Of a stretch of 64,000 nt of DNA, positions 1 through 64,000 are shown one piece after another (within the stretch, counting starts at the first letter, position 1; the number at the start of each line of letters is the position of its first letter). The DNA comes from Muriicola soli (lineage in GTDB: Bacteria; Bacteroidota; Bacteroidia; Flavobacteriales; Flavobacteriaceae), in assembly GCF_004139715.1 (NCBI RefSeq), contig NZ_CP035544.1, positions 496,001-560,000 on the forward strand. Direction: 5' to 3'. The position numbers and the translations under genes were made by a program. Below the pieces are notes generated by a model that searched no databases, had not been told where the DNA came from, and saw nothing but the letters and a program-made list of their open reading frames with translations.

Positions 1-387
1 TCAACGGTCACTGCGATTCCCGAAGGCGATGATTATGAATTATTTGGGTGGAATAAACCCGTTTTCGATAAGATTTCAACGACCAGGGCATTGACATTCC
101 ATTGGCTACAGCCCAATAAGAAATATGATCTGGATACAAATACCAACGGCGAACACAGAGCATTTGTAGTCACAGGGCAATACGAAGAGGTTTTTCCCTT
201 AGACATCTATCCGCTACAACTTTTAAAAGCTTGTATGGTACAGGATCTTGATGAAATGGAGCAGCTGGGACTCTACGAAGTGATTCCCGAGGATTTTTCC
301 CTAACCGAATTTATTTGTATTTCTAAGCAACCTCACCAACAAATTATTAGAGAAGGTTTAGACTTATTACACAAAGAAATAGGATAA
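1..387 (+). CDS. nqrA: NqrA, Na+-translocating NADH:quinone reductase subunit A (C-terminal part, truncated by window edge)
   Basis: Reading frame 1 is open from the first base to a TAA at 385-387 and gives 128 residues of a C-terminus. Near the start it reads FGWNKPVFDKIS, followed by acidic text with PEDFSLTEFICISK and an end of the kind seen in NqrA. It stops 2 bp before nqrB, the first of five further nqr subunits in the usual A-B-C-D-E-F order. NqrA is the peripheral, cytoplasmic subunit of the Na+-NQR complex, which couples NADH oxidation to sodium export. The start lies outside the window, so domains cannot be checked. Identity rests on this fragment plus gene order. Confidence 0.9.
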   Translation, partial: STVTAIPEGDDYELFGWNKPVFDKISTTRALTFHWLQPNKKYDLDTNTNGEHRAFVVTGQYEEVFPLDIYPLQLLKACMVQDLDEMEQLGLYEVIPEDFSLTEFICISKQPHQQIIREGLDLLHKEIG

Positions 388-389
388 TA

Positions 390-1664
390 ATGAGAGACAA
401 AAGATTGACGTTTAAAAAGAGATTGCATATCCTGAAACACCGATTCCGGGATAAGAAGCTGGCACCGGCATTCAATGCCTTTCACACCTTTTTATTCACT
501 CCGGACGAGACTACTCACTCCGGCAGCCATATCCGGGGTGCGGATGATCTTAAGAGGACGATGAATACCGTGATCATGGCCCTGATCCCGATTTTGCTGT
601 TCTCTATGTTTAATGCAGGTTATCAGCACTACTCGGCGGTAAATGGATTTCCCGAGAACTTTTCTGTGTGGAACGACTTTATCACCTGGGATAACTTTTG
701 GATAGGGATTATCAAAGTACTTCCCCTGGTGGTGGTGTCCTACGGTGTGGGATTATTAGTAGAATTTATTTTTGCCGTGATCAAAGGTCATGAAGTGGAA
801 GAAGGATATTTGGTGACAGGTATGCTGGTTCCGCTCATAGTTCCTATTGACACTCCCCTTTGGATGTTGGCCGTAGCCGTGGTTTTTGGTGTGGTCATCG
901 GGAAGGAGGTCTTTGGAGGGACTGGTATGAATATCCTGAATCCGGCACTTACTATCCGTGCATTTCTGTTTTTTGCATATCCCACATGGATGAGCGGCGA
1001 CAAGGTATGGGTATACGAGGGTATGGAGCGCGCAGGCACACCTGATGCGATTTCCGGGGAGACCATTTTGGGCTATCTGGCACAGAATGGAGGTAATGAA
1101 TTCTCTTATACGGTATCAGATATGTTCTTCGGTTTTATTCCCGGATCGGTAGGTGAAACCTCAACCTTCCTGATCATTTTGGGAGGACTGTTCCTGGTCT
1201 TTAGCAAGATCGCCAGCTGGCGAATTATGGTGAGCGCAGTAGCCGGTGCCCTGGCCATGGGGCTTATTTTTAACGGAGTTGTTGATGCCGGTTGGATAAC
1301 AGAAACAAGTAAGTTCTACGGTCTGATGAGTTTTGATTTTTGGAAACATTTGATTGTTGGTGGACTAGCTTTCGGTATTGTTTATATGGCTACTGATCCT
1401 GTTACGGGATCCCAAACTAACAGGGGGAAATGGATCTACGGTTTTCTCATCGGTTTTATTTCGGTGATGATACGCGTATTCAATCCTGCCTACCCTGAAG
1501 GCGTATTCCTGGCCATCTTATTAATGAATGTTTTTGCACCAACCATTGATCACTACGTAGTTCAAGGCAACATTAAAAGAAGGTTAAAGCGATTCAAGAA
1601 TGCGGTGATTCTGCCAAAGGATTCAGAAGAAAAAGAAGCTGCACTTAAAGTTGAAACGATATAG
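390..1664 (+). CDS. nqrB: NqrB, membrane subunit of Na+-NQR carrying covalent FMN
   Basis: This 424-aa polytopic protein has hydrophobic segments at roughly 58-75, 105-130, 140-170, 255-300, 320-335 and 345-385. Conserved NqrB text includes GTGMNILNPALTIRAFLF (about 177-194) and YMATDPVTGSQTNRGKWIYG. NqrB is an integral subunit of the sodium pump and binds riboflavin plus an FMN esterified to a Thr. The site here reads DAISGETILG, with the acceptor Thr at residue 225; the usual SGAT has Glu in place of Ala. ATG at 390 is 2 bp after nqrA, and nqrC follows after 3 bp, so the genes are co-transcribed. ApbE, which performs the FMN transfer, is encoded downstream at 5535. Confidence 0.97.
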   Translation: MRDKRLTFKKRLHILKHRFRDKKLAPAFNAFHTFLFTPDETTHSGSHIRGADDLKRTMNTVIMALIPILLFSMFNAGYQHYSAVNGFPENFSVWNDFITWDNFWIGIIKVLPLVVVSYGVGLLVEFIFAVIKGHEVEEGYLVTGMLVPLIVPIDTPLWMLAVAVVFGVVIGKEVFGGTGMNILNPALTIRAFLFFAYPTWMSGDKVWVYEGMERAGTPDAISGETILGYLAQNGGNEFSYTVSDMFFGFIPGSVGETSTFLIILGGLFLVFSKIASWRIMVSAVAGALAMGLIFNGVVDAGWITETSKFYGLMSFDFWKHLIVGGLAFGIVYMATDPVTGSQTNRGKWIYGFLIGFISVMIRVFNPAYPEGVFLAILLMNVFAPTIDHYVVQGNIKRRLKRFKNAVILPKDSEEKEAALKVETI

Positions 1665-1667
1665 CTT

Positions 1668-2411
1668 ATGAATAGAGATAATAATATATACACCGTACTC
1701 TTTGCTTGTGCAATGGTTATCGTGGTGGGTTCTATCCTCGCTTACCTGGCCTCTGCCCTCAGTGGAAAGATCAAGGAGAACGAGCGATTTGAAAAGCAAC
1801 AAAATATCCTCTATGCGATGGGGGTGAACGAAAATGAAGATGAAGGCAGCGTGAATTTTGTTCCGACAGATGTTGTAGAACAGGAGTTTACTACCTATAT
1901 CACAAAGCAGTTAGTCATTGAAGGTGACAAGATAACTGAAAATGATGAGGCATATTTAATCGATCTCAAAAAAGAGCTCGATAAATTAAAAAATGGAGCA
2001 ACGCCTAAGTTGCCTGTTTATGTCGGCGATAAGGACGGGGAAACCTTCTATATTGTTCCAATGTACGGCAAAGGCTTATGGGATGCTATCTGGGGATTTA
2101 TGGCTCTTGATAAGAACATGATCGTACAGGGTGTTTATTTTGATCACAAAGCTGAAACTCCCGGACTAGGCGCAAATATCAAGCAACGTTACTTTATGGA
2201 TGATTTCACAGGAGAAAGTATACTAAATGGCGATAATTACACGGGCATTAAAGTGATCAAAGGGAATAATGATCCTGTTAATAATATTAAAGACGATAAT
2301 GAGGTGGATGCTCTCGCAGGAGCAACTATTACCGGGAACGGAGTATCAGCAATGATCTCCAAGACGGTGACCCTCTACAAGGACTATTTTGAATCAATAA
2401 GAACTCAATAA
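1668..2411 (+). CDS. nqrC: NqrC, Na+-NQR subunit C with covalent FMN
   Basis: This 247-aa protein has one N-terminal membrane helix (about 8-30) and a large periplasmic FMN-binding domain (FMN_bind family). The flavinylation motif DALAGATITG is intact, with the acceptor Thr at residue 220 (codon 2325-2327). Family text KAETPGLGANI is also visible at about 161-171. In the complex, the FMN on NqrC passes electrons onward to the NqrB FMN. It sits between nqrB (3 bp) and nqrD (1 bp). Length is close to other NqrC proteins and the start is unambiguous. Confidence 0.97.
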   Translation: MNRDNNIYTVLFACAMVIVVGSILAYLASALSGKIKENERFEKQQNILYAMGVNENEDEGSVNFVPTDVVEQEFTTYITKQLVIEGDKITENDEAYLIDLKKELDKLKNGATPKLPVYVGDKDGETFYIVPMYGKGLWDAIWGFMALDKNMIVQGVYFDHKAETPGLGANIKQRYFMDDFTGESILNGDNYTGIKVIKGNNDPVNNIKDDNEVDALAGATITGNGVSAMISKTVTLYKDYFESIRTQ

Positions 2412-2412
2412 G

Positions 2413-3060
2413 ATGGCAATACTTTCCAAAAAAGATTCCAAACTAATCTTAGATCCCCTGGCGGATAATAATCCGATCACCATTCAGGTACTCGGTATTT
2501 GTTCCGCTCTGGCGATCACCGCGGAACTCAAGGCATCCATCGTTATGGCCTTGTCAGTTGTATTTGTAATGGGACTGGGAAATGTGGTCATCTCCCTCTT
2601 GCGGAATGTGATTCCGTCCAAAATCAGGATTATTGTGCAACTCGTCGTAGTTGCAGCCCTGGTAATTGTAGTAGATCAGGTGTTAAAGGCCTATGCCTAT
2701 ACATTGAGTAAGACCCTGGCAGTATTTGTTGGACTTATCATTACCAACTGTATTATCATGGGTAGGTTTGAAGCATTTGCATTGGGAAATGGTGTAAAAC
2801 GATCCTTCCTTGACGGTATAGGAAATGCCGCGGGTTACGGCCTTATTTTGATAATCGTTGGGTTTTTCAGAGAACTATTGGGTTCAGGAACCTTATTGGG
2901 ATATGCCGTATTAGGTAATCCTATTGAAAAGACCGGTTTATACGCTATCGGATACGAAAACAACGGCTTTATGTTGTTGTCGCCTATGGCCCTTATAGTA
3001 GTGGGGCTTCTAATTTGGGTACAACGATCGCGAAACCCTGCCTTGATTGAAGAAAATTAA
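2413..3060 (+). CDS. nqrD: NqrD, membrane subunit of Na+-NQR
   Basis: This 215-aa protein has six hydrophobic stretches and the NqrD/RnfE-type signatures ITNCIIMGRFEAFA and GFFRELLGSGTLLG. The first carries the conserved Cys of the half-helix pair that, with NqrE, holds an intramembrane iron centre. Start ATG lies 1 bp after the nqrC stop; nqrE follows after 20 bp. The hydrophobic topology and length match the family. Confidence 0.96.
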   Translation: MAILSKKDSKLILDPLADNNPITIQVLGICSALAITAELKASIVMALSVVFVMGLGNVVISLLRNVIPSKIRIIVQLVVVAALVIVVDQVLKAYAYTLSKTLAVFVGLIITNCIIMGRFEAFALGNGVKRSFLDGIGNAAGYGLILIIVGFFRELLGSGTLLGYAVLGNPIEKTGLYAIGYENNGFMLLSPMALIVVGLLIWVQRSRNPALIEEN

Positions 3061-3080
3061 ACAGCTTTTAAACACGACAT

Positions 3081-3824
3081 ATGTTAGAGCATACAGAATT
3101 ATTTTTTAAGTCGATTTTTATTGACAACATGGTATTCGCCACCTTTTTGGGGATGTGTTCTTACCTTGCTGTCTCCAAGAAAGTGACCACTGCCGTAGGC
3201 CTAGGTGCCGCAGTAATCTTTGTACTGTCGGTTACCGTTCCCTTAAACTGGCTTTTGGATCAATATTTACTCAAAGACGGTGCATTAGCCTGGTTGGGGC
3301 CTGAATACGCTGATTACAATCTCAGTTTTCTGTCCTTTATATTGTTTATCGCAACCATAGCCACTATGGTTCAACTTGTGGAAATCGTCGTGGAGAAATT
3401 TTCTCCTGCGCTCTACAATTCCCTGGGGATCTTTTTACCGCTTATCGCAGTAAACTGTGCTATTTTGGGAGGTTCTCTGTTTATGCAGGCACGTGAAATT
3501 TCTTCCCTCGGTCTGGCCTTTAATTACGGGCTGAGTTCAGGTATAGGTTGGTTTCTAGCCATACTAGCAATAGCTGCAATTCGCGAAAAGATCAGGTACT
3601 CTAACGTACCGCCACCATTAAGGGGTCTCGGGATCACATTTATTATAACAGGACTGATGGCCATCGGCTTTATGAGTTTTGGAGGAATGCTTACCGGAGG
3701 CGATGAGGTTCCTGTAGCTGAAGAAAATACCACTGCTCAGCAAGAAAAGGAAGAAGAAAATAAAAAATTGGATGAGGAAACGGCCCAGAATACCGTATCC
3801 TATAACGCTATAGAAAAAGAATAA
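3081..3824 (+). CDS. nqrE: NqrE, membrane subunit of Na+-NQR, with an acidic C-terminal extension
   Basis: The first about 205 residues are a normal NqrE: the ELFFKSIFIDNMVFATFLGM start, VNCAILGGSLFMQ with the conserved Cys, and AIREKIRYSNVPPPLRGLGI near the end. The protein is 247 aa, however, because it carries a hydrophilic tail of about 38 residues rich in Glu, Lys, Gln and Asn (from VPVAEENTTAQQ onward). NqrE pairs with NqrD in the membrane core. The nqrF start follows 2 bp after the stop, so the tail is not a run-on from a lost stop. Its role is unknown. Confidence 0.96.
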   Translation: MLEHTELFFKSIFIDNMVFATFLGMCSYLAVSKKVTTAVGLGAAVIFVLSVTVPLNWLLDQYLLKDGALAWLGPEYADYNLSFLSFILFIATIATMVQLVEIVVEKFSPALYNSLGIFLPLIAVNCAILGGSLFMQAREISSLGLAFNYGLSSGIGWFLAILAIAAIREKIRYSNVPPPLRGLGITFIITGLMAIGFMSFGGMLTGGDEVPVAEENTTAQQEKEEENKKLDEETAQNTVSYNAIEKE

Positions 3825-3826
3825 GC

Positions 3827-5134
3827 ATGATTTTAGCTACAAGTACTTTAGGTACCGTTTTGATCACAGTAATTGCCTTTCTGGTGTTATTGCTACTCTT
3901 GGTTGCCCTTTTGCTTTTTACTAAAGAAAAACTATCCCCGTCAGGTCCGGTGACCATCACCATAAACGGGGAAAAACAGATGGAAGTGGCTTCTGGAAGT
4001 ACACTCTTATCTACCCTGGGGAACCAGAAGATATTCTTACCCTCTGCTTGTGGAGGCGGTGGAACTTGCATTCAATGTGAATGCCATGTCTTGTCGGGAG
4101 GGGGAGAAGCCCTGCCCACTGAAACACCTCACTTTTCAAAGAGAGAGCTCAATGAGGGTGCCCGACTAGCTTGTCAGGTTAAGGTAAAGCAGGACATGAA
4201 TATTACCATCCCCGAAGAAGTATTCGGGATTAAGAAATGGGAAGGAACGGTAGTGCGTAATTACAATGTAGCTTCTTTTATCAAGGAATTTGTGATAGAG
4301 ATCCCGGATGATATGAATTATAAGGCCGGGGGATATATTCAGATTGAGATACCTCCTTGTGAAATCAAGTATTCTGATATCGACATCACCGCGCATCCTG
4401 AAGAACACGAAACTCCGGATAAATTTCAGGCAGAATGGGATAAGTTTAATCTCTGGCCTCTGGTGATGAAGAATAATGAAGTTGTGGAGCGCGCCTATTC
4501 CATGGCCTCTTATCCTGCGGAAGGACGTGAGATTATGTTGAATGTGCGTATTGCAACCCCGCCTTGGGACAGAGCTAAAAACGGTTGGATGGATGTGAAT
4601 CCGGGAGTGGCGTCATCCTATATTTTTGCTCAGAAAGAGGGTGACAAGGTAACTATTTCCGGACCTTACGGAGAGTTCTTTATCAATGAATCAGAAGCTG
4701 AAATGCTGTATGTTGGAGGGGGAGCTGGAATGGCGCCGATGCGATCGCACCTATATCACCTCTTTAAAACCCTTAAAACCAACAGAAAGGTTACTTATTG
4801 GTACGGAGGGCGTTCCAAAAGGGAGTTGTTCTACATAGATCATTTTAAGAGGTTGGAAGATGAGTTTCCCAATTTCAAATTCTATATGGCGCTTTCTGAG
4901 CCCTTGGAGGAAGACAAATGGAAAGTGAAAGAAGACATCGATGCTCCAGGTGACGGGTTCGTAGGATTTATCCACAATTGCGTAATTGATAATTACCTGA
5001 GCAAACACGAAACACCCGAAGATATAGAACTCTATTTTTGCGGTCCGCCTTTAATGAACAAAGCGGTTCAGAAGATGGGAGAGGATTTTGGAATCCCTGA
5101 CGAAAATATCAGATTCGACGACTTCGGCGGATAA
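3827..5134 (+). CDS. nqrF: NqrF, NADH-oxidising flavoprotein subunit of Na+-NQR
   Basis: This 435-aa protein has an N-terminal membrane anchor (about 8-32), then a [2Fe-2S] ferredoxin domain with cysteines at 75, 81, 84 and 116 (C-x5-C-x2-C-x31-C). A ferredoxin-reductase module follows, with RAYSMASYP for FAD and YVGGGAGMAPMRSHLYHL for NADH, then CGPPLMNKAV near the C-terminus. It takes electrons from NADH and starts the chain through the pump. It is the last nqr gene before the terminator at 5158-5190. Length is slightly above the usual 405-410 aa. Confidence 0.97.
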   Translation: MILATSTLGTVLITVIAFLVLLLLLVALLLFTKEKLSPSGPVTITINGEKQMEVASGSTLLSTLGNQKIFLPSACGGGGTCIQCECHVLSGGGEALPTETPHFSKRELNEGARLACQVKVKQDMNITIPEEVFGIKKWEGTVVRNYNVASFIKEFVIEIPDDMNYKAGGYIQIEIPPCEIKYSDIDITAHPEEHETPDKFQAEWDKFNLWPLVMKNNEVVERAYSMASYPAEGREIMLNVRIATPPWDRAKNGWMDVNPGVASSYIFAQKEGDKVTISGPYGEFFINESEAEMLYVGGGAGMAPMRSHLYHLFKTLKTNRKVTYWYGGRSKRELFYIDHFKRLEDEFPNFKFYMALSEPLEEDKWKVKEDIDAPGDGFVGFIHNCVIDNYLSKHETPEDIELYFCGPPLMNKAVQKMGEDFGIPDENIRFDDFGG

Positions 5135-5157
5135 AGATTTATTTTAAGTAAATGATT

Positions 5158-5190
5158 AAAACCGATATAGCTGTATATCGGTTTTTTTAT
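5158..5190 (+). terminator. Rho-independent terminator after nqrF
   Basis: A perfect 12-bp inverted repeat (5158-5169 and 5174-5185) with a GCTG loop leads into a run of seven T. It closes the nqr operon 23 bp after the nqrF stop, so the 5201 gene and apbE probably need readthrough or their own promoter. Confidence 0.85.
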
Positions 5191-5200
5191 CCTTTTTAAA

Positions 5201-5557
5201 ATGAAAGCACTTACGGAACAAGAACTGCATAACCTGGCCATGAACATCGTGGGAAAGGAGCTGGAAGCTGATGGCTTTGAATTCATGGGTGTAAATAGTA
5301 AGCTCAGGAAGAATCCCCAATTTGTGTGCCTCAAGGATAAAGAATTGCATTTTATTGTGGTGAGGAATATACCCTATCCCGGAAACCCCTCAGAATACGA
5401 TGAGGACCTATTGGCAAAGGTGAAGGAACACGCTGTAAAGTTTGAGGCTCGGACTTACTATGCAGGAGTTGGTATCTCCAATGCCGCTAACAGGGACAAA
5501 CCTGTTTTATTAAATCAAGAATATCTTGTAGACTATGAAGGGCTTGTTGAAATATAA
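5201..5557 (+). CDS. Small conserved protein between nqrF and apbE, function unknown
   Basis: This 118-aa soluble protein has no signal peptide or membrane segment. It starts MKALTEQELHNLAMNIVGKE and contains the pattern NPQFVCLKDKELHFIVVRNI. I recall similar proteins at the same place in flavobacterial genomes, some labelled as an Nqr subunit, but it has no iron-sulfur cysteines or flavin motif and is not NqrF. It follows the nqr terminator by 10 bp and overlaps the start of apbE by 23 bp in another frame, so it is translationally linked to apbE. A role in Nqr assembly or flavinylation is only an inference from position. Confidence 0.8.
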   Translation: MKALTEQELHNLAMNIVGKELEADGFEFMGVNSKLRKNPQFVCLKDKELHFIVVRNIPYPGNPSEYDEDLLAKVKEHAVKFEARTYYAGVGISNAANRDKPVLLNQEYLVDYEGLVEI

Positions 5558-6563
5558 ATACCTGATCGGTCTTTTTCTGGGGATTAGCCTTTCCACTCTT
5601 TCCTGTAAGCAGGAAGAAAGGTGGATTAAAAACACAGATTTGGGTGAAGCCCTCGGCACTACATACACAATTATTTATTTATCCAACGATACGCTCGACC
5701 TAGGGCAACAAATCGATTCTGTTTTCCGGGTGGTCAATCAGTCGATGTCTACTTATATTCCGGACTCTGATATTTCCAGAATCAACCGGGGAGATACCAC
5801 TGTCGTTGTTGATGAAATGTTCACAGACGTGATGGCGTTGTCTCGTGAAGTGTATCAGAAAACAGACGGATATTTTGATCCTACAGTTGGGATTTTGGTA
5901 AATGCCTGGGGATTTGGACCGGGGACGAAAATAGAAATGGACAGTACCCAGGTAAAAAGGCTTATGGACTTTGTAGGGATGGATAAAGTTGTACTGACTG
6001 CCGATCATAAAATTCGAAAGAAGCATCCCGAGATTCAGCTCGATTTTAATGCGATCGCCAAAGGGTATGCCATAGACCGGCTTGCAGTGATGCTCGATCG
6101 GTATACAAGTGGGAGTTATCTCGTGGAAGTGGGGGGAGAGATAGTGACCAAAGGGATCAACACACTTAAAGGACAAGCTTGGGTGGTTGGCATAGACGAT
6201 CCGCAGGTGGAAATAGGACGTAAATTAAAGATTACGCTTAACCTGGAGGATGAAGCTCTGGCCTCGTCAGGAAATTATAGGAAATTTAGAATAGATTCAT
6301 TGACGGGACAGAAGTATGTTCATACTATAGATCCCAAAACCGGATTTACAAGAAATTCTAATGTTCTGGCGGCAAGTGTTATTGCTCCAAATTGTGCAAA
6401 AGCAGATGCTTATGCCACTGCCTTTATGGCCATGAAACTCGATTCTTCTATCGCCTTTTTAAAGGGTGAGAAAGATCTGGAGGCCTATATTATTTACCTC
6501 GATTCTACAGGAGTGGAAAAAGAATATTTTACACCGGGCTTTCGGGAACATGTAAGGAAGTAA
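5535..6563 (+). CDS. apbE: ApbE, FAD:protein FMN transferase (lipoprotein)
   Basis: This 342-aa protein has a lipoprotein signal: a hydrophobic stretch (about 8-20) then STLSC with lipidation Cys at 24. The mature part is ApbE: GTTYTIIYLS near the start, YFDPTVGILVNAWGFGP (about 114-130), QLDFNAIAKGYAIDRL (about 173-188), EVGGEI and YVHTIDPKTG, plus KADAYATAFM near the end. The enzyme uses FAD and Mg2+ to attach FMN to Thr in NqrB and NqrC outside the cytoplasm. Its position after nqrF fits this role. The 3' end abuts the convergent methyltransferase gene with no spacer. Confidence 0.96.
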   Translation: MKGLLKYKYLIGLFLGISLSTLSCKQEERWIKNTDLGEALGTTYTIIYLSNDTLDLGQQIDSVFRVVNQSMSTYIPDSDISRINRGDTTVVVDEMFTDVMALSREVYQKTDGYFDPTVGILVNAWGFGPGTKIEMDSTQVKRLMDFVGMDKVVLTADHKIRKKHPEIQLDFNAIAKGYAIDRLAVMLDRYTSGSYLVEVGGEIVTKGINTLKGQAWVVGIDDPQVEIGRKLKITLNLEDEALASSGNYRKFRIDSLTGQKYVHTIDPKTGFTRNSNVLAASVIAPNCAKADAYATAFMAMKLDSSIAFLKGEKDLEAYIIYLDSTGVEKEYFTPGFREHVRK

Positions 6564-7331
6564 TCAGGGCTTGTAAACTAACGGTATAACCTCATTTTTA
6601 GCAAGGCGGTATTGATCAACTTCTTCCGCAGATAGTTCAGTAGAGTAGGGGACCGGCTTTACGATAAACCCTGCTATTTCGAGTTTTTTAAAATAATCCC
6701 TCCCGTATATCCTCACATGGTCGTATTGGCCAAAAATTTCAGCTCTTTCCTTTTTATCGGTGATGCTGTCGTCTTCAAAGGTCGTTTCCCTATCGAGCTC
6801 CTGAGGCACCTGAAAAATACCCCAGCCTCCGGGTTTCATCACGCGGAACAGTTCTGACATAGCTTTGCTGTCATCCGGGATATGTTCAAGGACGTGGTTA
6901 CACAGAATGATGTCATAAGTATTGTCCTCAAAAGGCAAATCGCAAATATCTGCCTTTACATCTGCCAGGGGGGAGTTGAGATCGGTAGTGGTATAATCGA
7001 GATTTTCCAACTTTTTAAATCGCTTATAAAATGCCTGTTCCGGAGCAAAGTGAAGGACCTTGAGTGATTTGTGAAAAAAATCGGTTTCTCTCCTCAGGTA
7101 AAGCCATAATAATCTGTGCCTTTCCAGAGATAAGGTAGAAGGTGAGAGAACATTTTCACGTGGATTCTCATAACCGTAGGGAAGAAATTTTCGAAATCTT
7201 TTGCCGTCGATAGGATCGGTATACTTATTTCCTTTGAGGGCGAAGGTCAAAAAGGGCCTCACCCAGTAACTCATTCTGATCAAAAGGGGTCGGGGAAATA
7301 GCTTCAGTATGTATTTAAAGACTCTTTTCAC
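6564..7331 (-). CDS. Class I SAM-dependent methyltransferase
   Basis: The 255-aa protein has a Methyltransf_11-type fold: KVLHFAPEQA in the SAM-binding region, YDIILCNHVLEHIPDD as the central motif and MKPGGWGIFQVP after it. The substrate cannot be told from sequence. No signal peptide or membrane anchor is evident, although the N-terminus is basic (MKRVFKYILKLFPRP) and may associate with membrane. It follows map by 15 bp on the same strand and is probably the last gene of a gpmI-map-methyltransferase unit. Its stop codon touches the apbE stop from the other strand. Confidence 0.85.
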   Translation of the reverse strand: MKRVFKYILKLFPRPLLIRMSYWVRPFLTFALKGNKYTDPIDGKRFRKFLPYGYENPRENVLSPSTLSLERHRLLWLYLRRETDFFHKSLKVLHFAPEQAFYKRFKKLENLDYTTTDLNSPLADVKADICDLPFEDNTYDIILCNHVLEHIPDDSKAMSELFRVMKPGGWGIFQVPQELDRETTFEDDSITDKKERAEIFGQYDHVRIYGRDYFKKLEIAGFIVKPVPYSTELSAEEVDQYRLAKNEVIPLVYKP

Positions 7332-7346
7332 CCCGTTGTAATAAGA

Positions 7347-8165
7347 TTAAAGCTGGAGTTTGGCCGCACGAAAGGCATCTTCCTCATCACTGACAATTCC
7401 GAGTGCCTCGTAAATATATTGAAAGGTAGAGAGCAGTTCTGGCTTCCCGTCGATCATGGCCACATCATGTTCAAAATGTGCACTGGGTTTTCCGTCGGCG
7501 GTTAAAATGGTCCAACCATCGCGCAACTGTTTTATTCTGCGTGTACCCATATTTACCATGGGCTCAATAGCGACCACCATCCCTTCAACAAATTTTTTAC
7601 CTCTTCCGCGCTTGCCGTAATTTGGCATTTCAGGCGATTCGTGTAAATCCTTGCCTAGTCCATGTCCTACTAATTCTCGAACAATACCGTAGCCTTCTGC
7701 TTCACAATGCTGCTGAATAGCAAAGGCTACATCACCTACGCGCTTGCCTATTCGGAATTGTTCAATACCCTTGTAAAGTGATTCCTTGGTTACCCTCAGT
7801 AATTTTTTTGTTGCCTCATCCACAGAACCCACTTCAAATGTATAGGCGTGGTCTCCGTAAAATCCATTTTTTAACGCTCCGCAATCGACGGATAAAATAT
7901 CTCCGTCTTTAAGTGCTTCATCGTTAGGGATTCCGTGAACAACCTGTGCATTCGGGCTTAAATTCAGCGTATTCGGAAAATCATACATTCCCAGAAATCC
8001 GGGTTCTGCTCCATGGTCCCTGATAAATTCCTCCGCCAGTTTGTCCAGGTGTAAACCCGTTACTCCTGGCTTCACCTCTTTGGCCAGCATACCCAGGGTT
8101 TTCGAGACGATCAAGGCGCTCTCGCGCATCAATTCAATTTCTTCCGAAGTTTTTACTAGAATCAT
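7347..8165 (-). CDS. map: Methionine aminopeptidase type I
   Basis: This 272-aa cytosolic enzyme removes the N-terminal Met from new proteins. All five metal ligands of the family are in place: Asp94 (SVDCGA), Asp105 (GDHAYTF), His168 (GHGLGKDLHE), Glu201 (AIEPMV) and Glu232 (FEHDVAM). No N-terminal zinc-finger extension is present, and the length is near the E. coli enzyme. The gene lies 12 bp after gpmI on the same strand. Confidence 0.97.
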   Translation of the reverse strand: MILVKTSEEIELMRESALIVSKTLGMLAKEVKPGVTGLHLDKLAEEFIRDHGAEPGFLGMYDFPNTLNLSPNAQVVHGIPNDEALKDGDILSVDCGALKNGFYGDHAYTFEVGSVDEATKKLLRVTKESLYKGIEQFRIGKRVGDVAFAIQQHCEAEGYGIVRELVGHGLGKDLHESPEMPNYGKRGRGKKFVEGMVVAIEPMVNMGTRRIKQLRDGWTILTADGKPSAHFEHDVAMIDGKPELLSTFQYIYEALGIVSDEEDAFRAAKLQL

Positions 8166-8177
8166 ATGGTTCTTAAA

Positions 8178-9695
8178 TTAAACTAATGATTTTTGGGTCA
8201 TGGCTGCGGGTTTATCAATTCCCATCATATGTAAAATGGTAGGCGCAATATCTCCCAGAACACCATCTTTTACTGCCTTGATATCCTTGTCAACTACGAT
8301 CAAAGGAACTGGGTTAGTGGTGTGGGCAGTATTCGGACTACCATCAGGGTTAATCATGGTATCGCAGTTCCCGTGATCAGCGATGATCAGAGAACTATAC
8401 CCGTGTTCTAGGCCTTTAGTAACGACCGCCTCAGCACAACTATCTACGGTTTCAACCGCTTTAATTGCAGCTTCCATGATACCGGTATGACCAACCATGT
8501 CGGGATTGGCAAAATTAAGACATACAAAATCGGCTTCTTCTTTCTCCAATTCACTGAGAATAGCATCCCTAATTTCATAGGCACTCATCTCTGGTTTAAG
8601 GTCGTAAGTCGCTACTTTAGGAGATGGACACATAATGCGTTGCTCTCCTTCAAAAGGAATTTCTCGTCCTCCGTTAAAGAAAAAGGTAACATGGGGATAT
8701 TTTTCTGTCTCCGCTATCCGTATTTGTTTTTTTCCTGCTTTAGCGAGAATTTCGCCTAAAGTATCCTGAAGATTTTCCTTGTCATAGACTACCTTGATCC
8801 CTTTAAACGAATCGTCGTAATTGGTGAGTGTAACGTAGTAAAGATTCAAGGTCTTCATCTCAAACTCAGGATGATCTTTTTGGGTAAGGACTTCAGTAAG
8901 TTCACGTCCGCGATCGGTCCTGAAATTAAAAAAGATCACTACGTCATCTTTTTGTATGGTTGTCAGAGCCTGTCCTCCTTTATCTGTAATTACAATAGGT
9001 TTTAGGAATTCATCCGTTAAGCCGTTTTCGTAGCTCTTTTGTATGGTCTGAGACACATCCGAAGTTTTCTCTCCACTTCCGTGAACTATAAGATCATAAG
9101 CAAGCTTAATGCGCTCCCAGCGTTTGTCCCGGTCCATGGCGTAGTATCGCCCGATAACGCTAGCTAATTTTGCATTCTTATCCCTGCAAAACGCTTGGAG
9201 GTTTTCAACGTAGCCCTTTCCACTTCTGGGATCAACATCACGTCCGTCAGTAAATGCATGGACAAAAACATTTGGCAGACCCTGGCCTTCTGCTGCCTTG
9301 ATCAACCCCTTTAAGTGATCGGTATGACTGTGAACGCCACCATCACTAAGCAGACCCAGTAAATGGACATTTTTTCCATTCTTTTTAGCGTACTCAAAAG
9401 CATCTCTGATCACCGGTTCATCCTTCATCTTGTCTTCTTCAACAGCCTTATTAATCTTGGCCAGGTCTTGATAGACAATTCTGCCTGCTCCCAGATTCAT
9501 GTGTCCTACTTCACTATTACCCATTTGTCCATCGGGTAATCCTACATTCATTCCATCGGTGAGGAGATTGCTATTTGGATATATCTTATACAAAGAACTA
9601 ACAAAAGGGGTATTGGCCTGATCCACAGCTGAGACTTTGGGATCTGGCGACTTTCCCCAGCCGTCAAGTATCATCAGAATAACTTTTTTGTGCAT
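8178..9695 (-). CDS. gpmI: 2,3-bisphosphoglycerate-independent phosphoglycerate mutase
   Basis: The protein has 505 aa, the usual length for the Mn2+-dependent enzyme. It begins MHKKVILMILDGWGKSP, with the first metal-binding Asp at 11. The catalytic Ser is at 61 in GNSEVGHMNLGAG. DGRDVDPRSG and the ADHGNCD metal motif near the C-terminus are also visible. It interconverts 3- and 2-phosphoglycerate in glycolysis. It is the first gene of the gpmI-map-methyltransferase run and has a TAnnTTTG element upstream at 9724-9731. Confidence 0.97.
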   Translation of the reverse strand: MHKKVILMILDGWGKSPDPKVSAVDQANTPFVSSLYKIYPNSNLLTDGMNVGLPDGQMGNSEVGHMNLGAGRIVYQDLAKINKAVEEDKMKDEPVIRDAFEYAKKNGKNVHLLGLLSDGGVHSHTDHLKGLIKAAEGQGLPNVFVHAFTDGRDVDPRSGKGYVENLQAFCRDKNAKLASVIGRYYAMDRDKRWERIKLAYDLIVHGSGEKTSDVSQTIQKSYENGLTDEFLKPIVITDKGGQALTTIQKDDVVIFFNFRTDRGRELTEVLTQKDHPEFEMKTLNLYYVTLTNYDDSFKGIKVVYDKENLQDTLGEILAKAGKKQIRIAETEKYPHVTFFFNGGREIPFEGEQRIMCPSPKVATYDLKPEMSAYEIRDAILSELEKEEADFVCLNFANPDMVGHTGIMEAAIKAVETVDSCAEAVVTKGLEHGYSSLIIADHGNCDTMINPDGSPNTAHTTNPVPLIVVDKDIKAVKDGVLGDIAPTILHMMGIDKPAAMTQKSLV

Positions 9696-9723
9696 TTCTA
9701 TGGATTAGTTTAGTACTATCCTA

Positions 9724-9731
9724 CAAAAATA
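9724..9731 (-). promoter_or_regulatory. Candidate -7 promoter element for gpmI
   Basis: TATTTTTG on the minus strand matches the Bacteroidota TAnnTTTG element and lies 29-36 bp upstream of the gpmI ATG. No clear -33 TTTG is seen, so the call rests on one box and position. Confidence 0.4.
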
Positions 9732-9902
9732 CTGCGATTTAACCGGGTTTGCCACATTTGAACATCCTTTTTCATTCCTGGTTGGATCTTCTGTAGCAAT
9801 GGTCACAAGGACTGACCTACAAGAATAGAAACGGAGTGTCGCCTGCGTTTATCTTGGGTGAAAATTGAAATTTTATTAGATCGGTCTGTTCGTAGATAAT
9901 TC

Positions 9903-10070
9903 CTAAAACTCGAATCCTGTAAAAGCCCTGTAAAAGAATGCATATAAAGCCATCAGTAACATCAAAGCACAAAATGCAGAATAGGCCTTTAAAAGAATTA
10001 CCAGAATTTCTGGTTTACAATCATCAAAGGCTTCCAGGTATAAATTTTTAAAGTGTACAAGTGTCCCCAT
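9903..10070 (-). CDS. Small membrane protein, 55 aa, DUF6747-like
   Basis: A short open frame runs from an ATG at 10068-10070 to a TAG at 9903-9905. It reads MGTLVHFKNLYLEAF, then KPEILVILLKAY, then a hydrophobic helix ending LYAFFYRAFTGFEF. I recall very similar short proteins in many flavobacteria (DUF6747), with the same KPEI motif, single helix and aromatic C-terminus. It stands alone between the M48 peptidase and gpmI. The function is unknown; a one-helix inner-membrane protein is the most that can be said. Confidence 0.7.
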   Translation of the reverse strand: MGTLVHFKNLYLEAFDDCKPEILVILLKAYSAFCALMLLMALYAFFYRAFTGFEF

Positions 10071-10189
10071 ATAGTCTTAGTGTAATTAAAGCTATAAGGG
10101 TTAAATCGGGCTTAAAATAGGATTTGGGAGAAACGCTAAGATAGAAAAAAAAGGACAGCATCCTAATTTTGATGGATTAATTACCTGAA

Positions 10190-10954
10190 TTACCCGCCTT
10201 TATACTTTTTAATAGAAGCTTTGATTTTGGCAATGCGGTTATCAGGGTCAGGGTGCGTGCTCTGAAATTCGGCTACCCGATTGGGCCCGGCAGCCTCTTT
10301 TAGGATCTCCATCACCCTGATCATTTCCCTGGGTTCATATCCCGACCTGATCAAAAAGAGAACACCCAGATCATCGCTTTCCAGTTCATCACCCCTTCCA
10401 TTTTTCAGCAAGGTATTCTGGCCGATGTTACTTACGATATTACCTGCATCAGCACCTACTTGTGCTCCCATACTCACCGTTCTCCAAAAATTGCTTTCCG
10501 CGATACGTTCTGCGGAATGCCTGCCGATAACATGGCCTATTTCATGACCGAGGACTCCCGCCAATTGGGCTTCATTGAGCTGAGAAAAAAGCGCGTAAGT
10601 AATAAATATCTGACCACCGGGAAGGGCGAAGGCATTAATCGTCTTATCGTCGGCCAGGAGGTGAAATTCGTATTCGTAAGGCGTCTCCCTGGCAATGCTG
10701 TTTTGAACCAGTTTATCTCCAACCGCATCTACATAAGCCTGCATGCGATTATCATTGTATAAACCACCGTATTGCTGGGCGATCTGAGGAGTACTTTGTA
10801 AGCCGATTGCGATTTCCTGCTCGGCTGTCATATTGATATTTTGCACCCTGCCGGTATAGGGATTTTTCTCCTTATTACTACAGCGTTGAACCATTGCAAA
10901 AGCAACGATCACCAGACCTATAAGAATTCTTAATTTCCAGCTCCCTCTTCTCAT
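10190..10954 (-). CDS. M48-family zinc metallopeptidase
   Basis: This 254-aa protein has an N-terminal hydrophobic helix (about 9-22), then a short linker and a peptidase domain. The zinc motif HEIGH is at 137-141 in VLGHEIGHVIGRHSAER, followed by ELESDDLGV as the probable third-ligand region. It resembles stand-alone periplasmic M48 proteases (BepA/LoiP-like), which act in envelope quality control. A Cys at 25 follows the helix, but the text before it (MVQRC) is a poor lipobox, so an uncleaved anchor is also possible. It lies 30 bp after the M15 peptidase and probably shares its transcript. Confidence 0.9.
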   Translation of the reverse strand: MRRGSWKLRILIGLVIVAFAMVQRCSNKEKNPYTGRVQNINMTAEQEIAIGLQSTPQIAQQYGGLYNDNRMQAYVDAVGDKLVQNSIARETPYEYEFHLLADDKTINAFALPGGQIFITYALFSQLNEAQLAGVLGHEIGHVIGRHSAERIAESNFWRTVSMGAQVGADAGNIVSNIGQNTLLKNGRGDELESDDLGVLFLIRSGYEPREMIRVMEILKEAAGPNRVAEFQSTHPDPDNRIAKIKASIKKYKGG

Positions 10955-10984
10955 GACCTGAAATTAAGATATTTTCTTGTAGAA

Positions 10985-11719
10985 TTATAATAGTACTGGA
11001 TTGATGTCGAGAATATTATCACGGATATAGGTCCTGATAAACCCGGTAGTCAGGAATTCACTACCGATAAAATCCTCTTCAATCAAAAGCTGAAGAATGT
11101 TTTTCTTTCTAAAGACCTCTAACATTGGTACTGACAAAGGGGCGTAGCTGTAATGCCAGGGTTCGTATTTAAATCCCCTGCGTTTAGGTTCCTTTGTATA
11201 AACGATGTAAAACCCATAATCACTGGCGTGTTCATCCATCCATAGTTTAAGATCTTCAAAAGGTCCTCCTTCTTCAAATTTAGAAGGATCTAATACATCG
11301 CCTTCCGCGGGCTTACTTGCGTCAATGATATCTATATCTGTCCCCCAATGATGCCTGCTGGTTCCGGGTATAGTAGAGTATTCAATAATTTTATCGATAG
11401 CTGCGAGAGGTTCCATGCCTTCGTCTTCGGAGTATTGTAAATACTTCCTTTCATATATGGCGAGTTGTCTGTCGAAACTCCGGAAACTGGAGACAATTTT
11501 AATATCTATCCCATCCTGATAAGCCGCCTTTTTCATTTCGAGGAAGGCATCATAAGCTTCCTTTCTGAGGTTAATACCTTCCCCATACAATTCAATATCT
11601 GCCTTGCCCATTAATTCTTCAAGGGAATATTTATCAGCCTGTGCCGAGCTATACTGTTGCCCTGAGAACATCAGGCAGATCAACATACTCAGTCGGATAT
11701 AAAATGATCGTTTATTCAT
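10985..11719 (-). CDS. M15-family D-alanyl-D-alanine carboxypeptidase-like protein
   Basis: This 244-aa protein has an N-terminal signal peptide ending near QQYSSAQA. The VanY/LdcB-type domain shows SSFRSFDRQLAIYERKY, the zinc motif GTSRHHWGTDIDI and the second motif EPWHYSYAP. Such enzymes trim peptidoglycan stem peptides in the periplasm. The M48 peptidase gene follows after 30 bp on the same strand, so two envelope hydrolases are probably made together. Confidence 0.9.
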   Translation of the reverse strand: MNKRSFYIRLSMLICLMFSGQQYSSAQADKYSLEELMGKADIELYGEGINLRKEAYDAFLEMKKAAYQDGIDIKIVSSFRSFDRQLAIYERKYLQYSEDEGMEPLAAIDKIIEYSTIPGTSRHHWGTDIDIIDASKPAEGDVLDPSKFEEGGPFEDLKLWMDEHASDYGFYIVYTKEPKRRGFKYEPWHYSYAPLSVPMLEVFRKKNILQLLIEEDFIGSEFLTTGFIRTYIRDNILDINPVLL

Positions 11720-11830
11720 AAAATTGAAATCAAATGGTAACTTATTAAATCTGCTTCCTAAATTAAGACAATTTCGACAGTTTGAAGACGATATCTCACT
11801 TGAAAAACATTTAGGTGTGCTACTGGCTAT

Positions 11831-12987
11831 TTAATTAGAAATGTACAAATACCCCTGGTGTTTCTGGCGAAGATCATGCATGGTAAGGATGTAAAAGTAT
11901 ATCCCTGATGACAAACCGGTTCCTCTTTCTATCACGCCTTCGCGATTCGACTGCCCGTTGAAGTTATTCTGATAATTCGCCTTAGAATAAACTAATACGC
12001 CGTACCTATTGAATATCTCCAGCATGTTATTCGGTGATTCATCAATTCCACCGAGAATGAGTTCATCATTAGCCCCGTCACCGTTTGGGGTCATAAAATA
12101 ATTGTCGAGGTCGATTGTAGAATAGGTCTCTAGGCGGTCATCATTTCCTCCGATGGTCAGGATCTCATAATCACTGGGGACAAAAACTTCTGAGGTTACT
12201 GAGCCGTATGCCATTCCCCCTTCAACCTGAGAATTCCCCAGGTTCACCCACTGGTTCTCAGATTTACTCCAGCCAACCACTTTGAGGTCGTTGAGGTATT
12301 CTGCCAGTGATCGTACATCACTATGCAAGTCCCAGGTAAGCGTAACCCTTGAAGGAACATCTCCTTCCAGGCGCCAGAATTCCGTATCGCTCACCGATAT
12401 AAAATCGGTTGCTTTGTTTGTAGTATCATAATCCTTGCTGAGTGTTACTGAATTATTCGGGTCTTCGAAGAAATAGGCACACCTTGCCATTGCATTTATG
12501 GCTACTGATTCTATCGTCAGAGGTCTTAAGCGGTCTTCATTACCCACCGGAAAGACGAAGGATTCTTTATTGGTCATAGCGCCATATCCATCAATTTTGG
12601 AAACACTACTCTCTCCAATATAAAAAGCATCGTCAAGGAAGTTTGAATAGACTGAGGAACCTGATTTCGCCGTGATAACATCTCCCGTCACCAGGTTTAC
12701 ATTGTTATGGACATTTAAGGCCGTTTCGAGTATTAGTCCGCCAACAGCGTCAATTTCTGCATCGTAAAGTACCGGGATATAAGCTCCGGAAATGGTCAGG
12801 GGGCATCGTCGCTGTAGAAGCCCACCACACCGGTATTTTGATCAAAGCTACCGTCATTGACCAGGTCCATATGGAAACCCACGTAGGTGTCGCCATGCAC
12901 CTGAATGGTACCGTAATTGTGTACGGCTTCCTGAGCCAGAAGCATTGCCGGAACAAAAAGGTAAATAAAGAGGAATTTATATTTCAT
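11831..12987 (-). pseudogene. T9SS type B sorting-domain protein, interrupted by a frameshift (partner protein of module A)
   Basis: The gene starts at 12987 with a signal peptide (MKYKFLFIYLFVPAMLLAQE) and stays open to a TGA at 12796-12798. The remainder continues in another frame down to 11831. The break is at a run of five C on the coding strand (12799-12803). Adding one C restores a continuous frame of about 385 aa that aligns throughout with the intact 381-aa neighbour at 16519-17664: GVVGFYSDDAP joins LTISGAYIPVLYDAEI as in the neighbour. The C-terminus has PNGDGANDELILGG and GIYFYILTMHDLR, the gliding-motility-type (type B) T9SS signal. It is either a true pseudogene, a phase-variable gene or a base-calling error. 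It lies 54 bp after the collagen-like gene. Confidence 0.8.
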
Positions 12988-13041
12988 TTTGTCAATGCAA
13001 ATTCTTTTTCAATACTTCTATATTTATTGAAATTCCCATTT

Positions 13042-16000
13042 TTAAAGTATATTGATCAATTGCCAGTTGGCACCATCGCTTTGAAGCCAAAGGGTCTTTT
13101 CCTTATCGATCTTGATTTCCGGATCACCTTTTTTATCGCGAAAACTGATGTTAGTTGTATTGTCGCCGTTAGCGGTATTCTTAAGGACGTAAATCCTTCC
13201 CTGGCAAGTATTTGCTGCCGGGAGGGTGATCGTTAGGTCTTTCGCGGTCATGATCAGTGTAAAATCATCAACTCCCAGAGTTGTGTTCACAGCAGTTGAA
13301 CGGATAGGGGTAGAGAAGGATCCTATTGTGGATAAACGCGATGTAGGCGTGGATGTTCCGATTCCGACACTACCATTAGTGAAGCCCAGGTTTTGGTTGT
13401 TCATGTTATAGGTTCGGGTCTCAGCATCCTGGGTAAGATCATCGCTAGCAAGGTTGACCAGTACAGGCAAGGTAACCGTATTCCCTCCCATACCTGAGAT
13501 GGTTAGGTCCCGGCCTATTAGGGATAGGGTCTGTATCTCATTATTTGGGTTGGCGTCTGCATCATCTGTATTAATCGTGATAGTATTTCCTCCGCTGATG
13601 CTGATATTGCCTGGGTTATTGTCTGTTGAGAGCGCCTGGTCATCAGTAGCCGGATCGCCGGGAATACCCTGAGGTCCTTGTGGCCCTTGCGGTCCTTGAG
13701 GACCCGGATCTCCCTGTGGTCCTTGTGCTCCGTCAGCACCGTCAGCGCCATCAGCACCGTCTAGTCCTGCCGGACCCTGCGGTCCCTGAGGCCCTTGTGG
13801 CCCAGGATCTCCCTGTGGTCCTTGAGCACCATCAGCTCCGTCAGCACCGTCTAATCCTGCAGGTCCAACTGGCCCTTGCGGTCCTTGGGGACCCGGATCA
13901 CCCTGTGGTCCTTGTGCGCCGTCAGCTCCGTCAGCTCCATCGGCACCGTCTAATCCTGCAGGCCCCTGTGGTCCCTGAGGTCCGGGGTCACCTTGTATTC
14001 CTTGTGGGCCTTGCGGACCCGGATCACCCTGTGGTCCTTGTGCGCCATCAGCTCCGTCAGCTCCATCGGCACCGTCTAATCCTGCAGGCCCCTGAGGTCC
14101 TTGCGGTCCCGGGTCACCTTGTATTCCTTGTGGGCCTTGTGGCCCAGGATCTCCCTGTGGTCCTGGTGCTCCATCGGCACCATCAGCACCATCCAATCCT
14201 GCCGGACCCTGTGGTCCTTGTGGTCCCGGATCTCCTTGTATCCCTTGTGGTCCTTGCGGTCCTTGAGGACCGGGATCACCTTGTATTCCTTGTGGTCCAG
14301 GATCACCCTGTGGTCCTTGAGCACCATCAGCTCCGTCAGCACCATCGGCACCGTCTAATCCTGCTGGTCCCTGGGGTCCCTGCGGTCCCGGATCTCCTTG
14401 TATCCCTTGTGGTCCTTGCGGTCCTTGAGGACCGGGATCACCTTGTATTCCTTGTGGTCCAGGATCACCCTGTGGTCCTTGAGCGCCATCAGCTCCGTCA
14501 GCACCATCGGCACCATCTAATCCTGCTGGTCCCTGCGGTCCCTGAGGCCCTTGCGGTCCCGGATCTCCTTGCATTCCTTGTGGGCCTTGTGGCCCCGGGT
14601 CTCCTTGTGGTCCTTGAGCGCCGTCAGCCCCGTCAGCCCCGTCTAGTCCTGCCGGTCCCTGAGGCCCTTGTGGTCCTTGCGGACCCGGATCACCCTGTGG
14701 TCCTTGCGGACCCGGATCACCCTGTGGTCCTTGAGCACCATCAGCACCATCTGCACCATCTACTCCTGCAGGTCCCTGGGGTCCTTGCGGTCCGGGGTCA
14801 CCTTGTATTCCTTGTGGTCCCTGCGGTCCTGGATCGCCTTGTATTCCTTGAGGCCCAGGATCTCCCTGTGGTCCTTGAGCACCATCGGCACCGTCTAATC
14901 CTGCTGGCCCCTGAGGTCCCTGTAGTCCCGGGTCTCCCTGAGGTCCTTGTGATCCCGGATCTCCTTGTATTCCTTGTATTCCTTGAGGCCCAGGATCTCC
15001 CTGCGGTCCTTGTGCGCCATCGGCACCATCAGCACCATCCAATCCTGCCGGACCCTGTGGTCCCTGCGGTCCCGGGTCTCCCTGAGGTCCTTGAGCTCCA
15101 TCGGCACCGTCTAATCCTGCTGGTCCCTGGGGTCCCTGCGGTCCCGGATCTCCTTGTATCCCTTGTGGTCCTTGCGGTCCTTGAGGACCGGGATCACCTT
15201 GTATTCCTTGTGGTCCAGGATCACCCTGTGGTCCTTGAGCGCCATCAGCGCCATCAGCTCCGTCAGCACCATCGGCACCATCTAATCCTGCTGGTCCCTG
15301 CGGTCCCTGAGGCCCTTGCGGTCCCGGATCTCCTTGCATTCCTTGTGGGCCTTGTGGCCCCGGGTCTCCTTGTGGTCCTTGAGCACCGTCAGCACCATCG
15401 GCACCATCTAATCCTGCTGGTCCCTGCGGTCCCTGTGGTCCTTGTGCGCCATCGGCACCATCCAATCCTGCTGGTCCCTGCGGTCCCTGGGGTCCTTGCG
15501 GTCCCGGATCTCCTTGAATTCCTTGTGGTCCAGGATCTCCCTGTGGTCCTTGAGCACCATCAGCTCCGTCAGCACCATCGGCACCGTCTAATCCTGCTGG
15601 TCCCTGCGGTCCCTGTGGTCCTTGCGGTCCTTGTGCGCCATCAGCGCCATCGGCACCATCCAATCCTGCGGGTCCCTGCGGTCCCGGGTCACCTTGTATT
15701 CCTTGTGGTCCTTGAGCGCCGTCAGCCCCGTCAGCCCCGTCTAGTCCTGCCGGTCCCTGAGGCCCTTGTGGTCCTTGAGCACCATTAGCACCATCGGCAC
15801 CATCCAATCCTGCAGGTCCCTGTGGTCCCTGCGGTCCGGGGTCACCTTGTATTCCTTGTGGGCCTTGCGGACCCGGATCTCCCTGTGGTCCTTGAGCGCC
15901 ATCAGCTCCGTCAGCTCCATCGGCACCGTCTAATCCTGCTGGCCCCTGAGGTCCCTGCGGTCCCGGGTCTCCTTGTGGTCCTTGTGGTCCTGTCAGATCA

Positions 16001-16383
16001 GAGGAGGTAAAAGAAGTACCGTCTGAATAGTTGATCGTAAAGGTTCCATTGTTGTTGTCTTCAAAGGTGAAAGTACCTTTGTTAGCTGAGCTATTACAAA
16101 GATCTATCCATTGAGAACCTTCGTAGTAAAAAACGCAGTCGTCATCTGTGTTGTAAACCAGGGCACCGCGTAATGGTTTAATGCTCTGCATCTGTAGCGT
16201 GGTCACTCGAGTAAGTACAAAAGCCTTGCTGGTGCTTTCCAATTCAATGATGGAAGCTGAATTAATCTGATTGGGATTTTCCCCGATCTTTACCTGGGCC
16301 GTCAGGACCTGACCCAAAAGAAGAACTGTGAGGAATAAAAAGCTTTTTGTGTCCATTGTAAAAAATTTGCGCATATTTTTCAT
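13042..16383 (-). CDS. Collagen-like secreted fibre protein (module A)
   Basis: This 1113-aa protein has a signal peptide ending near LTAQ (residue 30), then a head domain of about 100 residues. The head ([47 protein letters not shown]) is the type found at the start of many Bacteroidota fibre-like proteins. Residues 132-911 are 260 uninterrupted Gly-X-Y triplets built from [18 protein letters not shown] and GIQ. The final 202 residues form a non-collagen C-terminal domain with [20 protein letters not shown], like phage-tail or trimeric-fibre tips. No T9SS sorting signal is present on this protein itself; the neighbour carries one. Starts at Met1, Met4 or Met10 are all possible, and Met10 also gives a complete signal peptide. 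Confidence 0.9.
13651..15990 (-). repeat. Collagen-like Gly-X-Y repeat block, 260 triplets
   Basis: 2,340 bp encode 780 residues of perfect Gly-X-Y in frame. DNA-level copies are visible: the same block of about 90 bp starting GGTCCCGGATCTCC (plus strand) occurs at 14222, 14384 and 15140, at spacings of 162 and 756 bp. Both spacings are multiples of 27. This suggests growth by recombination between in-frame units, and any gain or loss of units keeps the reading frame. Confidence 0.95.
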
Positions 16384-16390
16384 AGCCTAG

Positions 16391-16398
16391 TAAAAATA
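16391..16398 (-). promoter_or_regulatory. Candidate -7 element before the collagen-like gene
   Basis: TATTTTTA on the minus strand matches TAnnTTTG at seven of eight positions and ends 8 bp before the first ATG. If used, the transcript would begin at about that ATG, which would favour a leaderless start or an internal Met. Confidence 0.3.
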
Positions 16399-16426
16399 GC
16401 GCACAGTCCCGGGCAGCCGGAATTAT

Positions 16427-16458
16427 TGTTGTGAAGTGATCGAAAGCTGTTGTGAAGT
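16427..16458. promoter_or_regulatory. Pair of 11-bp direct repeats upstream of the collagen-like gene
   Basis: TGTTGTGAAGT occurs exactly at 16427-16437 and again at 16448-16458, 21 bp apart (two helical turns), in the 135-bp gap between the T9SS protein and the collagen-like gene. The position, 44-75 bp upstream of the start, suits an activator site. The protein that binds is unknown. Confidence 0.5.
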
Positions 16459-16518
16459 CAGAAAACCTCGCGAGATACCGAAAATATGGTACTTCAGCGA
16501 GTAAGATTCGCCTTACAT

Positions 16519-17664
16519 CTAACGTTCCAGGAATAAAAAACCCTGGAAATTAAGACTCAGATCGTCCATGGTAATGATATAAAAATAGAGCCCTTCAGGG
16601 AGGCCAATTCCTCGATTCAGGACTGTATTTTCCACATTGGATATCCCCGTAAATTCATCCCGGTAATTTTCCATCTGAAAGACTTTTAAACCCCTGCGGT
16701 CGTAGATTTCCAGGCGGTTATTAGGAGATTGCTCCAGCTCAGGGATTTGTAGAAAATCATTGATACCGTCGCCATTGGGTGAAATGTAGTAATTATCCAG
16801 GGTTAGAAGATCTTCCGCAATTGCCAGACTGCCAAAAGTGATGATTTCAAAATCATCCGGAATAAAGGGCCCTGATGTAACAAAACCAGCATTGAGATCA
16901 CCCCCAACTGCTGTAGTTCCTAAAGGAAGCCATTGTTGGGCAACTTTATTCCAGCCCATGATCAGGACGTTACCTACTTCTTCAGCGATAAACGAAAGAT
17001 TGCTTCTGGCATTCCAACTCAGCGTTACCGTTGAGGTAACCGAGCCTTCAAGTCGCCAGAATTCAAAGGTGCTGACAGCCTCAACCGTTCTGGGCTTAAT
17101 CTGGGTGTTAAAGGGATTAAATGTGGAAGGGAAATTGGGATCTTCGTAGAAATAGGCACACTTTGAAAAGGGATTGGTTGCCTCAGAATTGAGGATCAAA
17201 GGCCTGATCTCAGCAGCATCACCCACAGGAAAAGTAAAGCTTTGTTGCCCCGACATGGAGGCATAACCATCTACCTTGGAAACATTGCTTTCCCCAACGA
17301 AAAAGGCATCCTGAAGGAATTCATAAAACAGCTGTGGTTCAGCCTTGTTCGTCCTGAAATCTCCGGAAATAAAATTGGTATTATTGCGCACGTTGACGCT
17401 GGTATTAAGGATTACTCCACCATCAGCTGCAATTTCCACATCAAAAAAGACCGGATTAAGGGCTCCCGAAACTTCAAGGGAAGAAGGGCTGTAAAAGCCC
17501 ACAAGACCAAGGTTATCGTCAAAGATACCATCATTGATCAGGTTAGCGTGGAAGCCCAGCTGACCCTGGTCATGGATTCGCAGGTTCCCGCTGTTATAGA
17601 GGGCGGGTTGGGCTACACTACGAGAGCATAGAAGAAGAAATATTGGAATTATGATATTCTTCAT
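16519..17664 (-). CDS. T9SS type B sorting-domain protein (partner protein of module B)
   Basis: This 381-aa protein has a signal peptide ending near SRSVAQ (about residue 19). The body is beta-rich and of unknown function (GQLGFHANLINDGIFDDN, FFVGESNVSKVDGYASM, FTFPVGDAAEIRPL). The C-terminus has DNYYISPNGDGINDFLQIP and GLPEGLYFYIITMDDL, typical of the gliding-motility-associated type B T9SS signal that sends proteins across the outer membrane. The gene starts only 3 bp after the long repeat protein and is surely co-transcribed with it. A frameshifted paralogue lies at 11831-12987 after the collagen-like gene, so the pair arrangement is duplicated. Confidence 0.9.
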   Translation of the reverse strand: MKNIIIPIFLLLCSRSVAQPALYNSGNLRIHDQGQLGFHANLINDGIFDDNLGLVGFYSPSSLEVSGALNPVFFDVEIAADGGVILNTSVNVRNNTNFISGDFRTNKAEPQLFYEFLQDAFFVGESNVSKVDGYASMSGQQSFTFPVGDAAEIRPLILNSEATNPFSKCAYFYEDPNFPSTFNPFNTQIKPRTVEAVSTFEFWRLEGSVTSTVTLSWNARSNLSFIAEEVGNVLIMGWNKVAQQWLPLGTTAVGGDLNAGFVTSGPFIPDDFEIITFGSLAIAEDLLTLDNYYISPNGDGINDFLQIPELEQSPNNRLEIYDRRGLKVFQMENYRDEFTGISNVENTVLNRGIGLPEGLYFYIITMDDLSLNFQGFLFLER

Positions 17665-17667
17665 AAC

Positions 17668-20600
17668 TTAAAAATCAATAATCGAGAAATACCAAAATGC
17701 ATCTAAATTGGTAATATCATCTGGATCTTTTATTTGAACAGTAAAGTCTGTTGCTGTCTGCCCAATAACCTGTATTGAAGCACCTGAAAGCGTAGCTCTT
17801 AATGTTAATTGTACAACGTAATTAGTAGAACTGGCGGGACTGGTAAAATTTACCCTATAATTACCAATGCCCAAATCAGTAATCGAAGCAATATTCTGAC
17901 CGTTTATTACCCCTCCCAGGGCACCGTCAACCAGTGCGCCATTTATAAATCCTAAGGCATGGAAAACACTGGAAGGGCCTGAAGCAGACACCTCATCAAT
18001 TGCTCCCTGAACATCCGTGGCAATAAGTCCAGAAGAGGTATTATCATAGGTAACTTGGGCGGCATTTTGGATCTCATTATTGGGATCCGCATCGGCATCG
18101 TCAGTATTTAATGCTGCGAGTTCTGCATCGGTGGCAAAGGTCGGATCAAGATCCAGGGGTAGAGTGCCTCCCGCATCTGTGAGCTGAACCGTTGTTCCCG
18201 CCAAGGTGAGGTTTGTATTGAGTTCGTTATTTGGATCAGCATCTGCATCGTCAGTATTTAATGCTGCGAGTTCCGCATCTGTTGCAAAAGTGGGATTGAG
18301 ATCCAGGGGAAGCGTACCCCCTGCATCTGTAAGTTGTACCGTTGTTCCCGCCAAGGTGAGGTTTGTATTGAGTTCGTTATTTGGATCTGCATCTGCATCG
18401 TCAGTATTTAGAGCTGCGAGTTCCGCGTCGGTGGCAAAGGTCGGATCAAGATCCAGGGGCAGCGTGCCTCCTGCATCGGTAAGCTGTACAGTCGTTCCCA
18501 CCAGAGTGAGGGTTGAATTGAGTTCGTTGGTCGGATCTGCATCGGCATCGTCAGTATTTAGAGCTGCGAGTTCTGCGTCGGTGGCAAAGGTCGGATCAAG
18601 ATCCAGGGGCAGCGTGCCTCCTGCATCGGTAAGCTGTACAGTCGTTCCCACCAGAGTGAGGGTTGAATTGAGTTCGTTGGTCGGATCTGCATCGGCATCG
18701 TCAGTATTTAGAGCTGCGAGTTCTGCGTCGGTGGCAAAGGTCGGATCAAGATCCAGGGGCAGAGTGCCTCCTGCATCGGTAAGCTGTACAGTCGTTCCCG
18801 CCAGAGTGAGGTTTGTATTGAGTTCGTTATTTGGATCTGCATCGGCATCGTCAGTATTTAGAGCTGCGAGTTCTGCGTCGGTGGCATAGGTCGGATCAAG
18901 ATCCAGGGGCAGAGTGCCTCCTGCATCGGTAAGCTGTACAGTCGTTCCCGCCAGAGTGAGGTTTGTATTGAGTTCGTTATTTGGATCTGCATCTGCATCG
19001 TCAGTATTTAGAGCTGCGAGTTCTGCATCGGTGGCAAAGGTCGGATCAAGATCCAGGGGCAGAGTGCCTCCTGCATCGGTAAGCTGTACAGTCGTTCCCG
19101 CCAGTGTGAGGGTCGAATTGAGTTCGTTGGTTGGATCTGCATCAGCATCATCAGTATTTAGTGCCGCGAGTTCTGCATCGGTGGCAAAAGTAGGATCAAG
19201 ATCCAGGGGCAGAGTGCCCCCTGCATCGGTAAGCTGTACAGTCGTTCCCGCCAGAGTGAGGTTTGTATTGAGTTCGTTGGTCGGATCTGCATCGGCATCG
19301 TCAGTATTTAGTGCCGCGAGTTCAGCATCGGTGGCAAAGGTCGGATCAAGATCCAGGGGCAGCGTACCTCCTGCGTCTGTGAGCTGAAGCGTTGTTCCCG
19401 ACAGGGTGAGGGTTGAATTGAGTTCGTTGGTCGGATCCGCATCGGCATCGTCAGTATTTAGAGCTGCGAGTTCTGCATCGGTGGCAAAGGTCGGATCAAG
19501 GTCCAGGGGCAGCGTACCTCCTGCATCGGTAAGCTGAACCGTCGTTCCCGTCAGGGTAAGGGTTGAATTGAGTTCGTTGGTCGGATCCGCATCGGCATCA
19601 TCAACATTTAAAACTATAGTACTTCCATTGTCAATAGTTATGTTTCCAGCACTGTTATCAGTACTGATATCCTGATTGTCTCCTCCCGCCGCCAATTCAT
19701 CCAATGCTCCCTGAACGTCGTTTGCTGTTAGTAATCCTGTGACAGTATTATCATAAGGATTGCTGCTTGCACGTGTATCTATAACTACGTCACTTCCATC
19801 ATTGTTGGTAAAAGTGTAAGTGCCGTCACCCAGATCCGTTATATCTGATTTAGAAATTATTACAGGAATCGAATTTTCATTGGTATAGGTAAAAGTACCA
19901 TCGGTATTGTCTACTATAGAGGTAATTGTCTCCCCGCTCGCGGCGGAATCTACATTGAGATAGAGTCTGCCATCCGTACCAAAAATAAGATTGTTATTGA
20001 CATCTGTACTAATCAGATTTTCGCTGATAGGCCCAGCTGCGTCGGTGATTTCAAGTGCACCTGCAACCATGGCAACACTGGAGTTTAATTCATTTGTGTC
20101 GTCAAAATCGCCGTCCTCTACGTTCAGTACGATAGTATTTCCTGTTTCGATACTGATATTGCCCGGGTTACCATCTGTAGAAATGATTTGATCATCTGAT
20201 CCTCCCGCCACTGCCGTGCTTACCTCATCAATGGCGGCTTGTACGTCTGTAGCAAAAAGGTTGCCAAGTACAGTATTGTCAAAAGGCAAAGCCGCTGCAT
20301 TAAAATCGAGAATAATATCAGTACCATCATTATTGGTGAAGTTATATGTGCCATCACCGTTATCCGTTATATCAGCTTTAGCCACGGTATCTTGCGAGCC
20401 ATCTTCCTTAACGAAAGTGACAAGTCCATCACCATTGTCAATTAAACTGGTGATTGTTTCATTGATATCCGTATTAGTCCCATCGGGCTGAGTGAGGGTG
20501 GCGATCAAATTTCCTGCAACGGTATTAGTTACAGTGAGACCATTGGTTGTGATAGTAACGTCAACACCATCATTGTTGGTAAAAGTATAGGTGCCATCGC

Positions 20601-22032
20601 CATTATCTGTGATATCAGCTTTAGCCACGGTATCTTGCGAGCCATCTTCCTTAACGAAAGTGACAAGTCCATCGCCATTGTCTATTAAACTGGTGATTGT
20701 TTCATTGATATCCGTATTAGTCCCATCGGGCTGAGTGAGGGTGGCGATCAAATTTCCTGCAACGGTATTAGTTACAGTGAGACCATTGGTTGTGATAGTA
20801 ACGTCAACACCATCATTGTTGGTAAAAGTATAGGTGCCATCGCCATTATCTGTGATATCCGCTTTAGCCACGGTATCCTGTGTGCCATCTTCCTTAACGA
20901 AAGTGACCAATCCATCGCCATTGTCTATTAAACTGGTGATTGTTTCATTGACATCTGTATTTGTTCCATCGGGCTGAGTGAGGGTGGCAATCAAATTTCC
21001 GACAACGGTATTAGTTACAGTGAGACCATTGGTTGTGATAGTAACGTCAACACCATCATTGTTGGTAAAAGTATAGGTGCCATCGCCATTATCTGTGATA
21101 TCAGCTTTGGCTACAGTATCCTGTGTGCCATCTTCCTTGGTAAAAGTAATAAAGCCATCTCCTGCGTCAGTGAGGTTGGTAATCGTTTCGTTAATATTTG
21201 TACTGCTGCCATCAGACAGAGTAATTGTTGCAATAAGGTTGCCTGCAACTGTGTTGGTGATAGTAAGACCGTTGGTGGTGATTAATTGAATATTTCCCAT
21301 GGAGTCGGAAAAACTGTAGGTTCCATCCCCATTATCCACTAGCGAAATAGTGGTTACGGCCACATCCAGATCGTTTAAAGCAGTCTGCACCGGAGCAAGG
21401 TCCAGAAATGCCCCGTTATCACTTCCGGGAATAATAGAATTTCCTGCATCGGCACTGACAATGGCTGCACTGGTTATATACCCGGCGTCATTGGTAAAGT
21501 CGCTTAAAGTTACCTGGGCGTAGTCTATTTCAGCATCAGAGACAGTGTTGTCCTGTAGTTCTTCATTTCCCACAGAATCGGGCGCAAGTTTTGAAGAGGT
21601 AATGGCATTGTTCTGAATATCCACACTCGTGATTGTAAAATCTACAATATTCTGTCCGCGGATCTCACGAACTTCAAAATTCACATTGTCCTCACTCTCA
21701 GTAATGACTATAGTGCTGTAGTCGTTAAAAATGGGATCGGCCGTAAAGGTTAGCCTGAGTGCATCACAGAGATTGATCCATTCTGTACCCTCAAAATAAA
21801 ACAGGCACTGTTCATCAGTATTGTAGATCATGGCTCCCGGCAATGGATTTATAGCATTCATTTGGGCCGTAGTGATCCGAGTAATGACAAATACCCTATT
21901 AGAGCTTTCCAGTTCAAGAACTGAAGAAGGGTCCAGGTTTTGTGGGTTATCTCCGATCTTTATCTGTGAGTAGAGTCCGGCAGATAAAACCATCAGCATT
22001 GCTGTCATTAAAATTCTTCGTTTCATCATCAA
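17668..22032 (-). CDS. Large repetitive secreted fibre-like protein (module B)
   Basis: This 1454-aa protein has a signal peptide (cleavage near LYSQ, about 23) and a head domain homologous to that of the collagen-like protein: KIGDNPQNLDPSSVLELESS, then GAMIYNTDEQCLFYFEGTEW. Four 81-aa repeats follow at residues 231-554 (ITDNGDGTYTFTNNDG type), then ten 50-aa repeats at 809-1308 (NTDDADADPTNELN, TDAGGTLPLDLDPTFATDAE). DNTVTGLLTANDVQGALDEL-like motifs at three places resemble phage tail-fibre text. The C-terminal about 130 residues form a separate beta-rich tip. It has no T9SS signal; the gene 3 bp downstream has one. A surface fibre or adhesin is the likely role, but this is inference. Confidence 0.9.
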   Translation of the reverse strand: MMMKRRILMTAMLMVLSAGLYSQIKIGDNPQNLDPSSVLELESSNRVFVITRITTAQMNAINPLPGAMIYNTDEQCLFYFEGTEWINLCDALRLTFTADPIFNDYSTIVITESEDNVNFEVREIRGQNIVDFTITSVDIQNNAITSSKLAPDSVGNEELQDNTVSDAEIDYAQVTLSDFTNDAGYITSAAIVSADAGNSIIPGSDNGAFLDLAPVQTALNDLDVAVTTISLVDNGDGTYSFSDSMGNIQLITTNGLTITNTVAGNLIATITLSDGSSTNINETITNLTDAGDGFITFTKEDGTQDTVAKADITDNGDGTYTFTNNDGVDVTITTNGLTVTNTVVGNLIATLTQPDGTNTDVNETITSLIDNGDGLVTFVKEDGTQDTVAKADITDNGDGTYTFTNNDGVDVTITTNGLTVTNTVAGNLIATLTQPDGTNTDINETITSLIDNGDGLVTFVKEDGSQDTVAKADITDNGDGTYTFTNNDGVDVTITTNGLTVTNTVAGNLIATLTQPDGTNTDINETITSLIDNGDGLVTFVKEDGSQDTVAKADITDNGDGTYNFTNNDGTDIILDFNAAALPFDNTVLGNLFATDVQAAIDEVSTAVAGGSDDQIISTDGNPGNISIETGNTIVLNVEDGDFDDTNELNSSVAMVAGALEITDAAGPISENLISTDVNNNLIFGTDGRLYLNVDSAASGETITSIVDNTDGTFTYTNENSIPVIISKSDITDLGDGTYTFTNNDGSDVVIDTRASSNPYDNTVTGLLTANDVQGALDELAAGGDNQDISTDNSAGNITIDNGSTIVLNVDDADADPTNELNSTLTLTGTTVQLTDAGGTLPLDLDPTFATDAELAALNTDDADADPTNELNSTLTLSGTTLQLTDAGGTLPLDLDPTFATDAELAALNTDDADADPTNELNTNLTLAGTTVQLTDAGGTLPLDLDPTFATDAELAALNTDDADADPTNELNSTLTLAGTTVQLTDAGGTLPLDLDPTFATDAELAALNTDDADADPNNELNTNLTLAGTTVQLTDAGGTLPLDLDPTYATDAELAALNTDDADADPNNELNTNLTLAGTTVQLTDAGGTLPLDLDPTFATDAELAALNTDDADADPTNELNSTLTLVGTTVQLTDAGGTLPLDLDPTFATDAELAALNTDDADADPTNELNSTLTLVGTTVQLTDAGGTLPLDLDPTFATDAELAALNTDDADADPNNELNTNLTLAGTTVQLTDAGGTLPLDLNPTFATDAELAALNTDDADADPNNELNTNLTLAGTTVQLTDAGGTLPLDLDPTFATDAELAALNTDDADADPNNEIQNAAQVTYDNTSSGLIATDVQGAIDEVSASGPSSVFHALGFINGALVDGALGGVINGQNIASITDLGIGNYRVNFTSPASSTNYVVQLTLRATLSGASIQVIGQTATDFTVQIKDPDDITNLDAFWYFSIIDF
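18109..19608 (-). repeat. Ten tandem 150-bp (50-aa) repeats
   Basis: Exactly 1,500 bp. Each unit begins with an NTDDADADP-type segment (NVDDADADP in the first) and ends DAELAAL. Units differ mainly at TNELNSTLTL versus NNELNTNLTL and at A, V, T or S before GTT, in a shuffled order that suggests gene-conversion-like exchange between units. The Asp-rich segment could bind calcium, though no experimental basis is known to me. Confidence 0.95.
20371..21342 (-). repeat. Four tandem 243-bp (81-aa) repeats
   Basis: Exactly 972 bp. Each unit has the form (I/L)xDNGDGTY, TTNGLT(V/I)TNTV, GNLIAT, NETIT, DxGDG, then VAKAD. The two most recent units differ by very few bases, and the first (start at 21342) is the most diverged. 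A fifth partial unit continues as ITDNGDGTYNFTNNDG. Confidence 0.95.
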
Positions 22033-22339
22033 ATATTTACATCATAAAGAGGGCAGCTACAAAAGTAGGATTATATCGGTATCGGACTAAAGATACCCCC
22101 CGAAATACTCAAATTATGGGTAAATCACCCACGATTAATTGTATTGCTGCTTATTGAGTTAATTTTTGTAATTTCTTCTTAAAAATTATGGGTTTGCGAT
22201 TTGACTTACCTTACTTTTTAACATAAGTTTTATGATTCATTATTTTTTTATGAGTCGAACTTATTTTTTCTTTAACCGCTCAGGGGATTCAGGTCTCTAT
22301 TCTAATTTCAAATGTGCGTTTGATGCACTCATACCATAC
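22033..22339. promoter_or_regulatory. Divergent promoter region between module B and the 22340 gene
   Basis: This is a 307-bp AT-rich gap. On the minus strand TACTTTTG (22060-22067) matches TAnnTTTG, with a weak TTTA about 20 bp further upstream; it serves the 22032 gene with a short leader. On the plus strand TTTG at 22200-22203 is followed after 20 bp by TAAGTTTT (22224-22231, seven of eight), a candidate promoter for the 22340 gene. Nothing else is recognised here. Confidence 0.45.
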
Positions 22340-23089
22340 ATGAAACAACTGTTATTTCTCTTATCAGCACTTATCTTCACTTCCTTTGGCTATTCCCAAT
22401 CCGACGATCGCCGCCCATTAAGGGGGCAGGTAATTTACAGGAATGTGCCCGTAGCCAATGAAAACGTAATTAATACCACCACTGAAAAAGCTACGATAAC
22501 CAATAACAAGGGAGAATTCCTGATCTATGTAGCAGAAGGGGACGAATTGGTCTTTACCGCCATCAATTATCAGATCGAGATTCTGAATGTAACAGCGGAG
22601 ATCCTTAAAAGAAACCGATTGGTAGTTGAGGTAAATGAAAAAGTCACTGAACTGGATGAAGTAACTGTCAGTCCCGAAAATCAGAAGAAGTTCCTACAAT
22701 TGCAAAACGAGGAATTCAAACAATACGCCTACGAAACCGATGCCACTGCAGAAGTGCAAAATATTGCCCTGGATCCCACAGTAAGGGGTATGCAGGACGG
22801 CCTCAATTTTGTCAATATCTTTAAAGCCCTTTTTCTTTCCGGAAATGCCGATAATGAAACAGGTAGAACCCCATTAAAAGTTAGTGAGGTTCTTCGTCAG
22901 GTTTATGACGATGACTTTTTTGTCCTCGATCTGCAATTACCCCAGGATAAGATCGATGCTTTCCTAATTTACTGCGATAATAAACTGCCGGCTCAATCAC
23001 TTTTGAGAAAGGACAATGAATTTCAATTGATCGAATTTCTGGTCACTCAAAGTAAGGAATTCAGAAAAGGGCTCGATGTGGAAGAATAA
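22340..23089 (+). CDS. Secreted protein with carboxypeptidase-regulatory-like domain
   Basis: 249 aa from the ATG at 22340 (MKQLLFLLSALIFTSFGYSQ), which gives a clean signal peptide. A longer frame opens at 22232, but that start lies at the putative promoter. The N-terminal third is a CarboxypepD_reg-like beta-sandwich (LRGQVIYRNVPVANENV, ITNNKGEFLIYVAEGDEL), the type used as a plug or linker domain in Bacteroidota envelope proteins. The rest is not recognised. The next gene overlaps it by 14 bp and has the same architecture, so the two are a related pair. Confidence 0.8.
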   Translation: MKQLLFLLSALIFTSFGYSQSDDRRPLRGQVIYRNVPVANENVINTTTEKATITNNKGEFLIYVAEGDELVFTAINYQIEILNVTAEILKRNRLVVEVNEKVTELDEVTVSPENQKKFLQLQNEEFKQYAYETDATAEVQNIALDPTVRGMQDGLNFVNIFKALFLSGNADNETGRTPLKVSEVLRQVYDDDFFVLDLQLPQDKIDAFLIYCDNKLPAQSLLRKDNEFQLIEFLVTQSKEFRKGLDVEE

Positions 23090-23876
23090 TTGGCTGCTAT
23101 TTGCTTTCCTGATTGTCGTTTCTCTCGTGAATGGGCAGTCCTACTTTAATTTTGAATTGGAAGGACAAACCAGGTTTGATGGAAAAGGAGTTCCCGATGT
23201 TCATATCATGAATACTACGGCCGATAAAGCCACTATTTCTGATCAAAACGGCAGATTCTCCATTACAGCCACCATGGGAGATACCTTGCTTTTTTCTGCC
23301 CTACAGTACCAAAGAAAAACCTTAGTCGTTTCAGCGTCTATCCTGGAGAGTAGTTATGTCTATATTACCCTGGAAGAATTTGTAAATGAACTTGATGAGG
23401 TGGTGGTACGCCCGTTCAACCTTTCCGGGGATTTGAGCAGAGATATGGATGGGATGAGGGTTAAAAATGTAGTCTCGGCATCTACCCTTGGTCTGCCCAA
23501 CTCCAATGTAAAACCTTTGATCCAAAGCGAACGTCTGCTCAAGGAAGCTTCTATGGGACCTTTTCAAATAGGTATGCTCACGGCCATTCCCTTTAACCCT
23601 TTGATCAATATGATTACAGGTCGAACAAAAATGCTCAAAAAGAGAGTGGCGAGAGATAAGAAATACCTGCTCACAGAACAGGTTCGCAATTATTATCCGG
23701 ATAGTATTTTTGTAAAAAGACTGGGAATACCAACTGAGCGTATTGACGATTTTATGTACTATTGCGAAGTGGATGAGAGTTTTGATTCTATAGTGTCAAC
23801 AGAAGATCAAATAGCCATCTTAAACTTGCTCATGATGAAAAGCAAGTCCTACAGGGAAAATAATCAACTCAAATGA
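23076..23876 (+). CDS. Secreted protein with carboxypeptidase-regulatory-like domain (paralogue of the previous gene)
   Basis: This 266-aa protein has a signal peptide ending near LVNGQ. Its CarboxypepD_reg-like N-terminus (GKGVPDVHIMNTTADKATI, DQNGRFSITATMGDTLLF) is followed by ELDEVVVRP and an unrecognised C-terminal half. Both this protein and its neighbour end with a similar region (DSIFVKRLGIPTERIDDFMYYC here; an IDAFLIYC match in the neighbour). The start overlaps the upstream gene by 14 bp. Location is probably periplasm or outer membrane. The function is unknown. Confidence 0.8.
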   Translation: MWKNNWLLFAFLIVVSLVNGQSYFNFELEGQTRFDGKGVPDVHIMNTTADKATISDQNGRFSITATMGDTLLFSALQYQRKTLVVSASILESSYVYITLEEFVNELDEVVVRPFNLSGDLSRDMDGMRVKNVVSASTLGLPNSNVKPLIQSERLLKEASMGPFQIGMLTAIPFNPLINMITGRTKMLKKRVARDKKYLLTEQVRNYYPDSIFVKRLGIPTERIDDFMYYCEVDESFDSIVSTEDQIAILNLLMMKSKSYRENNQLK

Positions 23877-23931
23877 TCAGACTTGGCACAGGAATTGCTT
23901 TTTTATCAGCTATATTTAAATACATAGTACC

Positions 23932-24426
23932 TTGAAAGTCCTCTATTTATTTTTTATTCCCCTGATTATCGCCTTTGGTGTACACAAATTCTATGTCAGT
24001 GTAACCCAGATTGAATACTACGCAGCAGAAGAAGCGATTCAGATTACGAGTCGGGTTTTTATCGATGATCTCGAAAGGGCATTGCTGGAAAGATATGAGG
24101 TTAAGGCCATTTTAGGGACACCACAGGAAATATCCGAAGCAGATCGCCTTATTGAGAGATACCTCAAATCCAAATTTGTCGTTCAGATCAACGATATTCA
24201 GGTCAACTATAATTATCTGGGAAAAAAGACGGACAGTGATATGATAATTCTCTTCCTGGAGATTCCCGGATTTTCTTTGGATAAGCTTAATTCTTTGGAA
24301 ATTCAGAATGAGCTGTTGATGGATGTCTTTGAAGAGCAAAAGAATATTCTCCATTTTAAATTCGGGGACAAAAAAAAGAGTTTTGTCCTCATCCGTGAAA
24401 GCAGCAAGGGAATGTTAAACTTTTAA
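23932..24426 (+). CDS. DUF6702-like protein
   Basis: 164 aa with a TTG start at 23932; an in-frame stop lies at 23917-23919 and no ATG is available, so TTG is the likely start. A hydrophobic N-terminus (LYLFFIPLIIAFG) is followed by HKFYVSVTQIEYYAAEEAIQ, which I recognise from the flavobacterial DUF6702 family, often found next to M1 peptidase genes. An M1 peptidase follows here after 67 bp. The function is not known; a periplasmic or anchored partner of the peptidase is a guess from position. Confidence 0.75.
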   Translation: MKVLYLFFIPLIIAFGVHKFYVSVTQIEYYAAEEAIQITSRVFIDDLERALLERYEVKAILGTPQEISEADRLIERYLKSKFVVQINDIQVNYNYLGKKTDSDMIILFLEIPGFSLDKLNSLEIQNELLMDVFEEQKNILHFKFGDKKKSFVLIRESSKGMLNF

Positions 24427-24493
24427 AAAGTTAAGGTAAATTCTCCTCGAAAAATCCTATTTTCCGCGCCGGAAAAAATTCACAACTTACTTT

Positions 24494-26803
24494 ATGAATC
24501 AGATAAAAAATTATGCCACAGGAGTACTTCTCCTATTTGCTACCATCCTTTTAGCACAGGAAGAGAAAATTTATGAAAGAGACCCAGGTCACCTGAATGA
24601 GAGTAAATTCAGACAGATGTACCAGGAGTTTGCTACTCCCAATATGTACAGATCTGCCTCTGGAACCCCAGGCCCTAACTATTATCAGCAGCAGGCCGAC
24701 TATGAGATGGACATTGAACTCGACGACAAGAACGCAAGGATTTACGGGGAAGAGACTATTACTTATCACAATAATGCCCCTGAGGCTCTTGAATTTCTAT
24801 GGTTGCAACTCGACCAAAACGTCAGAGCCAGAGATTCCAAGGCACCGCTGAGAAATGGAAGTGGGGTTAATGTGGCCTATACTGCCGGCTCCTTTGCAAA
24901 AACCTATTTGGATGAAGGTTTTGACGGTGGATTCAATATTGAATTTGTAAAAGATTCGAATGGCAAACCACTCCCTTACACCATCAACCAAACGATGATG
25001 AGGGTAGATTTGCCCCAGGCACTGAAATCCGGAGAGAATGTTTCTTTTTCGGTAAAATGGTGGTACAATATTCCTGATCACACCATTAACAGGGCACGTT
25101 CAGGTTATGAATATTTTGAGAAAGATGGAAACAGGGCTTATGTCATAGCTCAATTCTTCCCCCGTATGGCCGTTTACAGCGATGTGGAGGGATGGCAAAA
25201 CCACCAGTTCTGGGGTAGTGGTGAATTCGCTCTCCCATTTGGGAATTACGATGTGAGTATTACGGTGCCGGCAGATCATATTCTCGACGCTACCGGTGAA
25301 CTACTCAACCGTAAGGAGGTTTTCAGCAAAGAGATGATGAAACGCTATGAGCAGGCGAAAAAATCCTACGATAAACCTGTGCTGATAGTAACTCAGGAAG
25401 AAGCTGAAGCTGCAGAGAAAAGCTTTTCTGAAAAGAAAAAGACCTGGAAATTCCGTGCAGAGAATGTAAGGGATTACGGTTTTGCAACTTCACGAAAGTT
25501 TATATGGGATATGCAGGCTGTGAAAATCGGAAGCAAAGATGTTATGGCCGTTTCGCTTTACCCCAAGGAGGGAAACCCACTATGGGAGGAGTTATCTACT
25601 AAAGCCGTGGCCAGTACACTAAAGTCTTATTCTGCGCACACTTTTGATTATCCTTACCACAAAGCCATATCCGTTCATGCCAAAAATCAGGGTATGGAAT
25701 ATCCCATGATTTGCTGGAATTACGGGAGGCCCAATGAAGATGGTACCTATTCAGACCGAACCAAGTACGGGATGATTAGTGTGATCATCCACGAAGTAGG
25801 TCACAACTTTTTCCCGATGATTGTGAATTCAGACGAACGTCAATGGGGTTGGATGGATGAAGGTTTGGATACCTTTATGCAATATTTAGCAGAGCAAGAG
25901 TTTGGTGAGAAATATCCCGAAGTTATTGCTCCCAATGAGAAGTATCCCTCAAGAAGGGGAGATCCTTCCAAGATCATACCTTATATGAGTGGGGACCAAA
26001 GCACGATCTCGCCCATAATGTCTAATCCCGAAAACGTATACAAACTAGGCCCTAATGCCTATGCAAAACCTGCAACAGCACTTAATATTTTGCGGGAAAC
26101 CGTTATGGGCAGGGAATTATTTGACCACGCGTTCAAAACCTATTCCCAGCGCTGGATGTTTAAACATCCTACTCCTGAGGATTTCTTCCGCACAATGGAA
26201 GATGCTTCCGCAGTAGACCTGGATTGGTTTTGGAGGAGTTGGTTTTATACTACTGACTATGTCGACATAGGAGTAAAAGATGTTAAGAAATACGTGGTTA
26301 GTGATAAACCGGGGAAGGAGATGCAGGAATATATGGCATCGCGAAACCTGACAGAATCTGATTTCCCTCCCCTCGTTTACCTGGCTGAACAGAATAAAGA
26401 TTCTATTGGTAAATCTATGGCCGGAAAAACTCCAAGTGAAGTTTCATCCTCTCTCAAAGAATTTATGTTGGACAACCTCACTGCGGAGGAAAGAGCTCGG
26501 GTGAAAGAACCCAAATATTTCTATGAAGTGACCTTTAACAAACCAGGGGGTATACCCATGCCCTTGATTGTTGAATACACCTATTCGGACGGAAGTTCAG
26601 AGGAAGTGACTTACCCACCGGAAATCTGGCGTAAAAACGATGCTGAGGTAAGGCGGGTAATTTCTTCACAGACCGAACTGGTAGCTATAACAGTAGATCC
26701 GCGTGCGGAGACTGCAGATATTGACGTTACCAACAACAGCTGGCCAAAAAATGAAGCTCCTTCAGAATTCAACCAGTTTAAAGAGGGCATCAAAGGAGAC
26801 TAA
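24494..26803 (+). CDS. M1-family aminopeptidase-like zinc metallopeptidase
   Basis: This 769-aa secreted protein has a signal peptide to about residue 21 (ATILLAQ). The N-terminal beta domain (about 60-300) precedes the catalytic domain. The zinc motif HEVGH is at 433-437 in VIIHEVGHNFFP, with the third ligand Glu456 in WGWMDEGLDT. The canonical GAMEN-type exopeptidase loop appears only as QGMEYPM (about 399-405), a variant common in Bacteroidota M1 proteins. It probably digests peptides in the periplasm. A terminator follows at 26825. Confidence 0.93.
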   Translation: MNQIKNYATGVLLLFATILLAQEEKIYERDPGHLNESKFRQMYQEFATPNMYRSASGTPGPNYYQQQADYEMDIELDDKNARIYGEETITYHNNAPEALEFLWLQLDQNVRARDSKAPLRNGSGVNVAYTAGSFAKTYLDEGFDGGFNIEFVKDSNGKPLPYTINQTMMRVDLPQALKSGENVSFSVKWWYNIPDHTINRARSGYEYFEKDGNRAYVIAQFFPRMAVYSDVEGWQNHQFWGSGEFALPFGNYDVSITVPADHILDATGELLNRKEVFSKEMMKRYEQAKKSYDKPVLIVTQEEAEAAEKSFSEKKKTWKFRAENVRDYGFATSRKFIWDMQAVKIGSKDVMAVSLYPKEGNPLWEELSTKAVASTLKSYSAHTFDYPYHKAISVHAKNQGMEYPMICWNYGRPNEDGTYSDRTKYGMISVIIHEVGHNFFPMIVNSDERQWGWMDEGLDTFMQYLAEQEFGEKYPEVIAPNEKYPSRRGDPSKIIPYMSGDQSTISPIMSNPENVYKLGPNAYAKPATALNILRETVMGRELFDHAFKTYSQRWMFKHPTPEDFFRTMEDASAVDLDWFWRSWFYTTDYVDIGVKDVKKYVVSDKPGKEMQEYMASRNLTESDFPPLVYLAEQNKDSIGKSMAGKTPSEVSSSLKEFMLDNLTAEERARVKEPKYFYEVTFNKPGGIPMPLIVEYTYSDGSSEEVTYPPEIWRKNDAEVRRVISSQTELVAITVDPRAETADIDVTNNSWPKNEAPSEFNQFKEGIKGD

Positions 26804-26824
26804 TTCATCTCTATGAAATAGAAT

Positions 26825-26860
26825 ACGATCCCGACATTTATGTTCGGGATCGTTTTATTT
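26825..26860 (+). terminator. Rho-independent terminator after the M1 peptidase
   Basis: 10-bp arms ACGATCCCGA (26825-26834) and TCGGGATCGT (26844-26853) are followed by TTTATTTTAT, 22 bp after the stop codon. Confidence 0.85.
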
Positions 26861-26882
26861 TATAAAAGGAATCAAACTTGAT

Positions 26883-26890
26883 TATATTTG
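26883..26890 (+). promoter_or_regulatory. Candidate -7 element of tatA
   Basis: TATATTTG is a perfect TAnnTTTG match ending 4 bp before the tatA ATG. If it is the real -7 box, transcription would begin at or within a few bases of the start codon, giving a nearly leaderless mRNA. No good -33 box is seen. Confidence 0.4.
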
Positions 26891-26894
26891 TACT

Positions 26895-27176
26895 ATGCAT
26901 TCTCTCTTAGTCTTATTTATTAGCGGAGCCGAGATTTTCTTTATCATGTTCATCGTGGTCATGGTCTTTGGAGCCGACAAGATCCCCGGAATTGCCAAGG
27001 GTCTTGGTAAAGGAATGCGTCAATTGAAGGATGCCACCGAAGATATTAAACAAGAGATTCAGAAAAGTGCAGAGAAGCAAGGGATAGATACCAGTATTGC
27101 CGATGATATCAAAGATGAGATGAAAAAGGTGAAGAAGAATATCGAAGATGTCTCCGGAACGATTAAAAGAAAGTAA
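26895..27176 (+). CDS. tatA: TatA/TatE-family twin-arginine translocase subunit
   Basis: This 93-aa protein has one N-terminal helix (about 4-26), then FGADKIPGIAKGLGKGMRQ, the typical hinge and amphipathic helix of TatA/E. A charged tail rich in Lys and Glu follows. TatA oligomers form the pathway for folded proteins across the inner membrane. TatB-like features are not obvious. A PAP2 gene follows 9 bp later. Confidence 0.92.
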   Translation: MHSLLVLFISGAEIFFIMFIVVMVFGADKIPGIAKGLGKGMRQLKDATEDIKQEIQKSAEKQGIDTSIADDIKDEMKKVKKNIEDVSGTIKRK

Positions 27177-27185
27177 GGAAGAAGG

Positions 27186-27758
27186 ATGTGGGAACGGTTG
27201 ATAGAATGGGATCGGAATACGTTCATCTACCTGAACAACCTTGGAATTGAAGAATACGACTGGTTTTGGTCACTGGTGACACACACTACTACCTGGATTC
27301 CCCTTTTTATTCTCTTTTTTGTTTTGTTTTTGCGCCATTACAAAGGAAAAGATGCCCTGGCAATGATCCTTATGACCGTCCTGCTTTTCGGTTTTGTCAT
27401 GGCATTAATGTATCTCACCAAAGAATTCGTGGGACGTCTGCGGCCCAATAACGTATCGGACCTCAATGGCATTGTTCGCGTTCTGTTCAGGCCTAATGAC
27501 TACAGCTTTTTCTCCGGACACGCGGCTAACTCTTTTGCCGTAACTACTCTGGTTGTTTTGTTCCTCAGGTCTAAATTCAGCTGGGTATGGGTATTCTACC
27601 TCTGGCCGGTATTGTTTTCAATGAGTCGGATTTACGTAGGGGTGCATTATCCTCTCGACCTTATCGCGGGAGCTTTGGTTGGTCTTTTAATGGCATTTAT
27701 TTTTTACAGCATATTTACAAAGGTCCTCGTACCCTACTTAGGGTTAAGCCGTCCCTGA
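27186..27758 (+). CDS. PAP2-family phosphatase
   Basis: This 190-aa membrane protein has about five hydrophobic segments and the three PAP2 motifs: KEFVGRLRPNN (C1), FSGHAANSFA (C2, with the catalytic His) and SRIYVGVHYPLDLIAG (C3). Likely substrates are lipid phosphates such as undecaprenyl pyrophosphate, phosphatidate or phosphatidylglycerophosphate. Sequence alone does not decide. It follows tatA by 9 bp. Its last 44 bp overlap the end of the convergent O-methyltransferase gene. Confidence 0.92.
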   Translation: MWERLIEWDRNTFIYLNNLGIEEYDWFWSLVTHTTTWIPLFILFFVLFLRHYKGKDALAMILMTVLLFGFVMALMYLTKEFVGRLRPNNVSDLNGIVRVLFRPNDYSFFSGHAANSFAVTTLVVLFLRSKFSWVWVFYLWPVLFSMSRIYVGVHYPLDLIAGALVGLLMAFIFYSIFTKVLVPYLGLSRP

Positions 27759-28365
27759 TGGGAAGAACTACAGTCTCAATTCTCTGATCCTCCTTGAGCA
27801 TCTTATTGTAATCCAGCAACGCCTCAGTGGCTTTATCTGCCGGGTCAAGGGCTTCAATTACCTTTCCTGACCACAATACATTGTCTGATAAAAGAATACT
27901 TCCAGCTCTCATTTTTGGAAGTACTACTTCCAAGTAGCGGCTGTACTCTTTTTTTTCAGCATCGATAAAAACAAGGTCGAATTGCATATCTAATTGGGGA
28001 ATGATTTCAATGGCATTCCCGACATGCTGAATGATTTGTTTTCCATATCCGGATTTTTCAAAATACCTGCGCTGTATATCTTCTAATTCTTCATTAATGT
28101 CTATGGTATGCAATTCGCCTTTGGGAGGCAGACCTTCTGCAAGGCAAAGAGCAGAGTAGCCCGTATAAGTACCTATCTCTAGGATGCGCTCCGGTCTGAT
28201 TATTTTTGATAATATACTGAGTACCCTTCCCTGGTAATGGCCCGTGATCATTCTGGGCTGAAGTACTTTTAAATGGGTTTCCCTGCTCAGTTCTGTGAGG
28301 TATTCCGGTTCATTTTCTGAATGGTCGGTAAGGTACTGTTGCAGGCGGTCTGGAAGAAAATGCAT
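27715..28365 (-). CDS. Class I SAM-dependent O-methyltransferase
   Basis: This 216-aa protein of the Methyltransf_3 (catechol/caffeoyl-CoA-type) family has ILEIGTYTGYSALCLAEGLP for SAM binding (about 68-87), ELHTIDINEE, LVFIDAEKKEYSRY and ILLSDNVLWSG. The acceptor is unknown; bacterial members act on small phenolics or tRNA. The 3' end overlaps the PAP2 gene by 44 bp on the other strand. Confidence 0.9.
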   Translation of the reverse strand: MHFLPDRLQQYLTDHSENEPEYLTELSRETHLKVLQPRMITGHYQGRVLSILSKIIRPERILEIGTYTGYSALCLAEGLPPKGELHTIDINEELEDIQRRYFEKSGYGKQIIQHVGNAIEIIPQLDMQFDLVFIDAEKKEYSRYLEVVLPKMRAGSILLSDNVLWSGKVIEALDPADKATEALLDYNKMLKEDQRIETVVLPIRDGLTLSRVRGPL

Positions 28366-28428
28366 GCCGAACTTTTTGTAAAAATAGGCTTTTTAGGCTA
28401 CTTTGAGGGCGGATAAACTATTGTCTTT

Positions 28429-28893
28429 ATGAAAGAGATCCTGATCCGCGACGCTGTGCTGAATGACCTGCCTGCTCTTCTCCAATTTGAAGAGGAACTC
28501 ATTGCTGCTGAACGACCTTTTGACCCCACTATCCGAGAGGGAGAAGTGCATTATTACGACCTGCGCAGCTATATTGAAAATCGGGAAATTAAAGTGGTGG
28601 TTGCTGAAGTAAAAGGCAAGGTAGTGAGTTCAGGGTTTGGCTTATCCAAACCTGGCAGGCATTACCTTGATCATAAGAATTACGCCTACCTGGGTTTTAT
28701 GTATACCCTGCCAGAATTCAGAGGAAGGGGTATTAATCGTATGATCATAGATGAGCTCAAAGCTTGGGCTTATGAAAATAAGCTGTCTGAGATACGGCTT
28801 ACAGTCTATGACGACAACAGTCCGGCACTAAATGCCTATTTTAAAGCAGGTTTTAAAAAACATATCGTGGAGATGCGACTTCCCTCGCCTTAA
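28429..28893 (+). CDS. GNAT-family N-acetyltransferase
   Basis: This 154-aa protein has the GNAT core: MYTLPEFRGRGINRMIIDEL contains the acetyl-CoA loop RGRG (about 104-107), followed by the late motif YDDNSPALNAYFKAGFKKH. The substrate is unknown. kynU begins 58 bp downstream, with a good -7 box between, so separate transcription is likely. Confidence 0.88.
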   Translation: MKEILIRDAVLNDLPALLQFEEELIAAERPFDPTIREGEVHYYDLRSYIENREIKVVVAEVKGKVVSSGFGLSKPGRHYLDHKNYAYLGFMYTLPEFRGRGINRMIIDELKAWAYENKLSEIRLTVYDDNSPALNAYFKAGFKKHIVEMRLPSP

Positions 28894-28935
28894 CGGGAAT
28901 TACTTGCAGGAGTCGTCGATTAGTAAGTGTTGTTG

Positions 28936-28943
28936 TATTTTTG
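28936..28943 (+). promoter_or_regulatory. Candidate -7 element of kynU
   Basis: TATTTTTG matches TAnnTTTG exactly and lies 8 bp before the ATG at 28952. It supports that start over a longer in-frame opening at 28832 inside the GNAT gene. Confidence 0.4.
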
Positions 28944-28951
28944 GAGAAAAG

Positions 28952-30226
28952 ATGTCTATGAGTTTTCAGAATACCCTTTCCTATGCCAAAGAACTCGATG
29001 CGAATGATCAATTGGCTGCTTATCGCGATCAATTTCATTTTCCAAAAATAGGAGGTAAGGAAGTCATTTATTTTACCGGTAATTCCCTTGGCCTTCAACC
29101 GAAAAGGTCTGCGGATTTTGTAGAAGAGATCATGAAAGACTGGAGAGAATTGGCGGTAGAGGGGCATTTTTATGCAGAGAAATCATGGTGGGATTACCAT
29201 GAGCGTCTGGCAGCACCCCTTGCCCGGATCATGGGGGCAAAAACTCCTGAGATTACGGTGATGAACACCCTCACGGTTAATCTACATCTTTTGATGGTCT
29301 CCTTCTACCGACCTACCGCTAAACGATATAAAATATTATGTGAAGAAAAAGCCTTCCCTTCTGATCAATACATGTTCCAGAGTCAGATTAAGTTTCACGG
29401 CCTGGATATTTCCGACACCATAGTTGAAGTAAAGAAAAGAGAAGGAGAAAATTTTTGGCGAACTGAAGATGTTTTGGCTAAAATAGAAGAAGTGGGGGAC
29501 GAGCTGGCTCTTGTCCTTATGGGAGGAGTGAACTACTACAACGGGCAGGTTTTTGACATGCAAACCATAACCAAGGCGGGAAAAGATGTGGGAGCAGTCG
29601 TAGGATGGGACCTGGCCCACGCTGCAGGGAATGTAGAACTCGATTTGCACAATTGGGACGTCGATTTTGCTGCCTGGTGCAGTTATAAATACATGAACAG
29701 CGGCCCGGGAAATGCGTCAGGGGTTTTTATCCATGAACGATATCACGGCAGGACCGATATTCCACGTTTTGAAGGGTGGTGGGGTACTAAAAAAGAAACC
29801 CGATTCCTGATGCAACCTCAATTTGATCCCATGGATAATGCAGATGCCTGGCAGATCAGTAATGCCCCTGTTCTCGCCCTCGCCCCATACCTGGCTTCTC
29901 TGGAAATGTTTGAGGAAGTTGGAATGGAGAAACTGATCGCGAAACGAAATAAAATAGTTTCCTATTTAGAATTTATTCTTCGCGAAATTGATAAAGAAGT
30001 AGAAAGTACCTTTGAGATTATTACACCAGAGGCCAGAGGAACTCAACTCTCCGTATTTTTACACGGGGAGGGCAGGCCGATCTTCGACTACCTCATGAAA
30101 AACGGAGTGATCACAGACTGGAGGGAGCCCAATGTTATACGCCTGGCCCCTGCACCCTTTTATTGTTCTTATGAAGATATGTATCGCTTTGGTCAGATTT
30201 TAAAGCGAGGAATCGAGGAAACCTGA
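28952..30226 (+). CDS. kynU: Kynureninase
   Basis: 424 aa from the ATG at 28952. The sequence reads YFTGNSLGLQPK (about 37-48), then GGVNYYNGQVFDM, GWDLAHAAGNVELDLHNWDVDFA and CSYKYMNSGPG with the PLP-binding Lys at 246, then IPRFEGWWGT. The enzyme cleaves kynurenine to anthranilate or 3-hydroxykynurenine to 3-hydroxyanthranilate. Kynurenine 3-monooxygenase is encoded 7 kb away at 37123. An MFS transporter follows after 30 bp and may share the transcript. Length is normal. Confidence 0.96.
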   Translation: MSMSFQNTLSYAKELDANDQLAAYRDQFHFPKIGGKEVIYFTGNSLGLQPKRSADFVEEIMKDWRELAVEGHFYAEKSWWDYHERLAAPLARIMGAKTPEITVMNTLTVNLHLLMVSFYRPTAKRYKILCEEKAFPSDQYMFQSQIKFHGLDISDTIVEVKKREGENFWRTEDVLAKIEEVGDELALVLMGGVNYYNGQVFDMQTITKAGKDVGAVVGWDLAHAAGNVELDLHNWDVDFAAWCSYKYMNSGPGNASGVFIHERYHGRTDIPRFEGWWGTKKETRFLMQPQFDPMDNADAWQISNAPVLALAPYLASLEMFEEVGMEKLIAKRNKIVSYLEFILREIDKEVESTFEIITPEARGTQLSVFLHGEGRPIFDYLMKNGVITDWREPNVIRLAPAPFYCSYEDMYRFGQILKRGIEET

Positions 30227-30256
30227 TACGAGGTCCTCTGTAATTATTCGGCGCCA

Positions 30257-31420
30257 ATGAGGTCATTGCGACTTATTTTATCCAATCCAAGATACTTCGG
30301 CCCGGCCTGGGCTTTTGCCAGTTTAAACATACTATTCGGTACCTGGGCTATATATATACCAACCGTAAAGGACGATCTTGGAATCGATAAAGCTACTCTG
30401 GGTATTGCCTTGTTTTTCCTTTCCCTGGGTGTTTTTACCGTTTTTCCTGTGGCTTCGCGCATAGTCAATTACTTAGGGGTAGGGAGGGCTACCTGGTTCG
30501 GTATTTTACTGTTGTGCTTAACAGCCTTATTCCCTTTGATGGCAGATAGCTTTATTACCCTCGCAATTGCCTTGTTCTTTTTTGGTTCGGCCAACGGCCT
30601 GCTTGATATTTCCATGAATACCCTAGTCACGGAAATAGAAAAAGAGGACCGGCAAAACTTTATGTCTGCCTCACACGGCTTTTTTAGTCTCGGAGGGGTG
30701 TTGGCAGGATTGGGCAGCTTCCTAATCCTGATTTTCTCAAACAGGATGCTCCATATGGTGCTGGCAATTCTACTAGTGCTCTCTATCAACTTTATATTTC
30801 ACAAAAGGTACAAGCACATCAGGGCGGCACCTATAGTCAAAGAACCCTTTAGCTTCAGAAATTTCAAACCTTTATTACTGCTGGGATTAGTTTCTTTTGT
30901 TGTTATGGGAAGTGAGGGGGCGATAGTCGACTGGAGTGGACTTTTTCTAAAAGAAGAAACATTGGCACCTGAAACACTCTGGGGAGCAGGCTTCCTCGGT
31001 TTTCAGATTACAATGACCCTCGGTCGGTTTCTGGGGGATGCCATTAGTGCACGAATTGGATCCGTAAAGATCGTGGCTCTCGGGGCATCCATAGCCATCG
31101 CAGGTTATCTGTGTGTACTCATGGTCCAAACCTACCTGGCCATTTTGGGCTTTGCCTTAACCGGACTGGGATTCTCTGTGATCATTCCTGAACTATTCCG
31201 CATAGGGGGGAATGTGAAGGGAGTAGAATCCTCTCAAGGGGTTGCATTTATTGCAGGTACAGGCTATTCCGGATTTTTAATGGGACCCGTGATCCTGGGA
31301 TTCCTAGCCGAAAAATATTCCCTTAACACCAGTTTTATGGTTCTTCTGGCTGGAGTAATTGCAGTACTGGGAACTACACTGTTATTAAGAAGAAGTAAGG
31401 GAGGAAAGTCTCAGAATTAG
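30257..31420 (+). CDS. MFS transporter
   Basis: This 387-aa protein has about 12 hydrophobic segments. The text WAIYIPTVKDDLGIDKATLG near the start and NGLLDISMNTLVTEIE in the first half resembles the fucose-permease-like branch of the major facilitator family. The substrate is unknown. It follows kynU by 30 bp, so transport of a tryptophan- or kynurenine-derived compound is possible but unproven. It converges with the DUF6503 lipoprotein gene, overlapping by 4 bp. Confidence 0.88.
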   Translation: MRSLRLILSNPRYFGPAWAFASLNILFGTWAIYIPTVKDDLGIDKATLGIALFFLSLGVFTVFPVASRIVNYLGVGRATWFGILLLCLTALFPLMADSFITLAIALFFFGSANGLLDISMNTLVTEIEKEDRQNFMSASHGFFSLGGVLAGLGSFLILIFSNRMLHMVLAILLVLSINFIFHKRYKHIRAAPIVKEPFSFRNFKPLLLLGLVSFVVMGSEGAIVDWSGLFLKEETLAPETLWGAGFLGFQITMTLGRFLGDAISARIGSVKIVALGASIAIAGYLCVLMVQTYLAILGFALTGLGFSVIIPELFRIGGNVKGVESSQGVAFIAGTGYSGFLMGPVILGFLAEKYSLNTSFMVLLAGVIAVLGTTLLLRRSKGGKSQN

Positions 31421-32085
31421 TCAATCACCTCTACGTTAGTAAAATACAGAGAAAAATTACCTTCTTTATTTTTGTGCATCCTGGATATCTTCAATCCGTT
31501 CAGGTCTACGTAATCCTCCCAGGTGGTTGTGCTTGAAGGTTCTGGGCTATTGCTCTTTCTGAAAACCCACTCTTTGATCTGATAGTCTTCGCCCAAGTAA
31601 AAATCATAGGCATCTCCGGGGGTATATCCTCCATCACTACCGTAAACCACAGTGAGTTTTGACAGGGAATCGTTGCTGATTGGAGCAAGGACTTTATCTT
31701 CAAAATTGTATGTCAGGTTTTTTCGATCCCAGAAGATATTGATTGGAGCCAACAACCAGTATTTGTCGTTAATAAAAGCCGCATCTGCGTTTTGGGACAA
31801 GCTGTCAATAGCTTTTCTGTTGTAGATAATGGTGTCACCTCGTGAAATACCCTGTACTTCATGAGTTTTTGTATCCCATTTCCAATGGCGTTCAAAATGC
31901 ATAGTATCGCGATCTACGTTGAAGGTAAATCGGATTTCCTCTACGCCGTTCCATTCTTCAATGCCGTGAGCTTTGGCTACTTTTTCAATTATAGTTTCCT
32001 CTTTTACAGGGTCTGCTTTTTTGTCGGATTTGCATGCAACAACTAAGAGGAGAAATGCGGGAAGAACAAATGATTTAACGCTCAT
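31417..32085 (-). CDS. Lipoprotein, DUF6503-like
   Basis: 222 aa with a lipoprotein signal (LLLVVAC, Cys at 18). The mature part contains GIEEWNGVEEIRFTFNVDRD, HWKWDTKTHEVQG and YDFYLGEDYQIKEWVFRK. These recur in the DUF6503 family of Bacteroidota and look like a LolA/LppX-like beta fold, but that comparison is from memory. The location is probably the outer membrane, facing the periplasm. Confidence 0.8.
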   Translation of the reverse strand: MSVKSFVLPAFLLLVVACKSDKKADPVKEETIIEKVAKAHGIEEWNGVEEIRFTFNVDRDTMHFERHWKWDTKTHEVQGISRGDTIIYNRKAIDSLSQNADAAFINDKYWLLAPINIFWDRKNLTYNFEDKVLAPISNDSLSKLTVVYGSDGGYTPGDAYDFYLGEDYQIKEWVFRKSNSPEPSSTTTWEDYVDLNGLKISRMHKNKEGNFSLYFTNVEVID

Positions 32086-32406
32086 ATTTTTCTTTCAAAG
32101 ATAATGGGTTTGAACTTTTATTCTGAATTATTTACTGTTATCTATAAAAAGTTGATCCCGGGCAGCGTACCGCCCAGGATCTCGAGTTAGTAGTTAGTCT
32201 GGTTAACTGTTATATGTTTTTTACATACACATCCTTTGGATCCTTAATTTGTATTATAGGGAATTCGGTTCTTCGGTTGAGTTCGAGTTCAGCATCTGTA
32301 CAATTCCCCCTCCCGATAGTGGTGTACTTGGAGATATTTTTAAAGAAAAAAAGCCTGCTTTGGGACAGCCACATCACAATTATTTAGGTTTAGCTAATAC
32401 AAAATA

Positions 32407-32535
32407 ATGGCAGTTATCACTAATATGGCATTGAAGGACGTTATACCAGGATTTTTATCGATAAACGACCAGGGATTCGATAAACGGGACTTTTTTATGG
32501 ATGATTTTTTTTGGTCATTTTTGCGACTAATCTGA
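32407..32535 (+). CDS. Possible 42-aa ORF of unknown function
   Basis: ATG at 32407 opens MAVITNMALKDVIPGFLS and ends at a TGA at 32533-32535. No family is recognised and the composition is AT-driven, so it may be chance. It is reported because it is the only ORF of note in a 609-bp gap. Confidence 0.2.
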   Translation: MAVITNMALKDVIPGFLSINDQGFDKRDFFMDDFFWSFLRLI

Positions 32536-32642
32536 TTAAATGCACAATTTGCTCTATATATTAATAATCGTGTTTCTAAGAAACCTATATAAATTACTGA
32601 TAATTAGGAGGTTGATCTCCTCGATTTTTGAGGCAAGCCGAC

Positions 32643-32674
32643 TTGGCAAAATGTAGGGTAAATGCGTACCTTTG
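32643..32674 (+). promoter_or_regulatory. Promoter of the clpP-family gene
   Basis: TTGG at 32643-32646, then 20 bp, then TACCTTTG at 32667-32674 fits the Bacteroidota TTTG-N19/20-TAnnTTTG pattern with a near-ideal spacer. The start codon is 20 bp downstream. Confidence 0.65.
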
Positions 32675-32694
32675 ACACATTATAAATTAAGATT

Positions 32695-33243
32695 ATGGCT
32701 GCTAAAAAGGGAAAAGTACAGGAAGCGATTGACGATAAATTACTACAGGAGAGAAAAGTGTTTTTGTGGGGTATGGTTGATGATGATTCGGCCAAACATG
32801 TTATCGACAGGTTACTGTATCTCGATATGCAAAATAACAAGGAAATTCAACTCTATATCAATAGCCCGGGAGGATATGTTACCTCAGGATTTTCAATTTA
32901 CGATACTATTAAGTCATTAAAGAGTCCGGTATCAACCATTTGCACTGGCCTGGCTGCATCAATGGGATCTATTCTGCTCTCTGTTGGCAAGAAAGGCAGG
33001 CGCTTTATTCAGCCTCATGCACGGGTGATGATTCATCAGCCAAGCGGTGGCGCAAGGGGCCAGGCTTCTAACATAGAGATTCAGGCGAAGGAGATTATTA
33101 AAACCAAAGAACTCGGGGCTAAAATACTGGCCGAGAATTGTGGTCAGACCTTTGAAAAAATCATGAAAGACTTTAATCGTGATTACTGGATGGGCGCCGA
33201 AGAATCAGTAGAATACGGTATCGTAGACGGAATAATGAAATAA
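32695..33243 (+). CDS. clpP: ClpP-family serine protease subunit
   Basis: This 182-aa protein has the ClpP fold. Catalytic Ser is in GLAASMGSILLS (about 87-98), His in ARVMIHQPSGG and Asp in NRDYWMGAEESVEYG. The N-terminus (MAAKKGKVQEAIDDKL, LWGMVDDDSAKHVIDRLLY) differs from the canonical housekeeping ClpP, and no clpX or tig is adjacent, so this looks like the second, stand-alone ClpP of flavobacteria. It probably forms or joins the 14-subunit proteolytic chamber served by an AAA+ unfoldase encoded elsewhere. It has its own promoter and terminator. Confidence 0.92.
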   Translation: MAAKKGKVQEAIDDKLLQERKVFLWGMVDDDSAKHVIDRLLYLDMQNNKEIQLYINSPGGYVTSGFSIYDTIKSLKSPVSTICTGLAASMGSILLSVGKKGRRFIQPHARVMIHQPSGGARGQASNIEIQAKEIIKTKELGAKILAENCGQTFEKIMKDFNRDYWMGAEESVEYGIVDGIMK

Positions 33244-33264
33244 AAATACAATTGTAAATAAGTG

Positions 33265-33300
33265 AAAAGTCCGATGTATTTCTACACCGAACTTTTTTTA
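33265..33300 (+). terminator. Rho-independent terminator after the clpP-family gene
   Basis: 14-bp arms with two mismatches (33265-33278 and 33283-33296) around a TTTC loop lead into a run of T, 22 bp after the stop. Confidence 0.75.
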
Positions 33301-33418
33301 TATAGGCGCCAAAGGCGGATGGAGCTGTATTTACGTACTAAGTGCTGGGTCTGGATGACAAAACAGGAATTTCATCAGAATTTTTCCGGATGCTCAATGA
33401 TATCCTTTGCCCGGTTTC

Positions 33419-34906
33419 TTATTTCTTCCATTTCTTCATCCCCTTTTTAGAGAGTAAACTCATCATCATTCCCATCCTCGGATTGTCTTTGAATACCTCT
33501 TTTTTGGCATCCAGAAAATTCCAGTACAAGGCGTTGAAAGGACAGGCATTCTCTCCGGTTTTTTTCTTGTGATCATAAGAGCATCCGGAACAATAATTAC
33601 CCATTTTATTAATGTAATTGGCACTGCTTACATAGGGTTTTGTAGCTACGAGTCCTCCATCGGCGAATTGGCTCATCCCTCTCGTGTTAGTAATCTCTAC
33701 CCATTCTATGGCATCGATATAGACACCCAGGTACCAGGCATCTACCTCAGCTGGATCTGTCTGGGTGAGCAGGGCATAGTTACCCGTAATCATAAGGCGT
33801 TGTATATGATGAGCGTAGGCCTCGTCCAGACTCTGGTTGATGGCGTGACTCAGGCAATTCATTTTGGTGTTACCGGTCCAGTAAAAATCAGGGAGTTTGT
33901 TTTGATTATCAAGGGCATTGGTATATTGATAATCAGGCATTTCTCTCCAATAAATACCTCTCATAAATTCTCGCCAGCCCAATATTTGTCGAACAAAACC
34001 TTCTACCTGACTAATATCAATTTCTTCTTCGTTTCTCCGAAACTCCTCCAATACCCGATCAATCACCTCTTTTGGCGAAAGCATTTTGCTATTGAGGGCA
34101 AAAGATACTCTGGAATGAAAAAGAAACTTCTGTTCGGTATGAAGCGCATCCTGGTAGTCTCCAAAGTGTAGCAATAAATTTTCAGCAAAGTAATTTAAAA
34201 CTTCAAGGCTTTCTTTTCTTGACGTAGGCCAGTTAAAAGCCTGGGCATCTATATTGCCTATTGTCTCGATTCCTGCTTTTTCAATTTCGGCCAGAAGATC
34301 GCTTATGTCTTTGCGCGTATCGTATTCAGAAGGAATTTCAGGGCTGCCCTTCCATTTCTTTCGGTTGCTTTGGTCATAATTCCATTTTCCGCCTTCGGGC
34401 TCCCCGTCTTCCATCATGATGTCGTATTCTTTCCTCATCATTCGATAGAACGACTCCATTACCAGTTGCTTTTTTCCTTCAAAGAATTTTTCGAGGGTAT
34501 CTCTTTTTGTCAAAAAATGATGAGTGTCAAAACATTCGCTTTTGATCTCCAGGGATTCTGTTATTTCTCTTAATTGCTTATCAAGTCTGTATTCATCGGG
34601 TAGGAGGTACTCAAACTTATCCGATCTGAGTTGGTCCGTATATTGTTGGATGAGTTTTTTTAAGTCCTGCGGATTATCCTCATCATTGATTTTCAAGTAA
34701 ATGACCTCATGGCCTTGTTCCTCCAGGGCAGTAGCAAAATTTCGCATCGATGCAAAAAAGGCTACTACCTTTTGTACGTGATGGGTAACATAGTCTGTTT
34801 CCTGCCTCATTTCGGCCATGATATAGGTGCAACCGGAATCGACTTCTTCAAACCAAGGGTGTTGCAGGTTGAGTTGGTCTCCTAGAATTAAGCGTAGTTT
34901 TTTCAT
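33419..34906 (-). CDS. Fe-S cryptochrome/photolyase (PhrB-type, deoxyribodipyrimidine photolyase-related)
   Basis: This 495-aa protein starts LRLILGDQLNLQHPWFEE, typical of the FeS-BCP branch. The four [4Fe-4S] cysteines are at 351, 439, 442 and 455 (KMNCLSHAIN, YCSGCSYD, ENACPFNALYW). As I recall the ligand numbering of Agrobacterium PhrB, this is the same spacing offset by one. Known members repair (6-4) photoproducts using FAD and light. It is the last gene of an operon with a flavin reductase, a DUF2256 protein and a DASH cryptochrome, 12 bp after the latter. Confidence 0.93.
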   Translation of the reverse strand: MKKLRLILGDQLNLQHPWFEEVDSGCTYIMAEMRQETDYVTHHVQKVVAFFASMRNFATALEEQGHEVIYLKINDEDNPQDLKKLIQQYTDQLRSDKFEYLLPDEYRLDKQLREITESLEIKSECFDTHHFLTKRDTLEKFFEGKKQLVMESFYRMMRKEYDIMMEDGEPEGGKWNYDQSNRKKWKGSPEIPSEYDTRKDISDLLAEIEKAGIETIGNIDAQAFNWPTSRKESLEVLNYFAENLLLHFGDYQDALHTEQKFLFHSRVSFALNSKMLSPKEVIDRVLEEFRRNEEEIDISQVEGFVRQILGWREFMRGIYWREMPDYQYTNALDNQNKLPDFYWTGNTKMNCLSHAINQSLDEAYAHHIQRLMITGNYALLTQTDPAEVDAWYLGVYIDAIEWVEITNTRGMSQFADGGLVATKPYVSSANYINKMGNYCSGCSYDHKKKTGENACPFNALYWNFLDAKKEVFKDNPRMGMMMSLLSKKGMKKWKK

Positions 34907-34918
34907 CTTTTTTCCGAA

Positions 34919-36214
34919 TTAAAAAAGGGTTTGTTGCAACCAGCGATTTTGAAATTTGGCAGTAGGATCGTACATCTGGGCTTGTCTTTGAATGTTAAAT
35001 TTTCGGTCTCTGGGATCATTGCCCACTCCGCTGTTGTACATCCAGTTCCCCCAATTACTGTGAACGTCATAATCGAGCAGGAGGGCTTCAAAATAAGCTG
35101 CTCCTATTCGCCAGTCCTGTTTTAATTCTTTTGCCCAGTAGGAGGCAACGTTTTGTCTGCCCCGGTTACTCATCCATCCGGTATTGGCCAATTCTATCAT
35201 ATTTGCGTTAACGAAGGGTTCTTTTGTAGTTCCTTTAATCCAGGATTTTTTAGCTGCCTCCGAATTGTTCCATGGGTAGTCTTTCCCGAGGATACCACCC
35301 AGATGAAATATAGCATCTCGGTGTTTCATGGATACGTATTTAAAGTAATCTCTCCAGATCAGTTCAAAGATAAGCCAGTAAGTGTCCTGGTTCTTTTTCA
35401 CCTCTTTTTCAAACTTTTTCACCTCCCGGTAAATGGTTCTGGGGGATAGACTTCCATTAGCCAGCCATGGCGAAAGTTTCGAACTGTAGTCTTTCCCAAC
35501 CAAGCCGTTCCTGGTTTTTTTGTAATAGGCCAGTTTTCCCGTCTTCCAAAAGTATTCATCTATCCTTGCGAGGGCGGCATCTTCTCCCCCTTTAAATGGG
35601 AATGCCGAGTGGGGGTGGGATGCAAAGGATTCAAAGCCCAGATCTTCCAGTTTGGGAACGGAAGCCTTTTCGGGGATAATATTTTTCGGCTCTTTGGGAT
35701 CGGGAACCGCAATGGTATCTCTGACCTGCGATTGTTTTTCACATGCTTTTCTGAATTGGGTAAAGACTTCAGGGATTTTTGACATATCAGTGAAGGGAAT
35801 GTCCTCCGGATGGAAGAGAAACTGGTCAAAACTCTCTATAAATTCTATCACATGGGAACACTTATTTCGCACTTCCGCCAACTCCCGAACCTCATCCCTT
35901 GTCCATTCTTTCTGAAGGTAAACCTTATCTATGTTGTGCTGTTCTATCAATCCGGGGATGACGGCCTCCGCTTTTGCAAAATAAACCAGCAAAGTAATAT
36001 TGAGGGAGTTAAGATTTTGTTGCAAGGTGTTGAGGCTTTGCAATAAGAATTTTGCCCTGTACTTCTCCATTTTTTTGAATCCAAAATCTCCTACCTCAAA
36101 AAGTGAAGGATCAATACAATAAACGGCCAGCACCTTTTCGCCCTTGCAAGCTTTTTGAAGGGAGGAGTTGTCTGCAATTCGCAGATCGTTTCTGAACCAG
36201 ACTAATGATTTCAT
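34919..36214 (-). CDS. DASH-family cryptochrome/photolyase
   Basis: This 431-aa protein has an N-terminal photolyase alpha/beta domain (SLVWFRNDLRIADNSSL) and a C-terminal FAD domain with WMSNRGRQNVASYWAKEL, DYDVHSNWGNWMYNSGVGND and DPRDRKFNIQRQA, the DASH signature. Members repair cyclobutane dimers in single-stranded DNA and may sense blue light. The gene lies 9 bp after the DUF2256 gene and 12 bp before the Fe-S photolyase. It has no regulatory C-terminal extension. Confidence 0.95.
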   Translation of the reverse strand: MKSLVWFRNDLRIADNSSLQKACKGEKVLAVYCIDPSLFEVGDFGFKKMEKYRAKFLLQSLNTLQQNLNSLNITLLVYFAKAEAVIPGLIEQHNIDKVYLQKEWTRDEVRELAEVRNKCSHVIEFIESFDQFLFHPEDIPFTDMSKIPEVFTQFRKACEKQSQVRDTIAVPDPKEPKNIIPEKASVPKLEDLGFESFASHPHSAFPFKGGEDAALARIDEYFWKTGKLAYYKKTRNGLVGKDYSSKLSPWLANGSLSPRTIYREVKKFEKEVKKNQDTYWLIFELIWRDYFKYVSMKHRDAIFHLGGILGKDYPWNNSEAAKKSWIKGTTKEPFVNANMIELANTGWMSNRGRQNVASYWAKELKQDWRIGAAYFEALLLDYDVHSNWGNWMYNSGVGNDPRDRKFNIQRQAQMYDPTAKFQNRWLQQTLF

Positions 36215-36223
36215 TGTTTGTTT

Positions 36224-36358
36224 TTATTTATTCTTTCGACATCGCTCGCTACAGTAGCGAACCTCTTCCCAATCTCTTTCCCATTTCTTTCGCCAACTAA
36301 ACGGTCGGCCGCAGTGAACACATATTTTAACCGGTAAATTGGGTTTCTTATGAGCCAT
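36224..36358 (-). CDS. DUF2256 small zinc-finger-like protein
   Basis: 44 aa from an ATG at 36356-36358 to a TAA at 36224-36226. It reads [20 protein letters not shown], then [19 protein letters not shown]. The paired CxxC and CxxxC suggest a zinc knuckle. DUF2256 genes are commonly found beside DASH cryptochromes, as here. The start overlaps the end of the flavin reductase gene by 11 bp and the DASH gene follows after 9 bp. The function is unknown. Confidence 0.9.
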
Positions 36359-36992
36359 GTTCTATGAAATTGGGTTCAGAACCGGGCCTTGCATAGGATA
36401 ACCTGCCCAGGAAAGCGGGTAAGGCGTATCCGTCCTGTCCCATGGCTGTTACTGTATTTATCTTATTCAATTCCAGAAACCCGTCAGGATCTTGTATAGC
36501 TTGTGGGAAATAGATGTGTTCAACAGCCCCGATCACAAGGATACAGCCATTTTCTTCCAGGAGATAATGGTTTTTGTAAGTGCAACCAATCTTTAATTGG
36601 CTTTCTTTTACATATGGTGCTTTAAAATCATCGAGGTATTGTGCTGTTAGACCTACCGCCTCAAATTCGGAATCTTCCTCCTTGTATTTAGCGGCTGTCT
36701 GATGCGCCTGCTTAAAGAATTCTGATGAGACCTGATTTACGGTAAATTGCCCCGTTTGTTTAATATTATTAAAAGAATCCCGTCTTACGGTTAAAGGGCG
36801 CAATACAAACCCTATTAGAGCCGGAGAACTGCCGATATGCAAGAGTGAACTAAAGATAGCCAGATTTGAATTTCCCTCACTGGATCGGGTCCCCAGGAGG
36901 TTACACGACTTGTATCCTGTTATACTGTTGATAAAATTGGCCCTATATCGGGAATTCAGTTTTTCAATCTCCTGCAGATCTAAATGTGCCAT
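36348..36992 (-). CDS. Flavin reductase-like protein (split-barrel FMN-binding)
   Basis: This 214-aa protein has the flavin-reductase/split-barrel pattern: [33 protein letters not shown] near the N-terminus (about 24-56), then [15 protein letters not shown] and [12 protein letters not shown]. Such proteins bind FMN and use NAD(P)H, or act as flavin donors. It heads the photolyase operon, so a role in handling flavin for the two photolyases is attractive. No family knowledge I have proves that. Confidence 0.88.
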
Positions 36993-37001
36993 TTATTTAG
37001 G

Positions 37002-37031
37002 TGTTTAACAAAACTATTAAAAAGTTAAACA
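37002..37031. promoter_or_regulatory. Inverted repeat at the photolyase-operon / kmo divergent region
   Basis: Perfect 8-bp arms TGTTTAAC (37002-37009) and GTTAAACA (37024-37031) are separated by 14 bp, so half-site centres are about 22 bp apart. They flank a minus-strand -7 element TAGTTTTG (complement of 37009-37016) for the flavin reductase gene, so a bound dimer would cover the promoter. It is a candidate operator; the regulator is unknown. Confidence 0.5.
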
Positions 37032-37085
37032 AAATAGCGTTAAGGGTATAATAAAATCGCAAGAAGCGCTCTGCTGATAATTTCT

Positions 37086-37093
37086 TACTTTTA
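37086..37093 (+). promoter_or_regulatory. Weak -7 element of kmo
   Basis: TACTTTTA matches TAnnTTTG at seven of eight positions and overlaps an upstream in-frame ATG at 37093. This favours translation from the ATG at 37123. Confidence 0.3.
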
Positions 37094-37122
37094 TGATCTT
37101 AAACTCATCCAGAGGGAAACAT

Positions 37123-38481
37123 ATGTCTCAAACCCCCAAAAACATTGCTATTGTAGGATCTGGACTTGTAGGTTCACTCTTAGCGATTTACCTGCGACCC
37201 TATGGGCATCGGGTAACAGTATTTGACAGAAGACCGGACATACGCACCGTCGAATTTTCAGGTCGGTCTATCAACCTGGCCATGAGTGACAGAGGCTGGA
37301 AAGCCTTGAGGGAAGTTTCGCTCGAAAAGCAGATCAAGGAAATTGCAATACCCCTTAATAAAAGGGCCATGCACGTTCTTGGAAAACCTCAATATTTTCA
37401 GAAATACGGAAAAGAAGGGGAAGCGATCTGGTCTATTTCCAGGGGTGTCCTCAACCGCAGGATGATTGACCTGGCGGAAGAGGCCGGCGCCGAATTCAAA
37501 TTCAATGAGAAGGTCTGGGATGTAGATTTGCCTACGGCAACACTCTATACAGGAGAATCTGAAAAAAGTGAGTGGAAAGAATACAAATTTGACATCGTCT
37601 TTGGCTGTGATGGTGCATTTTCGAGGATTCGACACAAAATGCAGAGAAGAAGCCGTTACAACTACTCTCAGCATTTTCTGGATGTTGGGTATAAAGAGCT
37701 TACTATTCCACCCAATAAGGATGGATCACACAAACTCGACAAACATTCTTTTCACATTTGGCCCAGGGGAAAATTCATGTTTATTGCCATGCCCAATCTG
37801 GACGGAAGCTTTACCTGCACCCTCTTTTTACCTTTTGAGGGGGAAGTATCCTTTGAGAAAATAACGACAAAGAAAGAAGCAAAAGCATTCTTCACCACGT
37901 ATTTTCCGAATGTGATGCAGGATATAGAGAATCTGACAAAGGACTTTTTTAATAATCCCACAAGTGCCATGGTAACCATGAAGTGCTATCCATGGACCTA
38001 TTGGGATAAGGTGGCCCTTGTTGGGGATTCTGCCCATGCCGTGGTGCCTTTTTACGGGCAGGGAATGAATGCAGGTTTTGAGGATATTTACACCCTTAAC
38101 AAGATTATGAAAGAATTGGGAGACGACTGGGAAAATATATTTCAGACCTTTCAAAAACAACGAAAGCCCAATGCAGATGCTATCGCGGAGTTGAGTTATA
38201 GGAATTTTATTGAGATGAGTAGTAAGACCGCTGATCCTTCTTTTTTACTTCAGAAAAAGATAGAGAAATGGTTTGCAGAGAAGCACCCCAAACTATGGGA
38301 GCCCACCTATTCAAGGGTGACCTTTTCTGACAGGGCCTATGCAGAAGCTTTGGCTATAGGGGATATTCAGGAGGAGATAATGCAGGAAGTCATGAAAATG
38401 CCGGGGATAGAAGAAGACTGGCGAAATAAAAAGGTGGAGGATCGCATATTACAACTCCTCGAGCAAAAACAGCAATTCTAA
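37123..38481 (+). CDS. kmo: Kynurenine 3-monooxygenase
   Basis: 452 aa from the ATG at 37123; a 10-residue-longer start at 37093 is possible. The FAD motif GSGLVG is near the N-terminus (IAIVGSGLVGSLLAIYL), followed by FSGRSINLAMSDRGW, typical of KMO, and VALVGDSAHAVVPFYGQGMN in the second FAD motif. The enzyme hydroxylates kynurenine with NADPH and O2, feeding kynureninase. The C-terminus lacks an obvious membrane anchor. It converges with the DUF4174 gene with 4 bp overlap and is divergent from the photolyase operon. Confidence 0.95.
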   Translation: MSQTPKNIAIVGSGLVGSLLAIYLRPYGHRVTVFDRRPDIRTVEFSGRSINLAMSDRGWKALREVSLEKQIKEIAIPLNKRAMHVLGKPQYFQKYGKEGEAIWSISRGVLNRRMIDLAEEAGAEFKFNEKVWDVDLPTATLYTGESEKSEWKEYKFDIVFGCDGAFSRIRHKMQRRSRYNYSQHFLDVGYKELTIPPNKDGSHKLDKHSFHIWPRGKFMFIAMPNLDGSFTCTLFLPFEGEVSFEKITTKKEAKAFFTTYFPNVMQDIENLTKDFFNNPTSAMVTMKCYPWTYWDKVALVGDSAHAVVPFYGQGMNAGFEDIYTLNKIMKELGDDWENIFQTFQKQRKPNADAIAELSYRNFIEMSSKTADPSFLLQKKIEKWFAEKHPKLWEPTYSRVTFSDRAYAEALAIGDIQEEIMQEVMKMPGIEEDWRNKKVEDRILQLLEQKQQF

Positions 38482-38897
38482 GGCTTATTCTTCCTTCTCA
38501 TTTCGGAGCGCCTCATGGGCATACTATCTATAATTTCAAAGACAACGGAGGGCTCAGCAAAGTATTCCGATTCCCATTTTACTCCTCCGTCTTTTCCAAT
38601 TAGAAATACTCCTTCAGATCGGGAAATTTTGTCAGGTGGCAAAACTTGAGAAATAATTTTGAAGTCTCCGTCCCTGGTGACTTTTCCGTCAAAAATCAGG
38701 AAAATCAAGTTTCGTTCTTCCATCTCCTTTTGATACGCCTTAAACAGTTTGATTTGTTCTGTGCTTTTTTCCAACATTTCTCCGGGGTCGAAAAGAAAAA
38801 GAATGCGATTTTTCCAACGATAATCACTAAGATCCTGAGAATACATGCTTATACTTATAAAGAAAATAAGACCTAAAAATAGTTTGAAATACCGCAT
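38478..38897 (-). CDS. DUF4174 secreted protein
   Basis: 139 aa from the ATG at 38895-38897, giving a signal peptide (MRYFKLFLGLIFFISISMYSQ). The mature part (YRWKNRILFLFDPGEMLEK, VFLIGKDGGVKW) matches the thioredoxin-like DUF4174 family but has no CxxC, so it is not a standard oxidoreductase. An upstream Met at 38936 is less likely because it would hide the signal sequence and lies in the neighbouring terminator. Confidence 0.8.
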   Translation of the reverse strand: MRYFKLFLGLIFFISISMYSQDLSDYRWKNRILFLFDPGEMLEKSTEQIKLFKAYQKEMEERNLIFLIFDGKVTRDGDFKIISQVLPPDKISRSEGVFLIGKDGGVKWESEYFAEPSVVFEIIDSMPMRRSEMRRKNKP

Positions 38898-38921
38898 AAC
38901 AAATACTTCCTGGAATAAAAG

Positions 38922-38952
38922 TATAAAAAAAGCCATCCGAAAAGATGGCTTT
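38922..38952 (-). terminator. Rho-independent terminator after the zinc-ribbon-like gene
   Basis: On the minus strand, AAAGCCATC and GATGGCTTT arms (38929-38952) are followed by a T-run. It lies about 22 bp after the stop of the 38974 gene. Confidence 0.8.
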
Positions 38953-38973
38953 AGATTTAACAGGTGAGATTAA

Positions 38974-39753
38974 TTATATCTTGTCAAACATCTTATGCAT
39001 TTTTTCCTGCTCCTCTTCTGCCAGGACAGGATCAACTAAAATTCGTCCACTGTGTTCGTCAGTGATAATTTTTTTTCTCGATGCAATCTCTACCTGTACC
39101 TGAGGTGGAATTGTAAAGAAAGATCCACCTGAAGCCCCTCTTTCAATTGGAACAACGGCAAGACCATTCTTAACATTAGTGCGGATTCGTTTGTAGGCCT
39201 TCACTAGTCGCTCTTCAATCTGCTTCTCGTATTTGCCCGATTGTTCTAGAAGAGCCTTTTCCTCTTTCTCTGTTTCGGCGAGAATAGCGTCTAGTTCATT
39301 TTTCTTGTGTTTAAGATGTGCCTCGCGTTCAGACAACTTCTCTTTAGTTTCAGCGATCACTTCCTTTTTCTGCTCTATCTGAGCCTTAAATTCTTTGATA
39401 TTCTTTTCCGCCAATTGGATCTCCAATTCCTGAAACTCCACTTCTTTGGCCAGGGAATTGAACTCACGACTGTTTCTTACGTTTTTCTGTTGCTCGGCAT
39501 ACTTCTTAATGAGAACTTTTGACTCGTCAATAAGATTCTTCTTAGCTGTGATCTCGTAATTTATAGTCTCAAGATCTGTCTTAAGCTTGTCCATCCTGGT
39601 CTTAAGTCCCAGTACTTCATCTTCCAGGTCTTCCACTTCAAGGGGTAATTCTCCCCTTACATTGCGGATTTCATCTACCCGTGAATCGATCAATTGCAGA
39701 TCGTATAGGGCTCTTAATTTATCCTCTACTGTAGCTTCTTTCTTTGCTGCCAT
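38974..39753 (-). CDS. Coiled-coil protein of the C4-type zinc-ribbon family, zinc ligands lost
   Basis: 259 aa. Residues about 20-180 form a long coiled coil rich in Lys and Glu. The C-terminal block is homologous to the zinc ribbon of the YbgI-neighbour family, but where two CxxC pairs are expected it has GASGGSFF and DEHSGRILVD, so all four cysteines are missing. The core IPPQVQVEIASRKKI is retained. A DNA-, RNA- or tRNA-binding role has been suggested for the family; here zinc binding is unlikely. It lies 3 bp after the Nif3-like gene, a pairing common across bacteria. Confidence 0.85.
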   Translation of the reverse strand: MAAKKEATVEDKLRALYDLQLIDSRVDEIRNVRGELPLEVEDLEDEVLGLKTRMDKLKTDLETINYEITAKKNLIDESKVLIKKYAEQQKNVRNSREFNSLAKEVEFQELEIQLAEKNIKEFKAQIEQKKEVIAETKEKLSEREAHLKHKKNELDAILAETEKEEKALLEQSGKYEKQIEERLVKAYKRIRTNVKNGLAVVPIERGASGGSFFTIPPQVQVEIASRKKIITDEHSGRILVDPVLAEEEQEKMHKMFDKI

Positions 39754-39756
39754 ATA

Positions 39757-40851
39757 TTAATAATACTTAATAGGATTGGTTTTGCTTTCCGATAAAGCGA
39801 CTGCAAAATTAGGGATTTTTTTTGTAAGATAATCTACCAATAGATTTTTTGTGTATTGTTCTGATTCGTAGTGTCCTATATCAGCCAGGAGGATACTTTC
39901 TTCAGCTTCGAAAAATTGATGGTATTTCAGGTCTGAAGTAACAAAAGCATCCGCTCCTTCTGCCCGGGCAGCAGAAATGGCAAAAGCTCCGCTTCCCCCT
40001 AAAACAGCTACTCTTTGTATCTTTTTATTCCGAAACGCCGAATGCCGTATACATCCCACCTTCATTTTGTCCTTCACCATGGCGAGAAAATCAGCTTCCT
40101 TCATCGGTTCTGGAAGCATGCCGATCATACCCATTCCTTCCGAAGGATTTGTATTGTCTAGCGTAATTACTTCGTAGGCTACTTCTTCATATGGGTGACT
40201 ATCAAAAAGCGCCCGAACTATTTTTTTCTCCAGTCGCTCCGGGAAGGTCATATGGAGCTGAAGTTCATCAGTGATTTCAATTTCGCCCTTTTTACCCAGG
40301 GTAGGTGCTGAGCCTTTTTCAGGCATAAAACTCCCTTTCCCTTCTAAAGTAAAGCTGCAATGACTGTAGTTGCCTATAGCACCTCCGCCTGCAGTGAACA
40401 AGGCATCCTTCACCTTTTCCACAGCATTCACCGGAATGTAGGTGGTCAGTTTTTTTATTGTATTCGTTTTCTGGATCAGGATTTGTGGATTCTCAATGCC
40501 CAGTACTTCGCATAGTTTACCATTGACACCCTGGGACACATTGTCCAGGGCAGTATGCATGCTGTAAATATTGATATTGTGTTTAAGCGCCTTCTGAACG
40601 ACCCTTTCTACATAAGTTCTGCCGGTAATTTTCTTCAGCCCGGAGAAAATGATAGGATGGAAAGTTACGATGAGGTTAAACTTCCTGGATATGGCTTCAT
40701 CAACTACGTTTTCCAGGGCGTCGAGGGTAACCAGAATACCACTTACCTCGCTTTGTGGATCCCCGAGGAGAAGGCCTACATTGTCATATTCCTCTGCAAG
40801 GCTCAACGGAGCCAACTCTTCCAGAATATCCGCAACTTCTTTTACAATCAT
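39757..40851 (-). CDS. Nif3-like dinuclear metal-centre hexameric protein
   Basis: 364 aa, the longer form with an inserted middle domain. Visible landmarks are YDNVGLLLGDP (about 20-30), VTFHPIIFSGLK with metal-ligand His, YSMHTALDN, VAVLGGSGAFAI and DIGHYESEQY near the C-terminus. Members form hexamers with two metals per subunit. The reaction is unsettled (GTP cyclohydrolase-like in YbgI naming). It is followed on the same strand after 3 bp by the coiled-coil gene, its usual neighbour. Confidence 0.9.
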   Translation of the reverse strand: MIVKEVADILEELAPLSLAEEYDNVGLLLGDPQSEVSGILVTLDALENVVDEAISRKFNLIVTFHPIIFSGLKKITGRTYVERVVQKALKHNINIYSMHTALDNVSQGVNGKLCEVLGIENPQILIQKTNTIKKLTTYIPVNAVEKVKDALFTAGGGAIGNYSHCSFTLEGKGSFMPEKGSAPTLGKKGEIEITDELQLHMTFPERLEKKIVRALFDSHPYEEVAYEVITLDNTNPSEGMGMIGMLPEPMKEADFLAMVKDKMKVGCIRHSAFRNKKIQRVAVLGGSGAFAISAARAEGADAFVTSDLKYHQFFEAEESILLADIGHYESEQYTKNLLVDYLTKKIPNFAVALSESKTNPIKYY

Positions 40852-40898
40852 GTTTATTTAACCGAGCTTCAAAGATAAAATATTATATTTTCGTTCCG

Positions 40899-41891
40899 AT
40901 GCAACTCCTGAGAAAAATAGCCTTTCCCTTTTCGCTGCTTTATGCGATAGTGGTCTACCTTCGTAATCTCTGCTATGATACAGGCCTTTTCAATTCAAAA
41001 ACCTTCGATACTCCAACCGTCTGCATCGGTAACCTCAGTACCGGCGGAAGTGGAAAAACACCGATGATAGAATGGGTTCTGAAACATTTAAATCAAAACA
41101 AGTCAATCGCTGTTCTGAGTCGGGGATACAAAAGGCAATCACAAGGGTTTTTATTTGTAAATCCTGATATGAGTCCGGAAGCCGCCGGGGATGAGCCCTT
41201 GCAGATCGCAACCAAGTTTCCAAATACCGTTGTAGCCGTCGATCCAAACAGACAAAGTGGTATTAAAATATTGGAAGAACAGGTGATTCCTGATCTGATC
41301 CTGCTCGACGATGCTTATCAACACCGAAAAGTAAAAGCGACTTTTTATGTGCTGCTTACAGCGTATTCTCAGTTGTATACTCGCGACTGGTATCTCCCTA
41401 CCGGAAACCTCAGGGATCATAAAAACCAGGCTAAAAGGGCAAATGTGATCATTGTCACCAAATGTCCTGCTCAATTGTCTGAGGAAGAACAGAATGAGGT
41501 CATACGCAGTCTGGCTCCCCAACCTGAGCAGCAGGTTTTATTTTGCACTTTGGCTTACAAGGAAAAGGTGATCGGAGTCAATGAAACGCTAAGTCTGGAA
41601 AGTTTGAAAACAAGAGAAGTAATCTTGGTTACAGCTATTGCCAATCCCGAGCCATTACTTCAGTATCTCCGGTCCAAAGGAATCCGGTATGATCACCGAA
41701 AATTCCCCGATCATCATTACTTCACGGAAAAGGAGAAAAGTGAGTTCAACAAAGCACCCGTGATCCTGACCACAGAAAAAGATTTTACCAGGATGGGGGG
41801 TAAGGTAGACAATGCCTATTATTTAGGAGTGGAGCACAGATTTCTAAATGATGGAAAGGAAAAATTTATCGGGCAGCTCAATAGCCTATGA
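40899..41891 (+). CDS. lpxK: Tetraacyldisaccharide 4'-kinase
   Basis: 330 aa from the ATG at 40899 (MQLLRKIAFPFSLLYAIVVY), which gives the N-terminal membrane helix. A longer frame into the Nif3-like gene is not needed. The P-loop GNLSTGGSGKT is at 44-54. LLDDAYQHRKVK and ILTTEKDFTRM are further family marks. LpxK phosphorylates the lipid A precursor at the inner membrane, the step giving lipid IVA, and marks the organism as LPS-producing. It converges with the histidine kinase gene, overlapping 6 bp. Confidence 0.95.
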   Translation: MQLLRKIAFPFSLLYAIVVYLRNLCYDTGLFNSKTFDTPTVCIGNLSTGGSGKTPMIEWVLKHLNQNKSIAVLSRGYKRQSQGFLFVNPDMSPEAAGDEPLQIATKFPNTVVAVDPNRQSGIKILEEQVIPDLILLDDAYQHRKVKATFYVLLTAYSQLYTRDWYLPTGNLRDHKNQAKRANVIIVTKCPAQLSEEEQNEVIRSLAPQPEQQVLFCTLAYKEKVIGVNETLSLESLKTREVILVTAIANPEPLLQYLRSKGIRYDHRKFPDHHYFTEKEKSEFNKAPVILTTEKDFTRMGGKVDNAYYLGVEHRFLNDGKEKFIGQLNSL

Positions 41892-44111
41892 GGCTGATTT
41901 TTTCTGCTTGGGTTCCACGAAGTTTTCGCCGATTTTTTGATAAAACACTTCAGGCTTGAAAGGCTTTGTCACCACATCGTTACACCCGGCCGCATAAAAA
42001 GACTCCAGGCTGTCGTCAAGAGAAATAGCGGTTAAGGCAATTATAGAGGTCTGGCGATCGAATTTTCTGATTTCTATAGTGGCTTCAACACCGCTGATTC
42101 CCGGCATATGAATGTCCATTAAAATACCGTCATATTGGTTCTTATTCGCCTTGTCGATGGCCTCCATCCCGTTTTCAGCAATGTCACAAGTAATTCCGCG
42201 TTTAGCCAGCATCTTCTTCGTAATTACCTGGTTGATCTTGTTGTCTTCAACGACAAGGACGTGAAGGCCATTCAGATCGTACTCTTTCTGTTCAATTTCA
42301 AAAGGAACATCATCCACCAAACTGTCTTTTGCCTTTAGCTCGATCTCAAAGTAAAATGAACTTCCTTTCCCGATATCACTTTTCAGGTGGATCTGACTGT
42401 CAAACAATCCAAGTAGACTTTTTACGATGGTAAGACCAAGGCCGGTTCCTCCGTATTCTCTGTTGATTTGGATAGATCCCTGTTCAAAACTGTCAAAAAT
42501 ACTCTGTTGCTGTTCCTTGCTTATGCCAATGCCGTTATCTCTGACTTCAAAATATACGGTGACATTTTCTTCTTCTTTTTTAAGGAGTTTGGCAATTACC
42601 CTAACTTCTCCATTTTTAGTAAACTTGATAGAATTTCCTATTAGATTGATCAGGATCTGAGAGAGTTTTAATGGATCACTCATCAGATGTTGGGGAATGT
42701 TATCATCGTATTGGAGAATGATCTTGGTATTTTTCTCCTTGGCGCTTTGCTGTAGCGAATCGATCACCTCACTGATGATCTTTTTCAGATAAAATTCTAT
42801 ACTTGCAGGTTCCAGTTTATCCGCATCAATTTTATTGATCTGAAGAATATCATTGATAAAGTTCAGGAGATAATCTCCGGAAAATTTGAGGGATTTCAAA
42901 TGTTCTTTCTGATGTTCCGGCGGATTTTCCTCTAGGAGTAAATGCGTTAATCCGGTTACCGCATAAAGTGGTGTTCGCAATTCGTGACTAACTGTTGACA
43001 GAAAATTTGTTTTGGCCTCCATAGCCTGAACCGCAGCATCACGAGCTGCTTGTAATTCTCTGTTCTTGGTCTGTAAAAGATCGTTTGTCTTTAGTTTGAT
43101 CTGGTTGTTGCGATACAGGGAAACGGCCAGCAGTGAAATAATGGTTAAGAATGCTGAGGTTAGAATGGCAGTGATTTCAGATCGGTTGGCAGATTCACTG
43201 AGTTCTGCTATACGCTCGTCTTGTCGTGAAATTTCTGCCTGGGCATCTTCCATTGCCAGCTTATCTGCTTTGTTGGTCTCTGCCTTTAATTTATCGAGGG
43301 TAAATATGGAATCCTTGATCTCAACAATATTTTCTTTGTATTCAAGGGCAAGTTTGTATTGAGCATCTTTCTCGTAGGCCAGGGCCAGATATTCATTAGC
43401 CTCCAGAAATTCAGTCTTGAAATTATTTTCCTCCGTCAGTTTCAGGGCACTCAGACTGTTTTTAATGCTTTCTTTATAGTCCTCAGTTTGCAGATACATT
43501 TCTGCCAGGCCCAGATGGGCTTTGGTGGTAAGGAAATTCTTTTCAATCGGATCCGTATTTACAAGTAAGGCGTTAAAACTCGTAGAGGCCTTCTCGTAAT
43601 CCTGTATTCTCATGTAAATCATACCCTCCAACAAGACCATATTGTTTAGAAGATTCCTGTCGTTACTGAGTTTCTTAGCGTCATTCAGCTCTTGCAAGGC
43701 CCTAAAATTGAGGTCCGAACTAAAGAGCATTTTAGCTTCCACGTATCTGGCAAAACCTTCTCCTGAAGGATAAGAAAGATAGCTTTCGAGCATACGTTTC
43801 GCCCTGTCCAGGTAAAACTCAGCCTTTTGATTGTCTCCGCGTAAAAGATTCAGCAAGGCAAATCGATTGTAAGTTCCAATCATTCCCTTTTCGTTCTCAT
43901 TTTCCTCAGCAAATTGCTGCGCCTGATCGAGGACGTCAAAGGCTCTGTCTAGTTGATCCTGATTTTTAAGCGAGGTATATTCCTCAAAGTATTCGGAAAG
44001 GGTGGCTTCAATATTGGCGCTGTCCTGCGACCAAAGGGGCATTAGGGAGGTGACCAGTACAAAGAGTACCAGCAATCCTAAGCGGTGTTTATATGGTCTA
44101 AGATCAATCAA
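41886..44111 (-). CDS. Hybrid histidine kinase with TPR sensor and C-terminal receiver
   Basis: This 741-aa protein begins with a signal peptide (cleavage near 29) and a TPR-type region (about 35-290). A short coiled coil and one membrane helix (about 312-333) follow. The kinase core has HisKA His376 in SHELRTP, then HATPase_c with NSIKFT, DNGIGI and GGTGLGL. A receiver domain (about 616-730) has the phospho-acceptor Asp666 in GILMDIHMP. No DNA-binding output is present, so signal must leave through another protein. It overlaps the gap stop by 4 bp, indicating coupled expression with a glycolytic gene. Confidence 0.92.
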   Translation of the reverse strand: MIDLRPYKHRLGLLVLFVLVTSLMPLWSQDSANIEATLSEYFEEYTSLKNQDQLDRAFDVLDQAQQFAEENENEKGMIGTYNRFALLNLLRGDNQKAEFYLDRAKRMLESYLSYPSGEGFARYVEAKMLFSSDLNFRALQELNDAKKLSNDRNLLNNMVLLEGMIYMRIQDYEKASTSFNALLVNTDPIEKNFLTTKAHLGLAEMYLQTEDYKESIKNSLSALKLTEENNFKTEFLEANEYLALAYEKDAQYKLALEYKENIVEIKDSIFTLDKLKAETNKADKLAMEDAQAEISRQDERIAELSESANRSEITAILTSAFLTIISLLAVSLYRNNQIKLKTNDLLQTKNRELQAARDAAVQAMEAKTNFLSTVSHELRTPLYAVTGLTHLLLEENPPEHQKEHLKSLKFSGDYLLNFINDILQINKIDADKLEPASIEFYLKKIISEVIDSLQQSAKEKNTKIILQYDDNIPQHLMSDPLKLSQILINLIGNSIKFTKNGEVRVIAKLLKKEEENVTVYFEVRDNGIGISKEQQQSIFDSFEQGSIQINREYGGTGLGLTIVKSLLGLFDSQIHLKSDIGKGSSFYFEIELKAKDSLVDDVPFEIEQKEYDLNGLHVLVVEDNKINQVITKKMLAKRGITCDIAENGMEAIDKANKNQYDGILMDIHMPGISGVEATIEIRKFDRQTSIIALTAISLDDSLESFYAAGCNDVVTKPFKPEVFYQKIGENFVEPKQKKSAS

Positions 44112-45118
44112 AGATATTCTTTACGCTCTAAATATTGAATCACATCGATGATCCTGCTGCTGTATCCGGTTTCATTATCATACCATCCGATAACCTTTAC
44201 CATCTTACCGAGTACAGATGTCATCATAGAATCAAACGTACAGGAATAACAACTATTGTTTATATCAATAGAAACTATAGGGTCTTTCGTATAAAAAAGT
44301 ACGTTTTTTAGCTCATTTTCAGCAACTCTCTCAAAAGTATCATTAATTTCCTGAATGGTCGTATCTTTTTTAACGTTAAGCGTAATGTCTGTAAGTGAGC
44401 CATTTGGAACGGGTACTCTGATGCCACAGCCTCCTATGGCATGAGCCAAATCGGGGAATATACGGGTTAAAGCCTTGGCGGCCCCGGTAGTTGTGGGAAT
44501 TATAGATTGTGCAGCGGCTCTGGCCCTCCTGAGATCACGATGAGGACGATCGTGAAGGCTTTGATCTGAAGTAAATGAATGAACTGTGGTGATATAGGCT
44601 TGTTCCACTCCCCAGTGGTCATCTAAGACCTTGATCATAGGTGCAGCATTGTTGGTGGTACAGGAGGCATTTGAGATAATATGATCATCTTTGGTGAGCG
44701 TCTCATGATTTACCCCAAATACGATCATTTTGATATCCTCATTTTCCGGTGGAACAGCCAGGACTACCTTTCGGGCGCCATTTATCAGGTGTTTCTCCAG
44801 GATTTCTTTGGATTTGTATTTCCCTGTTGCTTCAACTACCAGGTCTACTGAGGCTGCGGTCCAGTCTATCTTGGAGGGGTGATCTTCACTGGTCATTAGG
44901 ATTTCCTGTCCATTGACCAATAAAATATGATCCCGAGTTTCAACCTGCTGGCCAAAAGGCCCATGAATACTGTCGTATTTTAATAAATGAGCGAGGGTTT
45001 CTGTGTCGGCCAGATCATTAATGGCCCTGACCCTGATATGGGGATGGTCCTGTAGCAGACGAAACAAGGTCCGGCCGATACGACCAAAACCATTGATTCC
45101 TATATTTACCATTTTCAT
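44108..45118 (-). CDS. gap: Type I glyceraldehyde-3-phosphate dehydrogenase
   Basis: 336 aa with NAD motif GINGFGRIGR and INDLAD (the Asp favours NAD). Catalytic Cys153 is in SNASCTTNNAAP and His180 in TTVHSFTSDQ. Conserved VPNGSLTD and WYDNETGYS are present. It makes 1,3-bisphosphoglycerate in glycolysis or runs in reverse. CTTNNAAP instead of CTTNCLAP marks a subtype, possibly a second GAPDH. The stop overlaps the downstream hybrid kinase by 4 bp. Start could be Met1 or Met3. Confidence 0.95.
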   Translation of the reverse strand: MKMVNIGINGFGRIGRTLFRLLQDHPHIRVRAINDLADTETLAHLLKYDSIHGPFGQQVETRDHILLVNGQEILMTSEDHPSKIDWTAASVDLVVEATGKYKSKEILEKHLINGARKVVLAVPPENEDIKMIVFGVNHETLTKDDHIISNASCTTNNAAPMIKVLDDHWGVEQAYITTVHSFTSDQSLHDRPHRDLRRARAAAQSIIPTTTGAAKALTRIFPDLAHAIGGCGIRVPVPNGSLTDITLNVKKDTTIQEINDTFERVAENELKNVLFYTKDPIVSIDINNSCYSCTFDSMMTSVLGKMVKVIGWYDNETGYSSRIIDVIQYLERKEYL

Positions 45119-45181
45119 TAGGTTTCAAATGTGTAGGTCGGGAAGGAACACAATCTGGTTCAGTCGCTTTGGACCTATTTC

Positions 45182-46057
45182 TCAGAGGATGTGTTTATGA
45201 GCCTTGTATGAAGAGCGAACCAACGCCCCACTTTCCACATGTCTGAACCCCATTTCAAGGCCCAGAGTTTCATATTTCTTAAATTGTTCCGGTGTGATAA
45301 ATTCTTTTACCGGGAGGTGCTTTTTTGAGGGCTGCAAATACTGACCTATAGTGACCACATCCACATTTGCATTGCGCAGATCTTCCATGGTTTCGATTAC
45401 TTCTTCCTCCAACTCTCCAAGACCCAGCATAATTCCTGATTTGGTTCGGTTTACCCCGGCATCTTTCAAATATCTCAGAACAGATAGACTGCGCTCGTAT
45501 TTGGCCTGTATCCTTACTTCACGGGTCAACCTTTTTACCGTTTCCATATTGTGAGAAACCACCTCCGGTGCTACCTCAACGATTCTGTCCAGATGTCGTT
45601 CTATTCCCTGAAAATCCGGGATAAGGGTCTCTAAAGTGGTTTCTGGATTCATCCTGCGAATTGCCTTTACGGTCTCTGCCCAGATGATAGAACCCATATC
45701 TTTTAAGTCGTCACGATCCACAGAAGTGACTACCGCGTGTTTTATTCCCATGATCTTGATGGATCGGGCTACTTTTTCAGGTTCTTCCCAGTCTACCTGC
45801 TCTGGCCGTCCAGTCTTTACACCGCAAAAACCACAGGATCGGGTACAAATATTCCCCAGGATCATAAAGGTTGCTGTACCTTCTCCCCAGCATTCACCCA
45901 TATTGGGACAGCTTCCCGAAGTGCAAATTGTATGCAGGTCGTACTTGTCCACCAAAGCTCTCAGTTGAGTATACTTCTTCCCTGTCGGGAGTTTTACCCT
46001 CAACCATTTAGGTTTGCCTTTCGGTGGGGCCATAGTGGCCGTACTTTCTTCGCTCAT
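45182..46057 (-). CDS. lipA: Lipoyl synthase
   Basis: This 291-aa radical-SAM enzyme has the N-terminal auxiliary cluster [12 protein letters not shown] (about 41-52) and the radical-SAM cluster CTRSCGFC (about 72-79), with RSSYKA near the C-terminus as the serine ligand. It inserts sulfur at C6 and C8 of octanoyl groups on lipoyl domains. It lies 64 bp downstream of an ECF sigma factor gene on the same strand. Length is normal for bacterial LipA. Confidence 0.97.
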
Positions 46058-46121
46058 AGATCAATTTTTTACAAATATACGAACAAAAATTATCGCAATT
46101 TTAAGGCTTAGAATGGGATTA

Positions 46122-46685
46122 TTATTTCGCCTTGATCATTTCTGCAAGTAGCTTTTTTGCTCTCAGCAACTTAACTTTAACATTGTTGATGGGCTCATTC
46201 AATTCCTCAGCTATGGCCGCATAAGTGAGTTCCTGGAAATACCTCAGGTTGATCACTTCCCGGTAATGTGGTTTCAGGTTTCTGATGTGCCCGAGCAGGC
46301 TGGCCAGGTTTTGCTCTTTGATCAACTGATCTTCAGCACTAGGGGCGTTGTCGAGGACTTTTTTAATGACTTCCTGATTTCCCGTATGATGCTGCTCCCA
46401 AACGTTCTTTTTCCGTTTCCTGACCATGTCGATATGAATATTCTTGGAGATGGTGAATAGCCAGGTTTTAAATTCATAAGAAGCATCATAGCTGTGAATT
46501 TTATCAAATGCCCTCGAAAACGTCTGAATTGTGATATCCTCAGCATCATTTTCATTTTTTGTCCGACTCAGCTGAAAGCCGTAAACTTCGTTCCAAAATC
46601 TGTCCAGGAGCGCACTAAAAGCCATCTGATTACCGGCCTTGGCTTTCTCAATATTCTCCTTTAGGGTATGGGATGAGGTATCCAA
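46122..46685 (-). CDS. ECF-type RNA polymerase sigma factor
   Basis: This 187-aa protein has sigma region 2 (AEDITIQTFSRAFDKIHSYD, SYEFKTWLFTISKN, IDMVRKRKK) and region 4 (NLRYFQELTYAAIAEELNEPINNVKVKLLRAKKLL). No anti-sigma gene is adjacent, and lipA follows. Its length and spacing suggest a housekeeping ECF factor in flavobacteria, though its regulon is unknown. A small membrane protein gene lies just upstream. Confidence 0.93.
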   Translation of the reverse strand: MDTSSHTLKENIEKAKAGNQMAFSALLDRFWNEVYGFQLSRTKNENDAEDITIQTFSRAFDKIHSYDASYEFKTWLFTISKNIHIDMVRKRKKNVWEQHHTGNQEVIKKVLDNAPSAEDQLIKEQNLASLLGHIRNLKPHYREVINLRYFQELTYAAIAEELNEPINNVKVKLLRAKKLLAEMIKAK

Positions 46686-46726
46686 TATTATTGATTAGGG
46701 AAGCGAGGATGATCGAATAATTTAGC

Positions 46727-46933
46727 CTATTGCAAAGTGGAGGATTCGTTTCTGCATTCTTGCTCTTCAGGTAATTTGCCGCACATCCCACAGGGTTCTC
46801 CGCCTTTATTCAGGAAAGGGCTTTGACTGGCACAAGTACCGGCAAATTTACCGTCTTTCTGTGTCCATATCTTTATGGCAATACCGGCAAAAGCCAGTGC
46901 TAACAGACCAATTGTCAATAAAACTAACTTCAT
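46727..46933 (-). CDS. Small membrane protein with a Cys-rich tail
   Basis: 68 aa from the ATG at 46931-46933, which places a hydrophobic helix (LVLLTIGLLALAFAGIAI) at the N-terminus. After it comes GTCASQSPFLNKGGEPCGMC and a further Cys (EQEC), so four cysteines are on the outer side. I recall similar short proteins in flavobacteria. A metal- or disulfide-bound knot is possible. It is 41 bp upstream of the ECF sigma gene on the same strand and may be co-transcribed. Confidence 0.7.
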   Translation of the reverse strand: MKLVLLTIGLLALAFAGIAIKIWTQKDGKFAGTCASQSPFLNKGGEPCGMCGKLPEEQECRNESSTLQ

Positions 46934-46954
46934 AGTTCTGATTTGTACAAAGAT

Positions 46955-46983
46955 ATAAAAAAAAGCCCCCAAAAAGAGGGCTT
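46955..46983 (-). terminator. Rho-independent terminator after the anti-sigma gene
   Basis: On the minus strand the arms AAGCCC and GGGCTT, around a short loop, lead into eight T, 24 bp after the 47008 stop. Confidence 0.75.
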
Positions 46984-47007
46984 AGTGCTTAATCAAAAAC
47001 CAAAAAT

Positions 47008-47769
47008 CTAATACGAAATATTGGCTACGATGTTCTGTACAGTCGGACTTTGGTTACCTCCCAGGGGTTCAATGGTAATGTAGCTTATGGCATTCTTACC
47101 ATAAGGTAGTGGAAGCAACTTATCTTTGTCTTCAATGCTTTTAATGATTCCCAGATTCACCATTTCTCCATTGACCTCAGCCCACATTTGATAAACCCGA
47201 TCTTCAGGGAGGTTTGGTAAATTTCTAACATTGATATAGGACAATTTTTTTACCGGATTTACATAAGCCACGGCTTTCAATTCCCTGGCCTTTTCATTGC
47301 CATTGACCAGATATTTCTTTGTCTGTGGGTTATTCAGGACAATAAACTGGTTTCGTACATCCTCCAATTGTTGTTTCATATCCGCTTCCAGGTTCTGGAT
47401 ACGGTTGTTTACCATGGTATTTTCATCCTTGAGGTTCATATTCTGATTCCAAAAGAAATACGATGAACCTGCGAAAAGGAAGGCAGCAATACTGGCAGCT
47501 ATAGCGTATCGTCGGAATTTTCTTCTTCCTACATCCTGTGTTCTGATCCTTTGAAGTATTTTCGCTTTGAGACCTTCGGGTGCCGTCATGGCATGCATCT
47601 TGGCATATATCTCCAGATTCTCCTGTAGCTCTTCAAATTGCATCCTTACATCCGGATACATCACAATATACCGCTCAGCCCGGGCAGTTTCTTCAGGGCT
47701 GGTTGCTCCGAGAAGGTACTTCTCCAGCAAGTCGGAATCCAAAAAGTCTTTAATTTTGTCTTTCATCAC
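47008..47769 (-). CDS. Anti-sigma factor (RskA-like)
   Basis: This 253-aa protein has an N-terminal anti-sigma domain (LEKYLLGATSPEETARAERY), one membrane helix (about 87-104) and an RskA-type periplasmic domain (LPNLPEDRVYQMWAEVNGEM). It holds an ECF sigma factor inactive at the membrane until released. Its start overlaps the ECF sigma gene by 4 bp, so the two are made as a pair. A terminator follows. Confidence 0.92.
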   Translation of the reverse strand: MMKDKIKDFLDSDLLEKYLLGATSPEETARAERYIVMYPDVRMQFEELQENLEIYAKMHAMTAPEGLKAKILQRIRTQDVGRRKFRRYAIAASIAAFLFAGSSYFFWNQNMNLKDENTMVNNRIQNLEADMKQQLEDVRNQFIVLNNPQTKKYLVNGNEKARELKAVAYVNPVKKLSYINVRNLPNLPEDRVYQMWAEVNGEMVNLGIIKSIEDKDKLLPLPYGKNAISYITIEPLGGNQSPTVQNIVANISY

Positions 47770-48329
47770 TTTAGAATTAATAGGATCAGCACAAGCAGTG
47801 AACTACCGTAAATTTTTCCTAATTCTCTCAGGCCTATTTTTAATCTTGATTTAATAGTACCGAGGGGAATGTCTAGTTCATCGCTGGCTTCCTGCTGGGT
47901 CATTCCCTGAAAAAAAAGTGCGTCAAGTACCACCTGGTATTTATGCTCTATCTTTTCGAGATTTTCCCGGACATCCATAAACTCCGGTTTAATGGCGTCA
48001 ATCCCTAGCTTATATACGTTTGAAACGTCTAATTGGATCTCCTTATCCGATTTTGTTTGTACGCTTCTTAGTTTGTCAATCGCAGTATTGCGAATAATTC
48101 TGAAAAGCCATGTAAACAATTTTGCCTTGGCCGGATCGTAAGTATGTGACTTTTTCCAGATTTTTACAAAGCTCTCCTGCACTACGTCCTGTGCCAGTTC
48201 TTCGTCCCGCACCACCTTAAAGGCGACACCGTAGAGCGTATCTCCGTAGTGGTCGTACAAAAGGGAGATAGCCTTTTCATTGCGTTCCTGTAGTAATTCA
48301 ACAATATGTTTTTCAAGCAGTATGCTCAT
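47766..48329 (-). CDS. ECF sigma factor paired with RskA-like anti-sigma factor
   Basis: This 187-aa protein has region 2 (ELAQDVVQESFVKIWKKSHTYD, LFTWLFRIIRNTAIDKLRS) and region 4 (LFFQGMTQQEASDELDIPLGTIKSRLKIGL). The last 12 residues, SSLLVLILLILK, are unusually hydrophobic for a cytosolic sigma factor. They could be an effect of the 4-bp overlap with the anti-sigma gene or a membrane-touching tail. A -7 element TATTTTTG lies upstream (48368-48375, minus strand). Confidence 0.92.
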   Translation of the reverse strand: MSILLEKHIVELLQERNEKAISLLYDHYGDTLYGVAFKVVRDEELAQDVVQESFVKIWKKSHTYDPAKAKLFTWLFRIIRNTAIDKLRSVQTKSDKEIQLDVSNVYKLGIDAIKPEFMDVRENLEKIEHKYQVVLDALFFQGMTQQEASDELDIPLGTIKSRLKIGLRELGKIYGSSLLVLILLILK

Positions 48330-48367
48330 GGGTGGATGAGATATTAAAAAATACCCCCTGGGGCATC

Positions 48368-48375
48368 CAAAAATA
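48368..48375 (-). promoter_or_regulatory. Candidate -7 element of the ECF sigma gene
   Basis: TATTTTTG on the minus strand is an exact TAnnTTTG match 39-46 bp upstream of the ATG at 48329. A short CCCC/GGGG palindrome lies between it and the gene at 48353-48362. Confidence 0.4.
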
Positions 48376-48416
48376 TCACTTTTGGCGTATATAGTGGAAA
48401 CGCTAATTTATAAAAT

Positions 48417-48548
48417 TGATTCTTATAACAACGGGATCTTAAATTTAATTAGATAAATGAGCAACTGATTATTGCTCATAAAGTTTTTGGTTAGTTTGGT
48501 TTGAAGTAACCTTCGGAATTTAAGATTCTGAGGGTTACTTTTTTTTAT
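48417..48548 (+). ncRNA. Candidate small RNA ending in a strong terminator
   Basis: On the plus strand TTTG (48381-48384), 19 bp, then TAATTTAT (48404-48411) resembles a promoter. Downstream are a perfect 8-bp hairpin (48457-48464 / 48472-48479) and a long terminator hairpin ending in a T-run. No ORF over 21 codons is present and no plus-strand gene lies nearby to use the terminator. Ends are approximate. The evidence is structural only. Confidence 0.45.
48503..48548 (+). terminator. Strong rho-independent terminator with no plus-strand gene upstream
   Basis: A hairpin of about 16 bp starts AAGTAACCTTCGGAATT and closes with ATTCTGAGGGTTACTT, followed by eight T. Three G-U pairs form only in the plus-strand RNA; on the minus strand they would be A-C mismatches and no T-run would follow. 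The orientation is therefore plus, although both flanking genes are minus. Confidence 0.75.
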
Positions 48549-48570
48549 GGGTATTCGCTTTTAAAAAGGG

Positions 48571-49584
48571 TCAGAGGATATTGACCTCAGGATGAATGGA
48601 AATACCAAAATTGAGTTTAACTTTTTCCTGAATCTGTCTCGCCAGATTGAGTATTTCTTCTCCACTGGCATTCCCGTAATTTACCAAAACCAGGGCCTGT
48701 CGTTCATGAACCCCGGCATCACCCTGCCGTGTCCCTTTAAAACCACAGGTATCTATCATCCATGCGGCTGGAATCTTAATTTCATTCTCCGAGATCCTGT
48801 AAGAAGGAATCTCGGGATAGCGCTCTTTCAGTTCTTCGTATTTACTGGCCTGTACCACAGGATTTTTAAAAAAGCTGCCACTATTGCCTAAAACTGCCGG
48901 ATCTGGTAGTTTTCGTTGCCTAATATGTATTACTGCTCTGGAAATATCCTCAATTGTGGGGTGAAGCACGTTTGCATTACTCAATTCCTCACCAATTGTG
49001 CCGTAGCCAATCCGCAGCTGGTGGTCTTTGGTAGTCAACTTAAAATTAACAGAAGTAATCACGTATTTTCCCTTACCCTGCTGTTTAAAAAAAGACTCCC
49101 GATATCCAAAATCACAATCCTCAAGAGAAAAGGTACAGAGTTTGCAAGTTTCAATTTCCATGGCCTCACAACTTATGAAGTGGTCCTTAAGCTCCACACC
49201 ATACGCCCCTATATTCTGTATCGGTGCGCTACCAACACTACCCGGAATCAAAGAGAGGTTTTCCAGTCCGCCCATATTCTTATCAAGCGTCCAAAGGACA
49301 AGATCATGCCAATTTTCGCCTGCCATTACCCTGACTTCAGCATAATTGTCCTCCTCTTTTACGATTTTTTTTCCCATTAGCCCAATATGAATGACCAGGG
49401 CATCGAGATCTTGGGTAAGCAGCATATTACTGCCACCTCCTAGAATCATCTTGGTAGGATATTTTTCTTGTTTTAGGATCCATTCCAACTCTTCGATGGA
49501 AGTGACCTCCGCGAAGTATCTCGCTTTAACATCTATACCAAAGGTATTGTAGGGCTTAAGCGAAACCTGCTCTTGTACTTTCAC
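48571..49584 (-). CDS. murB: UDP-N-acetylenolpyruvoylglucosamine reductase
   Basis: 337 aa in the type I MurB layout. FAD-binding text KMILGGGSNML is near residue 45. LSLIPGSVGSAPIQNIGAYG and the catalytic Ser in VLGNSGSFFKNP are present, as is the closing HPEVNIL with the acid residue. It makes UDP-MurNAc for peptidoglycan using NADPH. The aminotransferase gene upstream overlaps it by 4 bp. Confidence 0.96.
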   Translation of the reverse strand: MKVQEQVSLKPYNTFGIDVKARYFAEVTSIEELEWILKQEKYPTKMILGGGSNMLLTQDLDALVIHIGLMGKKIVKEEDNYAEVRVMAGENWHDLVLWTLDKNMGGLENLSLIPGSVGSAPIQNIGAYGVELKDHFISCEAMEIETCKLCTFSLEDCDFGYRESFFKQQGKGKYVITSVNFKLTTKDHQLRIGYGTIGEELSNANVLHPTIEDISRAVIHIRQRKLPDPAVLGNSGSFFKNPVVQASKYEELKERYPEIPSYRISENEIKIPAAWMIDTCGFKGTRQGDAGVHERQALVLVNYGNASGEEILNLARQIQEKVKLNFGISIHPEVNIL

Positions 49585-50774
49585 TGCTGTGAATATATTT
49601 TAATTGCCTCTTTTAGAATTTCAACGGCCTTGATCAACCGGTTTTTCTCCAACACATATGCAATCCTAATCTGGTTTTTCCCCAATCCGTCTGTTGCATA
49701 GAATCCTGCAGCCGGTGCAACCATAACGGTCTGTCCGTTTAATTCGAATTTTTCTAATAACCATTGCGCGAAATCATCTGCATCATCAATCGGTAATTCT
49801 ACTATGCAGTAAAATGCACCCTGTGGCCTTGCAACCTTCAGTCCTTCGATCCTGGATAATTCTTTCAAAAGGACGTTCCGCCGTTCCACGTATTCTTCTA
49901 TTACATCATCAAAGTAGCTCTGTGGTGTATCTAGAGCGGCTTCACTGGCGATTTGCGCATAGGTAGGGGGTGAAAGCCTGGCCTGGGCAAATTTCAGGGC
50001 CGTTTGGATCACCGACGAGTTCCTGGTGACAAGAAAACCAATTCGGGCCCCGCACATACTGTATCTTTTGGATACCGAATCGACGACTATACTGTGATTT
50101 TCCAGTCCGGGTTCCTGCAAGATGGAATAGTGTTCTAATCCGTCGTAAGCAAATTCCCGATAAACCTCATCGGCTACCAAAAATAAATCGTGCTTTTTAA
50201 CCAGGGCTGCTAATTTCTGAATCTCCTCTTTCTTGTACAAGTACCCGGTAGGATTACCAGGGTTACAAATTAGTATGGCCTTGGTCTTTGCGGTAATCGA
50301 CTTCTCAAACTCCTCCAGCGGCGGCAGCGCAAAATTGTTTTCGATGTTAGATACTACCGGTACAACTTTTATTCCGGCTGCTATAGCGAAGCCGTTGTAA
50401 TTGGCATAAAAGGGTTCAGGGATAATAATCTCATCATCAGTATCGGCAATACTGCCCATAACAAAGGAAAGTGCCTCAGAACCTCCGGTGGTTACAATGA
50501 TATCTTTATGTGTAACATCAACTCCAAAGGGTTTGTAATATGCAGCCAATTTTTTTCGAAACTGATCGGTTCCCTCTGTCCTGCTGTACGAAAGCACTTC
50601 TATATCGTTGTTTTTAATCGCATCGAGCGCAACCTGAGGTGTTTTTATATCAGGTTGCCCGATGTTGAGGTGAATAACGTCAACCCCTCGATCTTTGGCA
50701 TCCTCTGCGTAGGGAACCAATTTCCGGATTGGAGATGAAGGCATTGATAGGCCTTTTCTGGAAATTACAGGCAT
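49581..50774 (-). CDS. Class I/II pyridoxal-phosphate aminotransferase (aspartate-type)
   Basis: 397 aa from the Met at 50772-50774 (MPVISRKGLSMPSSPIRKL), the usual start in flavobacterial homologues; a start 6 codons earlier is possible. The core shows HLNIGQPDIKTPQ, CNPGNPTGYLY, DEVYREFAYDG and the PLP Lys236 in SVSKRYSMCGARIG. It is an aspartate- or aromatic-aminotransferase-like enzyme; the exact substrate is uncertain. The 3' end overlaps murB by 4 bp. Confidence 0.92.
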   Translation of the reverse strand: MPVISRKGLSMPSSPIRKLVPYAEDAKDRGVDVIHLNIGQPDIKTPQVALDAIKNNDIEVLSYSRTEGTDQFRKKLAAYYKPFGVDVTHKDIIVTTGGSEALSFVMGSIADTDDEIIIPEPFYANYNGFAIAAGIKVVPVVSNIENNFALPPLEEFEKSITAKTKAILICNPGNPTGYLYKKEEIQKLAALVKKHDLFLVADEVYREFAYDGLEHYSILQEPGLENHSIVVDSVSKRYSMCGARIGFLVTRNSSVIQTALKFAQARLSPPTYAQIASEAALDTPQSYFDDVIEEYVERRNVLLKELSRIEGLKVARPQGAFYCIVELPIDDADDFAQWLLEKFELNGQTVMVAPAAGFYATDGLGKNQIRIAYVLEKNRLIKAVEILKEAIKIYSQQ

Positions 50775-50921
50775 GTGCTTAATTTTCAACAAAAATGGGA
50801 AATATGGGTGGACAAAACAACTGGAAAAGGGGTTATTATTTGGGAATTAGAGGAATGTTAAAAGGAACACAACCTATTGATATAAATTGTATCTTAGAGA
50901 GGTAACACCTAGGTACTTAGC

Positions 50922-52268
50922 ATGTTTATTAGACGATTTTGGCTTGGCTTTATATTCCTTTTGTGCCTCCCTCTTGCGGGGTCCGCACAACGGTTTCATT
51001 TGCCCGAAGGAGTAAAGTCGCAAAAAATAAACTTCCAGCTTATCAATAATCTTATTGTGATCCCGCTGGAGATTAATGATGCCAAACTCAATTTTATTCT
51101 GGATTCCGGGGTGAGTAAACCCTTACTCTTCAATCTCTCAGACCAGGATTCCATTCAGTTGAGAAACGTATCGGAAATTACTATTAATGGCCTGGGCGCC
51201 GGGGAACCCATAAAGGCCCTTAATTCACGGGGGAATAGTTTCAAACTGAAAAAAATCCGGAATTTTGATCAGCAGATTTTTGTCGTTTTGGACAAAGACA
51301 TCAATTTCTCCCCTTCCTTAGGTATTCCGGTTCACGGAATCATTGGGTTTGATTTATTCCGCGACTTTATAGTGGAAGTGAACTACGGCAGGAAGTCTAT
51401 CAAATTCCACAACCCGGAATACTACGATGAAACGTCTTCAAAAAATGCACAATCGATTCCACTCTCTATTGTAGATAGGAAGGCGTATATCACAGGAAAA
51501 GTGAGTTTTGAGGATAAGGATAATGTACCTGTAAAATTACTCATTGATACGGGCAGTAGTGATGCCGTCTGGTTATTTCAGGACCTCGATAAAGGAATTA
51601 ATATTCCGGAAAAACACTACGTGGATTACCTGGGCAAAGGTTTAAACGGCAGCATTTTTGGTAAGAGGACCAAAGTACGGAAAGTACAGCTGGGCGATTT
51701 TGTCCTGAAGAATGCAAAGGCAGCCTTTCCCGATATGTTCTCCTTTAGCAGTATCAAGGACCACGGTGACAGGAATGGTACTGTAGGCGGGGAGATACTC
51801 AGGCGATTTAACATTGTTTTTAATTACCAAAACAACGTTATCCATTTAAAAAAGAACAGCTATTTCAATGAACCTTTTCGCTTTAACATGAGCGGACTCG
51901 AATTACAGCATAACGGCCTGCGATATATTGCAGAAAGAATCACGGACAGCAGGGGAGTGGTAAAAAATGACGAACGCAGTTTTGGCGATGTTCAGATCCT
52001 TATGGAGAATAGAACGCGACTGAGCTTAGTTCCTGAGATCATCGTATCGGGTATCAGGGCCGGTAGTCCTGCTGATGAAGCCGGACTCAGGGAAGGAGAT
52101 GTTATTCTAGCAGTTAATGGGAAACGAGTACACAAATACAAGCTTCAGGAGATTATGAATATGATCAATGAAAAGGAAGGTAAAAAAGTGCGTTTACTGA
52201 TTGAAAGATACGATTCGGATCTCTTGTTCTCCTTTACGCTTAAAGATGTCTTCAACAAAAAACCCTGA
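50922..52268 (+). CDS. Secreted retropepsin-like aspartic protease with PDZ domain
   Basis: This 448-aa protein has a signal peptide ending near GSAQ (residue 23). Two aspartic-protease-type motifs are seen: FILDSGVSKPLLF (DSG at 61-63) and KLLIDTGSSDAVWLF (DTGSS at 209-213). This is a duplicated retropepsin-like fold within one chain. A PDZ domain (about 360-445, with GIRAGSPADEAGLREGDVILAVNG) ends the protein. It is likely periplasmic or on the outer membrane; targets are unknown. The minus-strand terminator of the DUF1573 gene lies inside its 3' end. Confidence 0.88.
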   Translation: MFIRRFWLGFIFLLCLPLAGSAQRFHLPEGVKSQKINFQLINNLIVIPLEINDAKLNFILDSGVSKPLLFNLSDQDSIQLRNVSEITINGLGAGEPIKALNSRGNSFKLKKIRNFDQQIFVVLDKDINFSPSLGIPVHGIIGFDLFRDFIVEVNYGRKSIKFHNPEYYDETSSKNAQSIPLSIVDRKAYITGKVSFEDKDNVPVKLLIDTGSSDAVWLFQDLDKGINIPEKHYVDYLGKGLNGSIFGKRTKVRKVQLGDFVLKNAKAAFPDMFSFSSIKDHGDRNGTVGGEILRRFNIVFNYQNNVIHLKKNSYFNEPFRFNMSGLELQHNGLRYIAERITDSRGVVKNDERSFGDVQILMENRTRLSLVPEIIVSGIRAGSPADEAGLREGDVILAVNGKRVHKYKLQEIMNMINEKEGKKVRLLIERYDSDLLFSFTLKDVFNKKP

Positions 52269-52282
52269 CCATTTGGCCAGGG
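52257..52282 (-). terminator. Rho-independent terminator of the DUF1573 gene
   Basis: Arms CCCTGGCCA and TGGTCAGGG on the minus strand (52263-52282, one mismatch) lead into TTTTTT. It lies inside the last codons and stop of the convergent PDZ gene, 26 bp after the 52309 stop. Confidence 0.7.
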
Positions 52283-52308
52283 CTTTGCTATACATATTTT
52301 ATCGGTCT

Positions 52309-52698
52309 TTATTTACCATCAATAGGCTTAACCTCACCTTTGATTTTTAAGACCTTAGTAGGAGTGTCCGCATTGGAAATCACTGTAATAGCTTTCCTGA
52401 TGGGTCCAACCCTGTTAGTGTCATATTTTACCTGAATTTCTCCTGTTGCACCCGGTAAAATAGGTTCTTCAGGTTTTTTAGGAATGGTACAACCACAGCT
52501 TGAACTTACTTTAGAGATGATAAGTGGAGCCTCACCGGTGTTGGTGAATTCAAAGATTCTAATCCCATCGCTCCCTTTCTCAATCTGTCCATAGTCTACC
52601 GTTTCGGTTTTGAATTGAATTTTAGCCGTCTTGTCCTGAGCTTGAACGCTTAAGGCCATTAGGCCAACAAACAATAATAAAACTATTTTTTTCATCAC
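52309..52698 (-). CDS. DUF1573 secreted protein
   Basis: This 129-aa protein has a signal peptide ending near LSVQAQ. The single DUF1573 domain (VDYGQIEKGSDGIRIFEFTN, VSSSCGCTIPKKPEEPILPG) is an immunoglobulin-like fold common in Bacteroidota. The CxC sits in the usual place. Its job is unknown. A short U-run terminator follows. Confidence 0.88.
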   Translation of the reverse strand: MMKKIVLLLFVGLMALSVQAQDKTAKIQFKTETVDYGQIEKGSDGIRIFEFTNTGEAPLIISKVSSSCGCTIPKKPEEPILPGATGEIQVKYDTNRVGPIRKAITVISNADTPTKVLKIKGEVKPIDGK

Positions 52699-52888
52699 AT
52701 TACTTTTTGAGGAATCTCAAATGTAGCATATTTGCAACAACATCCAAAATTCTTTTGTTATCTACTAACGTTACTTATTTTTGTTTCGTATTTCACAAGT
52801 TAATTTTGTTCGGATTTCACATCCGTATCCTTGATCAACCTATAAAATCCAACACATTCACCCCTAAAAGTCAAGAATCATACCAAAA

Positions 52889-55525
52889 ATGAAGATTCCA
52901 TCCAAATACGACCCAGGCAAAATAGAAGGTAAATGGTATGACTACTGGCTGAAAAACGATTATTTCAGCTCTGTTCCAGATCAAAGAGAACCTTATACCA
53001 TAGTGATACCACCCCCAAACGTAACCGGGGTTTTGCACATGGGCCATATGCTCAATAACACCATCCAGGACGTTTTGGTGAGAAAGGCTCGCCTGCAGGG
53101 TAAAAATGCTTGTTGGGTGCCGGGTATGGATCACGCCTCCATTGCAACCGAAGCCAAGGTAGTGAACAAATTAAAGGAAGAGGGGATCAGGAAATCAGAT
53201 CTGACAAGGGAAGAATTTCTTCAACACGCATGGGATTGGACAAATACCTATGGCGGTGTTATTCTTGAGCAGTTAAAGAAACTTGGTTGTTCCTGTGATT
53301 GGGACAGGACAAAATTTACCATGGATGAAGATATGTCTGCGTCTGTGATAAAGGTGTTTATGGACCTTTACAAAAAAGGCATGATCTACAAGGGGTACAG
53401 GATGGTTAACTGGGATCCTGAAGCCAGGACTACCTTGTCTGATGAAGAAGTTATCTACGAAGAAAAACAAGGGCAACTCTACTATATCAATTATGCCGTA
53501 GAAGGCAGCAGTGAATACCTTACTATTGCCACCACCAGACCGGAGACTATTTTGGGCGATACGGCAATATGTGTACATCCCGATGACCAGAGATTTGTAC
53601 ATCTGCACGGGAAACAAGCCATTGTTCCTGTGAGTAATCGGGTGATTCCCATCATTCTTGACGATTATGTTGATATGGAATTTGGAACGGGATGTTTAAA
53701 AGTAACTCCTGCGCACGATGAAAATGACTGGCAGCTGGGTGAAAAACACCAGTTGGAAACTATAGATATTTTTAATGAGGATGCCACCTTAAACAGCTAT
53801 GGACTTCATTATGAAGGGAAGGATCGCTTTGAGGTAAGAAAGGCAATCACAAAGGAATTAAAAGACATGGGCTCCCTACAAAAAGTAGAGCCATACACAA
53901 ACAAGGTCGGTACTTCAGAGCGCACCAAAGCAGTAATTGAACCCCGTTTGTTGGATCAATGGTTCCTCAAGATGGAAGAGCTTGTTAAGCCGGCGCTCAC
54001 GGCGGTAACCGAGACCCGGGAGGTGAGGTTTTTCCCTAAGAAATTCGATAATACATACAAGCACTGGATGGAAAATATCCGGGACTGGAATATTTCCCGT
54101 CAACTGTGGTGGGGGCAACAGATTCCGGTTTATTATTTCGGAAACGGTCCGGAAGACCACGTTGTCGCCGAAAATGCAGAAGAAGCTTTGAAAGCGGCCA
54201 GAGAAAAGAGCGGGAACATGGCTTTAAAGGCTGAAGAGCTAAGACAGGACGAAGACGTTTTGGATACCTGGTTCTCCTCCTGGCTTTGGCCCATCAGCGT
54301 TTTTGGTGGAATCCTGGATCCCGAAAACAAAGAGGTAAACTATTATTATCCTACCAACGACCTGGTAACCGGGCCCGATATCATATTCTTCTGGGTAGCT
54401 AGGATGATTGTGGCTGGATACGAATTTAGAGGGGAAAGACCTTTTGAGAATGTTTATTTTACCGGACTCGTCCGGGACAAGGAAAGACGTAAAATGTCTA
54501 AGCAACTGGGCAACTCGCCCGATGCCTTAAAACTGATAGAGAATTACGGGGCAGACGGGGTAAGGGTAGGCTTGCTGCTGAGTGCTGCGGCTGGCAACGA
54601 TCTGCTATTTGACGAATCGCTATGTCAGCAAGGCAAAAATTTTGCCAATAAGATCTGGAATGCTTTCAGACTGGTGAAAGGTTGGGAAGTAAAAGATCTA
54701 CCACAGCCGGAGGCGGCAGCCCTGGGCGTAAAATGGTTTAAGGCGAAAATGAGCTCTTCCCTGGTAGAGGTTGATGATCATTTTTCAAAATATCGTATAT
54801 CCGATGCTTTAATGTCCATTTATAAACTGATCTGGGACGATTTTTGCTCCTGGTTACTGGAGATCGTAAAACCTGCCTATCAACAGCCTATAGACCAGAC
54901 TTCATACGAACAGGTCATAAGCTTGTTTGAAGAGATCCTGAAAATGTTGCATCCCTTTATGCCTTTCCTTTCTGAGGAAGTATGGCAGTGTATGGCAGAA
55001 AGAACCCCAGAGCAGGCTCTGGTGATCTCTTCCTGGCCGGAGCCAGAAAAACCTGAGCCCGATTTACTCAGCGCATTTTCCTTTACAGCAGAAGTGATAT
55101 CAGGAATCAGGACTGTAAGAAAGGAGAAGAACATCCCTGCCAAAGAAGCTCTGAAGCTACAGTATATAAGGGCTCAGGAGATTTCTCCTGAATGGGATAC
55201 CATTATCAAGAAACTAGGAAATATCGAGGAAATTTCTGCAATTTCAGAAGCTCCGGAGGGGGTATTGTCATTTCGGGTGAAGAGCAATGAATACTTTATT
55301 CCGGTTTCGGGCTCAGTAGATATAAAGGCTGAGATTAAGAAAATCACGGAAGAATTGAACTATACAAAGGGATTTTTGAAATCAGTTGAGAAAAAACTCT
55401 CCAATGATCGCTTTGTAAACAATGCTCCTGAGGCTGTTGTGGCCATGGAAAGGAAAAAGGCTACTGATGCGGAGGAAAAGATAATAACGCTCGAAAAAAG
55501 CCTCGCCAGCCTGTCAGGGGCTTAG
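52889..55525 (+). CDS. valS: Valyl-tRNA synthetase
   Basis: 878 aa, normal length. The HIGH-type motif is in [17 protein letters not shown] (41-57). The KMSKS-type motif reads KMSKQ at about 534-538 in [16 protein letters not shown]. The editing domain lies between them ([19 protein letters not shown]). An anticodon-binding domain and a C-terminal coiled-coil tail (about 815-878) follow. It charges tRNA-Val. No T-box is seen upstream, as expected in Bacteroidota. Confidence 0.98.
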
Positions 55526-55597
55526 TTAAATCACAATAAAACCCTAAGAAGAGCGTGATTTTCAAGTAGTTGTGATATATTTATCCAAAAAGGTAAT

Positions 55598-56257
55598 ATG
55601 AAAGAGTTTAAGTTGATTTTTTTAGCACTCGTCACTGTTCTGATCTCCTGTTCAAACGATGGGGAAAATTCTGATACTAATCAGGAACCTATGGGTCCGG
55701 CACCACGCACTGCCATAGCTGATGCGGCTTTTGAGCAATTTCTGGTTGACCAGGGTGTTGATGATGTGATTGATGGTTCGGTGTTGACGAGCGAAGCCGA
55801 AAAGGTCACCTCCCTGGTTATGAATGACGAAGGCATCAATAGTTTGCAAGGAATTGCTGATTTTGTATTATTGGAGAATCTATGGGTGAATGACAATCAG
55901 ATCAGCACACTGAATCTCTCAAGCAATACGCTATTAAAATTTGTATACGTACAGAATAATGCCTTAACCAGCATTAATGTGTCCAATCTCGATATTCTCG
56001 AGAAACTATCTGTTCCAGGGAACAATCTTACACAATTAGACATCTCAGACAGCAGCACCTTGCAATTGCTTGAGATCAATGACAATACCCTTGGAGCCAT
56101 AGACCTGTCAGCTATTCCCAATAGCTTACAGTTAAATACATTTGCGGTAGAGAACAATCCGCTAACCTGCATTAAGGTCAATGAGGAGATTCTCAACGAT
56201 ATTCCCGCCCAATGGACTAAGGATATGGATGACTCCTATTCCTTAACTTGTAATTAA
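55598..56257 (+). CDS. Leucine-rich-repeat lipoprotein
   Basis: 219 aa with a lipoprotein signal (LVTVLISC, Cys at 18). A linker of about 60 residues is followed by about five LRRs of the internalin-like form (LENLWVNDNQISTLNLSSN, LEKLSVPGNNLTQLDIS) and a capped C-terminus (NNPLTCIKVNEE). It is probably anchored in the outer membrane; a binding partner is unknown. It stands alone between valS and its own terminator. Confidence 0.9.
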   Translation: MKEFKLIFLALVTVLISCSNDGENSDTNQEPMGPAPRTAIADAAFEQFLVDQGVDDVIDGSVLTSEAEKVTSLVMNDEGINSLQGIADFVLLENLWVNDNQISTLNLSSNTLLKFVYVQNNALTSINVSNLDILEKLSVPGNNLTQLDISDSSTLQLLEINDNTLGAIDLSAIPNSLQLNTFAVENNPLTCIKVNEEILNDIPAQWTKDMDDSYSLTCN

Positions 56258-56276
56258 AGCAGAAAAGTTTTTCTGG

Positions 56277-56312
56277 CAAAAGCAACCTCAGTTTTGAAGG
56301 TTGTTTTTTTTA
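56277..56312 (+). terminator. Rho-independent terminator after the LRR lipoprotein
   Basis: CAACCT and AGGTTG arms (56283-56288 and 56298-56303), extended by A/T pairs, lead into a run of eight T, 26 bp after the stop. Confidence 0.75.
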
Positions 56313-56333
56313 TCTTTATGGAAAGTGAAGTCT

Positions 56334-56924
56334 ATGAAAACACTTATATATTTGCTCGTATTATCACCATTTTTTTTGTGCGCACAGGAAGAGGAAGTCA
56401 ATATCTTGCCAGAAGAAATTCAAATTAGAACGGCCGTATTACCCTTGCCCGAGGAACAGAAGTCGGGCGCCATGGTATACGGTTATGATGAGTCCGGCCA
56501 ACTTGTAGTGTTGAGGGAAGGTTCTAACAACATGGTTTGTGTTGGTGACAACCCGTACAGAAAAGGAATTAGCAGTAGCTGTTACTCTGTAAAACTCGAA
56601 CCTTTTATGGCTCGTGGAAGGGAATTGAACACCCTTGGAAAGTCACAGGAAGAACGCAACGAAATCAGGGGGAAAGAAATAGAATCAGGGGCTCTGATGA
56701 TGCCGAGGGAACCCAGTATGTTATACGTATTTTTTGGAAAAGAAGAGGATTACGATACTGCTACAGGAGCATTGCTCAATGGCAAGTTTCGCTATGTGAT
56801 CTATACTCCTTTTGCCACCACAGAGTCGACCGGTTTACCAGACAAACCACACGCTCCTGGAATGCCATGGCTGATGGATCCGGGAACACACAGGGCGCAC
56901 ATTATGGTTGGACCATTTAATTAG
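56334..56924 (+). CDS. Secreted protein of unknown function
   Basis: 196 aa from the ATG at 56334, which gives a signal peptide (MKTLIYLLVLSPFFLCAQ). An earlier Met at 56301 lies in the terminator of the previous gene. The mature protein has GAMVYGYDESGQLVVLREG and ends PHAPGMPWLMDPGTHRAHIM, with a Cys pair (CVGDN, SSCYSV) that could form a disulfide. I do not recognise a family. It is followed after 48 bp by the desaturase-like gene on the same strand. Confidence 0.75.
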   Translation: MKTLIYLLVLSPFFLCAQEEEVNILPEEIQIRTAVLPLPEEQKSGAMVYGYDESGQLVVLREGSNNMVCVGDNPYRKGISSSCYSVKLEPFMARGRELNTLGKSQEERNEIRGKEIESGALMMPREPSMLYVFFGKEEDYDTATGALLNGKFRYVIYTPFATTESTGLPDKPHAPGMPWLMDPGTHRAHIMVGPFN

Positions 56925-56972
56925 ATCTATGAGTTGGTCAACGTTTTTTATTTCTGAGATACAGTAATACCC

Positions 56973-58241
56973 ATGGAGACTTACGCCACAGCACTTTTAT
57001 ATGCTATCCCATTCTTTATCCTGTTGTTGCTGGTTGAGATTCTCTATGGCCAGTTTATTAAAAAACAACACCACAAGGTGTTGGATACTGTGAGCAGTAT
57101 AAGCTCAGGCCTTACCAACATTGTAAAGGATTCATTGGGATTAGGGGTTATCCTTGTGAGTTATCCTTTTCTGCTTGATCATCTCGCTCTTATGGAGATC
57201 AAAGCTAGCTGGTTGGTGTGGTTGGTTGCCTTTATTGCGATTGATTTTGCGGGATATTGGAATCATCGCCTCAGTCACCACGTAAACGTTTTCTGGAATC
57301 AGCATGTGATCCATCACAGCAGTGAGGAATTTAACCTCGCCTGTGCCTTACGTCAATCCATCTCAAACTTACTGGGGTACTTTCCGCTCTTTCTTTTTCC
57401 TGCTGCTCTTTTAGGAGTTCCTGCAGAAGTGATTGCCATAATTGCTCCGGTACATTTGTTTGCTCAATTTTGGTATCACACTCAACATATCGGTAGAATG
57501 GGGTGGCTTGAATACATCATTGTGACACCATCTCAGCATCGCGTTCATCACGCTATCAACCCGGAATATATCGACAAAAACCTGGGTCAGATCCTCTGTG
57601 TCTGGGATCGATGGTTTGGAACTTTTCAGGAAGAATTGGACGATGTACCGCCTCAATACGGGGTATTGAAACCAGCACATACCTGGAATCCCATCCTGAT
57701 CAATTTCCAGCATTTGTGGAGACTAACTCTGGATGCCTGGCGTACAAAAAGTGTAAAGGACAAATTCAGGATCTGGTTCATGCCCACCGGATGGCGACCT
57801 GCGGATGTGGTTGATAAACATCCTACAGAAGTAATTAAAGATGTGTACAGTTTTAAACGCTATGAGACACAGGCGTCTACCTTTTTAAAAGGGTATGCTA
57901 TTTTTCAGATGGTTTGTACGCTGGTTCTCATTCTCTTTATGTTTTACAATTATTCTGAAATAGGTTTCGGGGGGCTGATCCTCTTTGGGGCCTATGTATT
58001 CTTTGGGATTTTTGGGTATACCAGCCTGATGGACCGCCAGAAATTTGCATTTTTTATTGAACTCTTCAGGGGGATCGCCGGAATCTCACTTATATGGTCT
58101 AGCGGTGATTGGTTTGGTATAAATGCCCTCTGGGAATACGGCAGTCTGGTAGTAGCTGGCTATTTTGCTATTTCCATTTTGGGTGGATTTTTCTTTACCT
58201 ATGTGGAAAGAGCTGATGTAGAACAACAAATCGCGCTGTAA
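56973..58241 (+). CDS. Sterol desaturase / fatty acid hydroxylase family membrane protein
   Basis: 422 aa with several hydrophobic helices. The histidine boxes of the di-iron fatty acid hydroxylase family are complete: HRLSHH (98-103), HVIHH (111-115) and, after a membrane segment, HTQH and HRVHH. The C-terminal third is an extra four-helix membrane region. The substrate cannot be told; hopanoids, sterols, ornithine lipids and carotenoids are known for relatives. A creatininase-family gene begins 2 bp after the stop. Confidence 0.9.
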   Translation: METYATALLYAIPFFILLLLVEILYGQFIKKQHHKVLDTVSSISSGLTNIVKDSLGLGVILVSYPFLLDHLALMEIKASWLVWLVAFIAIDFAGYWNHRLSHHVNVFWNQHVIHHSSEEFNLACALRQSISNLLGYFPLFLFPAALLGVPAEVIAIIAPVHLFAQFWYHTQHIGRMGWLEYIIVTPSQHRVHHAINPEYIDKNLGQILCVWDRWFGTFQEELDDVPPQYGVLKPAHTWNPILINFQHLWRLTLDAWRTKSVKDKFRIWFMPTGWRPADVVDKHPTEVIKDVYSFKRYETQASTFLKGYAIFQMVCTLVLILFMFYNYSEIGFGGLILFGAYVFFGIFGYTSLMDRQKFAFFIELFRGIAGISLIWSSGDWFGINALWEYGSLVVAGYFAISILGGFFFTYVERADVEQQIAL

Positions 58242-58243
58242 TA

Positions 58244-59011
58244 ATGGCTATACGACCCTATATTCTTTCTGAATCTAACTGGCTGACATTAAAAGATACC
58301 AAATTTGATTTGGCAATTTTACCCTGGGCCGCTACCGAAGCCCATAATTATCACCTACCCTACGGTACTGATATTTATGAGGCCGATCATCTTGCAGCAG
58401 AAGCCGCCAGAATAGCCTGGGAGAAGGGGAGCAAACCTGTAGTATTACCCACCATCCCTTTTGGAGTCAATACAGGACAGTCTGATATCTATCTCGATAT
58501 TAATTTAAATCCGAGTACACAATTAGCCATCTTGTCTGATGTTATTACAGTACTCAATCGGCAGGGGATCCGTAAACTTTTAATATTCAACAGTCACGGC
58601 GGCAACAATTTTAAAGCACTGGTAAGGGAATTGGGTTTAAAATTTCCCGAGATGTTCCTGTGCGTTTCAAACTGGTTTAAGGCCATTGGAGACGTCGATT
58701 ATATCGCAGAGCAAGGAGACCACGCAGATGAGCGGGAAACCAGCCTGATGCTTTACTTCCGTCCTGAGCTTGTCCTCTCAAAGGACCTATGGGGCGATGG
58801 AAAAGCCAAAAAGTTTAAGATTAAAGCCTTTTCAGAAGGCTGGGCCTGGGCAGAACGAAGATGGTCTGAAATTTCAGAAGATACCGGGGTAGGGGATCCC
58901 TCGCACGCAAGCAGTGAAAAAGGAGAACGGCTGTTTAAAGAAATAACCGCAAAAATGTCTGAATTTATCTACGATCTCTGTAAAGCAGATATTGAGGATC
59001 TCTACACCTGA
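58244..59011 (+). CDS. Creatininase-family amidohydrolase
   Basis: This 255-aa cytosolic protein has the family's metal-binding landmarks: ILPWAATEAHNYHLPYGTD (about 26-44), FNSHGGNN (about 119-126) and DHADERETSLML (about 158-169). Relatives hydrolyse creatinine or act in riboflavin/F420 and mycofactocin pathways (FAPy deformylase, MftE). The exact reaction is unknown. It starts 2 bp after the desaturase-like gene. Its stop is 2 bp from the convergent ACBP gene. Confidence 0.9.
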   Translation: MAIRPYILSESNWLTLKDTKFDLAILPWAATEAHNYHLPYGTDIYEADHLAAEAARIAWEKGSKPVVLPTIPFGVNTGQSDIYLDINLNPSTQLAILSDVITVLNRQGIRKLLIFNSHGGNNFKALVRELGLKFPEMFLCVSNWFKAIGDVDYIAEQGDHADERETSLMLYFRPELVLSKDLWGDGKAKKFKIKAFSEGWAWAERRWSEISEDTGVGDPSHASSEKGERLFKEITAKMSEFIYDLCKADIEDLYT

Positions 59012-59013
59012 CG

Positions 59014-59283
59014 TTAAAACGAATTTATTCCAAATTCTTTTTTCACCAATACGATGTATTTTTCCATGGCCTCTTCGGGTTGCAGGTTTTTTGCCTGTAT
59101 GAGTGCATTGGCTTTAAAGGCATTGATCAGGGGCGTCTTACTTCCGGGGTTATTGTAATTTTTGTTCGCGATTTTATAATAAGCATATAGCTTTAATAAC
59201 AAATCCGGAGGCAGAGGGTCTGTGTAATTGCTGATAAAGCCAACCGCTTTCTCAAATTCGGTATGCAGGCTTTTATTATCCAT
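59014..59283 (-). CDS. Acyl-CoA-binding protein
   Basis: This 89-aa ACBP-domain protein shows LHTEFEKAVGFISNYTDPLP, LLKLYAYYKIANK (the YYK-type motif) and LQPEEAMEKYIVLVKKEF. ACBP is common in eukaryotes but sporadic in bacteria. The fold binds long-chain acyl-CoA in the cytosol. It is the last gene of the rsfS-ftsH-LUD-cdsA-psd run and overlaps psd by 8 bp, which ties it to phospholipid synthesis. Confidence 0.93.
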   Translation of the reverse strand: MDNKSLHTEFEKAVGFISNYTDPLPPDLLLKLYAYYKIANKNYNNPGSKTPLINAFKANALIQAKNLQPEEAMEKYIVLVKKEFGINSF

Positions 59284-59941
59284 CTTTTTCCTTTACTGAA
59301 GCAAGGCAGGTGATGGCACCTTTTACCTTCTGATTAAGTTTTACGGCAACCTGCGCGTCTAAAGGAAGGAATACATCTACCCTGGAACCAAATTTAATAA
59401 AGCCGCTCTCCTCTCCCTGTTGAGCGCTTTCCCCAACTTCTGCATAATTTACGATTCGTCTGGCCATGGCACCGGCAATCTGGCGGTAAAGGATATCCCC
59501 AAATTTTGGGGTTCGTATCACAACCGTAGTCCTTTCGTTCTCCTCACTGGATTTTGGATGCCAGGCTACCAGATATTTTCCCGGATGGTATTTAGCATAC
59601 TGGATAACTCCACTAGCAGGATATCTGGTGACATGTACGTTTACCGGAGACATAAAGATGGAGATCTGCAATCGCTCCTCATTGAAGTACTCCTTTTCCA
59701 TCACCCGTTCTATAACCACCACTTTTCCATCCACAGGAGCGTGAATCTCGTCAAAATTTTTGTTGGATATTCTCTTCGGATTTCTGAAAAATTGTAGGAT
59801 GAGGATAAGGACAACCAGCGAGAGACCCTGAACGAGCATTTTATAGGTAGGATTGGCCATGTAAAAATGCGCAAGCAGTATTATTATGGCGGTGCCGAAG
59901 AATGTCAGGAGGATGATGCTGCGTCCCTCTTTATGAAACAT
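59276..59941 (-). CDS. psd: Phosphatidylserine decarboxylase proenzyme
   Basis: This 221-aa protein is the short form. It has two N-terminal membrane helices (about 9-50), HAPVDGKVVVIERV, SIFMSPVNVHVTR and the self-cleaving site FGSR at 184-187, where Ser186 would become the pyruvoyl group. It makes phosphatidylethanolamine. cdsA overlaps it by 11 bp upstream and the ACBP gene by 8 bp downstream. Confidence 0.95.
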   Translation of the reverse strand: MFHKEGRSIILLTFFGTAIIILLAHFYMANPTYKMLVQGLSLVVLILILQFFRNPKRISNKNFDEIHAPVDGKVVVIERVMEKEYFNEERLQISIFMSPVNVHVTRYPASGVIQYAKYHPGKYLVAWHPKSSEENERTTVVIRTPKFGDILYRQIAGAMARRIVNYAEVGESAQQGEESGFIKFGSRVDVFLPLDAQVAVKLNQKVKGAITCLASVKEKDG

Positions 59942-60731
59942 AGGTAAAAATATTTAATACAAGATAGGCAAATGGTGCTGCAAATATAAGACTATCCAAC
60001 CGATCGAGCATACCTCCGTGTCCCGGGAGAATTGCACCGCTATCTTTTACCCCTGCCAATCTTTTTAGTTTGGATTCGATCAAATCACCGATACTGCCCA
60101 TACTTACAATTACGGCGGCGAGGATGATCCATTCTGCCGGTTTTAAAATAGGTTCGTATTGGGATAGGATATACGCAGCAACCAAGGTGAATACCAACCC
60201 ACCAAGAGTGCCTTCGATGGTCTTTTTTGGGGAGACAGAGGGAAATAATTTTCTACGGCCCATAAATTTGCCCACCAGGTATGCAAAGGAATCGTTAACC
60301 CATATCAGGATAAAAATTCCCATGATCAGTAGTTTGGCAAAATCGTCGTCTTTGTAAGGGATCATGGTCAGAAAAATACAGCCGCCTCCTATGTAAAAAA
60401 GACCGATGACAAATTTTTCATAAGCCCTATAGAATTTCTTCCGGGTAAAAAGAAAGTAGATCATGGTGATGTTTACGGTAATCGATAGAAACATCAGGAT
60501 GTTAATCAAAACGGCATCCCTGATGATATAGATGAAGAGCCACCACATCCCCAAATAGGCTGCAAAGAGATGATATCCCCTTAATCCGACAAGTTTTTTG
60601 AATTCGTATAAACAGGCGAGTCCGAAAACCATAAACAAAAAGTCAAAGGCATCGGAACTTAAGAAAACCGCAGAGAGGAGTAAAATCACGTATACAACTC
60701 CCGTAAGTAATCGCCGTAGAAATTCCCTCAT
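59931..60731 (-). CDS. cdsA: Phosphatidate cytidylyltransferase
   Basis: This 266-aa polytopic membrane protein has the CDS signature near the C-terminus: SMGSIGDLIESKLKRLAGVK, then GAILPGHGGMLDRLDS. It makes CDP-diacylglycerol, the precursor used upstream of Psd. It lies 1 bp after the LUD gene and overlaps psd by 11 bp. Confidence 0.96.
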   Translation of the reverse strand: MREFLRRLLTGVVYVILLLSAVFLSSDAFDFLFMVFGLACLYEFKKLVGLRGYHLFAAYLGMWWLFIYIIRDAVLINILMFLSITVNITMIYFLFTRKKFYRAYEKFVIGLFYIGGGCIFLTMIPYKDDDFAKLLIMGIFILIWVNDSFAYLVGKFMGRRKLFPSVSPKKTIEGTLGGLVFTLVAAYILSQYEPILKPAEWIILAAVIVSMGSIGDLIESKLKRLAGVKDSGAILPGHGGMLDRLDSLIFAAPFAYLVLNIFTYVS

Positions 60732-60732
60732 C

Positions 60733-61347
60733 CTATAAGTCTTCCAGTAGTAAGAGGTATAAGTGCTTGGAGCTGCTGCCGTAGGTTAGGAAGTCGTCAG
60801 CATTTTCATTGGTGGCCTGAAAATGCTTTAATGTAGTGATGTTGGCAGGTATTCCCTGCCTGTATTTTTTCTTGATCGCCTTGAGTCCTTCCCCGATGTT
60901 TTCTACGAGCTGACTCGTAGTCGCAAATACGATGACATTTTCTGGGAGCTCATTGAGCTTCTTCTCCTTTAATTGAAGGGAACAAACAAGGATGGAACCG
61001 TTTTGGGCGATGAGGTGCTCGCAAGTCGTAAAAAAGATCTCACTTTCACTGGCCCGTTCAGTAAAGGATATTTGTTCTTTGGAGAATTTCTCTTCCAATC
61101 TTTGATCCATAACAAAGAATGGAGTGTTTTCCCATTGATTTTCCTCTCTTATATTTCGAAGTGCTTCAGACACCTCTTTGAAGGAATCGCAGTATAGAAA
61201 TTTTCCTCCGTTCTTTTTAAAATGGATAGTAAACTTTTCGTCAATGGGCAGGTTAAGGTCGGGCATATGAACCCCCCTTGTTTCCACTGTGGCCTTGGAA
61301 ACTTTCTTCTTTTTTCCTCCTCCAAATAAACTGGAAAATAGTCCCAT
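60733..61347 (-). CDS. LUD-domain protein
   Basis: This 204-aa protein starts with a short basic segment (MGLFSSLFGGGKKKKVSKA). The LutC/LUD-type domain follows (FTERASESEIFFTTCEHLIAQNGSIL, VIVFATTSQLVENIGEGLKA). LutC relatives take part in lactate use, but stand-alone LUD proteins here have no known job. It is 52 bp after ftsH and 1 bp before cdsA. Confidence 0.85.
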   Translation of the reverse strand: MGLFSSLFGGGKKKKVSKATVETRGVHMPDLNLPIDEKFTIHFKKNGGKFLYCDSFKEVSEALRNIREENQWENTPFFVMDQRLEEKFSKEQISFTERASESEIFFTTCEHLIAQNGSILVCSLQLKEKKLNELPENVIVFATTSQLVENIGEGLKAIKKKYRQGIPANITTLKHFQATNENADDFLTYGSSSKHLYLLLLEDL

Positions 61348-61399
61348 TTCTTGATTTAATCAGGTGTAATGTACTAATTTCTTAAACGAACCGGGAATC

Positions 61400-63394
61400 T
61401 TATTTATTATCCTCGGTAAGTTCTTCTGGTTCTTCCTTATCCACTGAGATTTCCTGACCTTTCTGGTCAAATTTCTTTTCGAAAGGTCTCTTACCAAAGA
61501 TTTTTTCCAGGTCTTCTTTAAAAATGACCTCCTTTTCTAGAAGTCGTTCTGCCAATTCGGTAAGTTTATCCTTGTGTTCCTTCAGGACCTCAATAGCTCT
61601 TGAATATTGTTCTTCAATGAGTTTAGAGATTTCTTCATCAATTCTCTGAGCTGTCTCTTCACTGTAAGGTTTGGTAAAACCATACTCATTCTGTCCTGAA
61701 GAATCGTAATAGGTCAAATTCCCGATCTTATCATTCAGGCCGTAGATGGTGACCATAGCTCTTGCTTGTTTAGTCACTTTTTCCAGGTCGCTCAAGGCAC
61801 CTGTGGAAATTTTATTGAAGATCACTTTCTCTGCTGCTCTTCCTCCCAAGGTGGCACACATCTCATCCTTCATTTGCTCAGGACGAACAATGAGTCGTTC
61901 CTCTGGTAAATACCATGCAGAACCAAGGCTCTGGCCTCTGGGTACAATTGTAACCTTCACTAAGGGAGCCGCGTGTTCGAGCATCCAACTTACGGTAGCA
62001 TGACCTGCTTCGTGGTAAGCAATTGTCTTTTTCTCTTCTTTGGTGATGATTTTATTCTTTTTCTCCAGTCCGCCAACTATACGGTCTACTGCATCCAGGA
62101 AGTCTTGCTTTGTTACCGCTTTCTTTTCCTTTCTGGCTGCGATCAGTGCTGCTTCATTACAGACATTGGCTATATCGGCACCGGAAAAACCGGGAGTTTG
62201 CCTGGCGAGGAAATCAAGGTCCAGAGTTTCCGCCGTTTTAATAGGTCTTAAATGAACTTCAAAGATCTCTTTTCTTTCCCTGATATCGGGTAAGTCGACA
62301 TATATCTGCCTGTCGAATCTACCGGCTCTCATAAGAGCCTTGTCGAGGACATCAGCTCTGTTAGTGGCTGCGAGGACGATAACATTGGTATTCGTTCCAA
62401 AACCATCCATTTCTGTCAACAGCTGGTTGAGTGTATTTTCACGTTCGTCATTAGAACCTGTAAAGTTGTTCTTGCCCCGGGCACGCCCAATGGCGTCGAT
62501 CTCATCGATAAAAATAATAGCGGGAGCCTTGTCTTTAGCTTGTTTGAACAAGTCTCTAACCCTCGATGCTCCTACACCGACAAACATTTCAACAAAGTCG
62601 GAACCTGAAAGGGAGAAGAAAGGAACCTTAGCTTCGCCGGCAACAGCCTTGGCTAATAGGGTTTTCCCTGTACCAGGAGGGCCTACCAGCAGTGCTCCCT
62701 TGGGAATTTTTCCACCAAGAGATGTATATTTATCGGGGTTTTTCAAAAACTCCACGATCTCTTCTATTTCTTCCTTTGCACCTTCCAGTCCTGCAACATC
62801 TTTAAAAGACGTTCTGGTATCTGTTTTTTCATCAAAGAGTTTAGCCTTGGACTTTCCGATATTAAAGATTTGCCCGCCGGCTCCTCCTGCTCCGCCGCCA
62901 GACATTCTTCGCATAAGGTAAATCCATATTCCAATGATTAGAACAAAAGGCAAAATCGTGATCAGAAGGTCCATGAATAAATTCGATTCTTTGTCGAATT
63001 CAACAATGGTATTCAGAGAATTTTCCTTTTTTAGTTCGGTGATTTCGTTCTGAAAAATCTGAAGATCCCCATAATCCAGTATATACTGAGGTATTTCCGC
63101 AGTAGTAGGAAAGAAGGGTTTGTTGGCAACATCCTTATGGACGTCTTTAGCAAGGGCTTCCTCGGTAAGGAAGACCTTGGCCTGATTTGTATTGGTGATG
63201 ATCAGAATTTTTGAAATGTCCCCTGCTCTGAGATACTGCTGCAACTCTGAGGTAGTGGTTTTTCTTGTAGTACCCAGACTCCCGCTCCCAAAAAAGTTAA
63301 ATCCAAGCAGCAGCACGATGACCAGGCCGTAAATCCACCATGAACCAAATTTTGGTTTTTTTGTCGGGGTATTGTTATCTTTTTCTTTAGCCAT
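61400..63394 (-). CDS. ftsH: ATP-dependent zinc metalloprotease FtsH
   Basis: This 664-aa protein has two N-terminal membrane helices (about 20-37 and 140-160) around a periplasmic part, then an AAA+ domain with Walker A GPPGTGKT at 238-245, Walker B IIFIDEIDAIG and SRH text (RAGRFDRQI). The protease motif HEAGH is at 461-465. A Gly-rich linker (GGGAGGAGGQ) follows the second helix. FtsH degrades misfolded and regulatory membrane proteins. It lies 3 bp after rsfS. Confidence 0.98.
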   Translation of the reverse strand: MAKEKDNNTPTKKPKFGSWWIYGLVIVLLLGFNFFGSGSLGTTRKTTTSELQQYLRAGDISKILIITNTNQAKVFLTEEALAKDVHKDVANKPFFPTTAEIPQYILDYGDLQIFQNEITELKKENSLNTIVEFDKESNLFMDLLITILPFVLIIGIWIYLMRRMSGGGAGGAGGQIFNIGKSKAKLFDEKTDTRTSFKDVAGLEGAKEEIEEIVEFLKNPDKYTSLGGKIPKGALLVGPPGTGKTLLAKAVAGEAKVPFFSLSGSDFVEMFVGVGASRVRDLFKQAKDKAPAIIFIDEIDAIGRARGKNNFTGSNDERENTLNQLLTEMDGFGTNTNVIVLAATNRADVLDKALMRAGRFDRQIYVDLPDIRERKEIFEVHLRPIKTAETLDLDFLARQTPGFSGADIANVCNEAALIAARKEKKAVTKQDFLDAVDRIVGGLEKKNKIITKEEKKTIAYHEAGHATVSWMLEHAAPLVKVTIVPRGQSLGSAWYLPEERLIVRPEQMKDEMCATLGGRAAEKVIFNKISTGALSDLEKVTKQARAMVTIYGLNDKIGNLTYYDSSGQNEYGFTKPYSEETAQRIDEEISKLIEEQYSRAIEVLKEHKDKLTELAERLLEKEVIFKEDLEKIFGKRPFEKKFDQKGQEISVDKEEPEELTEDNK

Positions 63395-63397
63395 TTT

Positions 63398-63775
63398 CTA
63401 TTGATTAAAACTACTTTCTACCAGCGTCACCTTCGCATCGCCCCATAGTCCTTCTATATCGTAGAATTCTCTTACCTGCTTCTGAAATACGTGAACTACT
63501 ACGTTTACATAGTCCAAAAGCACCCATTCGGCATTGTCAGAACCTTCAACATGCCAGGGTTTATCTTTGATGCCTTTACTAACTGTTTTTTGGATTGAAT
63601 TTACGATCGCATTGACATGCGTATTGGAGGTACCATTACATAAAACAAAGTAGTCGCAAACAGTATTTTCTATGTCTCTTAGGTCGAGTAAATTGATTTC
63701 AAGTCCTTTAACATCCTCTATTCCTTGTAATATCAGAGCGATAAGTTCATCTGCGCTAGGCTTTCCTTTCTGCAT
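63398..63775 (-). CDS. rsfS: Ribosome silencing factor RsfS
   Basis: This 125-aa RsfS/Iojap-family protein has KGLEINLLDLRDIENTVCDY (about 19-38), FVLCNGTSNTHVNAIVNSI and EWVLLDYVNVVVHVFQKQVREFYDIEGLWGDA. It binds ribosomal protein L14 and blocks subunit joining in starvation. It heads the operon with ftsH, 3 bp downstream. Confidence 0.97.
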   Translation of the reverse strand: MQKGKPSADELIALILQGIEDVKGLEINLLDLRDIENTVCDYFVLCNGTSNTHVNAIVNSIQKTVSKGIKDKPWHVEGSDNAEWVLLDYVNVVVHVFQKQVREFYDIEGLWGDAKVTLVESSFNQ

Positions 63776-63794
63776 CCAAAATTTTTAGTTTCTA

Positions 63795-63802
63795 CAAAGT
63801 TA
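63795..63802 (-). promoter_or_regulatory. Candidate -7 element of the rsfS operon
   Basis: TAACTTTG on the minus strand matches TAnnTTTG exactly, 20-27 bp upstream of the rsfS ATG. No matching -33 box is clear. Confidence 0.4.
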
Positions 63803-63872
63803 TTATTTTTTTATTTTCTTGCCCCTAGTTTTTAACATAACATTGTACAGTTATCAGGGGTTTTTACACACT

Positions 63873-64000
63873 ATGACTATAATCAAAGTTAATGCCACGG
63901 ATTCTACTAACCTTCATCTGAAAAGAATGATGCTGGGCACTGCCTTGGAGGATTTTACTGTCCTGGTGACCGATTCGCAGCTAAGCGGCAAGGGGCAAGC
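63873..64000 (+). CDS. birA: Biotin--[acetyl-CoA-carboxylase] ligase (N-terminal part, cut by window edge)
   Basis: From the ATG at 63873 the frame reads MTIIKVNATDSTNLHLKRM, then LEDFTVLVTDSQLSGKGQ up to the last base. The DSTN and (G)KGQ pattern is typical of the BirA/BPL catalytic domain without an N-terminal DNA-binding domain. It attaches biotin to the carboxylase carrier protein. It is divergent from rsfS, 97 bp away. Only 42 codons are inside the window. Confidence 0.85.
   Translation, partial: MTIIKVNATDSTNLHLKRMMLGTALEDFTVLVTDSQLSGKGQ

Follow-up and report, generated by a model that had tools for sequence, protein, structure and literature searches.

Substrates of the type IX secretion system (T9SS) are known as proteins that bear their own C-terminal signal. 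Type B C-terminal domains (CTDs) require PorP/SprF-like shuttles, according to PMC12618676, and type B proteins have been proposed to remain anchored by these shuttles (PMC9143113). The window analyzed here is a stretch of 64,000 nucleotides from Muriicola soli (GCF_004139715.1, NZ_CP035544.1, positions 496,001-560,000 of the forward strand). It contains two examples of a conserved gene pair of marine flavobacteria, in which the gene for a long fibre protein is followed by that for a short type B protein, the partner. A pair of this kind, with a fibre that has no CTD, was not described in the open-licence literature searched (including the accessible parts of PMC12618676, PMC9143113, PMC10994853 and PMC12635249), which is weak evidence of absence. 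The reading that we favour, with modest confidence, is that the module is a split T9SS type B adhesin in which the base bears the CTD and the fibre, which has none, is exchangeable.

The open reading frames of the locus lie on the minus strand in the predicted order: fibre B (17668-22032, 1454 aa), partner B (16519-17664, 381 aa), fibre A (13042-16383, 1113 aa) and partner A (11831-12987, frame broken). Fibre B and partner B are separated by 3 bp, the two modules by a 135 bp gap (16384-16518), and fibre A and the start of partner A (12987) by 54 bp. The minus-strand region 22045-22110 is the likely promoter region of the cluster: upstream of fibre B, a TAnnTTTG box at 22067-22060, which we take to be the Bacteroidota -7 box, is kept in 4/4 aligned members of the genus. 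The true start of fibre B is probably not the TTG at 22032, as ATG codons come directly after it. Neighbours of the modules include VanY (Pfam) and a CarbopepD_reg_2-like gene (31.4 bits, just below the cut-off of 32.2), as well as an M48 peptidase, gpmI and an M1 peptidase, all three judged by eye. The modules are flanked by corresponding chromosomal genes in several genera, and the fibres vary at this common chromosomal site.

Both fibres have signal-peptide-like N-termini (judged by eye), followed by the homologous head that the original prediction had proposed; the heads, at approximately 21966-21727 in fibre B and 16296-16057 in fibre A, are 45% identical (E 4e-28 and 6e-28). The predicted shafts were also recovered. 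Fibre B has 81-aa repeats (a 243-nt unit present 3.4 times, 20323-21138) and 50-aa repeats (a 150-nt unit present 10.2 times, 18083-19610), and fibre A has a collagen run of 260 Gly-X-Y triplets (Pfam Collagen E 2e-125). The fibre middles had been called unrelated, which does not hold throughout: residues ~937-1034 of fibre A, behind the collagen, match the 50-aa repeat region of fibre B (36%, E 1e-8). Each fibre ends in a C-terminal tip (class T4 in fibre A), and neither matches CHU_C, TIGR04131 or TIGR04183 at E 0.1. Fibre tips fall into 17 classes. Exchange of both shafts and tips between copies was seen, in keeping with the proposed swapping of repeat content. As the nine proteins run gave no match to Pfam S74 or C1q, suspected tips are left unnamed. 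A search of solved structures with the head alignment returned weak matches only (best E 0.61). Fibre A scores 415 bits against NCBIfam SclB, above the family cut-off; membership was rejected, as the protein has no LPXTG at its C-terminus and the match reflects collagen composition.

The type B C-terminus had been assigned to the partners and denied to the fibres, and both CHU_C (91.1 bits for the partner A piece and 82.7 for partner B, cut-off 27) and TIGR04131 (41.9 and 37.2 bits, cut-off 35) exceed their cut-offs in the partners only. Homology between the partners over their whole length holds in that pieces of partner A span residues 5-379 of partner B (5-61 at 42% and 62-379 at 46% identity), but the reading frame of partner A is interrupted: the frame from the ATG at 12987 stops at 12798-12796, leaving a 63-codon piece (12987-12796), and homology resumes in another frame, in a piece ending at 11831 that contains the type B CTD together with the greater part of the body. 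Each of the 50 further close partners is encoded in one frame of 378-421 aa, apart from L065, which is cut by its contig at 297 aa. Partner B has a signal-peptide-like start and a modelled beta-rich body (pLDDT mostly 80-97). Foldseek found no PDB match to the partner model at E 0.001 or better; 8glk_D, a 75-residue chain from a T9SS substrate-bound complex, was matched with probability 0.99 but E 0.26, presumably on the CTD. GhpA of Aureispira matches the CTD part of the partner profile alone (positions 295-380, E 2e-10).

For comparison across genomes, canonical heads were defined by at least 84 bits (next lower match 60) and close partners by at least 370 bits (next lower match 162), both thresholds being set after inspection of the score lists; the partner search of 100 genera was limited to 19 scored candidates in each genome. 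A canonical-head fibre lies upstream of all 34 of the 51 distinct close partners that could be followed (31 within the extracted stretch and three just outside it: L058 with L057, L063 and L066), and for the remaining 17 an assembly gap or the end of the contig comes before any upstream gene of this kind. Among the matches listed for the 100 genera, 17 have head and partner, three have the head only, none has the partner only and 80 have neither (Fisher P 1.7e-16). Also among the matches listed, 33 canonical heads comprise 21 with a partner downstream, eight at contig ends and four exceptions (4/25 decidable: L093, the second fibre of L097, L104 and L105). The distance from partner to upstream gene is between -104 and +60 bp in 45/50 cases, measured from the leftmost start codon, which exaggerates overlaps; partner A of the window enters this list at 350 bp because its frame is broken. 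In some variants, small additional genes separate the fibre from the partner. The original prediction had named rare adjacency of head and partner as one result that would count against it; in other genera, most of the decidable cases show the two side by side.

Heads and partners also diverge together (Mantel r 0.70, with a maximum of 0.26 in 2000 permutations). Chance neighbourhood was rejected on the strength of this co-divergence, the distances and the co-occurrence in 100 genera. Tip class retains some dependence on how closely the partners are related: modules with the same tip have slightly closer partners (a difference of 0.04, attained in 2/2000 permutations), and 10/18 module pairs with partner identity >58% have a common tip class.

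Sixteen more distant partner relatives have a different arrangement. A PorP/SprF-type gene is directly downstream in 15/16 (14 by Pfam and one by eye) and, in the five cases run, the next gene encodes PD40 with TPR, CarboxypepD_reg or OmpA domains. Fibre-like genes lie upstream in the same run in 12/15 decidable cases (mostly judged by eye), six of which have one or two other secreted proteins in between; L083, L085 and L111 have no upstream fibre in the same orientation. A five-gene layout of fibre, companion, partner, SprF-like and PorE-like genes is exemplified by G246:C12. Two of the 16, L110 and L112, were missed by the body profile, the CTD alone being matched, and their body match comes from the 100-genus partner search.

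The M. soli genome encodes SprA, GldJ and eight PorP_SprF genes; none of these eight falls in the window, leaving its modules with no PorP/SprF gene downstream. The leading candidate for a shuttle is a putative one encoded elsewhere, an orphan SprF-like protein (G000:C1:324483-325475) whose tail is Cys-X-Cys, as has been reported for SprF. This tail is present in 23/23 proteins counted from the 30 best loci (in the other seven, uncounted, a different ORF was picked). The gene failed as a marker of module genomes, since 91/100 genomes match, SprF itself included; G138 has a partner yet an orphan SprF-like match of only 36%. Because SprA, GldJ and the orphan Cys-X-Cys gene are all present, the window fibres might ride on gliding tracks.

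Conserved linkage, co-divergence, variable shafts and tips, a CTD on the partner only and SprF-type genes after the distant relatives support the split-adhesin reading. The broken frame of partner A, the canonical heads with no partner downstream, the distant partners with no upstream fibre and the partial link of tip class to partner relatedness count against it. According to this model, the partner would be an exported, anchored base, with its signal peptide, beta-rich body and type B CTD, the last of which should be recognized by a PorP/SprF-like outer-membrane shuttle. The long upstream protein would be a phage-tail-fibre-like adhesin, probably trimeric, with no C-terminal export signal. 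The partner would hold it at the surface, as the original prediction had suggested in proposing that the partner carries, anchors or displays the fibre, and perhaps also take it through the SprA translocon. Contact would most likely be made by the constant N-terminal head, and the variable shaft and tip would therefore point outwards. Trimerization, head-partner binding, co-export and fibre orientation are what we infer from these features. A fuller version, which we think rather unlikely as a whole, is that a folded, trimeric fibre of phage origin, itself lacking a CTD, passes through SprA as the passenger of the small type B protein, which holds it on an SprF-like shuttle, with SprF/PorE-linked modules being static and orphan modules borrowing the conserved orphan Cys-X-Cys SprF, so that collagen and repeat fibres are placed on moving gliding tracks.

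The strongest competitor, unlikely but well worth considering, assigns the partner a role in anchoring only: the fibre would have a different way across the outer membrane and would be docked afterwards by the T9SS-exported partner. We know of no export route for such CTD-less fibre proteins, and inspection of the modules by eye revealed no gene for an alternative exporter. Weak-head proteins (13 genes in five loci, L086-L090) nevertheless have signal-peptide-like starts and no T9SS CTD match, and none of their five loci shows an adjoining partner; the head therefore does not always need a partner, and another exit route may exist. The anchoring of type B proteins by PorP-like proteins, as proposed in PMC9143113, would also suit this explanation.

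That fibre and partner are separate adhesins, sharing an operon and a function without touching, appears improbable to us. All of the evidence is genetic linkage, the modelled beta-rich domain of the partner could itself be adhesive, and plain co-inheritance of two neighbouring genes would also result in linkage and co-divergence. However, no close partner was found without a head among the matches listed for the 100 genera, head and partner remain matched within genomes (the true pairing ranks 2/1536), and the partner keeps a small, uniform length whereas the fibres vary.

Both fibres match PHROGs tail-fibre families (fibre A largely through its collagen; fibre B at E 2e-16 in its repeats and E 2e-5 in its tip). 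The head model, of only fair quality (mean pLDDT 63.7), resembles phage proteins, matching nine viral models in BFVD at E <=0.001 with probability 1.00, although the query TM is only ~0.45 and most targets are unnamed. Even so, a phage or tailocin remnant in which the partner is a phage protein is barely credible, and a prophage origin of the locus was rejected: the partner has no PHROGs match and bears a T9SS sorting domain, the fibres begin with signal-peptide-like sequences, and the flanks are chromosomal genes common to several genera, with no phage structural genes noticed beside the modules.

If the split-adhesin reading is true, export or display by the T9SS would extend to partner proteins that lack a CTD, and CTD-based secretome predictions would therefore overlook the actual adhesins. 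The way in which long phage-fibre-like flavobacterial proteins arrive at the surface would also be explained, and the SprF/PorE-linked version would allow the idea to be tested in a flavobacterium that carries such modules and is amenable to genetics.

Fibre A shares a long Gly-X-Y shaft with the collagen-like adhesins Scl1/Scl2 and Lcl, but has a different head and tip and no LPXTG. Phage tail fibres may resemble the window fibres in head fold, and have a comparable repetitive or collagen shaft and variable C-terminal tip; the window fibres differ in having a signal peptide, a chromosomal locus and a T9SS partner, and phage genes were not noticed. With the SprB/SprF gliding system, as described in PMC12635249, the modules share the type B CTD, and this genome also offers a putative SprF-like shuttle with a Cys-X-Cys tail; SprB combines adhesin and CTD in a single giant polypeptide, whereas fibre and CTD are here on separate proteins. 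Compared with the Fjoh_3952-3951-3950 operon of Flavobacterium johnsoniae (PMC12618676), the CTD protein of the present modules is short (about 340-440 aa) and follows CTD-less fibre genes, and the modules of the window have no shuttle gene nearby. Such operons, with type B, PorP/SprF and in some cases PorE-like genes, likewise encode a type B CTD protein, and the distant relatives found here likewise have the PorP/SprF-type gene downstream, followed in the five cases tested by a gene of PorE-like layout.

The window is part of a complete genome of 3.07 Mb (G000:C1:496001-560000), and the nearest named relatives of this genome are Flavobacteriaceae. As originally predicted, its minus strand reads fibre B, partner B, fibre A, partner A, and the two fibres, each with a signal-peptide-like start, share a head of approximately 70-80 residues (45% identity). 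The fibre B shaft comprises an 81-aa repeat (243 nt, 3.4 copies) and a 50-aa repeat (150 nt, 10.2 copies); that of fibre A (13042-16383) is collagen, with 260 Gly-X-Y triplets in one run (Pfam Collagen, E 2e-125). These middles had been described as unrelated: the shafts do differ, but a piece of fibre A behind the collagen resembles the fibre B 50-aa repeat (36%, E 1e-8). Fibre A also scores above the cut-off of SclB, an NCBIfam LPXTG adhesin model, yet has no LPXTG; judging from its sequence, this is likely a misannotation from collagen composition. Both partners carry the anticipated type B C-terminus (CHU_C and TIGR04131 above cut-off), and a domain-family search gave no T9SS C-terminal domain match in either fibre. 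Partner A is not the continuous gene proposed (12987-11831): the frame opened at 12987 stops at 12796 and homology resumes in a second frame, as sequenced, through either a real break or a sequencing error. The break, near 12,797 in this complete genome, adjoins a short C run, and intact copies of the partner are present in same-genus genomes (L051 and L052).

The fibre/partner module is real and conserved. We sampled 100 genomes of the family, one per genus, using cut-offs chosen after gaps in the score lists had been seen (canonical head, at least 84 bits; close full-length partner, at least 370 bits). The expected co-occurrence was observed: the head is present in 20 genomes and the partner, among the matches listed, in 17, all within those 20 (Fisher P 1.7e-16). 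For 21 of the 33 canonical heads a partner follows downstream, sharing contig and strand with the head, and eight heads lie at contig ends (G122:C7, G026:C12, G045, G122:C5, G138, G129, G123, and G104:C604). Four have no downstream partner: G009:C12 (L105, a fibre cluster without a partner), the second fibre of G106 (L097), G014 (L093), and G058:C45 (L104, within a downstream scope of 4.4 kb). Among the matches listed are 26 partners, 21 with a head and five near contig ends (G122:C5, G122:C15, G026:C6, and G123:C11, read directly, and G138:C5, judged by its location 755 bp into the contig). Weak head matches occur in additional proteins (E 1e-7 to 1e-16); the five such loci fetched (L086-L090) contain 13 weak-head genes, with no partner and no CTD match. 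In L097 (3363-10798), one partner is flanked by two fibres with identical N-terminal sequence over the portion compared; the second has no partner of its own and is possibly a duplication or a spare tip cassette.

Partner B has matches at E 1e-20 in 19 of the 99 genomes searched, its own included, four of which (G021, G022, G024, and G038) carry a distant kind of partner; there are also matches in 20 genome_contigs loci, including Maribacter, Cellulophaga, Flagellimonas, and Pricia. The stretches fetched contain 51 close partner genes, all distinct, in 42 loci. A same-strand upstream gene with a canonical head is found inside the fetched stretch for 31 of these, and just past its edge for three more: L058 (a continuation of L057), L063 (head at G058:C9:81919), and L066 (head at G011:C89:43632). 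The contig end precedes any upstream head in 17 cases (L040 also has an assembly gap), as expected given that long repeats break assemblies. The head-bearing gene is the immediate neighbour of the partner in 21 of the 31, with small additional genes intervening elsewhere; in L066, seven ORFs do so. The short spacing predicted is also seen: 45 of the 50 distances from the end of the direct upstream gene to the start of the partner lie between -104 and +60 bp. Read with L108, L066 (G011, 2-11282) is an expanded array, in which a head gene and the seven ORFs that follow it, together representing several tip classes, precede a single partner.

Head and partner distances are correlated across 32 two-part modules (Mantel r 0.70, against at most 0.26 in 2000 permutations). 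Of the 1536 possible re-pairings within nine multi-module genomes or loci, only two, counting the true pairing, give a correlation this high. At the sequence level, this co-divergence shows stable linkage rather than demonstrating binding. Single-linkage clustering of the C-terminal 100 residues encoded by 86 genes that lie upstream of partners gives 17 tip classes; where the partners of two modules are more than 58% identical (18 pairs), tip class differs in eight and agrees in ten. Fibre B length varies within the genus, from 1454 aa in the window to 270 aa (L052) and 293 aa (L053).

Several genera share the window's locus (L091, L092, L094-L097, and L099-L101), flanked on one side by CarbopepD_reg-like genes, a gene of approximately 165-170 aa and a large peptidase, and on the other by VanY and an M48-type gene; flank names in relatives were assigned by eye, and not every locus shows both flanks, or shows them complete. 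Module clusters also occur at other sites (e.g. L064, L098, and L105). Two adjoining secreted-protein genes divergent from fibre B (22232-23876) keep their position in several genera; the first is CarbopepD_reg_2-like, slightly below cut-off.

The partner B model (mean pLDDT 79.8) has no PDB match at E 0.001 in Foldseek. Beyond that threshold, one hit is to a T9SS substrate-bound complex, in a chain of 75 residues (prob 0.99, E 0.26); the aligned part is presumably the CTD. The head model is poor overall (mean pLDDT 63.7), with residues ~31-70 confident. It matches nine viral models at E 0.001 or better, with a query TM of only ~0.45; most are unnamed and one is a phage collagen-repeat protein. 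Proteins named as tail fibres match at E 0.005-0.009.

We examined 16 partner relatives of a distant branch (L067-L070, L079-L085, L109-L112, and L148): all 13 listed matches at 100-162 bits that reach the partner body, two matches with lower scores, and L148. The last of these comes from a sample of 198 genomes across the class, in which matches at 1e-30 occur only in the window's own genome and that of L148. A PorP/SprF-type gene lies directly downstream of 15 (14 by Pfam, L148 by eye), L111 being the exception. In the five loci run (L067, L069, L079, L080, and L109), the next gene has PD40 with TPR, CarboxypepD_reg or OmpA domains, a PorE-like layout. Fibre-like genes, mostly judged by eye, lie upstream in the same gene run for 12 of the 15 relatives that allow a decision (L112 begins at a contig end). 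The fibre adjoins the partner in six (L068, L069, L080, L084, L109, and L110); one or two other secreted proteins intervene in six (L067, L070, L079, L081, L082, and L148); L083, L085, and L111 have none upstream in the run. Pfam domains back the assignment in L069 (collagen) and L084 (collagen and YadA_head). L148 encodes, in this order, a 1574-aa fibre, an 801-aa protein, the partner, and SprF-like and PorE-like proteins; by eye, the 801-aa protein has the same kind of head. The 800-aa protein between fibre and partner in L067 (5955-8357) is weakly similar to L-type lectins, with a score under the cut-off.

We consider a split type-B adhesin the best explanation of the module, and a reasonably probable one. 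The partner would provide a constant T9SS base, on which the CTD-less fibre would be the exchangeable part; we infer fibre/partner binding, co-export and trimerisation.

The genome has eight PorP_SprF genes and the window none, so the window partners are "orphan" type B proteins. According to PMC12635249, SprF binds the track protein GldK through a Cys-X-Cys tail. Two PorP_SprF proteins of the genome have such a tail: one is encoded beside a 4485-aa type B (SprB-like) gene, and the other, an orphan SprF-like protein, at G000:C1:324483-325475, where the nearest listed type B gene is ~8.6 kb away and itself beside another SprF-type gene. By eye, sensor-kinase-like and LytTR-like response-regulator genes lie close downstream (L113, L144). 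The C-x-C is kept in all 23 correctly read tails among the best 30 loci of this protein, which is widespread in the family and thus a candidate shuttle rather than a marker. In F. johnsoniae, according to PMC12618676, one orphan SprF-like shuttle serves three orphan type B proteins; one of the three has a CTD that directs a minority of the molecules onto the gliding track.
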